Assembly (NCBI GenBank): GCA_018971025.1
Contig: JAGWVE010000015.1
Location: forward strand, 1-35,494
DNA: 35,494 bases
Source: Bacteroidota bacterium
Lineage (GTDB): Bacteria > Bacteroidota > Bacteroidia > Chitinophagales > Chitinophagaceae
Direction of reading: 5' to 3'
Of the stretch, positions 1 to 35,494 are shown piece after piece. The translations under genes and the position numbers were made by a program. Position 1 is the first letter of the stretch, and each line of letters starts with the position of its first letter. A model generated the notes under the pieces. That model saw only the letters and a list, made by a program, of their open reading frames with translations. It did no database searches and was not told the DNA's origin.

Positions 1-973
1 AACAGGAGATACTGTGCAAGGTGCTGTTCGCCCTCCTAAAGAAGGTGAAAAATATTTTGCACTCATTAAAGTTGATTTTATCAATGGTAAAAGACCCGAT
101 GAAGTGCGTGACCGTGTACCATTTGATTATTTAACGCCGTTATTCCCCAACGAAAAATTAAACCTGTTTACTTCTCCAACAAATTATAGTACGCGTATTA
201 TTGACCTCTTTACCCCAATTGGTAAAGGTCAGCGTGGACTGATTGTGGCGCAACCAAAAGTGGGTAAAACCATGCTTTTAAAAGAAGTGGCAAACGCAAT
301 CGCAGCAAACCATCCGGAGGTTTATTTGATGGTGGTTTTAATTGATGAAAGACCAGAGGAAGTGACCGATATGGAGCGTAGCGTAAGAGCAGAAGTGATT
401 GCTTCTACTTTTGATGAACCCGCAGAAAAACACGTGAAGGTTTCAGGTATCGCACTACAAAAAGCAAAACGCCTTGTTGAGTGCGGTCATGACGTTGTTA
501 TTTTATTAGATTCTATTACACGTTTAGCACGTGCACACAATACAGTAGCACCAAGTAGTGGTAAAGTATTAAGTGGTGGTGTGGAAGCAAATGCACTTTT
601 AAAACCAAAACAATTTTTTGGTGCCGCGCGTAAAATTGAGCACGGTGGTTCATTAACCATTTTAGCAACAGCGTTAATTGAAACCGGTTCTAAAATGGAC
701 GAAGTAATCTTTGAAGAATTTAAGGGTACGGGTAATATGGAATTACAACTAGATCGTAAACTTGCCAACAAGCGTATTTTCCCTGCTATCGATTTAGTGG
801 GTTCTTCTACACGTAGAGACGATTTATTACTTGATAAAGAGGTACTAGGCCGCATGAATATTTTACGTTTGTTCATCAACGATATGAATACCGATGAAGC
901 CATGAACGAACTATTAAAACGCATGCGTGGTACCAAAGACAACGAAGAGTTTTTAGCGAGCATGAACAGATAA
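1..973 (+). CDS. rho: Transcription termination factor Rho (5' end missing)
   Basis: Rho is the hexameric RNA-dependent ATPase that terminates transcription. The reading frame is open from base 2 ([10 protein letters not shown]...), so the N-terminus lies outside the window; the GTG at 14 is an internal Val codon. Numbering from that Val, the RNA-binding domain ends near residue 45. GKGQRG (70-75) and the P-loop AQPKVGKT (79-86) follow, then the Walker B strand [10 protein letters not shown] (161-170), the Q-loop SGKVLSGG (182-189) and the R-loop KGTGNMEL (237-244). All ATPase and secondary RNA-site motifs look intact. Bacteroidota Rho often carries a long N-terminal insertion, which cannot be judged here. 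The next gene starts 9 nt after the stop, so they are probably co-transcribed. Identification is certain. Confidence 0.98.
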
Positions 974-982
974 TTTTTTGTT

Positions 983-1489
983 ATGGCAGAACCCATTATC
1001 AATAAAGTAGAAGAAAGCGGTTTAATTTCTTTAGACCTGGAAAAATATTATCCGGCTGCGCCTATTCATGTCTTTGATTTGAAGGACCATTTATTTATGG
1101 GGCTCATTTTAAAAGAAAAAGAATTTAGAGCAGCGCTTACTGCCACCGATTGGGCGCAGTATCAAAACACCCATGTGGCCATCACCTGCTCTGCAGATGC
1201 GATAATCCCTATGTGGGCCTATATGCTTGTAGCGTCTGCGCTGGCGCCTTATGCCAATACAGTGTTTTTTGGTACAGAAGCTGCTTTGCAAGAAAAATTA
1301 CTCTTACAAAACATTGAAGCTATTAACGCAGAAGACTATACCGATAAAAGAGTGGTCGTAAAAGGTTGTGGCGATATTCAAATTCCAGCAGCAGCGTATG
1401 TAAGCATTACCAACAAATTAAGACCTGTTACAAAGTCAATCATGTTTGGCGAACCTTGCAGTACGGTTCCTATTTACAAGAAAAAATAA
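983..1489 (+). CDS. DUF2480 family protein
   Basis: This 168-residue soluble protein begins MAEPIINKVEESGLISLDLE and has no signal peptide or membrane segment. I recognise it as DUF2480, a family largely confined to Bacteroidota and without an established function. It sits 9 nt downstream of rho on the same strand, so shared transcription is likely. The stop codon is only 1 nt from the stop codon of the convergent hydroxylase gene, and no hairpin terminator lies between them. No catalytic motif is evident to me. The family call rests on recall of the N-terminal pattern; any function would be a guess. Confidence 0.8.
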   Translation: MAEPIINKVEESGLISLDLEKYYPAAPIHVFDLKDHLFMGLILKEKEFRAALTATDWAQYQNTHVAITCSADAIIPMWAYMLVASALAPYANTVFFGTEAALQEKLLLQNIEAINAEDYTDKRVVVKGCGDIQIPAAAYVSITNKLRPVTKSIMFGEPCSTVPIYKKK

Positions 1490-1490
1490 T

Positions 1491-2267
1491 TTACTTACTG
1501 CGCGTAGTAGCGTCTACAAAACGCTCGTCGTAATCTGCGCGAATGGTATTAAAGAGGCGGTCCCACACAAGTGTGTAGAGCCCATAGTTACCCGTAAAAT
1601 ATTGATGGTGCTGATTGTGGTTGGTAGAGGTATTAATCCATCTACCAATTTTAGTTTTGTGAAAACCTGCTGGATATAATTCGTAGCCAAGGTGCCCGTA
1701 AACATTGTACACAATCGAGAACAAAAAGAAAATTGCGAGTTGTGTAATATGAATGGGCATGATAAAATAAAAGATTACTACAATACCATGCTCCAAAACC
1801 GATTCTATTGGATGAAACGCATACGCAGCCCAGGGAGAGGGGTTGGTTGAGCGGTGGTGCACCAGATGCACATATTTAAAAAGTGTTTTGTGGTGCATGA
1901 GGCGGTGTACCCAATAAAAATAAAAATCATGTAGTACAAACATGATTGGAAAAGCTAAAAAATAATAACCCCAACCATAATCACTAATATTTTTATAACG
2001 CGTGGTATGTTCTGCTATTGGTGACGAATTTAATAGCATGATTAGAAAACTAAAGATGAGCATGGTGGTTAATGAAAAACCTGCTTCACGCAAATAGTCC
2101 GGAACTTTTGGAAAACGCTTTTGGATTTTTTTATAGAAAAACTGTTGCTTAAAAACAACATAGAAAATAATAAAAGCAAGTGCTGCAAATAAAAAATAGC
2201 GTGAGCCGATTTTTAAAAAAGCTTCGGGCATAATATCCCAGCGTAATGCTAAAAGTTTTGCAATCAT
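1491..2267 (-). CDS. Sterol desaturase / fatty acid hydroxylase family membrane protein
   Basis: This is a di-iron integral membrane oxygenase of the family that hydroxylates or desaturates lipids. With ATG at 2267 the protein has 258 residues. Hydrophobic segments lie near 20-40 and 65-85, with more between about 100 and 190. The histidine clusters are HDFYFYWVHRLMHH (113-126), HLVHH (134-138), a lone His in GHLGYE (192) and HNQHH (217-221); together they give the expected iron ligands. The lipid substrate cannot be read from the sequence. An in-frame TTG at 2279 abuts the polA stop, but the ATG 12 nt further in is the better start; ATG at 2231 (MPEAF...) is another option. It follows polA directly, so co-transcription with polA is likely. 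Confidence 0.85.
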   Translation of the reverse strand: MIAKLLALRWDIMPEAFLKIGSRYFLFAALAFIIFYVVFKQQFFYKKIQKRFPKVPDYLREAGFSLTTMLIFSFLIMLLNSSPIAEHTTRYKNISDYGWGYYFLAFPIMFVLHDFYFYWVHRLMHHKTLFKYVHLVHHRSTNPSPWAAYAFHPIESVLEHGIVVIFYFIMPIHITQLAIFFLFSIVYNVYGHLGYELYPAGFHKTKIGRWINTSTNHNQHHQYFTGNYGLYTLVWDRLFNTIRADYDERFVDATTRSK

Positions 2268-2279
2268 GAATGTTTTCAA

Positions 2280-5156
2280 TTAATGTGCTTCTAACCAGTT
2301 GTTACCTTTTCCTACTTCGGCTTCTACTGGAACACCATTTGGCAAAGGTAAAGCCGTAGTCATACATTCGATTATCAATTTTTCGAGCGCGTCTGCTTCT
2401 TCTGGGACCGCGTCAAATACAAGTTCATCGTGTACCTGTAAAATCATTTTTGACCTCCAGTTACCAGCGCCCATTTGAGCATGTACTTTAATCATAGCTA
2501 GCTTAATCATATCCGCGGCTGTACCCTGTATCGGTGAGTTGATGGCGTTACGCTCCGCAAAACCACGAACCGTAAAATTGCTGCTATTAATGTCTTTTAA
2601 CCAGCGTTTACGGCCCATCAGGGTTTCTACATAACCTTTTTCTTTGGCCAGGGCTACTTGCTCGTCCATATAGGCCTGAATATTAGGAAACTCCTTTTTG
2701 TAGTTATCGATGATTTCTTTTGCTTCGGTTCTGGAAATACCCAAATTATCGGCAAGCCCAAAAGCACCCTGTCCATAAATAATTCCAAAGTTGACGCTCT
2801 TGGCTTTGTAGCGCATTTCTTTGGTTACATCAGCTACTTCTACGCCATATACTTTGGCAGCGGTAGCAGTATGGATGTCTATTCCCGCTTTAAAGGCCGC
2901 GCACATATTAGGATCCGCGCTAATAGCGGCTACAATGCGGAGTTCTATTTGAGAATAGTCGGCGCTCATTAGAATACGACCCGGCTCACGTGGAATAAAG
3001 GCTTTTCTAATTTCTCTGCCGCGCGCTGTTCTAATAGGTATGTTTTGCAAATTGGGATTCGTGCTACTTAATCGACCCGTTACCGCCACAGCCTGCGCAT
3101 AACTGGTATGCACGCGTCCGGTTTTTGGATTGATCATGAGCGGAAGCGCATCTACATAGGTAGATTTTAATTTGGTAAGCTCTCTAAATCCTAAAATGTC
3201 ATCTACAATTTTGTGTTGGTTGGATAATTTTAAAAGCACGTCTTCGCCAGTTGCGTACTGACCCGTTTTTGTTTTTTTTGCTTTGGGGTCTAGTTTTAAT
3301 TTATCAAATAAAACTTCACCAAGTTGTTTGGGTGATGCTAAATTAAAACGCACACCAGCTGCTGCGTAAACATTTTCTTCAAACTGCTTGGCGTCAACTT
3401 CTAATAATTTGCTGTATTCGTTTAAAAAGTTATTGTCAATTTTAACGCCTTCAAATTCCATATCGGCAAGAACACGCACGAGTGGATTTTCTACGTTTTC
3501 AAAAACGCGCTCTACTTCTTTTTCTTTTAATAAAGGAACAAAAACTTGTTTTAATTGAAGCGTGATATCGGCGTCTTCACCAGCGTATTCCGTAATTTGT
3601 TCTACCGCCACATCGCGCATGCTACCCTGATTTTTTCCCTTTTTTCCAATGAGGGCTTCTATATGTACAGGCTCGTATCCTAGATATTGAGCACTGAGTA
3701 AATCCATACTGCGCCTGCCTTCTGGCTCAATTACATAGTGCGCAAGCATAGTATCAAAAAGTTTATTTGCAGGAACTACACCATACCATTTTAATACCAG
3801 CAAATCGTATTTTATGTTTTGTCCAATTAATACGAGGTCTTGTTTTGCAAATACTTTTTCAAAATAAGAAAGCATTTTTTTTGCACCTGCTTCATCGGGT
3901 GGGCAAGGAATATAATAACCCTGTCCTGGTTTTTCTGAAAAACTAAAACCTACCAGTTCTACATTGTTGGCATCGGTTCCGGTGGTTTCTGTATCAAAAC
4001 AAATTTCGGTAGCAGTTAGTAACTGCTCCGCAAGTGATTTTAATGCAGCCTCTGTTTCTACACAAATATATTGGTGCGGTGTATTGGTAATATTTTTATC
4101 GGCTATAAGTCCACGCTGTTCTGCTTCCTCTCCGGCATTGCCCACAGCTTCTGCTGCTTCCATAGAACCCGCTGTAGATGCAGTATTTGCTGCGCTTGAT
4201 TTTTTAGAAGGAGCGGCTACCACTTCGTTTCCAAACAAATCTGTTTGAACACCTTCTGGTGCAGGCATATAGGCGTTAAAATCGTCACCTAAAATTCTTT
4301 TACCGAGTGTTTTAAATTCTAGTTCTACAAAAATTTCTGCGAGGGCTTCTTTGTTAATAGGAGAGAGCGCAAAATCTTCTTCATGAAACTCAACAGGAAC
4401 GTCAGTTATAATTTTTGCGAGCTTTTTGCTCATGATCGCGTCGTCTACACCCTTTCTAATTTTTTCACCCATGGCACCTTTAATATTGTGCGCATTGGCT
4501 AAAACATTTTCGAGGGTATCGTATTCTTTTAAGAGCTTGGCGGCAGTTTTTTCACCCACGCCCATAATGCCAGGAATATTATCTACGGCGTCGCCCATTA
4601 AACCAAGCATGTCAACCACCTGCTCTACACGGGCGATATCCCACTTCTCACAAATTTTTTGAGCGTCTAAAATTTCTGCGGCGTTGCCCATAAATGGGGG
4701 CTTGTACATATATACGCCTGGATGAATCAGTAACTGACCATAATCTTTATCGGGCGTTACCATATATACTTCGTAGCCTTTGTCTGCGGCCTGCCAAGCA
4801 AGGGTACCAATAACGTCATCGGCCTCATACCCATCTAGTTCCATTACTGGAATATTAAAAGCCCTAATGATGCGCTGAATTTCAGGAATAGAATCAATTA
4901 AATCTTCGGGCGCTTCTTGTCTATTGGCTTTGTATTCCGTAAAGTCAGTATGTCTTTCTGTGGGAGCGTGTGTATCAAAACAAACGGCAATATGCGTTGG
5001 CTTTTCTTTGTTGATTAAATCGATTAATGTGTTGGTGAAACCAAATTGAGCGTTGGTATTTTTTCCTTTAGAGGTAATGCGTGGATTTCTGATCAGTCCA
5101 TAATACGCTCTATAAATAAGGGCAAGCGCATCCAACAAAAAAAGTTTTTTAGCCAT
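2280..5156 (-). CDS. polA: DNA polymerase I with 5'-3' exonuclease, proofreading and polymerase domains
   Basis: PolA fills gaps in repair and removes Okazaki primers. At 958 residues all three domains are present. The 5' nuclease (1-295) has YKANRQ, GYEADD (109-114) and the GLMGDAVDNIPG helix-hairpin-helix region. A low-complexity Ala/Ser/Glu linker covers about 310-355. The 3'-5' exonuclease (365-545) keeps its acidic residues: DTE 388-390, N447 and D451, Y524 and D528; proofreading therefore looks functional, unlike in Taq-type enzymes. The polymerase (555-958) has motif A DYSQIELR (D733), the O-helix R782/K786/F790/Y794 and motif C VHDE (H909, D910). Phe at the O-helix position matches E. 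coli F762. A -7-like element lies 4 nt before the ATG, just beyond the terminator of the upstream gene. Confidence 0.98.
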   Translation of the reverse strand: MAKKLFLLDALALIYRAYYGLIRNPRITSKGKNTNAQFGFTNTLIDLINKEKPTHIAVCFDTHAPTERHTDFTEYKANRQEAPEDLIDSIPEIQRIIRAFNIPVMELDGYEADDVIGTLAWQAADKGYEVYMVTPDKDYGQLLIHPGVYMYKPPFMGNAAEILDAQKICEKWDIARVEQVVDMLGLMGDAVDNIPGIMGVGEKTAAKLLKEYDTLENVLANAHNIKGAMGEKIRKGVDDAIMSKKLAKIITDVPVEFHEEDFALSPINKEALAEIFVELEFKTLGKRILGDDFNAYMPAPEGVQTDLFGNEVVAAPSKKSSAANTASTAGSMEAAEAVGNAGEEAEQRGLIADKNITNTPHQYICVETEAALKSLAEQLLTATEICFDTETTGTDANNVELVGFSFSEKPGQGYYIPCPPDEAGAKKMLSYFEKVFAKQDLVLIGQNIKYDLLVLKWYGVVPANKLFDTMLAHYVIEPEGRRSMDLLSAQYLGYEPVHIEALIGKKGKNQGSMRDVAVEQITEYAGEDADITLQLKQVFVPLLKEKEVERVFENVENPLVRVLADMEFEGVKIDNNFLNEYSKLLEVDAKQFEENVYAAAGVRFNLASPKQLGEVLFDKLKLDPKAKKTKTGQYATGEDVLLKLSNQHKIVDDILGFRELTKLKSTYVDALPLMINPKTGRVHTSYAQAVAVTGRLSSTNPNLQNIPIRTARGREIRKAFIPREPGRILMSADYSQIELRIVAAISADPNMCAAFKAGIDIHTATAAKVYGVEVADVTKEMRYKAKSVNFGIIYGQGAFGLADNLGISRTEAKEIIDNYKKEFPNIQAYMDEQVALAKEKGYVETLMGRKRWLKDINSSNFTVRGFAERNAINSPIQGTAADMIKLAMIKVHAQMGAGNWRSKMILQVHDELVFDAVPEEADALEKLIIECMTTALPLPNGVPVEAEVGKGNNWLEAH

Positions 5157-5160
5157 GGCG

Positions 5161-5168
5161 TAAAGTTA
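5161..5168 (-). promoter_or_regulatory. Candidate -7 element for polA
   Basis: On the minus strand the sequence reads TAACTTTA, 7 of 8 matches to the Bacteroidota -7 consensus TAnnTTTG. It ends 4 nt before the polA ATG, so transcription would begin at or near the start codon. No good -33 TTTG is visible; that position would fall inside the terminator stem at 5172-5198. The call is tentative. Confidence 0.35.
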
Positions 5169-5169
5169 C

Positions 5170-5198
5170 AAAAAACCCCGGCGTTTTGCCGGGGTTTT
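5170..5198 (-). terminator. Rho-independent terminator of the amidohydrolase operon
   Basis: A perfect 11-bp inverted repeat (AAAACCCCGGC at 5172-5182 and GCCGGGGTTTT at 5188-5198) surrounds a 5-nt loop. Read on the minus strand it follows the amidohydrolase stop at 5217 and ends in a T run (complement of 5171-5175). It lies only 16 nt before the polA start, so polA needs its own promoter or read-through. Confidence 0.85.
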
Positions 5199-5216
5199 AG
5201 CATTGAAAGGAACTCT

Positions 5217-6536
5217 TTATTTAATGTCGTATTTGTGTTTGTAACGCTCATACAACTGCTTGTGTTTGCTAGTAATAGCAACCGCGCGACCTTGTATAAA
5301 AGCATCGGTAACAATGCTAGACTTCATGTCTAAAATATCGCCTTCGCTAATTACAATATTGGCGTCTTTACCTACTTCTAGGGTGCCTGTTTTATCAGCA
5401 ACTCCTAAAATTTTAGCAGCATTTAAAGTAATGGCTTGAAGTGCGACTTCTTTACCTAAACCATATGCAGCAGCTGTTCCAGCGTTAAACATCAGGTTTC
5501 TACCACGGTTTTGAGGATCGTCATCATTTAAACAAAATAACACACCCGCTTTTTGTAAAGCAGATGCTGCTTTGTAAGGTTGATCAATATCATCATCTTC
5601 TGTGCTAGGTAAACTATGTTCTTGTGTTAAAATAACTGCGATGTTATTGGCTTTTAATAAATCAGCAATTTGCCAGCTTTCGCTTGCGCCTACTACTACT
5701 ACATCAAAGCCAAATTCTTTTACAAAATCAATGGCAATAAGCATTTGTTTTACCTGATCACAATGCACAAATAATTTTTGTGTGTGGTTAAATAAACCTT
5801 TGGTTGATTCTAGTTTTAAATTGATTTGTTTGTCAGCTCCTTTTTGGTGATACGCTTTTGCTTCTCTGAAAAAGGTTTTTACGCTTTCAATTTTATCCAA
5901 CGCTTCTTTGATAGGGTCGCCTGCTGGTGCCATACCACCAAAACCTCTGCCACCGCCAAAGCCTCTACCACCACCTCTTGAAATTAAACTAGGCATATAA
6001 AAATTCATGCCCATATCTGCTTTGTATGCTGCGTCTTCATAGTTCCATGCATCCAATTGTACCACAGATGACTGACCAGCAACGAGCTGTCCACCAGGCA
6101 CTGTGTGTGCAAGGAGTATACCATTAAGCCTGAGGGTATTGATTACAATAGACTCCGCTTTGTAGGCTGCAATGCTACGTACGGTTGGGTTAAACTCACC
6201 TATTTCATTGATATCAGTGCTTCCTCTAACACCCGTGATTTCTTGTAGGCCCAAATTAGAAGCCGGTAAAATAATACCCGGATACACTTGTTTTCCTTTT
6301 GCATCAATGGTGCTTTCTGCTTTTGGTGCAGCAGCAGCGTCACCGGCATACACTATTTTTCCGTTATCAAATACAACGGTTCCGTTTTCTATTACCTGAC
6401 CATTTCCTACGTGCACAGTAGCACCAACAATGGCTGTTTTTTTATTTTGTTTTGCGGCTGGGTAAACATCATCTTGTGCAAATACTGCAGCAGTGAATGA
6501 TACGAGCGCGCCAAGTGTAACTATTATTTTTTTCAT
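5217..6536 (-). CDS. Secreted amidohydrolase-family protein lacking the HxH metal motif
   Basis: This 439-residue protein has a signal peptide ending near VFAQ (residues 18-21), so it is exported. Its fold is that of imidazolonepropionase-like amidohydrolases: a beta-sandwich strand pair near 35-85, a barrel, and the C-terminal TGTLEVGKDANIVI return strand (383-396). Where active enzymes read PG-x-ID-x-H-x-H, this one reads PGIILPASNLGL (86-97), with Ala92 and Asn94 at the His positions. The third-ligand region VVGASESW (281-288) also lacks His. FVHCDQ (H258) and LNDDDP (336-341) remain. It may therefore be a pseudoenzyme or a non-catalytic partner. A Gly/Arg stretch occupies 187-201. The larger amidohydrolase lies 11 nt upstream, and the pair is probably expressed and perhaps assembled together. 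Confidence 0.85.
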   Translation of the reverse strand: MKKIIVTLGALVSFTAAVFAQDDVYPAAKQNKKTAIVGATVHVGNGQVIENGTVVFDNGKIVYAGDAAAAPKAESTIDAKGKQVYPGIILPASNLGLQEITGVRGSTDINEIGEFNPTVRSIAAYKAESIVINTLRLNGILLAHTVPGGQLVAGQSSVVQLDAWNYEDAAYKADMGMNFYMPSLISRGGGRGFGGGRGFGGMAPAGDPIKEALDKIESVKTFFREAKAYHQKGADKQINLKLESTKGLFNHTQKLFVHCDQVKQMLIAIDFVKEFGFDVVVVGASESWQIADLLKANNIAVILTQEHSLPSTEDDDIDQPYKAASALQKAGVLFCLNDDDPQNRGRNLMFNAGTAAAYGLGKEVALQAITLNAAKILGVADKTGTLEVGKDANIVISEGDILDMKSSIVTDAFIQGRAVAITSKHKQLYERYKHKYDIK

Positions 6537-6547
6537 GTCGCTACAAT

Positions 6548-9500
6548 TTATTTGTTATCGTTTTGGTTTGCTTCCACTTCATCACTGTCAATTTCTAGCA
6601 TACCTAATTTATGTGAGTGGTCGTTACAAGTATTGATTTCTTTAAAGCTTGGAGCCGCTGGTACAGTTGGTCTTCCAGCTCTTTTTTCGCCCGCCATTTT
6701 AGCAATTAAACGGCTACGTTCTGCCTGCACTTGCTTACGCATTTGTGCATCTTTTTCGCGGTCAAAATATACAATACCATCAACCATTGTTTTTTCTGCT
6801 TTCGCATAGATACTTAATGGGTTGTCGCTCCATAAAACAAGGTCAGCATCTTTACCTACTTTGATACTTCCTACTTTACCATCAACGTGTAACATTTTTG
6901 CAGGATTGATGGTCACCATTTTAAGTGCTTCTTCTTCTGTTAAACCACCATATTTTACACTCTTTGCAGCTTCTTGATTTAAGCGGCGCGCCATTTCTGC
7001 ATCATCAGAATTGATTGCAACATTTAAACCTACTTTAGTCATGATGGCTGCGTTGTAAGGGATGGCGTCTGTAACTTCCACTTTATAAGCCCACCAATCA
7101 GAAAACGTTGATGCAGCTACACCGTGTGCTTTCATTTTATCGGCTACTTTATACCCTTCTAAAATATGCGTAAATGTGTTTACTCTAAAACCATACTTTT
7201 CTGCAACACGCATGGTTGCCGTAATTTCACTTTGTACATATGAGTGACAAGTGATAAAACGTTTTTTATTCATGATTTCTACAAGCGCGTCTAATTCTAA
7301 ATCGCGTCGGGTAGCTGGGTTTTGTGCAAGTGCTGCTTCGTATGCTTTTGCTCTTGCAAACGCATCGTTTAATACTTGTTCTACGCCCATTCTGGTGTCA
7401 GGGTAACGGTTGTTACCTTGTGTAGAAGAAGTACGTTTTACGTTTTCTCCAAGTGCAAATTTGATAAATGGATCGGCGCCTTTAAATAGTAAGCCCGCGT
7501 CGTCTGCACCCCATCTTAATTTAATTAACTGCGTTTGACCACCAATGGTATTTGCAGAACCGTGTAAAATATGAGAGGTTGTAACACCACCACTTAACTG
7601 ACGATATATATTAATATCGTCGGGGTTGATATTGTCTTGGATACGCACTTCCGATGTTACGCTTTGTCCGCCTTCATTGGTTGAAGCAGATGCAATATGC
7701 GAGTGCTCATCAATAATACCTGCTGTCAAATGTTTGCCAGTACCATCAATAATTTTTGCGCTCGCGTCCGATAAGTTTTTACCCACTTTAGCAATCTTAC
7801 CGTTTTTAACAAGCACGTCTGTTTGTTGTAAAATGCCGTCTTTTTCTGAAGTCCAAACGGTTGCGTTTTTAAATAAATACGCTTGACTGTTGGAAGGAAT
7901 AGAGTCTACGCCAAAAGCCATCAAAGGAAAAGTAACTTTTCCCATTTTGCCGGCTCCAGCGCCTGCGCCGCCGCCAAATCCACCGCCACCCATTCTACCA
8001 CGTCCACCACCTGCATTTGAAGCGGTGTCTGGCTTAGAAGCTGAAGCATATACAGCGGTCCAGGTAAAATTATTGCCCTCTGCGTCTTGTGCTGTTCCGT
8101 TAAAAGAATTGCCTGCGTTAAAGCCGGTAAATCTAATATTGTTGCGAGAACGTTTTTCTGGCGCAAATGAAAACTTCACCACTTTACCATCGTAACTAAA
8201 TGTTGCAGCAACCGTATCTTTTGCAATAACGGTTGCGCTATTGTTGCTTTTAATTTCTAAAGCAAATGTTTGCGGTGTAGTACCATTTAATGTGAGGGTA
8301 TAATTTCCATTCACACTTGTCCACGCAGATTCGTTCACTGCATATTTTTCTCCTAGTACCCAGTTTTGTAATAAGGTTGTTTTTTCTGCAAAAATTGGAC
8401 CTGTTGTAATTACAAAGTTGGCTAGTTTTCCAGCTTCGATACTGCCTACTTTATCATATACACCAAACCAAGTAGCTGGTGTTTTTGTAAGTGCATCCAT
8501 TGCTGCTTTTTCAGATAAACCATTTTCGATGGCTTTTCTAACATTCGCTAAAAATGATTTTGAATCTCGTAAATCTGAGCTTGTCAAACAAAACGGAATG
8601 CCCGCTTTTTCAATAGCACCAGGGTTGGTTGGTGCTAGTTCCCAATGCTTCATGTCTTGTAAAGAAACAAGCTTTGCATCTGCAGGATCTTCTACGTCCA
8701 TCGCTGCCGGGAAGTTTAAGTTAACAATAAGTGGTGCTTTGGTAGCGGCCACTTCTTTGATTCTTTGGTATTCTTTTCCAGTTGCTTTAATAATGTATTG
8801 AACCCCAAACTCATCACCCACACGGTCTGCGCGCATTACGCCCCAAACATCGCCAGCGCCTCTGTCTGCAGGATCAAACACCTGTGGTAAAGACATATTG
8901 TTGTTAAAAGATTGAAGCGTAATGTTTACACCATCTCCTTGTAAGCCTGTAGCACTAGGGTTGTTCTTGTACCACGCAGCGTCTAAATAAGTTTGACGGA
9001 GTAATGCAATAGAACCCATTAATGAACTTGGATAGGTTTGCGTAGAAGTTCCTTTGTTAAAAGACAATAAAGAAGCTGCTTTCTCTTTTAGAACTACAAA
9101 ATTGTCTTTGCTGTCTGCAAGTGCTACCACAGTTCCGGTACCTCTCACAATACCATCTTTTTGATGGGTGAGTACGGTTCCAAAACCAGTTTCTCTAAAT
9201 GATTTTGCTCTTGCTTCATCGGCAGTAAAAAGTTTATAGCCTTCTACGTCAGATTTTAAAGCCTGGTTCCAACCATATGCACCTTTTTGGTTGTTGGTTA
9301 ATTGACCAGGTCCGCCAAAATTAAAACCGCCTTGAGCGCGCTGTTGTTGTGGCATACCATAATCGGTATAGGCATCAATAAATGATGGATAAATATACTT
9401 GTCTTTGCAATCTACCACTACTGCGTCTGCTGGTACGGCAACGCCTTCACCCACTGCAACAATTTTTCCGTCTCTAATAACGAGTGTTGCATTTTTAATA

Positions 9501-9649
9501 GTGGTTTGTGCGTCTTTTACAATGGTTGCATTGGTAAATGCATAACAACCATCGCGCTTATCGCCAACGCCGTTTACTTGAAAAGTTTCTTGAGCCTGCA
9601 CAAAATGTGAGAGCAGCAACCCAACAAACATCACACAGATTTTTTTCAT
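6548..9649 (-). CDS. Secreted tandem-domain amidohydrolase, C-terminal domain catalytic
   Basis: This 1033-residue exported protein (signal peptide 1-20, ending VQAQ) carries two amidohydrolase domains. The N-terminal one (about 35-435) has PSFIDAYTDY (88-97), where Tyr94 and Asp96 replace the two metal-binding His residues. A middle beta-rich segment (445-535) resembles a small lipocalin-like or immunoglobulin-like insert; a Gly/Arg/Ala-rich linker follows (547-570). The C-terminal domain (590-965) is intact: IIDEHSH (H649, H651), TCHSY (H802), FTHILEG (H828) and NSDD (D882). It should bind metal and hydrolyse a C-N bond of an unknown, perhaps dipeptide- or imidazolone-like, substrate. The tail contains an odd TCNDHSHKLGM (1007-1017). 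It sits between a lipoprotein peptidase-like hydrolase (10 nt upstream) and the second amidohydrolase, suggesting a periplasmic scavenging operon. Confidence 0.88.
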   Translation of the reverse strand: MKKICVMFVGLLLSHFVQAQETFQVNGVGDKRDGCYAFTNATIVKDAQTTIKNATLVIRDGKIVAVGEGVAVPADAVVVDCKDKYIYPSFIDAYTDYGMPQQQRAQGGFNFGGPGQLTNNQKGAYGWNQALKSDVEGYKLFTADEARAKSFRETGFGTVLTHQKDGIVRGTGTVVALADSKDNFVVLKEKAASLLSFNKGTSTQTYPSSLMGSIALLRQTYLDAAWYKNNPSATGLQGDGVNITLQSFNNNMSLPQVFDPADRGAGDVWGVMRADRVGDEFGVQYIIKATGKEYQRIKEVAATKAPLIVNLNFPAAMDVEDPADAKLVSLQDMKHWELAPTNPGAIEKAGIPFCLTSSDLRDSKSFLANVRKAIENGLSEKAAMDALTKTPATWFGVYDKVGSIEAGKLANFVITTGPIFAEKTTLLQNWVLGEKYAVNESAWTSVNGNYTLTLNGTTPQTFALEIKSNNSATVIAKDTVAATFSYDGKVVKFSFAPEKRSRNNIRFTGFNAGNSFNGTAQDAEGNNFTWTAVYASASKPDTASNAGGGRGRMGGGGFGGGAGAGAGKMGKVTFPLMAFGVDSIPSNSQAYLFKNATVWTSEKDGILQQTDVLVKNGKIAKVGKNLSDASAKIIDGTGKHLTAGIIDEHSHIASASTNEGGQSVTSEVRIQDNINPDDINIYRQLSGGVTTSHILHGSANTIGGQTQLIKLRWGADDAGLLFKGADPFIKFALGENVKRTSSTQGNNRYPDTRMGVEQVLNDAFARAKAYEAALAQNPATRRDLELDALVEIMNKKRFITCHSYVQSEITATMRVAEKYGFRVNTFTHILEGYKVADKMKAHGVAASTFSDWWAYKVEVTDAIPYNAAIMTKVGLNVAINSDDAEMARRLNQEAAKSVKYGGLTEEEALKMVTINPAKMLHVDGKVGSIKVGKDADLVLWSDNPLSIYAKAEKTMVDGIVYFDREKDAQMRKQVQAERSRLIAKMAGEKRAGRPTVPAAPSFKEINTCNDHSHKLGMLEIDSDEVEANQNDNK

Positions 9650-9659
9650 ACTTGTTGTT

Positions 9660-10727
9660 TTATTTTGTTTTTCCTTGGTCTACAGATTTTATAAAATTAA
9701 TAACGCCATCCATAAATACTTTTTGATCATCCCACATAGCAAGGTGGCTTCCGTTCGGGCAATATAAATATTGACCATTTGGAAATTGTGTGCTCATCCA
9801 TTTCATGTGTTCTGGGTCCATGGTATCATATTTTGCACCTACGGTCAGTGTAGGTACTTTAATAGAAGCTAAATCTTTTTTACGATCCCAATTTACAATA
9901 CGTCCACCCACTGTAAATTCAGAATGACCTTGCATCATTACATAAATTTCTTCGTTCACGTGTTGCAATGAGCGCATTACAGAGTTTGGCCACTCTGGTA
10001 AACGGCAAAGGTGTTTGGTATAAAATTCACTAAACACTAGTGCATTATAGGTAGGGTCTTTAAACATTCCTTTTGCTTCATAGTTTTGCAAAGAGTCTAC
10101 CAGTGAAGGACGCATTTCTTTGCGCAACACTTTGTTATAATTTGCATAATCCGGAATACTTGCCATCATATTTCCAATCACCATGCCTTTAATATGCTGT
10201 TGGTATTTTAATGCGTATTCCATGGCTAGCATGCTGCCCCATGAATTTCCAATAATGTAAAAATTGTCTTTGGTTAAATTGAGTGCCACACGAACCTGTT
10301 CTACTTCATCCACAAAGCGTTCGATGGTCCAAAGGCTACTATCTTTTGGTTGATCACTATAATAAGAACCCAACTGATCGTACTCAATTATTTCGTAGCC
10401 CTGTGCTGGTAAAAAACTTTCAAAGCACTCCATGTATTCGTGTGTCATGGCTGGTCCGCCATGTAACAACAATACTTTTACGCGGTCGCTGTTACCAATG
10501 CTTTTAGTCCAAACTTTAAAAGTTCCGATAGGCGTTTTGATAGGAATCATTTTGATACCCGCTAGTTGAACCCCAGAATCTTTGGGTCCTAAAAATTGTG
10601 CTAGTGTTGGCGCGTTGTTATTGTTAGCGCAAGCAGTAAACAGGAAAATACCTGCCGCTGCAATCGTGGTTTGAAGTAGTTTTTTCAAGTGTATGTTTTT
10701 GCTTATGAATGTACATAAAAAAGCCAT
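9660..10727 (-). CDS. Alpha/beta hydrolase lipoprotein, proline iminopeptidase-like (family S33)
   Basis: This is an alpha/beta hydrolase close to proline iminopeptidases. With ATG at 10727 it has 355 residues. HGGPA (89-93) forms the oxyanion region, DQLGSYYSDQP (117-127) matches the family's DQ-G-S-P signature, and the nucleophile is Ser162 in GNSWGS. The acid is probably D301 or D304 and the base His328 in NGSHLAMW. The hydrophobic N-terminus ends in FTAC, a lipobox, so it is probably a lipoprotein. The ATG gives an overlong n-region; a TTG at 10688 (M-K-K-L-L-Q-T-T...) would give a normal 20-residue signal peptide and may be the true start. It probably cleaves N-terminal residues from peptides and heads the amidohydrolase operon. 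Confidence 0.85.
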   Translation of the reverse strand: MAFLCTFISKNIHLKKLLQTTIAAAGIFLFTACANNNNAPTLAQFLGPKDSGVQLAGIKMIPIKTPIGTFKVWTKSIGNSDRVKVLLLHGGPAMTHEYMECFESFLPAQGYEIIEYDQLGSYYSDQPKDSSLWTIERFVDEVEQVRVALNLTKDNFYIIGNSWGSMLAMEYALKYQQHIKGMVIGNMMASIPDYANYNKVLRKEMRPSLVDSLQNYEAKGMFKDPTYNALVFSEFYTKHLCRLPEWPNSVMRSLQHVNEEIYVMMQGHSEFTVGGRIVNWDRKKDLASIKVPTLTVGAKYDTMDPEHMKWMSTQFPNGQYLYCPNGSHLAMWDDQKVFMDGVINFIKSVDQGKTK

Positions 10728-10756
10728 ACACTTTTAGTGCATTTATGTGAGCGGGC

Positions 10757-12625
10757 CTATCTGCCCATATATACCATGAGTATTTGAATATCACTTGGAT
10801 TAACACCACTTATTCTGCTGGCTTGGCCGAGTGTGCTTGGTCTAATTTTTTTGAACTTTTGCATCGCTTCGTTAGAAAGCGCGGCAATACCATCGTAATT
10901 AAAACTTTCAGGAATAATGTGGTTTTCCATTTGCAACATTCGCGTTGCAATTTCTTGTTCTTTTTCGATGTAGCGCTCGTATTTGATCTGAATTTCTGCT
11001 TGCTCTAAAAGCTGTGGATGAAACCCTGCAAGTGCTTCTTTTAAACGGGGCATAGCCGCTGAAAGGCCCACCAGGTCTACGTTTGGACGTAGTAATATTT
11101 TTGAAGCTTTTTGTTTTTCTGTTATTGATGCCGAATTAATTTCATTGAAATAGCCTTCAATTTCTGAAGGTTCAATGCTATAAGATGCAAGTAAATTTTT
11201 AATGTCGGTGACGCTATTTTTTTTCGCTTCCACGGCGTCCATTCTATCTTGTTTGGCAAGACCTAGTTGATAGCTTAATGGGGTAAGTCTGATATCGGCG
11301 TTGTCTTGTCTTAGGAGAGTTCTAAACTCTGCGCGACTCGTGAACATGCGGTATGGTTCTTCGGTTCCTTTGCCTACTAAATCATCAATGAGTACGCCTA
11401 TATAAGCTTCGCTTCTTTTTAAAATAACTGGGTCTAATTCACGCGATTTTTGGTGCGCGTTTATGCCAGCCATTAAACCCTGACAAGCCGCTTCTTCGTA
11501 ACCTGTTGTGCCATTTATTTGTCCGGCAAAAAACAGGTTTTCGATAAGCTTGGTTTCTAATGAATATTTTAATTGTGTAGGCTGAAAATAATCGTATTCA
11601 ATGGCGTAGCCCGGTCTAAAAAAACGACAATTCTCAAACCCCGGAACACTACGAAGAGCTTCGTACTGAACCTCTTCTGGTAAGGAGGTAGAAAATCCGT
11701 TTACATATATTTCTACGGTGTTCCAGCCCTCTGGTTCTACAAACAATTGGTGTCTATCTCTATCAGCAAAACGATTAATCTTGTCTTCAATACTTGGGCA
11801 ATACCGAGGACCAACGCCTTCAATTCTACCCTGAAACATCGGGCTTCTATCAAATCCTTTTCTTAATAGATCGTGTACCTTTTGGCTGGTATACGTAATA
11901 TGGCAACTGCGCTGATCTGCTGCTTTAATACGCGGCGTGTCTTTGTATGAAAAGCCCACAACTTCCTCATCCCCAGCCTGTTCTTCCATTTTAGAATAGT
12001 CTAAACTACGTCCATCTACCCTTGGTGGTGTACCTGTTTTTAGGCGGTCACTTTCCATTCCTAGTGCAACCAACTGCTCGGTGATGCCTGTTGCGGCTTT
12101 CTCTGCTACGCGTCCTCCTCCAAATTGCTTTTCTCCAATATGAATGATGCCATTTAAAAAGGTTCCTGAAGTAACCACCACTGTTTTAGATCTAATCTCA
12201 TGTCCCAGTCCTGTGATGACTCCACCCGCTCTATTGTCTTTTATGATTAGCCCCTGCACTGTATCTTGGTAAAAATCTACATTGGGGGTTTCTTCTAGCA
12301 TCTCTCTCCACTTGGCAGCAAACAACATACGGTCGTTTTGCGCACGCGGGCTCCACATTGCAGGACCCTTGCTCCTATTGAGCATTCGAAATTGTATGGT
12401 ACTTGCATCTGTAACCAGTCCGGTGTATCCACCCATCGCATCTATCTCACGCACAATTTGCCCTTTGGCAATACCACCAATAGCGGGGTTACAACTCATT
12501 TGGGCAATGGTTTGCATATTCATAGTAACTAGGAGCACTTTACTACCCAGGTTGGCGGCGGCAGCGGCGGCTTCACAACCTGCGTGTCCGGCACCTACAA
12601 CAATAACATCATAATCTGGAAACAT
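10757..12625 (-). CDS. mnmG: tRNA uridine-5-carboxymethylaminomethyl modification enzyme MnmG (GidA)
   Basis: MnmG works with MnmE to install the cmnm5 group on the wobble uridine of certain tRNAs, using FAD, NADH and methylene-THF. The 622-residue length is typical. The FAD-binding dinucleotide motif GAGHAG is at residues 11-16, followed by the conserved Cys-containing MSCNPAIGG. The C-terminal helical domain ends with RISGVNPSDIQILMVY, the MnmE/tRNA-binding tail. The gene begins just downstream of a parS-like cluster, an arrangement reminiscent of origin-proximal gidA in other bacteria. A -7 element lies 5 nt before the ATG. Confidence 0.98.
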   Translation of the reverse strand: MFPDYDVIVVGAGHAGCEAAAAAANLGSKVLLVTMNMQTIAQMSCNPAIGGIAKGQIVREIDAMGGYTGLVTDASTIQFRMLNRSKGPAMWSPRAQNDRMLFAAKWREMLEETPNVDFYQDTVQGLIIKDNRAGGVITGLGHEIRSKTVVVTSGTFLNGIIHIGEKQFGGGRVAEKAATGITEQLVALGMESDRLKTGTPPRVDGRSLDYSKMEEQAGDEEVVGFSYKDTPRIKAADQRSCHITYTSQKVHDLLRKGFDRSPMFQGRIEGVGPRYCPSIEDKINRFADRDRHQLFVEPEGWNTVEIYVNGFSTSLPEEVQYEALRSVPGFENCRFFRPGYAIEYDYFQPTQLKYSLETKLIENLFFAGQINGTTGYEEAACQGLMAGINAHQKSRELDPVILKRSEAYIGVLIDDLVGKGTEEPYRMFTSRAEFRTLLRQDNADIRLTPLSYQLGLAKQDRMDAVEAKKNSVTDIKNLLASYSIEPSEIEGYFNEINSASITEKQKASKILLRPNVDLVGLSAAMPRLKEALAGFHPQLLEQAEIQIKYERYIEKEQEIATRMLQMENHIIPESFNYDGIAALSNEAMQKFKKIRPSTLGQASRISGVNPSDIQILMVYMGR

Positions 12626-12630
12626 GGGTG

Positions 12631-12638
12631 CAAAGATA
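12631..12638 (-). promoter_or_regulatory. Candidate mnmG promoter (-7 element)
   Basis: The minus strand reads TATCTTTG, a full match to TAnnTTTG, followed after 5 nt (CACCC) by the mnmG ATG. A CTTG at the complement of 12657-12660, 18 nt further upstream, could act as the -33 TTTG. The spacing suggests a leaderless or nearly leaderless transcript. Confidence 0.6.
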
Positions 12639-12682
12639 ATCCAATCAAAAAGAAAACAAGGTACTATGGGGTTAGATTTGAC

Positions 12683-12698
12683 TGTTTCACGTGGAACA
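12683..12698. other. parS: parS-like ParB-binding site 1
   Basis: The 16-mer TGTTTCACGTGGAACA differs by one base from the classical parS palindrome TGTTTCACGTGAAACA. It lies in the mnmG-ybeY intergenic segment and is identical to site 2. ParB/Spo0J binds such sites and nucleates the segregation complex, normally close to the replication origin. Confidence 0.85.
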
Positions 12699-12729
12699 AT
12701 AGCACAATCGGCATCGTGAATTGGAAAGA

Positions 12730-12745
12730 TGTTTCACGTGGAACA
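12730..12745. other. parS: parS-like ParB-binding site 2
   Basis: This is an identical copy of the 16-mer TGTTTCACGTGGAACA, centred 47 bp from site 1. Two exact copies 31 bp apart in non-coding DNA argue against chance. Confidence 0.85.
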
Positions 12746-12757
12746 AACTTGTAGACC

Positions 12758-12771
12758 GTTCCACGTGGAAC
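12758..12771. other. parS: parS-like ParB-binding site 3
   Basis: GTTCCACGTGGAAC is a perfect 14-bp palindrome with the parS CACGTG core, centred 27 bp from site 2. It ends on the base next to the ybeY stop codon (12772-12774). The outer T and A of the 16-mer are replaced by C on both sides. Confidence 0.8.
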
Positions 12772-13200
12772 CTACTTTTTAGTATAGCGCTTTAGGTATG
12801 CGTCTTCTTTGGCGCGCATCATCAAAATGTCGGCCTTGCTCTTATCCTTGTAGCCACATAAATGAAGGGCACCATGAAAAAGGACACGAAGCATTTCATT
12901 GGCAAAGGTAACTCCATGGGTTTTGGCGTTATCCTTTACCCTGTCTACACTTATATAAACTTCAGCTACAACAGGTGTTCCTTTGTCGTGTAAACCAAAA
13001 GTTATGATGTCGGTGTAGTAATCGTGGTTCAAAAACTGCTGGTTAATGGACAAAAGGTATTTGTCTGAGCAAAAAATGTAATTGATGGTAGCAAGCGGCG
13101 TCTTCTCCTTTTTAAATAAGTTTTCTATAAACGACTTTAGTTCTGTTTTAGCTGGTAAGCTAAGCGCGGAGTCTGCCTTTTGGAAATTTACTTTTTGCAT
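12772..13200 (-). CDS. ybeY: Endoribonuclease YbeY (rRNA maturation factor)
   Basis: YbeY is a metal-dependent RNase involved in 16S rRNA 3' processing and ribosome quality control. The 142-residue length fits the short Bacteroidota form. The metal motif is HGALHLCGYKD near residues 110-120: the first two His ligands are present, and the third, normally His in GYDH, aligns with Asp in GYKD. From memory this Asp form is common in Bacteroidota, so I read it as a lineage variant rather than a dead enzyme. The start ATG at 13200 is the first in frame. It is divergent from feoA and followed by the parS-like cluster and mnmG on the same strand. Confidence 0.93.
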   Translation of the reverse strand: MQKVNFQKADSALSLPAKTELKSFIENLFKKEKTPLATINYIFCSDKYLLSINQQFLNHDYYTDIITFGLHDKGTPVVAEVYISVDRVKDNAKTHGVTFANEMLRVLFHGALHLCGYKDKSKADILMMRAKEDAYLKRYTKK

Positions 13201-13255
13201 GGGTGCAAGTTAAGTTTAACTCCAAATTTCGTAACATTTTCTTTGGCATGAGTGG

Positions 13256-13263
13256 TACCTTTG
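13256..13263 (+). promoter_or_regulatory. Candidate promoter for feoA-nadD (-7 element)
   Basis: TACCTTTG matches the TAnnTTTG consensus 31 nt before the feoA ATG. The matching -33 is unclear: the nearest TTTG (13242-13245) is only 10 nt upstream, too close for the usual 19-21 nt spacing. Confidence 0.45.
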
Positions 13264-13294
13264 CGCAAATCTCAAGCAGTAACAAAAGGGGTGC

Positions 13295-13528
13295 ATGAAA
13301 AAATTATCAGAATTAGCAGCAGGAGAAGAAGGAATCATTCACTCTTTTGAAAAGGATGAACTCTACATAAAATTATTAGAGATGGGCTGTGTACCCGGCG
13401 AACCCGTTAAAGTATTACAAGTTGCGCCCCTAGGAGATCCTATTTCGATAGAAGTTTCTGGCTATCATTTAAGCCTTCGCTTAAGTGAAGCAGACAATAT
13501 AATCGTAACCCTGGTTACACAAAATTAA
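13295..13528 (+). CDS. feoA: FeoA family protein (standalone)
   Basis: This 77-residue protein is a single SH3-like FeoA domain, the small cytoplasmic partner of the ferrous iron transporter FeoB. Typical features are the N-terminal L-S-E-L-A-A-G run, the central I-K-L-L-E-M-G-C-V-P-G turn (about 24-36) and the GDPISIEVSGYHLSLR strand (about 46-62). No FeoB lies in the window; the next gene, 28 nt downstream, is nadD. It may act with a distant FeoB or belong to the isolated FeoA-like proteins of unclear role. It is divergent from ybeY. Confidence 0.85.
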   Translation: MKKLSELAAGEEGIIHSFEKDELYIKLLEMGCVPGEPVKVLQVAPLGDPISIEVSGYHLSLRLSEADNIIVTLVTQN

Positions 13529-13556
13529 CACAACTAATTGGTTTTCAACACATTAC

Positions 13557-14129
13557 ATGAAAATAGGTTTATACTTTGGTTCATTTAATCCTGTTCACCA
13601 CGGTCATTTAATGATCGCGAGCCATGTTGTGAATAGAACCGACGTACAACAGGTTTGGTTTGTTGTGTCACCACAAAATCCATTTAAAACCGCAGCTTCA
13701 TTACTTAACGAATACGACAGATTGCATCTTGTAAACCTGGCAATTGAAAATGACGAGTCCAGATTAAGGGCTTCTGATGTTGAGTTTAAATTACCACGCC
13801 CTTCCTATACAATCGATACACTTATATATCTAGAGGAAAAATATCCGCAGCACGAGTTTTCAATTATTATGGGAAGCGATGGATTTGTCAATATTCCACG
13901 CTGGAAAAACGCTGATATTCTTTTAAAAAAATATGCCTTTTATGTGTATTTACGTCCGGGTTATGAAACCGTTGATACACTAGGTGCCAACGTTACCATA
14001 TTAAAAGCACCACTATTAAATATTTCAGCAACAGATATTAGAGATAATATTAAAGACCAAAAAACAATCAGGTATCTCGTTCCAGAAAATGTCAGAAAAG
14101 AAATAGAAGACAACCATTACTATAAATAA
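13557..14129 (+). CDS. nadD: Nicotinate-nucleotide adenylyltransferase
   Basis: NadD joins ATP and nicotinate mononucleotide to make deamido-NAD, the penultimate step of NAD synthesis. The protein has 190 residues. The nucleotidyltransferase signature GSFNPVHHGH is at residues 8-17, and the second signature ISATDIR lies near 160-166. The fold and length match bacterial NadD. It follows feoA by 28 nt and probably shares its promoter. Its stop codon (14127-14129) touches the bidirectional terminator that separates it from the convergent foldase gene. NAD salvage genes pnuC and a NadR-type kinase occur about 17 kb away in the same window. Confidence 0.96.
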   Translation: MKIGLYFGSFNPVHHGHLMIASHVVNRTDVQQVWFVVSPQNPFKTAASLLNEYDRLHLVNLAIENDESRLRASDVEFKLPRPSYTIDTLIYLEEKYPQHEFSIIMGSDGFVNIPRWKNADILLKKYAFYVYLRPGYETVDTLGANVTILKAPLLNISATDIRDNIKDQKTIRYLVPENVRKEIEDNHYYK

Positions 14130-14163
14130 AAAAAGCCTCGCAATTATTTAGCGAGGCTTTTTT
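14129..14163. terminator. Bidirectional rho-independent terminator (nadD / foldase gene)
   Basis: A perfect 13-bp stem (AAAAAAGCCTCGC at 14129-14141, GCGAGGCTTTTTT at 14151-14163) with a 9-nt loop carries A and T tracts on its two sides, so it can terminate in both directions. It lies between the convergent genes nadD and the SurA/PpiD-like gene. Confidence 0.93.
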
Positions 14164-14181
14164 ATAACGTATAAAGATCTA

Positions 14182-16272
14182 CTAATAAAAAGTAGAACGG
14201 TTGTCTGTAATTTTTGCAGCTTTTTTAACAGCTTCAAAACCTCTAAAAATAGTAGACTGTGCTGCTTGTAATAAAGTTCCTTTTAATGCAGTAGCATCTT
14301 GCATTGTGGCGCCCGCACCAATGTTTTCAGGCTTTACAGCAAATACACCAGCTGCTCCTTCGATGGCTGGGGTATTTTTTCCAATCAACGCTTTATTAAA
14401 TGCAGCACCAATAACTTTTGGTTCAGCACCAATGCCAGGTACAAATGGTGAAGCAAAACTTAAGCTGTCAACTCTTTGAGCTGGGAAACCTGAAGACTTT
14501 ACAAAATCTTCGAGCGTTGAGCCCTTAAATTTGGTTTCAATGATTTGTTTTGCTTTTTCTTGGTTTCTTACAAGACCTTCTACAAGTGGTCTAGCTTCTG
14601 CTACACCCATGGTTCCTTTTTCACCAATAGAAGTGATTATTGCAACAACATATGCGTCGCCAATTTCTGTTGGTTCAGATACGGTACCTACTTTATTATC
14701 ATACACCCAACGCACGGTTTCTCTGCTTTTACCTAAGCCTGCAATCGTGAAATCGTTTTTCTTGATATCAACACCGTTCATAATTTGAAGGTTGCTCTTA
14801 AGTGCGTTTTGTTCGAAATCTTTTTTAGACTTACTGTTTGCTACAAATGAAGCAGCAGCGGTTGAAGCAGCGGTAACGGTTTCGTTGCTAGCAACAATGG
14901 CTTTAGATAAATAAGCAATTTTATATGCAGGCGCAAAGTTCTTTTGGTCTAATACTTCTGTGTAGTGATAACCAAATTCTGATTTCACTACATCTTTTGT
15001 ACCCTTTGGTTTATCAAAAGAAAAATCATTAAACGCACCAACCATTTGTCCTTGAGGGAAATAATCATATACACCACCCTTTTCTTTACTGCCCTGATCA
15101 TCAGAATATTTCTGAACAAGTGCATTAAAGTCTGCACCACCAGCAACGGCATATTTAATAGAATCTGCTAATTTTTTAGCAATACTGTCAGGTCTAATTT
15201 GTTGACCAGATCTTGGATCTACAGTAGCAATTAATATGTGGCGAACCTTTGCACTATCAGGCCAGTTTTTAATGCCAACCATTTTTGCTAAAACAAAAGC
15301 ATTACCATCAACATAAGGACCATACACTGTTCCGGTAGGGATTTTAACAAGCGTATCTTTGTTAACTTGTTGCATTCTACTCTTACTAAAGTATCCATCA
15401 TAGAAAGGTAAATCACTCCCAACTCTGCTTAAAAATGCAGCATTATCAGTGGTTGTAGCAAATTCTTGTTTTTGAGCTGCAACTTCGTTGAAAACAGCAG
15501 CACTATCAGAACTACTTGGAACAGCACTAAAAGAAACATAAGCAATAGATCTTGTTTCTTCATCTTTTTGATACGCTGCAGCATGCGCTTTTACATAAGA
15601 AGCGATAGCGTCATCTGATACTTTAATCGTACTGTCTGCTATTGTAGCATATGGAACAAACACTACAGAAGCACTAGCTATCTGATTGTTATCAGCAGCT
15701 TGTTTTTCAACCAACCATTTTGGCACATACGCAGATTTTTGTAAAAGAACACTATACTTATTACGAAGCGCTTGTTCTAATACAGGCTGAATGTAAACCT
15801 GATTGATCATTTTAATTTGTTCTGCATTTTTGCTTTTTTTAATTTGAGCAAATGCTTTTTTAGCATCTTCCACTTTAAATAAACCTGTTGCAGGATCTGT
15901 AAACTCTTGTTTTAATGGAGAATTTTCAGAAAATAAAATATCGCTTAATTCTTTAGCTGTTACTTGTAAACCTAATTTAGCACACTCTCCTTCAATTAAT
16001 AAACGGTCTACTTCTTGATTCCATAAAGAACCAATGAGTTGATCTCTTTGTGCACCCTGGCTCGCATACATTTTTTCTTGCATGGTCAACTTTTCTTCAA
16101 AAGCTGTTCTTTCTATTTTTTGACCATTAACTTGGCCAATAGTAGTAGTGTTTGAAAATGCACGACCACCTCTACCTACACCATCTTGTAATATAAAGGC
16201 AATTAAAGCAAGGGCAATGATACCAAAAATGATCCAAGCGCCTCTGTCACGAATACTTTGAATAACAGACAT
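14182..16272 (-). CDS. Membrane-anchored peptidyl-prolyl isomerase (PpiD/SurA-like)
   Basis: This 696-residue protein is a periplasmic folding chaperone. A short cytoplasmic N-terminus leads into one transmembrane helix (residues 12-29), then a SurA/PpiD N-terminal chaperone domain (about 45-240). A parvulin-type rotamase domain covers about 339-445, with VRHILI (343-348), the D-F-N-A-L-V-Q-K-Y-S helix and KGG-V-Y-D-Y-F (398-405), ending FGYHYTEVLD (433-442). The C-terminal 250 residues are probably a second, degenerate rotamase-like and chaperone segment. Domain order matches PpiD rather than SurA because of the membrane anchor. It would help fold outer-membrane and secreted proteins. It faces the long AT-rich region, with a -7 candidate 46 nt upstream of the ATG. 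Confidence 0.92.
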   Translation of the reverse strand: MSVIQSIRDRGAWIIFGIIALALIAFILQDGVGRGGRAFSNTTTIGQVNGQKIERTAFEEKLTMQEKMYASQGAQRDQLIGSLWNQEVDRLLIEGECAKLGLQVTAKELSDILFSENSPLKQEFTDPATGLFKVEDAKKAFAQIKKSKNAEQIKMINQVYIQPVLEQALRNKYSVLLQKSAYVPKWLVEKQAADNNQIASASVVFVPYATIADSTIKVSDDAIASYVKAHAAAYQKDEETRSIAYVSFSAVPSSSDSAAVFNEVAAQKQEFATTTDNAAFLSRVGSDLPFYDGYFSKSRMQQVNKDTLVKIPTGTVYGPYVDGNAFVLAKMVGIKNWPDSAKVRHILIATVDPRSGQQIRPDSIAKKLADSIKYAVAGGADFNALVQKYSDDQGSKEKGGVYDYFPQGQMVGAFNDFSFDKPKGTKDVVKSEFGYHYTEVLDQKNFAPAYKIAYLSKAIVASNETVTAASTAAASFVANSKSKKDFEQNALKSNLQIMNGVDIKKNDFTIAGLGKSRETVRWVYDNKVGTVSEPTEIGDAYVVAIITSIGEKGTMGVAEARPLVEGLVRNQEKAKQIIETKFKGSTLEDFVKSSGFPAQRVDSLSFASPFVPGIGAEPKVIGAAFNKALIGKNTPAIEGAAGVFAVKPENIGAGATMQDATALKGTLLQAAQSTIFRGFEAVKKAAKITDNRSTFY

Positions 16273-16318
16273 AAAAACGAATTATAATAAATAAAATGAC
16301 CGGCAAATTACCGGAGGG

Positions 16319-16326
16319 CAAAAATA
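16319..16326 (-). promoter_or_regulatory. Candidate -7 element for the foldase gene
   Basis: The minus strand reads TATTTTTG, matching TAnnTTTG, 46 nt before the ATG at 16272. The leader between them contains a small CCGG-N7-CCGG inverted repeat (16300-16314). No properly spaced -33 TTTG was found. Confidence 0.35.
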
Positions 16327-16751
16327 AGGTATTGCGGGCTTATTTCTATCCACAAACTAGGGGTTAATAAGTAGTATTTTAGGTGGAAAACTGCCCTTAT
16401 TACAAAAAAGAATGTGAAAAGGAATAGAACAACTTAGGGGGTAAAAGGTATTTTAAGGGGTAAGGCCTAAAATAAACTCATTTTACACCCAGTTAATTAA
16501 CAGTATACAACTCGTGGATACTAAAATATTTATCATTTAATAACCGCTGAATTAAAATTTAAAAAAGGTTGATAAACTATACTTATATCAAGGAACCTTG
16601 TTTATAAAAATGTGTATTAAGGTGTATAACCAGTGAACACTAAAAATTTACGTATGTGCATAAGAAGGTTATTAAGGTATTAACACCCGTAATAGTAATA
16701 GTTTATTTAAATAAAAAGGTATTAAATCTATTATTACAAGGTTTATTAACA
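16326..16751 (+). repeat. Degenerate AAGGT-containing repeats
   Basis: AAGGT occurs at 16326, 16445, 16565, 16619, 16665, 16674, 16716 and 16738 on the plus strand, often continuing as AAGGTWTTAA or AAGGTKTATAAC, and once inverted in AAGGAACCTT (16590-16599). A longer imperfect direct repeat pairs 16503-16526 with 16622-16645 (18 of 24 bases identical, mostly transitions). Spacing is irregular. They could be protein-binding iterons of an origin. Confidence 0.55.
16655..16663 (-). other. DnaA-box-like 9-mer
   Basis: The minus strand reads TTATGCACA, an exact match to the relaxed DnaA box TTWTNCACA. It is the best box in the region; the others have one mismatch, and such near-matches are not rare in AT-rich DNA. 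Confidence 0.5.
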
Positions 16752-16812
16752 CACATTTTTTCTAAAAAAATTAGATTCAAAAAAATCAATTGCTTCTTGT
16801 AATTTCAATCTT

Positions 16813-18720
16813 ATGAAAATATTAAAATTTGTATTTGCATTTTTAATCCTGGCATACACAGCAAAAACGCAACCTACTCAAAAACCGCCATTGCATGGAA
16901 AAAATTGGATGGCCATTACTGGTAAACCACTCGCTGCAACTGCTGGTTCTATTATTTTTAATAAAGGCGGAAATGCTGTAGATGCAGCCTGTGCTATGTT
17001 AGCAGCCACTTGCACCATGTGGGATGTACTTAGCTGGGGTGGAGAAACACAAGCCTTAATTTACAATCCAAAAACAAAACAAGTTATCGCCATATCCGCC
17101 ATGGGTGTGGCTCCTACGGGTGCAACACCAGATTTCTTTAAAAATAAAGGGATGAATTATCCACCAGAATATGGACCCTTAGCTGCAACAACACCGGGTA
17201 CACCGGGTGGATTATGTTTTATGCTTGCAGAATATGGAACGATGCGTTTAGAAGAAGTTTTAAAACCAGCAATGCAGCTTGCTGCAGGTTATCCCATTGA
17301 CGCGCAAACAGCAAATAGTATCGAACGCGGTAAACAAAGAATTAAAGAATGGCCCTATAGTAAAAATGTTTTATTACCACATCTAGGTGAAAAAAGAGAA
17401 GCACCGGAAGCGGGAGAAATTTTTATTCAAAAAGATTTACTAGCAACATTACAAAAATTAGTAGATGCAGAAAAACAAGCACTTAAAAAAGGTAAATCTA
17501 GAAAGGAAGCTATTTATGCAGCTTATGACCGTTTTTACAAAGGCGATATTGCTCAGGAATTTGTTAGAGGTGCACAAGAACAAGGTGGACTTATTACCCT
17601 TCAAGATTTAGCCAATTGGAAGCCTACCATCGAAACACCTTTACAAATCAATTATAAAGGCATCGACGTTTATAAACTTCAACCTTGGACACAAGGTCCT
17701 AGTATGCTACAGGCTTTAAATATTTTAGAAAATTTTGATTTAAAATCAATGGGTTATAATTCTCCAGCTTATATCCATACGGTGTACCAGGCTATGAATT
17801 TAAGTTTTGCAGACCGTGATTTTTATTATGGAGATCCTTTATTTTCTAGTCAAATTCCTATCAAAGGCTTACTGAGTAAGGATTATGCTAAAAAAAGAGC
17901 TTCAGAAATACCCGTTGGTTTTAATAATCCAAATACAGCACCAGGCGATCCATATCCATTTGAAGGAAAACAAAATCCTTTTACTAATTTATTACAACAA
18001 AGAGCGGCACTTTATAATACAGATACAGCAACCAGAAAAACAGGGGTTTTACCAAGTCATGACGGCACAGAAATAGCTAAAAATGAAGCTTTAAATCATG
18101 AATTATATATGGACCGCTTATGGAGGGGAACAACTTCTGTAGAAGCAGCCGATACAAGCGGATGGGTGGTATCAATTACACCAAGTGGTGGTTGGATTCC
18201 TGCATGCATTGCTGGTAATACAGGTGTTGGAATGAGTCAACGAATGCAATCCTTTGTGTTAGATTCTATACAAAATCCATTTAATGTGGTAGCACCTGGA
18301 AAAAGACCACGCGTAACATTAACACCAAGTCTTGCATTAAAGGATGGTAAACCATTTTTATCTTTTGCAGTGCAGGGAGGTGATACCCAAGATCAAAATT
18401 TATTACAGTTTTTTTTAAACATGGTTGAATTTGGGATGACAGTTCAACAAGCAGCAGAAGCAGCAAATATTAATTCCAATCAACTATGGTTATCACTTGG
18501 TGGAAATAAAATAGCAGATCGAAAACCAAAACCAGGCAACTTGTTGCTTCATACCAATACCCCAGAAAAAGTTAGAACCGAATTAAAAAAGATGGGATAT
18601 AATTTGAGTTTTGATCCAAGAAGTAGTGGTCCTATCAATGCCATATTTTTTGACTGGAAGCATGGAAGCCTTTGGGGTGGCAGTTCTAACAATGGTGAAG
18701 ATTATGGTATTGGTTGGTAA
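16813..18720 (+). CDS. Gamma-glutamyltransferase family protein (Ntn-hydrolase), exported
   Basis: This 635-residue protein has a signal peptide (1-19) and the gamma-glutamyltranspeptidase fold, which autocleaves so that a Thr becomes the N-terminal nucleophile of the small subunit. Family marks include KGGNAVDAA (51-59), TPGTPGG (127-133) and the middle domain QINYKGIDVY (278-287). The processing site is RGTTSVEAAD (438-447), with Thr440 the expected nucleophile. Classical enzymes read TTH-x-S-VVD here, so this is a divergent subfamily and its donor need not be glutathione. GNTGVGMSQRMQ (468-479) and the RPR-V-TLTPS segment (498-506) are also typical. It lies right of the candidate origin and 14 nt before the ChaN-like gene, probably in one operon. 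Confidence 0.88.
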   Translation: MKILKFVFAFLILAYTAKTQPTQKPPLHGKNWMAITGKPLAATAGSIIFNKGGNAVDAACAMLAATCTMWDVLSWGGETQALIYNPKTKQVIAISAMGVAPTGATPDFFKNKGMNYPPEYGPLAATTPGTPGGLCFMLAEYGTMRLEEVLKPAMQLAAGYPIDAQTANSIERGKQRIKEWPYSKNVLLPHLGEKREAPEAGEIFIQKDLLATLQKLVDAEKQALKKGKSRKEAIYAAYDRFYKGDIAQEFVRGAQEQGGLITLQDLANWKPTIETPLQINYKGIDVYKLQPWTQGPSMLQALNILENFDLKSMGYNSPAYIHTVYQAMNLSFADRDFYYGDPLFSSQIPIKGLLSKDYAKKRASEIPVGFNNPNTAPGDPYPFEGKQNPFTNLLQQRAALYNTDTATRKTGVLPSHDGTEIAKNEALNHELYMDRLWRGTTSVEAADTSGWVVSITPSGGWIPACIAGNTGVGMSQRMQSFVLDSIQNPFNVVAPGKRPRVTLTPSLALKDGKPFLSFAVQGGDTQDQNLLQFFLNMVEFGMTVQQAAEAANINSNQLWLSLGGNKIADRKPKPGNLLLHTNTPEKVRTELKKMGYNLSFDPRSSGPINAIFFDWKHGSLWGGSSNNGEDYGIGW

Positions 18721-18734
18721 ATAAAAAAATAAAA

Positions 18735-19589
18735 ATGAAAAAATATATCGTTTCCATTGTTGTATTATTTATTACTGTTAGCGTTTTTGCACAAACAAAA
18801 ACACCGTTTGTTTTATACAATAGCAAAGGAAAAAAAGTTAGCTATAAAAAAATGATTCGCGTGTTGGCACAAAACGATATTGTGCTTTTTGGTGAATACC
18901 ACAACAACGCCATTGCACACTGGCTTCAATTAAGTGTAACCAAAGATTTATTTGAAAAAAGAAAATTAACACTGGGTGCCGAAATGTTTGAGCAGGATAA
19001 TCAAAAAGTATTAAATGATTATTTGCAAGGAAAAATAAATGCAAAAGGGCTCGATTCACTAGCACGCTTATGGAAAAATTATCCTACCGATTATGCGCCA
19101 CTTGTAAATTTTGCCAAAGAAAACAATATTCCATTTACTGCTACTAATATTCCGCGCAAATACGCTTCGCTTGTTTCTAAAAAAGGATTTACGGGACTTG
19201 ATAGTTTGACAGCACAGGAAAAATCTTGGATCGCTCCATTACCGATGGCTTATGATCCCGAACTTCCGGGTTATAAAAACATGGTTGCGATGATGGGTGG
19301 TCACGGCGGCGAAAATTTACCCAAAGCACAGGCTAGTAAAGACGCTACTATGGCGCATTTTATAGTAACCACACAAGTGCCTGGTAGCTTATTTATCCAT
19401 TACAACGGGTCTTATCACTCCGAAAACTATGAAGGCATAGGCTGGTATTTAACAAAATACAACCCACTACTAAAAATTAAAACCATTACTACGGTAAGCC
19501 AAAAAAACATCCACAATTTGGAGGCCGAAAACCTAAATAAGGCTCATTATATTATTTGCGTAGATGCCGACATGACCAATACGTATTGA
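18735..19589 (+). CDS. ChaN-like (DUF399) exported protein, possible haem-binding
   Basis: With ATG at 18735 the protein has 284 residues and a clear signal peptide (MKKYIVSIVV...VFAQ, cleaved near residue 20). An in-frame ATG at 18714 overlaps the previous gene's stop and would put a charged extension before the signal peptide, so I rejected it. It matches the ChaN/DUF399 family, whose Campylobacter member binds haem at the cell surface. Family patterns include FGEYHNNAIAH, LGAEMFEQDNQ, and IPRKYA near the middle. Its mate in the operon is the gamma-glutamyltransferase-like gene 14 nt upstream. An iron or haem role is inferred from the family, not visible in the sequence. Confidence 0.8.
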   Translation: MKKYIVSIVVLFITVSVFAQTKTPFVLYNSKGKKVSYKKMIRVLAQNDIVLFGEYHNNAIAHWLQLSVTKDLFEKRKLTLGAEMFEQDNQKVLNDYLQGKINAKGLDSLARLWKNYPTDYAPLVNFAKENNIPFTATNIPRKYASLVSKKGFTGLDSLTAQEKSWIAPLPMAYDPELPGYKNMVAMMGGHGGENLPKAQASKDATMAHFIVTTQVPGSLFIHYNGSYHSENYEGIGWYLTKYNPLLKIKTITTVSQKNIHNLEAENLNKAHYIICVDADMTNTY

Positions 19590-19792
19590 TAATCAATTAG
19601 TTAGTTTTATTTAAAAAAATTGCGCATAAATACGGGGTGGCTTTATAAAAACCTTGTTCTACATTTATTGACTGGTAACAAAATAGGCCCCGCTAAACGA
19701 GTTAGCTAAAAAATACTAAAAAAATTAGTTTAATTAACAAAGGCCACTTATCTTTGTTATCTATTAGCACGTAACAAGTAAAAAACAACCAT
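19590..19792. promoter_or_regulatory. recA upstream region with palindromic element
   Basis: This 203-bp AT-rich gap holds no gene. The recA -7 candidate lies at 19749-19756. An interrupted palindrome ACTAA-N5-TTAGT at 19715-19729 overlaps the expected -33 position and contains the 13-mer CTAAAAAAATTAG, which recurs at 16762-16774 upstream of the gamma-glutamyltransferase gene. It could be an operator. I saw no terminator for the upstream operon. Confidence 0.4.
19749..19756 (+). promoter_or_regulatory. Candidate recA promoter (-7 element)
   Basis: TATCTTTG fully matches TAnnTTTG, 36 nt before the recA ATG. TTAG at 19725-19728, 20 nt upstream, could serve as a weak -33 (consensus TTTG). Confidence 0.55.
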
Positions 19793-20806
19793 ATGAGTAA
19801 CACTGAAAAATTAAAGGCGCTAAAATTAACAATCGACAAAATAGATAAAGACTATGGTAAAGGCTCTGTCATGATGATGAACGAGCGAAGCCAAGAGCCT
19901 ATGGAAGTGATTTCAACAGGTTCAATAGGACTTGATAGCGCACTTGGTATAGGTGGTTTACCAAAAGGTAGAATCATAGAAATATATGGACCAGAATCTT
20001 CTGGTAAAACAACAGTGGCTATTCATGTCATTGCAGAAGCGCAAAAAAAAGGTGGTATGTGTGCAATCATCGATGCGGAACATGCTTTTGATAGTGCTTA
20101 TGCAAGAAAATTAGGTGTAGACGTAGATAGTTTACTCGTTTCTCAACCAGATTATGGTGAGCAAGCTTTAGAAATTGCAGATCGTTTAATATTATCAGGC
20201 GCGCTAGATGTAGTTGTTATTGACTCTGTAGCGGCGCTAGTTCCTAAAAGTGAACTAGAGGGTGAAATGGGTGATTCTAAAATGGGTTTACACGCAAGAC
20301 TTATGAGCCAAGCGCTTCGTAAACTTACAGCAACCATTAATAAGACAGGAACGGTTTGTATTTTCATCAACCAGCTCCGTGAAAAAATTGGTGTTATGTT
20401 TGGTAACCCAGAAACAACAACAGGTGGTAACGCATTAAAATTCTATGCGTCAGTTCGTTTAGATATTAGAAGAATGACCCAAATCAAAGATGGTGATGCG
20501 GCAATTGGTAACCACGTTAAAGTAAAAGTGGTAAAAAACAAAGTAGCGCCTCCGTTTAGAGCCGCAGAGTTTGATATCATTTTTGGAGAAGGTATTAGCA
20601 AGCTTGGTGAAATCATCGATATGGGTGTAGAGCTTGGTATTGTTCAAAAAAGCGGTAGCTGGTTTAGCTACGATACCAACAAACTTGGTCAAGGAAGAGA
20701 GTCTGTAAAAACACTTTTACACGATAATCCAGAATTAGCCAACGAAATCGAGGCTAAAATTAGAGCTAAGGTTATCGAAGCAAGAACTGCAGCCGCTGAA
20801 GCGTAG
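19793..20806 (+). CDS. recA: Recombinase RecA
   Basis: RecA forms filaments on single-stranded DNA, drives strand exchange and triggers SOS-type responses. The protein has 337 residues. The Walker A motif GPESSGKTT is near 65-73, the DAEHAFD segment near 95, the Walker [11 protein letters not shown] near 141-150, and the DNA-binding loop L2 region with [13 protein letters not shown] near 203-215. [12 protein letters not shown] is near residue 300. All catalytic parts are intact and the C-terminal tail is short, ending in A-A-A-E-A. It has its own promoter and a terminator just downstream, so it is probably monocistronic. Confidence 0.99.
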
Positions 20807-20850
20807 TTTAAGCAACAAAAACAAGAATATTTGATGGGTTAGTAATAATA

Positions 20851-20886
20851 AAAATAGCCGTCTCTGTAAAAAGGGGCGGCTATTTT
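20851..20886 (+). terminator. Rho-independent terminator of recA
   Basis: A 14-bp stem with two G-U pairs (AAAATAGCCGTCTC at 20851-20864, GGGGCGGCTATTTT at 20873-20886) around an 8-nt loop follows recA by 44 nt and ends in T-rich sequence. Confidence 0.85.
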
Positions 20887-20910
20887 GTTTATTTTACAAA
20901 AAAAACAGGT

Positions 20911-21840
20911 TTGCTCTACCGCATTTTACGCTTCTTGATTCGAATGGCGCTTAAAATATTTTGTGTGTCCATTAAAGTTCACAACAAAAAAGCCCTTCAA
21001 CAAAGAGGTCCTTTATTAATTGTTGCCAACCACCCCGATTCATTTTTTGATGCGCTCGTTATTGCAGCAAACTGTACCTATCCCATATCATTTTTAGCAA
21101 GAGGCGATGTCTTTACAAAACCTTGGCATAATTTTTTATTGCGCGCACTCAACATGATGCCCGTTTATAGACAAAGAGAAGGAAAAGAACATTTACACAA
21201 AAATCAAAATAGTTTTGATGCTAGCGTAGCGGTTTTTAAAAACGGCGGCACCGTACTAATATTTATAGAAGGGATTTGCTTAAATAAAAATGAAATTCAA
21301 CCATTCAAAAAAGGAGCAGCTAGAATTTTACAACAGGCGGTTGCCGCAGGCGTAACGCCAGCAGTGCTTCCAGCGGTTATCACGTACAATGGTTTCAAGC
21401 ATTTCGGAAAAAAAATATACCTAATGTTGGGAACTACAGTATCTGCCAATCAATTTTTTAATAATACCGCAGAACCAGAAAATACAGCTATCCAAAGAAA
21501 TAATTTTAACAACCATGTGATGCGGGAAATGCTATCTCTTTATAAAGAACCCCCATCTAAAAAATACAAACGCCCGCTCTATTTGTTTCCAATTATTGGT
21601 ATAGCGTGGTTTTGGCACGCCCCACTATTTTTATTGATTAAAACATTTGCAGCATACAAAACAAAGGGTACCGTATTTTATGATTCGGTTTTGTTTGCAC
21701 TACTATTATTTGCTTATCCTATTTACTTGCTTTTTCTCTTTTTGCTACTATCTTCTATAGGTATTTCCAATCTATCTAGCAGTTTAATCATAGCAGCCCA
21801 CCCATTATTAGCCATCATTTACACCCAATCAAAAAAATAA
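20911..21840 (+). CDS. PlsC-type phospholipid acyltransferase with C-terminal membrane segments
   Basis: This 309-residue acyltransferase probably acylates lysophospholipid or glycerol phosphate. The catalytic motif reads NHPDSFFDA (40-48), spaced H-x5-D rather than the usual H-x4-D, a spacing I recall from yeast Gpt2/Sct1-type and some Bacteroidota enzymes. The second block is FIEGICLNKNEIQPFKKGAA, which aligns with FPEGTRS...FKxG. The last 90 residues contain two or three strongly hydrophobic segments (about 220-245, 258-285 and 287-303). The start is a TTG at 20911; the first ATG (20944) would remove 11 residues of the N-terminal hydrophobic helix. It lies 24 nt past the recA terminator and 32 nt before mgsA. 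Confidence 0.85.
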   Translation: MLYRILRFLIRMALKIFCVSIKVHNKKALQQRGPLLIVANHPDSFFDALVIAANCTYPISFLARGDVFTKPWHNFLLRALNMMPVYRQREGKEHLHKNQNSFDASVAVFKNGGTVLIFIEGICLNKNEIQPFKKGAARILQQAVAAGVTPAVLPAVITYNGFKHFGKKIYLMLGTTVSANQFFNNTAEPENTAIQRNNFNNHVMREMLSLYKEPPSKKYKRPLYLFPIIGIAWFWHAPLFLLIKTFAAYKTKGTVFYDSVLFALLLFAYPIYLLFLFLLLSSIGISNLSSSLIIAAHPLLAIIYTQSKK

Positions 21841-21872
21841 ATTAAGTACCTTTCTGCTTCAAATCTACCTAC

Positions 21873-22331
21873 ATGAAAAACATTAAAAAATTAGGCGCAC
21901 GCAAACGAATCGCACTAGTGGCACACGACAATAAAAAAGCCGATTTAATGGCTTGGGTAGAACACAATAAAATTGTTTTGTCTAAACACGAACTTGTTGC
22001 AACGGGAACTACCGGTAAAATCATAGAAGAAAAAATAGATAGACCCGTAAAAAAATTAATGAGTGGCCCCATGGGTGGCGACCAGCAAATTGGCGCTATG
22101 ATTGCTTCTGGCGAAATAGACATGATGTTTTTTTTCTGGGATCCCATGGAAGCGCAACCCCACGATAGTGACGTAAAAGCACTTTTAAGACTTTGCGTAC
22201 TTTGGAATATTCCAATGGCCTGCGATAGAGCCACCGCCGATTTTGTTATCACGTCACCATTTATGAATGGCGATTACGACGCAACGGTTCCTGATTACAG
22301 CGGTTATTTAAACAGGAAGATTGTAAAGTAG
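21873..22331 (+). CDS. mgsA: Methylglyoxal synthase
   Basis: MgsA converts dihydroxyacetone phosphate to methylglyoxal and phosphate, a bypass used when phosphorylated sugars build up. The protein has 152 residues. Active-site blocks are all present: VAHDNKK (16-22), TGTTG near 45-49, SGPMGGDQQIG (65-75) with the catalytic Asp71, and FFWDPMEAQPHDSDVKAL with the conserved His near 98. TACCTTTC at 21847-21854 is a 7-of-8 match to the -7 consensus 18 nt before the ATG. The following GNAT gene begins 1 nt after its stop, so this gene starts a tight four-gene operon (mgsA, GNAT, cyclophilin, uvrB). Confidence 0.97.
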   Translation: MKNIKKLGARKRIALVAHDNKKADLMAWVEHNKIVLSKHELVATGTTGKIIEEKIDRPVKKLMSGPMGGDQQIGAMIASGEIDMMFFFWDPMEAQPHDSDVKALLRLCVLWNIPMACDRATADFVITSPFMNGDYDATVPDYSGYLNRKIVK

Positions 22332-22332
22332 G

Positions 22333-22836
22333 ATGCAAAAAATAAATATTCGGAACTGGCAAATCAGTGACGCACAAGCCCTTGCCGCAGTTGCCAACAA
22401 TCGAAACGTTTGGAATAGTATTAGAAATGAATTTCCAAGTCCTTACACCGTAATGGATGCGCTTGCGTGGATAAAGCATGCCAATGAAGAAAAACCGGTC
22501 GCTAATTTTGCCATCGAAATAGGCACCGTGGTAGCCGGAAACATAAGCTGTACTTGGCACAAAGACGTATATGCTAAAACGGTAGAGATCGGATATTTTA
22601 TTGGTGAAAACTATTGGGGGAAAGGAATTGCCACCGCCGCCGTATCTCACATGTTGGAGGCCATTAAAAAAAATAAAGAAATTGTACGCATCGAAGCAAA
22701 AATTTTTGGTAACAACACAAGATCGGCGCGCGTACTAGAAAAAAATAATTTTGTATTAGAAGGCACGAGAAAAAATGCAATTTTTAAAAACGGCGTAATC
22801 GCTGATGAAGAAGTATGGGTTCATTTAATTTCATAA
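22333..22836 (+). CDS. GNAT family N-acetyltransferase (RimJ/RimL type)
   Basis: This is a 167-residue acetyl-CoA-dependent N-acetyltransferase. The acetyl-CoA-binding loop is EIGYFIGENYWGKGIATAAV (about 82-101), containing the G-K-G-I-A variant of the R/Q-x-x-G-x-G/A motif. The C-terminal block NTRSARVLEKNNFVLEGTRK (about 124-143) is typical of the RimJ/RimL branch, which acetylates ribosomal proteins, small amines or antibiotics; the substrate is unknown. It starts 1 nt after mgsA and overlaps the next gene by 22 nt, so translation is probably coupled. Confidence 0.9.
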   Translation: MQKINIRNWQISDAQALAAVANNRNVWNSIRNEFPSPYTVMDALAWIKHANEEKPVANFAIEIGTVVAGNISCTWHKDVYAKTVEIGYFIGENYWGKGIATAAVSHMLEAIKKNKEIVRIEAKIFGNNTRSARVLEKNNFVLEGTRKNAIFKNGVIADEEVWVHLIS

Positions 22837-23423
22837 AAAAAAATATTGCTCCCGCACTTTGTGTCATGCTACTATGTTTTTCATGCACACAAAAAAAGTA
22901 TGCCAATCCGCATATAGAAATTGAAACCAAGTATGGTATTATAGAAGCCGAATTATACCCTAGCAAAGCGCCTCAAACATGCGCTGCCATTTTATCGTAC
23001 ATAGATTCCGGTTTTTATGAAGACGCTTCTTTTTACCGTGTATTAAATGTAACCAACCAGCCGTCTAATGCGCCAAAAACCGAAATACTCCAAGGTGGTC
23101 TGTGGAAAACCAACTACATGAAGCTCTATGAAATGAAGGGGATACCGCATGAACCCACTTCTAAAACGGGCCTCAAACACACAGACGGTGTTTTATCGCT
23201 TGCACGTAATTTACCGGGAACCGCCAACGCCGAATTTTTTATTTGCATTGGCAATCAACCCGGTCTCGACGAAGGCGGCGAAAACGTAGAAGATAAACTT
23301 GGCTACGCGGCTTTTGGAAAAGTAGTGAGGGGTATGTCTGTGGTGCGAAAAATATATATGTTAAACGATCACGAACAAATGCTTACGCCACCTGTTGCTA
23401 TTTATAATATTACTAGAAAATAA
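22815..23423 (+). CDS. Cyclophilin-type peptidyl-prolyl isomerase, lipoprotein
   Basis: This 202-residue protein is a cyclophilin-fold prolyl isomerase exported to the envelope. The N-terminus has K-K, a hydrophobic stretch and LLCFSC (19-24), so Cys24 is the probable lipidated residue. The cyclophilin core starts with IEIETKYGIIEAELYP. FYRVL replaces the FHR of typical enzymes but keeps the catalytic Arg. GVLSLARNLPGTANAEFFI, IGNQPGLD and YAAFGKVVRGMSVV complete the fold. The gene overlaps the GNAT gene by 22 nt, and uvrB starts 5 nt after its stop. It would aid periplasmic folding alongside the PpiD-like protein at 14182-16272. Confidence 0.92.
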   Translation: MGSFNFIKKNIAPALCVMLLCFSCTQKKYANPHIEIETKYGIIEAELYPSKAPQTCAAILSYIDSGFYEDASFYRVLNVTNQPSNAPKTEILQGGLWKTNYMKLYEMKGIPHEPTSKTGLKHTDGVLSLARNLPGTANAEFFICIGNQPGLDEGGENVEDKLGYAAFGKVVRGMSVVRKIYMLNDHEQMLTPPVAIYNITRK

Positions 23424-23428
23424 ACGGT

Positions 23429-25462
23429 ATGCCCTTTACGCTTCATGCACCCTATAGTCCAGCAGGTGATCAACCCTTTGCCATTGATCAGCTCACAAAA
23501 GGCGTGCTTGAAAACGAGCAGTATCAAACGCTTTTGGGGGTTACGGGTAGCGGTAAAACCTTTACCATCGCCAACGTAATTCAAAATACACAAAGGCCAA
23601 CGCTGGTGCTTACACACAACAAAACCCTTGTGGCACAACTCTATGGCGAGTTCAAACAGTTTTTCCCTGACAACGCCGTAGGATATTTTGTAAGCTATTA
23701 CGATTATTATCAGCCAGAAGCGTATATGCCTGTTACGGGTGTGTACATCGAAAAAGATTTAAGCATCAACGAAGAATTAGATAAACTAAGACTTCAAGCT
23801 ACCGCGCAATTGTTAAGTGGTCGTAGAGATATTATTATTGTCGCGAGCGTGAGTTGTATTTATGGTATGGGTAACCCTACCGAATATGAAAATGGTATTG
23901 TGCGCATTCATACCGGACAGGTGGTTTCGAGGCAAGCATTTTTACACGCACTCATAAATTCTTTGTATTCGCGCACACAAGATGATTTTAAACGTGGATC
24001 CTTTAGGGTAAAAGGAGACACCGTTGATATTAATTTACCCTACGTCGATTTTGGATACCGCGTAACTTTTTTTGGTGACGAAATTGAATCGATAGAAAGC
24101 ATTGAAACCGAAACCAGCAAACGCATTGGTACCATGGACAATGCAGCTATTTTTCCGGCTAATTTATATTTAGCGCCCAAAGACATGATTGTAGAAGTGA
24201 TTCACGAAATACAAGATGAAATGCGCGCACAGTATGAATATTTTATGCGCGTTGGAAAAAAGCAAGAAGCCAACCGCATCAAAGAAAGAGTAGAATATGA
24301 TTTAGAGATGATTCGTGAATTAGGTTATTGCTCCGGTATCGAAAACTATTCACGTTTTTTTGATAGAAGAAAACCGGGCACTAGACCCTTTTGTTTGCTC
24401 GATTATTTCCCCAAAGATTTTTTGTGCATCATAGATGAAAGCCATCAAACCATTCCACAAATTGCCGGCATGTACGGTGGTGACAGGTCCAGAAAAATGA
24501 CACTGGTAGATTATGGATTTCGTTTACCAAGTGCCATCGATAACCGTCCGCTAAATTTTCATGAGTTTGATAACATGATTGGTCAAACCATTTTTGTGAG
24601 CGCCACTCCCGCCGAATATGAACTTGAAAAAACCGGCGGCGTAGTGGTAGAGCAGGTTGTAAGGCCTACCGGCTTGTTGGATCCCCCCATCGAAGTGCGT
24701 CCAAGCCACCACCAAATCGATGATTTATTACACGAAATCGACCTGCGTATTGCATCTGGCGACCGTGTGCTTGTAACAACACTTACCAAACGTATGGCCG
24801 AAGAAATGAATCAGTATTTAGCCAAGCGGAACATAAAAGCTAAATACATTCATAGTGATGTAGACACACTAGAGCGCGTCGAAATTTTAAGAGATTTACG
24901 ACTTGGTGTAATTGATGTACTCGTAGGTGTAAACCTTTTAAGAGAAGGACTTGATTTACCCGAAGTTTCACTCGTGGCTATATTAGACGCAGACAAAGAA
25001 GGCTTTTTAAGAAACGAAAAATCACTTACACAAACAGCAGGCCGCGCCGCGCGAAATGTAAATGGACTCGTTATTTTTTATGCCGATAAAATAACCATGA
25101 GTATGCAGCGCACCATTGATGAAACGGCGCGCCGCCGTGCCAAACAAATCGCCTTTAACGAAGCCAACAACATTACACCCACAACGGTTTCAAAAAGCAA
25201 AGAGCAAGTGTTTGCACAAACATCGGTGCTTGATATTAAGGGCTATGATCCGTCTAATGCGGTACAACAAAACAATAGCAAAACAGAAAGCGAAACCTTT
25301 GCTGAACAAGTGGTGTATACAACCATTCCTCAAATAGAAAAAGCAATCAGGCTTGCTAAAAAAGAAATGGAAGCTGCAGCCAAAGACATGGACTTTATAG
25401 AAGCCGCCCGCCTCCGAGATGAAATGTTTCGTTTACAAAAGTTACGAGACGAGATGAAATAA
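23429..25462 (+). CDS. uvrB: UvrABC system protein B
   Basis: UvrB verifies DNA damage and directs UvrC incision in nucleotide excision repair. The 677-residue length is typical. The Walker A motif GVTGSGKT is near 38-45; the damage-probing beta-hairpin YYDYYQPEAYMP is near 91-102. DESHQT (helicase motif II) lies near 337-342, and the motif V-VI region LREGLDLPEVSL...QTAGRAARN near 512-545. The C-terminal UVR motif (about 640-675; KEMEAAAKDMDFIEAARLRD) contacts UvrC. It is the last gene of the tight mgsA operon; linkage of uvrB to those genes is probably just operon packing. Confidence 0.99.
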   Translation: MPFTLHAPYSPAGDQPFAIDQLTKGVLENEQYQTLLGVTGSGKTFTIANVIQNTQRPTLVLTHNKTLVAQLYGEFKQFFPDNAVGYFVSYYDYYQPEAYMPVTGVYIEKDLSINEELDKLRLQATAQLLSGRRDIIIVASVSCIYGMGNPTEYENGIVRIHTGQVVSRQAFLHALINSLYSRTQDDFKRGSFRVKGDTVDINLPYVDFGYRVTFFGDEIESIESIETETSKRIGTMDNAAIFPANLYLAPKDMIVEVIHEIQDEMRAQYEYFMRVGKKQEANRIKERVEYDLEMIRELGYCSGIENYSRFFDRRKPGTRPFCLLDYFPKDFLCIIDESHQTIPQIAGMYGGDRSRKMTLVDYGFRLPSAIDNRPLNFHEFDNMIGQTIFVSATPAEYELEKTGGVVVEQVVRPTGLLDPPIEVRPSHHQIDDLLHEIDLRIASGDRVLVTTLTKRMAEEMNQYLAKRNIKAKYIHSDVDTLERVEILRDLRLGVIDVLVGVNLLREGLDLPEVSLVAILDADKEGFLRNEKSLTQTAGRAARNVNGLVIFYADKITMSMQRTIDETARRRAKQIAFNEANNITPTTVSKSKEQVFAQTSVLDIKGYDPSNAVQQNNSKTESETFAEQVVYTTIPQIEKAIRLAKKEMEAAAKDMDFIEAARLRDEMFRLQKLRDEMK

Positions 25463-25513
25463 CCTACTCAAGACTTTGTAGAAAGTATAGATTTCTTATC
25501 TTGTTCTCCAACG

Positions 25514-26101
25514 ATGCTGCTTATGCGTTTTTTTTGGTCTCTATATGTATGGATTACCGGTTGGAAAATCCAGAATAACTTTCCCTATCATTTAGATAAG
25601 TGTGTAATCATTGTGGCGCCTCATACAAGTGCCTGGGATTTTGTAGTTGGCCTTGCCATTAGAAGCGTTAGGCATTTAGAACACGTTAAATACCTTGGTA
25701 AAGACTCTTTATTTAAGGGCCCTTTTGCCTTTATCTTCAAAAGCACAGGTGGGTTTCCGGTAGATAGGTTTAACAAGCACAATATGGTGGATCAGGTGGT
25801 CCAGCTTTTTAACACCCACGATAAATTTGTGTTAGCGCTCTCTCCCGAAGGCACCAGAAAAAAAACAGAAAGGCTTAGAACGGGCTTTTATCATATTGCC
25901 AAAACCGCTGGCGTGCCCATTGTAATGGTAGGACTAGACTTTGGTAAAAAAGAAGTGACATTTAGTGAGCCTTTTTATGCCACCAATAATGAAACAGCAG
26001 ATTTTAAAAAAATAATATCATTTTTTGCGCCCCTTCAAGGAAAAATTCCGGAATATGGAATGGCACATTTATTAGATGCTTATGCAAACGACAACCCATA
26101 A
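25514..26101 (+). CDS. 1-acyl-glycerol-3-phosphate acyltransferase-like protein
   Basis: This 195-residue PlsC-fold acyltransferase has the canonical H-x4-D motif in APHTSAWDF (35-43) and the SPEGTRKKTERLRTGF block (about 113-128), which binds the glycerol phosphate group. An N-terminal hydrophobic stretch (about 3-18) probably tethers it to the membrane. Upstream, TTTG (25475-25478) and TATCTTGT (25497-25504), 18 nt apart, form a weak promoter 9 nt before the ATG. It overlaps the acyl-CoA ligase gene by 26 nt, so the two likely act together: activation of a fatty acid followed by transfer to a glycerolipid. Confidence 0.9.
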   Translation: MLLMRFFWSLYVWITGWKIQNNFPYHLDKCVIIVAPHTSAWDFVVGLAIRSVRHLEHVKYLGKDSLFKGPFAFIFKSTGGFPVDRFNKHNMVDQVVQLFNTHDKFVLALSPEGTRKKTERLRTGFYHIAKTAGVPIVMVGLDFGKKEVTFSEPFYATNNETADFKKIISFFAPLQGKIPEYGMAHLLDAYANDNP

Positions 26102-27737
26102 ATATCCAACCCTCATCGATAAGTTTTGTGATTTTGAAACCTCACAAGCAAATCAACTTTTTTTATCGGAACCTGTAGCGGGATCGTATAAAAATTTTAC
26201 CTGGTCTGAAGCTGGGCAGCAAATTAGAAAAATGGCTGCTGCATTAAACGCGATGGGTCTTGGAAAAGATGACAAGGTTGCAATACTCAGTAAAAATTGT
26301 GCGCACTGGATTATGGCCGATTTAGCCATTTCGTTTGCGGGTTGTGTATCGGTACCCATGTATCCAAACATGACACCAGATTCTATTCAACAAATATTAG
26401 AACACAGTGAAGCCAAAGCTATATTTTTTGGAAAACTAGATAACGCAGATCAGATGCGTAAAGGTGTTCCAGAAAACTTAATGGTGATAGGTTTCCCTTT
26501 TTATCTAGAAAAAAATACGCAAAACTGGGATGATGTTATTGCACAACAAGAACCCGTACAAGGCAATCCTGTAAAGGATCCTATGGCGCTTGCTACCATT
26601 GTATATACATCTGGAACCACAGGACAATCAAAAGGTGTGATGCATAATTTTCATGCAGTTGCATATGCAGTTGATAGGTTCTTGCACAACTTCCCTCAAA
26701 TAAAAAAGGAAATATTTTTTTCTTATTTACCGCTTTGTCATGTGGCAGAAAAAATGCTGGTAGAGTGCGGCGCAATTTTTACCGGTAGCACTATTTATTT
26801 TGTAGAAAATTTAGATACGTTTAATGCAAATTTAGTATACACACAACCCACGGTGTTTTTAGCAGTACCTCGTATTTGGGAAAAAATGCAAGAAGGTATT
26901 TTATCTAAAATGCCACAAAAAAAATTAAGCAAACTTTTAAGTATACCCATAGTTTCTTCGATCATTAAAAAAGCCATCAGAAAAAAATTAGGCCTTGCAA
27001 AAGCAAGATTTATTTTTACAGGCGCTTCTCCTATAAGCGTTGCATTACAAGAATGGTTTGCTAAACTTGGCATTATTATTTTAGAAGCTTATGGAATGAC
27101 CGAAAACTCGGCGCTCTCTCATGCCAACCGTGTAGGTCACCACAAATTTGGAACGGTGGGCCAAACCTACCCCGGTGTTTTAGTAAGACTTAGTGCCGAA
27201 AACGAAGTGCAAGTAAAAAGCGATGCCTCCATGCTTGGTTATTTTAAAGAACCTGGCCTAACAGCCGAATCTTTTGAAGACGGCTTCTTAAAAACCGGTG
27301 ACGAGGGCTCCATAGATGAAAATGGTTATTTAACCATTACTGGTCGAATCAAAGACCAGTTTAAAACCAGTAAGGGTAAGTATATTATGCCGGCCCCTAT
27401 CGAAAACAAGTTATTAGAGCATCCGCTTATTAGTCAGGCCTGCGTAGTGGGCTCGGGCATGTCGTCGGCGTTTGTGCTTTGTACGCTGGCCACCACAACG
27501 GCAACAGACCAAGAGGAGCTTCACCAAAGTTTACAAGCGCTACTTGACAGTACCAATAGTAAGCTAGACCACCACGAAAAGCTTTCCAAAATGGTTATTT
27601 GTAAAGAAGAGTGGAGCATTCCAAATGGACTTCTTACGCCAACGTTAAAAATTAAGCGGAAATCGATCGAATCTTACTATGGAAATAACTACGATCTGTG
27701 GCTAAAGGAGGAGAAAAAAGTTATTTTTGTGTCGTAA
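26076..27737 (+). CDS. AMP-dependent long-chain fatty acid-CoA ligase
   Basis: This ligase activates a fatty acid as acyl-AMP and transfers it to CoA. The 553-residue protein has the P-loop YTSGTTGQSKGVMH (about 168-181), the adenylate motif EAYGMTENSALSH (about 340-352), the TGDEGSIDENGYLTITGR hinge region and the closing-lid Lys in TPTLKIKRK near the C-terminus. The long-chain subtype is inferred from overall similarity to FadD15-type ligases. The start ATG at 26076 lies inside the upstream acyltransferase gene; ATG at 26082 is equally possible. The overlap supports translational coupling. Confidence 0.93.
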   Translation: MLMQTTTHKYPTLIDKFCDFETSQANQLFLSEPVAGSYKNFTWSEAGQQIRKMAAALNAMGLGKDDKVAILSKNCAHWIMADLAISFAGCVSVPMYPNMTPDSIQQILEHSEAKAIFFGKLDNADQMRKGVPENLMVIGFPFYLEKNTQNWDDVIAQQEPVQGNPVKDPMALATIVYTSGTTGQSKGVMHNFHAVAYAVDRFLHNFPQIKKEIFFSYLPLCHVAEKMLVECGAIFTGSTIYFVENLDTFNANLVYTQPTVFLAVPRIWEKMQEGILSKMPQKKLSKLLSIPIVSSIIKKAIRKKLGLAKARFIFTGASPISVALQEWFAKLGIIILEAYGMTENSALSHANRVGHHKFGTVGQTYPGVLVRLSAENEVQVKSDASMLGYFKEPGLTAESFEDGFLKTGDEGSIDENGYLTITGRIKDQFKTSKGKYIMPAPIENKLLEHPLISQACVVGSGMSSAFVLCTLATTTATDQEELHQSLQALLDSTNSKLDHHEKLSKMVICKEEWSIPNGLLTPTLKIKRKSIESYYGNNYDLWLKEEKKVIFVS

Positions 27738-27812
27738 ACCCCATTCAAACGCACAATTTTTAACCAAAACAAGCGTTTATACATCGACTAACTATCAATA
27801 ATTTATACTGTT

Positions 27813-28718
27813 ATGAAACTAAAACAACTATTTACAGTAATCGGATTTTCGGTATTGCTGTTTTCTTGTGTGAGCACAAAGAAGTTTAAAGAGAGTGAAG
27901 CTAAGTATGTTCAATTGAGCGGTTCTTACTTAGATATGCAAGAAAAATACCGTGCACTTCAGGATGAAATTAAAGCTATCCAAGCACAGTTAGACAAATC
28001 AAAATCAGCAAATTCTGAATTAAGCGCAAGAAAAGCTGCTTTAGAAGAACAAGTTGCAGACTTAAATAAGCAAGTAGATTATTTGCGTAAAAATAACAAT
28101 ACTGCGATGGAGCAGTTAAAAGATTTATCAGTAATCACTGGTGCACAAGCAGAGAGCATTAAAAAATCTTTAGAAAATATTGGTGCAAAAGATATGTACA
28201 TTAAAGACCTTCAAGGTTCTATAGCACGCAAAGATTCTTTAAACATGGCCCTTGTGATGAACTTAAAAGGTGCTATCGGAAATTTAGAAGATCAAGACAT
28301 CAATGTTAAAGTTGATAAAGGTGTTGTTTATGTAGACATCTCTGATAAATTATTATTTAAAACTGGAAGCTACGATGTTACAGAACGCGCTAAAGTTGTG
28401 TTAGGTAAAGTAGCAAAAGTATTAGCAGCACAACCTGATATTGAATTCATGGTTGAAGGTCACACAGACAATGTTGCGATCAGCACAGATGAGTTAAATG
28501 ACAACTGGGATTTGAGTGTTAAGCGTGCAACAACCATCGTTCGTATCTTACAAAAATCTTATGGCCTTGATCCAAAACGCATGACAGCAGCGGGTCGTAG
28601 CCAATACTTACCTATCGCAGACAATAGCACTGCAGCAGGTAGAGCAGCGAATAGAAGAACAAGAATTGTGGTATTACCGCAGTTAGATCAGTTCTTTAAA
28701 TTATTAGAAAGAAAATAG
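27813..28718 (+). CDS. OmpA-family lipoprotein with coiled coil
   Basis: This 301-residue protein has a lipoprotein signal ending VLLFSC (Cys19), a long Lys/Glu/Ala-rich coiled coil (about 25-105), then a linker and an OmpA C-terminal peptidoglycan-binding domain (about 165-292). The domain shows VEGHTDN (diaminopimelate-binding region), NWDLSVKRA and AAGRSQYLP...GRAANRRTRIVV. It probably ties the outer membrane to peptidoglycan. The next gene on the other strand encodes a peptidoglycan-type L,D-transpeptidase. A terminator follows the stop by 25 nt. Confidence 0.93.
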   Translation: MKLKQLFTVIGFSVLLFSCVSTKKFKESEAKYVQLSGSYLDMQEKYRALQDEIKAIQAQLDKSKSANSELSARKAALEEQVADLNKQVDYLRKNNNTAMEQLKDLSVITGAQAESIKKSLENIGAKDMYIKDLQGSIARKDSLNMALVMNLKGAIGNLEDQDINVKVDKGVVYVDISDKLLFKTGSYDVTERAKVVLGKVAKVLAAQPDIEFMVEGHTDNVAISTDELNDNWDLSVKRATTIVRILQKSYGLDPKRMTAAGRSQYLPIADNSTAAGRAANRRTRIVVLPQLDQFFKLLERK

Positions 28719-28743
28719 TCTTTACTAACCCAATCCTATATTT

Positions 28744-28778
28744 GAGAGCGCTTCCTACAAGGAGGCGCTTTCTTTTTT
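28744..28778 (+). terminator. Rho-independent terminator of the OmpA-family gene
   Basis: A 13-bp stem with two G-U pairs (28744-28756 with 28760-28772, loop ACA) is followed by six T residues. Its right half doubles as the final codons and stop of the convergent L,D-transpeptidase gene, whose TAG is at 28755-28757. Confidence 0.88.
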
Positions 28779-29441
28779 ATAGATAGGTGCGTAAATAAAA
28801 AAGCAAGAACCGTCTTTGATGGTTTCAATAAGAGATTTTGTAATATTTTCTGGAACTGCCGGACAACCCCAACTTCTACCAATTCCATTTTTTTGTGCAG
28901 CAAAATTTTCATTTACATACGGCGCGCCATGTATTACAATCGATCTTACTAGTGCATGATCATTCATTCCTTTTTCTTTTCCATCCAGCGCTAAGGACAA
29001 ACCATTTTTTCCGGTGTAAGTATTTTGAGTAACAAAAAACCCAAGACTACTTTTCAAACTATTTATTTTATTAGAAAAATTTTTTGCAATCGCAGCACCA
29101 GAATTTTTTCCATGCGCTACATAATCGTAAAAAATTAATTCTTGTGTCATCATATTAATAACAAAGAGTCTTTTTTGTGTAGAAGGAAGGCTAAAGTCTA
29201 CGATCGATAAAACAGCGCTGTTCATTAATTTGCCGTGTGCCAATAGTTTTTCAAAACCCCTTAGGGCCAGGTCAAACGCTTTTTTGGATAGGCCACGCTC
29301 CGCAAGCTCCAGTTTTTGGTAGAGCTGTTCTTTTGGGAGGGGTTCTGCTAAGGCCGCCGTTGATAGAGCCATTAGTAGGCACAGCAGAGCCATTTTGGCC
29401 CAGGATTTTGATGTATATGATATGTTTTGTTGCTTGATCAA
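28755..29441 (-). CDS. Murein L,D-transpeptidase catalytic domain family protein (YkuD_2-like)
   Basis: This 228-residue exported protein has a signal segment (about 15-33, ending ALAEP) and a catalytic domain of the YkuD_2 type. The active site shows VIHGAPYVNE and GRSWGCPAVP, with the Cys of WGCPAV as the likely nucleophile and the upstream His nearby. It probably remodels or cross-links peptidoglycan. The open frame begins at a TTG (29441) placed 4 nt after TACCTTTG, a full -7 match. The first internal ATG (29393) would give a signal peptide lacking its basic n-region, so I favour the TTG. The last residues are encoded within the terminator hairpin of the convergent gene. Confidence 0.85.
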   Translation of the reverse strand: MIKQQNISYTSKSWAKMALLCLLMALSTAALAEPLPKEQLYQKLELAERGLSKKAFDLALRGFEKLLAHGKLMNSAVLSIVDFSLPSTQKRLFVINMMTQELIFYDYVAHGKNSGAAIAKNFSNKINSLKSSLGFFVTQNTYTGKNGLSLALDGKEKGMNDHALVRSIVIHGAPYVNENFAAQKNGIGRSWGCPAVPENITKSLIETIKDGSCFFIYAPIYKKESASL

Positions 29442-29445
29442 GCTG

Positions 29446-29453
29446 CAAAGGTA
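29446..29453 (-). promoter_or_regulatory. Candidate promoter for the L,D-transpeptidase gene
   Basis: The minus strand reads TACCTTTG, a full match to TAnnTTTG, ending 4 nt before the TTG start codon at 29441. No clear -33 TTTG was found at 19-21 nt. Confidence 0.5.
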
Positions 29454-29518
29454 CCTGATTTAATGTCTAAAAGCTTGTTAAATCAGCGTTATGCCCGCTT
29501 AACATGTTGATTATCAGC

Positions 29519-29554
29519 AAAAAAAATCCCGCCATAGGTTCAACTATGGCGGGA
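29519..29554 (-). terminator. Rho-independent terminator of adk
   Basis: A perfect 11-bp stem (TCCCGCCATAG at 29527-29537, CTATGGCGGGA at 29544-29554) with a 6-nt loop lies 34 nt past the adk stop. Read on the minus strand it runs into a T tract (complement of 29519-29526). Confidence 0.93.
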
Positions 29555-29588
29555 AAGCAGTTAGCTGTTGGTTAAACTAGCTATATAA

Positions 29589-30167
29589 CTAAGACAACCG
29601 TTTGTCAATTTCGCTGCGTAGCGATGAAAATATTTCTTCTACCGTTCCTTCTCCCTTGATTTTCACCACTTTATCAAATCCAGCGTAGTAGTTTGCCACT
29701 ACCGCGGTTTTTTGTTCGTACTCATTAATACGCGCTCTAATCACCGTTTCGTTGGTATCATCAGACCTACCAGAGGTTAAACCCCTGTTTAATAAGCGCT
29801 TAACAAGCTCTTCTTCACTTACCTCCAGCGCCAATACCAGGCTAATTTCGGTTTCTTTAAGGGATAAAAGCTTGTCTAAAGCAATGCTTTGGGCCTCTGT
29901 GCGCGGGAATCCATCAAATAAAAAGCCTTTGGCAGCAGGATTGTTATCTAGTGCTGAGCTAATCATGCCAATCACTACTTCATCAGGAACCAATTGACCC
30001 TGATCCATAAAACGCTTGGCTTCAAGGCCAAGGGGTGTTTGATTGGCAATTTCACTTCTAAGTAAGTCGCCTGTAGACAGGTGTTTGAGTCCGTAAGTGG
30101 CAATTAAGTTTTCGCTTTGCGTTCCCTTGCCGCTGCCGGGAGGTCCAAATAAAATAATATTAAACAT
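29589..30167 (-). CDS. adk: Adenylate kinase (short-LID form)
   Basis: Adk interconverts ATP+AMP and 2 ADP. With ATG at 30167 the protein has 192 residues, beginning M-F-N-I-I-L-F then GPPGSGKGT (8-16). The AMP-binding block STGDLLRSEI and the FDGFPRTEAQ segment follow. The LID is the short type: RGLTSGRSDD without an inserted zinc-binding or long LID domain. An in-frame ATG at 30194 overlaps the -7 element at 30192-30199 and would lie upstream of the transcript start, so the start at 30167 is chosen. It is divergent from msrB and has its own terminator. Confidence 0.97.
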   Translation of the reverse strand: MFNIILFGPPGSGKGTQSENLIATYGLKHLSTGDLLRSEIANQTPLGLEAKRFMDQGQLVPDEVVIGMISSALDNNPAAKGFLFDGFPRTEAQSIALDKLLSLKETEISLVLALEVSEEELVKRLLNRGLTSGRSDDTNETVIRARINEYEQKTAVVANYYAGFDKVVKIKGEGTVEEIFSSLRSEIDKRLS

Positions 30168-30191
30168 GTTGATTGGGATTCTTGCTTCCAA

Positions 30192-30199
30192 CAAATATA
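30192..30199 (-). promoter_or_regulatory. Candidate adk promoter (-7 element)
   Basis: The minus strand reads TATATTTG, a full match to TAnnTTTG, 24 nt before the chosen ATG. A TTG at the complement of 30218-30220, 18 nt further up, may be the -33. It decides the adk start. Confidence 0.55.
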
Positions 30200-30271
30200 C
30201 GAATTTGGCCTAATACACAACTAAACAGGTGCCGTAATTGTTATAACTTCAAACACCCTTAATGGGCGCAA

Positions 30272-30811
30272 ATGAAAAAGGCATTTCTCTATATTCTATT
30301 ATTGATATCCGCTCAAAGCTGCAGTGGGTCTACGTTACAACAAACGAGTACAACCATGGAAGACACTACTAAAAACAACAATCCGCATTTTTCCAGAACC
30401 GATACTTCTAAAGTGGAAGTACCACAAGACACCTGGAAAAAAATATTAAGCCCTGATGTTTTTTATGTGGCTAGACAAAAAGGAACCGAACGTCCATGGA
30501 CCAGTAAGTTTGAAGATTTTAAAGAAGTTGGAACTTACTACTGCGCCGTTTGCGGAAACCCACTTTTCAAAAGCAACACTAAATTTGATAGTGGTTGTGG
30601 ATGGCCTAGTTTTTTTGAACCGCTCACTAAAACTTCACTTGTTTATTTACCAGATAACACACTTGGTATGAAGAGAACCGAAGTACAATGTGGTAGGTGT
30701 GATTCTCATTTAGGACATGTATTTGAAGACGGTCCTCCACCAACAGGTTTAAGGTATTGCATTAATGGCGTGGTACTAGATTTTGTACCAAAGCCCACAG
30801 AAAAAAAGTAA
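30272..30811 (+). CDS. msrB: Peptide-methionine (R)-S-oxide reductase, lipoprotein
   Basis: MsrB reduces methionine-R-sulfoxide in proteins. The 179-residue protein has a lipoprotein signal (MKKAFLYILLLISAQSC, Cys17) and a polar linker to about residue 45. The MsrB domain has zinc ligands in CAVCG (about 87-91) and CGRCDSH (about 136-142), and the catalytic Cys in GLRYCINGVVLDF (about 157-169). GWPSFF and GHVFEDG are also standard. Export as a lipoprotein places repair in the envelope; the electron donor is not in the window. It is divergent from adk. Confidence 0.95.
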   Translation: MKKAFLYILLLISAQSCSGSTLQQTSTTMEDTTKNNNPHFSRTDTSKVEVPQDTWKKILSPDVFYVARQKGTERPWTSKFEDFKEVGTYYCAVCGNPLFKSNTKFDSGCGWPSFFEPLTKTSLVYLPDNTLGMKRTEVQCGRCDSHLGHVFEDGPPPTGLRYCINGVVLDFVPKPTEKK

Positions 30812-30816
30812 ATCAC

Positions 30817-30835
30817 TTTTTCGATATCCGAAAAA
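30817..30835. terminator. Weak AT-rich hairpin after msrB
   Basis: TTTTTCG-ATATC-CGAAAAA forms a 7-bp stem 5 nt after the msrB stop. It lacks a T tract, so terminator function is doubtful. Confidence 0.3.
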
Positions 30836-30870
30836 TCGAACGGGGCTGCAACTCCCCCAATAAAATTGTT

Positions 30871-30878
30871 TATTTTTG
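30871..30878 (+). promoter_or_regulatory. Candidate nfu promoter (-7 element)
   Basis: TATTTTTG fully matches TAnnTTTG, 17 nt before the ATG at 30896. An earlier in-frame ATG (30866) would precede the transcript start, so this element sets the choice of start. Confidence 0.5.
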
Positions 30879-30895
30879 CTATTCAATTTGATACT

Positions 30896-31495
30896 ATGAT
30901 TACTACAGGCAACTCTATCATTAGCATTTATACCGAGATGACACCTAATCCGGAAACCATGAAATTTGTGGCAAACAAATTATTGTATCCAGGAAAAAGT
31001 TTAGACGTTGCCGACGAAACGCTTGCAACCGCTTCTCCGCTTGCAAAGGAGTTGTTTAGTTTTCCTTTTATCAAAGCGGTATTTATCGCATCAAATTTTG
31101 TAACACTTACAAAAACACCTGACACCGACGATTGGCAGGATGTTATACCTACCATTAAAACTTTTTTACAAGAGTATTTAGAAAACGGTGGTGTTGTAGT
31201 GAATGACGAAGAGGTTGCAAAAATGAAACAAGAAGCAACCAATACCGTGAGTGCCGATGACGACGATATTGTTAAGCGTGTAAAAGAATTATTAGAAAAC
31301 TACGTGAAGCCAGCAGTTGAAATGGATGGCGGTGCCATACAATTTAAAAGCTACAATGATGGCGTTGTAAATTTAATGTTACAAGGTAGTTGTAGCGGTT
31401 GCCCTTCTTCTATGGTAACGCTAAAAGCGGGTATCGAAGGCATGATGAAACGCATGATTCCGGAAGTGAAAGAAGTGGTTGCAGAGGCCGAATAA
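30896..31495 (+). CDS. NifU/Nfu family iron-sulfur cluster carrier
   Basis: This 199-residue protein carries assembled Fe-S clusters to target enzymes. The N-terminal Nfu_N domain begins after residue 10 with YTEMTPNPETMKFVAN. The C-terminal NifU-like domain (about 120-195) has the cluster-binding CSGCPSSM (C-x-x-C), preceded by VKPAVEMDGGAIQF. The start ATG at 30896 is chosen because the -7 element (30871-30878) lies between it and the upstream in-frame ATG. The pnuC gene starts 1 nt after its stop, so it probably heads an operon with the NAD salvage genes. Confidence 0.92.
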   Translation: MITTGNSIISIYTEMTPNPETMKFVANKLLYPGKSLDVADETLATASPLAKELFSFPFIKAVFIASNFVTLTKTPDTDDWQDVIPTIKTFLQEYLENGGVVVNDEEVAKMKQEATNTVSADDDDIVKRVKELLENYVKPAVEMDGGAIQFKSYNDGVVNLMLQGSCSGCPSSMVTLKAGIEGMMKRMIPEVKEVVAEAE

Positions 31496-31496
31496 C

Positions 31497-32120
31497 ATGA
31501 GCCCCGCTACGTTATACCAATCTTTTATAGATGGTTTATTACAAACATCCGCACTAGAATTTATTGCCGTGCTTGCAGGTATTGCAAGTGTATGGTTTAG
31601 CAAAAAAGAACAGGTACTCGTTTATCCTGTAGGGCTCATTAATACCACCATTTTTGTTTACATCAGCATCAAAGGACATTTGCTTGGAGAAGCTAGTGTA
31701 AATATTTATTACACCGTCATGAGTATATATGGGTGGTGGTTGTGGACGCGCAAAAATGATCAGCAGCAAATTATTGTACGCATTCAGTTTTCTACGCGCA
31801 AAGAACTTTTACATCAGCTACTTTTTTTTGGTAGCTTTTATGCCGTTTTATATACGGCACTTTATTTTTCTCAAGCTTCATTTGCACCAGGCGCTATTCC
31901 TTGGGCCGATGCACTATCAAGCGCAGCAGCGTATACGGGCATGTGGCTGATGGCTAAGAAAAAAGTAGAAAGTTGGTACTGGTGGATTGCCACCAACATA
32001 TGTTCAATCCCGCTTTATTTTGTGAAAGGCTATGTTTTTACCAGTGTTCAATTTGTTGTTTTATTGGTGCTTGCGATTGCAGGACTTATAGAGTGGCGCA
32101 AAAAAGCACAAGCCGTATGA
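31497..32120 (+). CDS. pnuC: Nicotinamide riboside transporter PnuC
   Basis: PnuC imports nicotinamide riboside by facilitated diffusion. With ATG at 31497 the protein has 207 residues and about seven hydrophobic segments. Family marks are KKEQVLVYPVGLINTTIFV (about 37-55) and YGWWLWTRKND (about 77-87), the W-x-W-x-R/K motif. An in-frame ATG at 31479 lies inside nfu and is rejected. Its stop overlaps the next gene's ATG by 4 nt (ATGA at 32117), a strong sign of coupling with the nucleoside kinase that would trap the imported substrate. Confidence 0.93.
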   Translation: MSPATLYQSFIDGLLQTSALEFIAVLAGIASVWFSKKEQVLVYPVGLINTTIFVYISIKGHLLGEASVNIYYTVMSIYGWWLWTRKNDQQQIIVRIQFSTRKELLHQLLFFGSFYAVLYTALYFSQASFAPGAIPWADALSSAAAYTGMWLMAKKKVESWYWWIATNICSIPLYFVKGYVFTSVQFVVLLVLAIAGLIEWRKKAQAV

Positions 32121-32683
32121 GCCCAACATCTAATATCAAAAAAATAGTGGTGATAGGTCCCGAAAGTACCGGTAAATCTACGCTTTGCGGGTATTTAGCA
32201 AATCATTACAACACCCTTTGGTGCCCAGAATTTGCAAGAGCTTATTTATTAGAAAACGGAACTACGTATACCATCAACGATTTGGTAACCATTGCAAAAG
32301 GTCAATTAGTCGCAACACAAAAACATATAGAAGAATTAGAGAAGCGCAATGCTACATCAAAAACATCCAAGCCACTTATTATAGATACAGACATGTATGT
32401 AATGAAGGTGTGGTCTGAATATGTATTTGGGAATTGCCCTTCATTTATTTTAGATGAAATAAACAAACAGGAATTTGATTTGTATTTGCTTTGTAAACCA
32501 GATATACCATGGGTTAAAGACGAATTAAGAGAGTATCCCGACGAAAAACCGCGCCAAGAATTATTTCAGATTTACAAAGATATTTTAATCAACCAGCAAA
32601 CACCATGGATCGAAATTAGTGGTGGTTTTGAAGCGCGAAATCAAAAAGCAATTGCTGCCATCGACGCTGTTTTAGCGCACTAA
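32117..32683 (+). CDS. NadR-type nicotinamide ribonucleoside kinase (AAA ATPase)
   Basis: This 188-residue P-loop kinase resembles the C-terminal ribosylnicotinamide kinase domain of NadR, without the DNA-binding or adenylyltransferase parts. The Walker A motif GPESTGKST is at 14-22. The substrate-site patterns PEFARAYLLENG and IIDTDMYVMKVW follow, then the lid-like KPDIPWVKDELREYPD. The ATGA overlap with pnuC shows they are translated together: PnuC imports nicotinamide riboside and this kinase phosphorylates it to NMN. A longer in-frame opening at 31973 would lie within pnuC and is not used. Its end overlaps the next, convergent gene by 4 nt. Confidence 0.92.
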   Translation: MSPTSNIKKIVVIGPESTGKSTLCGYLANHYNTLWCPEFARAYLLENGTTYTINDLVTIAKGQLVATQKHIEELEKRNATSKTSKPLIIDTDMYVMKVWSEYVFGNCPSFILDEINKQEFDLYLLCKPDIPWVKDELREYPDEKPRQELFQIYKDILINQQTPWIEISGGFEARNQKAIAAIDAVLAH

Positions 32684-33237
32684 TAAATAGCGACAGTATA
32701 TTTTTTACCAATAGGTAAATATCCTTTGTGCTTTTGTTTTTGTATGGTCCCTAATCCATAAAACCCAGCAGCAATAAGGAGTCTAGTGGTATTGGCGGCA
32801 TCAAAAACAGGTAACCCTTTGAGTAAACTATTACTCAGGTTTAAAAATATAAAAGCACTACTTCCCAGTCTAAAAAGTGCTCCATTGGTAAATAAACCCG
32901 ATTTGTATTTAGATTGTGGTAGTCCCGAAATTTCGTTGATACTAATTTTTAAATAACCAAGCCAAGTGGTATCAACGGTAAAGCCACCAAACACAGTAGG
33001 CGCTTGTTGTGCCCTGTACATGTTTATGAGCAATGAATCTTTTAAAATGGTTTTGATCTTCCCTTCAATCCACTGCGTGTTGCTAAATCTAAAAGTGATA
33101 CAATCCTTTTCTATCCAGCTTTGAATGGTTCTGCCTTTTTCTTTTAATACCAGGGTATTACCACCTTGTGCATGCAAAGCGCTTGAAGCAAATACAATTG
33201 TAACCAACAAACACACTATGTATTTTTTTAGCATCAT
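32680..33237 (-). CDS. Exported protein of unknown function
   Basis: I do not recognise this 185-residue protein. With ATG at 33237 (or the next ATG at 33234) it begins MMLKKYIVCLL and has a signal peptide ending near ALHAQ. The mature part starts with Thr/Leu-rich strands, then a run of beta-like segments (TFRFSNTQWIEGKIKTILK, SLLINMYRAQQ), possibly a small barrel fold. The C-terminal third has two hydrophobic stretches and a K-Q-K-H-K-G-Y basic patch. The tight spacing to the LysE-type gene (4 nt) suggests co-transcription. An upstream frame opening at 33300 would lie inside the transporter gene and is rejected. Confidence 0.7.
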   Translation of the reverse strand: MMLKKYIVCLLVTIVFASSALHAQGGNTLVLKEKGRTIQSWIEKDCITFRFSNTQWIEGKIKTILKDSLLINMYRAQQAPTVFGGFTVDTTWLGYLKISINEISGLPQSKYKSGLFTNGALFRLGSSAFIFLNLSNSLLKGLPVFDAANTTRLLIAAGFYGLGTIQKQKHKGYLPIGKKYTVAIY

Positions 33238-33241
33238 GATT

Positions 33242-33880
33242 TTATTGTATAGCGCCATAAAGTAAAAATACACCAAAACCAATAAGGATAGCGCCAGCAA
33301 CTTGATTTATGATATGTAGGTTTTTTGCATTGAGTTTTGGCCTGAGTTTTTCAGATAAAACAACTTTTACAATATCAGAAGCTAGCACAAATGCTAAGCA
33401 AGTTATAAATACCACCGCTTTATAATTGGCTGGATTGCTTGCTACTGCTGCATCTGCAACAATAGCGGCTGTCCAGGCAAACCAAAACAAAAACACACCT
33501 GGATTTAAAGTATTCATAAAAAACCCGGATAAGTAAAGGCCTAGATATTTTTGCCAAGTTAATTTTTCGGCTACGCCATTTGCATTTTCACTGATACTTA
33601 CTTTTTTAAAAAATAAAGTATATACACCAAGCGCAATTAAAAACACACTACCAGCAAGTGCAATTTTATTTTTGTGTTCTAGCGCCGTTGCAAAAAGTCC
33701 GGTAAAAAAATTACAAAATAATACCAACGAAATGTCTGAAGTAGAAACGCCCGCCACAAAGCTTAGGCCAGCTTTACGTCCACTATTAATACTGTGTTTA
33801 ATAATAGCAAATATGATGGGTCCCACCGAAATGCTCAATATTAACCCCAACACTAAACCTTTTATAAGAGGTGCTATCAT
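33242..33880 (-). CDS. LysE family amino acid exporter
   Basis: This 212-residue integral membrane protein has six predicted hydrophobic helices. The N-terminal SVGPIIFAII (about 17-26) is the LysE-family signature, and NTLNPGVFLFWF near the middle is the second conserved block. Family members export amino acids or derivatives; the substrate is unknown. GH3 lies 2 nt upstream and the unknown exported protein 4 nt downstream, so these three genes form one operon. Confidence 0.9.
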   Translation of the reverse strand: MIAPLIKGLVLGLILSISVGPIIFAIIKHSINSGRKAGLSFVAGVSTSDISLVLFCNFFTGLFATALEHKNKIALAGSVFLIALGVYTLFFKKVSISENANGVAEKLTWQKYLGLYLSGFFMNTLNPGVFLFWFAWTAAIVADAAVASNPANYKAVVFITCLAFVLASDIVKVVLSEKLRPKLNAKNLHIINQVAGAILIGFGVFLLYGAIQ

Positions 33881-33882
33881 TT

Positions 33883-35373
33883 TTATTTTTTATCGATGTA
33901 ACGTATAAAAGCCTCTAGCTGTTTACCCTTTAATACCCTTGGAAATTTATGTTGCCCTCCTAATTTTCCTTCAGATTCCATAAAACCTCTCACCGTTTCT
34001 TCTTTAATGATTTGTACAGCCACATTTTGTAATGCGCTTTTTCTTTCGGTGGCATAATCATCATTAGTGCTACATAAATACGAATCAATAGCCGTAGCAA
34101 GCTCGTTTTCATTGACCGCGTCGTTACATGCTATGTACCATTTGTGCGCAAACATATTACCAAAAGGAACACCTGTTACAGTATACTCCGGAATACTAAT
34201 GTTAAAATCACGACTCACGGTTTCTACCGCTTTGTTCATATTGTCAACGCTTAAATGTTCACCCACTAAACTTAAAAAATGTTTGGTTCTACCTGTAATG
34301 ATTATTTGAGCATTGTCTTTGTCAATAAATTTTATCGTATCACCAATTAAATAACGCCATGCACCAGCAGCCGTACTTATTAAAATAGCGTATTCGGATC
34401 CTTCTTCTACTTCATCTATTAATAAGGCCGTTGCATTTTCTTTTATTTCACCATCACCGTCAAAATTATTTTCATTAAAAGGAACAAACTCTAAAAATAG
34501 GTGCTGTCCCGTTACAAGCCGCATGCCTGCTGCGTTTTGGTGGTCTTGATAGGCAATAAAACCTTCGCTTGCTAAATAGGTTTCAATATAAGTAATGGGC
34601 CTACCTAATAATTTTTCAAACCCCTTTTTGTAAGGCTCAAAACTTACACCACCATGACCAAAAAAAGATAAGTTGGGCCATAGCTCGTGGATATTTTTGA
34701 GCTCATATTTTTTTACAATCATTTCAATACATAGCTGAATCCAAGCGGGCACACCTACTAAAAAACCAATATCCCATTTTGGCGCTTCTATAACAATTTC
34801 TTCTAACTTTTTATTCCAATCTTTTTCTTTGGCTATTTTTTTTCCGGGTTTATAAAAAGGCTGGAACCAAGCGGGTAATTTTTTTGCAGTAATACCACTT
34901 AAATCTCCGGCGTAAAATCCGGTTCCTTTTTGTAGCTCGGTGCTACCACCAATGGCTAACCAACCCTTTGCAATAGATGCGTATGGTATATTTTTATAGT
35001 GTCTTAAGCTAAGCAATTGTTTTACCATGATGGCTTTGTTGCCCGCTAATAGTTCGTTAGTTACAGGAATGTACTTACTAGAAGCTTCTGAAGTACCACT
35101 ACTTAAGGCGTAATATTTTATGGTACCCGGCCAGCAAACATCAGATTCGCCCTCAATACTTTTAACCCACCACTCCTTGTATATTTTATTATAATTAAAA
35201 ATGGGTACCGCTTTTTGAAAATCCTTTGCAGGCGTTTTACTTTTTAAAAGCGCACTAAATCCATATGTATTTCCAAAAGCTGTGTTTTTTGCACGGCGTA
35301 ATAATTTTTTTAAAACACGGTCCTGTTCTTTTTTAGTGTTTTTGGGAGATAGGGAGAGGTCAAATAGGGCCAT
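33883..35373 (-). CDS. GH3 family acyl-acid-amido synthetase-like protein
   Basis: GH3 proteins are adenylate-forming enzymes that in plants join amino acids to hormones such as auxin and jasmonate; bacterial roles are largely unknown. The 496-residue length is close to the bacterial form. The P-loop-like ALSSGTSEASSKYIPVT is near 90-106 and the second signature ETYLASEGFIAYQ lies in mid-protein. The adenylate-contact YLIGDTIKF and ITGRTKHFLSLVGEHLS complete the N-terminal domain, and a smaller C-terminal lid domain follows. The -7 element TAGCTTTG lies 4 nt upstream. An amino acid exporter lies 2 nt downstream, so an amino-acid conjugate role is possible but only inferred. Confidence 0.92.
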   Translation of the reverse strand: MALFDLSLSPKNTKKEQDRVLKKLLRRAKNTAFGNTYGFSALLKSKTPAKDFQKAVPIFNYNKIYKEWWVKSIEGESDVCWPGTIKYYALSSGTSEASSKYIPVTNELLAGNKAIMVKQLLSLRHYKNIPYASIAKGWLAIGGSTELQKGTGFYAGDLSGITAKKLPAWFQPFYKPGKKIAKEKDWNKKLEEIVIEAPKWDIGFLVGVPAWIQLCIEMIVKKYELKNIHELWPNLSFFGHGGVSFEPYKKGFEKLLGRPITYIETYLASEGFIAYQDHQNAAGMRLVTGQHLFLEFVPFNENNFDGDGEIKENATALLIDEVEEGSEYAILISTAAGAWRYLIGDTIKFIDKDNAQIIITGRTKHFLSLVGEHLSVDNMNKAVETVSRDFNISIPEYTVTGVPFGNMFAHKWYIACNDAVNENELATAIDSYLCSTNDDYATERKSALQNVAVQIIKEETVRGFMESEGKLGGQHKFPRVLKGKQLEAFIRYIDKK

Positions 35374-35377
35374 GTTA

Positions 35378-35385
35378 CAAAGCTA
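35378..35385 (-). promoter_or_regulatory. Candidate promoter for the GH3 operon (-7 element)
   Basis: The minus strand reads TAGCTTTG, a full match to TAnnTTTG, ending 4 nt (TAAC) before the GH3 ATG. Transcription would start at or next to the ATG. No well-spaced -33 is evident. Confidence 0.5.
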
Positions 35386-35403
35386 AAGCAAATTGATACA
35401 AAA

Positions 35404-35435
35404 CTTGAATAGTGGCCGCATCTTCGTTACTTTTG
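35404..35435 (+). promoter_or_regulatory. Promoter for the terminal phosphatase gene
   Basis: CTTG (35404-35407) as a 3-of-4 -33 element and TACTTTTG (35428-35435) as a full -7 element are separated by 20 nt, the canonical Bacteroidota spacing. Only 4 nt (CGCT) separate the -7 from the ATG at 35440. Confidence 0.65.
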
Positions 35436-35439
35436 CGCT

Positions 35440-35494
35440 ATGTTAAAAGAAACACTGATATCTGCTACAAAGGCCGGAGCTGCGGAGTTACAAA
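35440..35494 (+). CDS. Probable inositol monophosphatase family protein (5' fragment)
   Basis: Only 18 codons are in the window, reading MLKETLISATKAGAAELQ, and the gene continues past the edge. The pattern L-x-x-A-x-x-A-G-A resembles the first helix of inositol-monophosphatase/SuhB proteins, which is suggestive only. A well-formed Bacteroidota promoter immediately precedes it, supporting a real start. It is divergent from GH3. Confidence 0.45.
   Translation, partial: MLKETLISATKAGAAELQ

Follow-up and report, generated by a model that had tools for sequence, protein, structure and literature searches.

We predict, with near certainty, that the gene-free gap at positions 16273–16812 of the window (the whole 35,494-nt stretch analysed here) is a chromosomal origin of replication. 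It very probably represents an oriC at which DnaA would dock on the boxes at 16669–16685 and open AT-rich DNA by gripping the run at 16690–16701. Relative to the boxes, the trinucleotides of this run are flipped with respect to those of Bacillus subtilis, and we lean slightly toward the view that the Chitinophagaceae have rewritten the single-strand code read by DnaA, losing the guanine-reading residue as the trios turned. The proposal draws on what can be read from sequence, namely the place of the gap, the change of skew in relatives, the box-box-spacer-trio-AT layout, the reversed sense of the trios and the residue changes in DnaA. The initial annotation had already regarded the gap as a candidate oriC, and that reading gains support from the skew of congeners and from a conserved unwinding core. 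The features to which we refer are as follows.

16273–16812, no strand: predicted oriC, an AT-rich gene-free gap, from boxes, congener skew and conservation
16346–16354, plus strand: DnaA-like box CTATCCACA, one mismatch
16490–16503, no strand: CAGTTAATTAACAG, containing the core palindrome GTTAATTAAC
16599–16629, minus strand: three clustered one-mismatch DnaA-like boxes (16599, 16611 and 16621)
16655–16663, minus strand: exact DnaA box TTATGCACA
16669–16685, plus strand: co-oriented tandem DnaA-like boxes TTATTAAGG / GTATTAACA, with one base in common
16686–16689, plus strand: 4-nt spacer CCCG
16690–16701, plus strand: TAATAGTAATAG, putative DnaA-trio run of reversed sense
16702–16789, no strand: AT-rich stretch; the predicted unwinding element is 16690–16789, the least stable 100 bp
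16702–16715: palindrome TTTATTTAAATAAA, within the AT-rich stretch
16728–16737, plus strand: CTATTATTAC, right-hand run, inverted relative to 16690–16701 and present in weaker form across the genus
16743–16751, plus strand: DnaA-like box TTATTAACA
12683–12772, plus strand: three parS-like sites (12683, 12730 and 12757)
10757–12625, minus strand: mnmG (gidA)
14182–16272, minus strand: SurA/PpiD-like peptidyl-prolyl isomerase ("ppiD"), the left syntenic marker
16813–18720, plus strand: gamma-glutamyltranspeptidase (GGT), at the nadA position of most family relatives
19793–20806, plus strand: recA, right of the gap in the genus

The gap is 540 bp long, lies between the divergent genes at 14182–16272 (minus) and 16813–18720 (plus), and has a GC content of 27.4% against 38.9% window-wide, as the initial annotation's description of an AT-rich gap implied. 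As expected of an oriC, it is intergenic, AT-rich and, by computation, thermally unstable, 16690–16789 being the lowest-stability 100 bp in the 35 kb window, and it holds a cluster of DnaA boxes above chance, as do the 23 orthologous gaps taken together. The one exact TTWTNCACA box previously reported (16655–16663, minus strand) is present, and the accompanying one-mismatch boxes number eight rather than six. These nine boxes with at most one mismatch compare with a shuffle mean of 2.07, and none of 1000 dinucleotide shuffles reached nine; any other 540-bp stretch of the window, taken in steps of 90 bp, has at most six. The single exact box by itself was equalled in 79 of 1000 dinucleotide shuffles of the gap, and exact TTWTNCACA is not enriched across the whole window (3 found, 7.2 expected), so that clustering alone counts. 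The cumulative GC skew of the window has its minimum at 16312, inside the gap, and the A-T skew at 16153. An Rfam search of 16000–17000 found no family at the gathering score. The palindrome TTTATTTAAATAAA and the runs TAATAGTAATAG and CTATTATTAC lie where they had been placed earlier; that the sense of the run is opposite to that of the known motif had been missed.

Among 30 Pfam-scanned genes, the direction is leftward for 8 of the 11 left of the gap and rightward for 15 of the 19 to its right, close to the counts on which the claim of genes diverging from the gap had been based. The three parS-like sites said to lie near the gap form a tight cluster between mnmG and ybeY: TGTTCCACGTGGAACA at up to three mismatches finds all three (0 of 100 shuffles reach three), and TGTTTCACGTGAAACA matches two of them (5 of 100 shuffles reach two). 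A cluster of 16-bp palindromes near the predicted origin is what a ParABS centromere would present, and these sites would serve segregation. Congeners G027, G034 and G006 have parS-like sites 12–16 kb from the gap, and G008 has them on a separate contig; a parS-like site (GTTYCACGTGRAAC, at most one mismatch) was not found in G010, G017, G011, G021 or G030, whose ParB site may be different from that of the congeners with clusters.

Because the source assembly consists of 2.02 Mb in 117 contigs, chromosome-wide skew was read in single-contig relatives. Two of these, G010 and G017, belong to the same genus and were assumed circular; 20 stretches of 20 kb were sampled from each, with the arms split at the gap and at the opposite point and the gap-spanning sample excluded. 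Skew was negative in 10/10 samples of one arm and positive in 7/9 of the other, both in G010 (3.716 Mb, ppiD start at 950031) and in G017 (3.056 Mb, ppiD start at 2294097). Skew had been put forward from the outset as a check on the origin, and its sign thus changes at the orthologous gap in both congeners. Over 100 kb, the fine cumulative minimum fell at 950115 in G010, 84 bp within the ppiD start, and at 2279291 in G017, 15 kb off the gap. The coaD/mnmG-to-DUF2480 block next to ppiD is inverted in G017 relative to the window, which may account for that shift. The expected sign at third codon positions was weakly followed in G010 (7/10 and 5/9) and was seen in 9/10 and 8/9 samples of G017. 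In other genera, skew on the single contig of G323 (4.9 Mb) switches from negative to positive values at the conserved signature described below (6/6 negative, 4/4 positive), and the partial chromosomes of G292 (3/5 negative, 5/5 positive) and G288 (2/2 and 3/3, small values) show weak sign changes there. The distant family member G227 showed no such change at its signature, with 2/4 samples negative on the left and 1/2 positive on the right. As a separate observation, the mnmG/polA/fatty acid hydroxylase block (983–14129 in the window; L065–L066) is inverted in G017 and apparently in several other congeners.

Relatives of the ppiD protein come from Sediminibacterium and other mostly uncultured Bacteroidota, with Cnuella takakiae further off, and NCBI places Sediminibacterium and Cnuella both in the Chitinophagaceae; from these named records we infer that the genus is Sediminibacterium and the family (f1) Chitinophagaceae. 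Alignment of 23 orthologous gaps, that of the window included (L076 ended before the trio and was read separately), revealed as conserved blocks GTTAATTAAC (exact in 19/23), several TATNMACA-like boxes and a core made up, in order, of two tandem DnaA-like boxes, a spacer of 4 nt that is mostly GC-rich, TAATARTADTAG and an AT-rich stretch. The tandem pair reads TTATCCACG-AATCCACA in the family member G317, and at the site of the box at 16346–16354, TATCCACA or TATACACA occurs in 9 of 12 group-A gaps. Strict TTWTNCACA was rejected as a conserved mark, since 11 of the 23 gaps lack it despite an overall enrichment (19 in total, against 2.6 in shuffles). The looser TTATNMACA occurs 38 times over the 23 gaps against 5.1 in shuffles (100 shuffles, largest 10). 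Conservation of the boxes in relatives, a further check proposed at the outset, therefore fails for single TTWTNCACA boxes and holds for looser boxes together with the trio block. In one half of the aligned gaps (L081–L091 except L088), a further AT-rich block, AAATACTAAATTTATTACTAAA ... TTTAGTTTATTAACAATTTATCC, is conserved between the trio and recA and is perhaps the recA promoter.

Of 147 genus genomes, 99 have the signature TATNMACA-N4-TAATARTADTAG in exact form, 97 with a single copy and 2 with two copies, and 48 lack it in that form; its backwards control matched none of the 147. The two genomes with two copies (G061 and G107) have them on different contigs and are perhaps mixed bins. 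The R and D of the pattern were chosen by us, which makes it uninformative on variable bases, and those bases were for that reason read from regions selected by ppiD. That set has 51 rows, 41 of them distinct, with some genomes present under two names, and combines the 23 gaps with 28 named loci out of 31; L123, L132 and L133 were excluded for want of upstream DNA or for distant kinship. The signature is present in all 51 regions upstream of ppiD (41 distinct), with at most two changes in the trio block, and the top trio match sits behind the boxes in 49 of 51; in L084 and L089 an equally good match elsewhere was scored, the signature is visible in the alignment, and column counts keep both mis-registered rows. 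Eight of the 12 trio positions, those of T and A in every triplet, are identical in at least 40 of the 41 distinct rows, at loci whose ppiD protein is 47–90% identical to that of the window.

Beyond the genus, 22 of 29 family genomes in an order-level sample match the signature at one mismatch or fewer, as do 5 of 29 with the backwards control at one mismatch. Outside the family, 20 of 163 genomes match, every one with a mismatch, against 28 for the control, so these matches are chance-like. Each of the 22 family genomes has one match beside ppiD or nadA (16 beside both, 5 beside nadA only and 1 beside ppiD only), and G296 and G331 have extra matches away from both genes. The usual family order is ppiD, gap, nadA, the right-hand gene being assigned as nadA by Pfam; GGT replaces nadA in the window, and the core is retained with nadA, GGT or recA as the downstream gene. 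From the adjacency to ppiD and nadA in the 22 genomes, this order looks ancestral, with GGT at the place of nadA in the clade of the window. Among named records, Cnuella takakiae NZ_MTFE01000010.1 (L129) provides an example. DNA upstream of ppiD in 20 order-level genomes lacked the signature in both senses, and thus either the place or the motif differs outside the family. In G296, two signature-like sequences (C30, 334598 and 334645; L195), with one mismatch, converge 47 bp apart, which hints that the arrangement may be mirrored in one genus.

The sense of the run distinguishes the family. The strand of B. subtilis oriC whose 5′-to-3′ direction leads away from the boxes has the sequence CTACTATTACTTCTACTA, according to passages in PMC10201434, PMC10721633 and PMC8287927; it is the opposite strand that DnaA grips, as 3′-GAT-5′ trios. 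In the window, the strand leading 5′ to 3′ from the boxes reads TAATAGTAATAG, so that the strand usually gripped reads 3′-CAT TAT CAT TAT-5′. At least 40 of 41 rows retain the central A and third T of the trios on this usual strand; a G in first place is confined to the first trio, where 12 of 41 rows have C on the box strand. Three other Bacteroidota families show the textbook sense, CTACTACTA behind tandem boxes, in eight genomes: six of f43 (G486, G421, G613, G394, G586 and G512), with for example GTTATCCAC-TTATCCACA-GTCT-CTACTACTATTACTA, and G365 (f45) and G544 (f61), whose sites resemble the f43 arrangement. These box-trio sites are presumably origins themselves. Because the textbook sense is found in these families, the reversed sense is, as the surveyed genomes present it, a property of the family and not of the whole phylum. 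In phylum scans, each sense matched 26 of 296 genomes; 6 of the 26 reversed-sense matches are family members at the known place and 20 are others, and we judge the remaining phylum matches to be mostly chance-like from G575, G590 and backwards controls. A class scan in either sense matched 28 of 246 genomes, with scattered matches outside the family. In two f72 genomes (G618 and G821), GCNCCATTARTATTACTA-like runs come after a box, which may point to a trio of mixed sense in a further family. Literature searches did not find Bacteroidetes, oriC and DnaA-trio treated together, and those pairing DnaA-trio with the stem Bacteroid, or Chitinophagaceae with oriC, returned matches that were off-topic by title; the supplements of PMC8287927 may show trio logos by phylum, in which this sense may already be visible.

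The protein that would read the run is altered as well. The structure of B. subtilis DnaA on the BUS, as presented in parts of PMC10721633, has Asn187 touching the trio adenine, Arg202 and Glu228 contacting the guanine, and Ile190 and Ile193 flanking the third base. Aligned to the 8btg chain, DnaA of the window organism has Asn187, Ile202 and Ala228. Of the residues that capture the trio, Asn187 is kept in 22 of 23 family proteins, and Arg202 and Glu228 are lost in all 23 (Ile202 and Ala228 in each); residue 193 is Ser in 23/23. Two of 41 DnaA loci, L092 and L279, were excluded for lack of a readable frame. The eight CTA-sense genomes have Glu228 (8/8), Ser202 (8/8) and Asn187 (6/8, with Thr in G365 and G544), and two more f43 genomes, which lack a CTA site with tandem boxes, have Glu228 too. 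Since Arg202 is replaced and Asn187 sometimes is Thr in CTA-sense genomes, it is Glu228, not Arg202, that tracks trio sense in this sample. Six genomes examined from f3, f8, f18 and f25 have Ile or Val at position 228, and the loss of Glu228 probably predates the family. The correspondence between trio sense and DnaA is one phylogenetic contrast, because the family descends from one ancestor. In two f25 genomes (G356 and G438), Gln occupies the position of Asn187, so the adenine-contacting residue has changed there also.

We propose that DnaA docks on the tandem boxes at 16669–16685 and assembles toward 16690–16789, where melting would begin. It would grip the usual strand, here the bottom one, reading 3′-(C/T)AT-5′ instead of 3′-GAT-5′, since the residues that contact guanine are gone and the Asn that contacts adenine is kept. 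With replication then running in both directions, one arm would carry recA and uvrB, and the other mnmG and polA. Opening of the gap in the manner of the BUS seems to us probable. The sense of the run implies either a 3′-YAT-5′ code on the usual strand or an opening complex on the other strand, and we hold the chances to be even that the trios are recoded rather than strand-swapped.

A first rival has the origin here with DnaA gripping the top strand, on which TAATAGTAATAG becomes the textbook 3′-GAT AAT GAT AAT-5′ and the polarity of the opening complex is reversed relative to the boxes. The variable trio positions on that strand are indeed mostly G or A (G36/A5, G17/A15/T9 and G38/A3 in 41 distinct rows), in agreement with the 3′-[G/A]A[T/A]-5′ form published in PMC7561715. 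We nevertheless consider it unlikely: loss of the guanine-contacting Glu228 in 23/23 DnaA proteins is the opposite of what a G-rich trio needs; a far-side box in the needed orientation, with at most two mismatches and within 16 nt, occurs in only 1 of 47 cores (G292; G000, G010 and G034 counted twice); and the B. subtilis origin is inactive once the near boxes are reversed, as stated in passages of PMC6669920. That the run is instead a product of chance or composition, DnaA opening the gap as in E. coli without trios, is an improbable account, to which the failure of the window gap to rise above shuffles by published BUS scoring lends some weight, but which is hard to square with eight nearly invariant trio positions beside a ppiD of only 47–90% identity or with a signature that 97 of 147 genus genomes carry as a single copy and whose control matches none.

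Two other rivals place the origin elsewhere. The gap might be a divergent promoter or regulatory region of ppiD and its neighbour with the origin nearby; it does lie between divergent genes, and in many relatives nadA begins some 45–60 bp past the end of the signature. The core persists with nadA, GGT or recA beside it, the G010 skew minimum falls at the gap, the gap has both the densest box cluster of the window (540 bp, every 90 bp) and its least stable DNA, and Rfam assigns no family to 16000–17000 at the gathering score, all of which makes a purely regulatory role very improbable. An origin next to dnaA is scarcely credible at all. dnaA-linked origins are common among bacteria, and the G017 record opens at dnaA (C1, 509–994); the gene lies about 0.76 Mb from the skew-defined origin in that genome, so that coordinate zero of the record is not the origin, and about 0.86 Mb away in G010 (C1, 1812360–1812845). 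Samples flanking dnaA have the same skew sign on both sides (+0.036 and +0.042 in G010, +0.162 and +0.101 in G017).

If the family has indeed rewritten the code, whichever strand is gripped, the trio code and its DnaA reader would have changed together. The structural account of trio-base choice on which we draw covers 3′-GAT-5′ and the Asn187/Arg202/Glu228 of B. subtilis DnaA, and the family, with otherwise the same layout, a flipped run and an altered reader, would serve as a natural experiment in how trios are recognised and which strand is chosen. More practically, ppiD, box-N4-TAATARTADTAG and nadA in succession provide a precise oriC tag for draft genomes of the family, useful where records start at dnaA, as in G017, 0.76 Mb off the skew-defined origin.

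The published rule asks that a BUS have three or more trios no further than 16 nt from a DnaA box that departs from TTATCCACA at two positions at most. The adjoining box of the window, GTATTAACA (16677–16685), has three mismatches to TTATCCACA, and among 47 genus and family cores, 32 lie within the two-mismatch limit and 15 beyond it. The trios are not mostly 3′-GAT-5′ but mostly 3′-(C/T)AT-5′ on the usual strand, with GAT readable on the other; the relaxed form of the rule (3′-NAN-5′, at least three trios) describes the run beside the boxes. The best BUS score in the window gap came from outside 16669–16701 and was equalled, out of 60 shuffles, by 18 when scored in the known sense and by 6 when scored in the reversed sense. 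Published BUS scoring was set aside as a detector, three or fewer of 60 shuffles reaching the score in only 6 of 23 gaps in either sense. Because the score is unexceptional and the near box has three mismatches, we do not file the gap as a member of the BUS as defined, and regard it as an oriC that would work like one. A mirrored, two-armed BUS, with the left run and the right-hand CTATTATTAC forming a symmetric loader, was dropped because the box at 16743 (plus strand) is co-oriented with the left pair, which leaves the mirror without a platform of its own.

Like the BUS of B. subtilis oriC (DnaA-boxes 6/7), the gap has in its core a co-oriented box pair and a short spacer, then a trinucleotide run with invariant central A/T, then AT-rich DNA. 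It differs in that the run downstream of the boxes is TAATARTADTAG and not CTACTATTACTT, the boxes are degenerate (TATNMACA), dnaA lies about 0.8 Mb away in two congeners, and the DnaA of the family lacks Glu228 and Arg202. The CTA-sense sites of other Bacteroidota (f43, G365 and G544) likewise have tandem boxes, with a spacer of 4–5 nt, but unlike this family they combine the run CTACTACTA with a DnaA that has Glu228, as in B. subtilis. The gap also resembles oriC1 and oriC2 of Clostridioides difficile, for which passages of PMC7561715 describe DnaA boxes, a trio and an AT-rich unwinding region; whereas that origin is bipartite and dnaA-linked, the predicted origin here is a single gap unlinked to dnaA.
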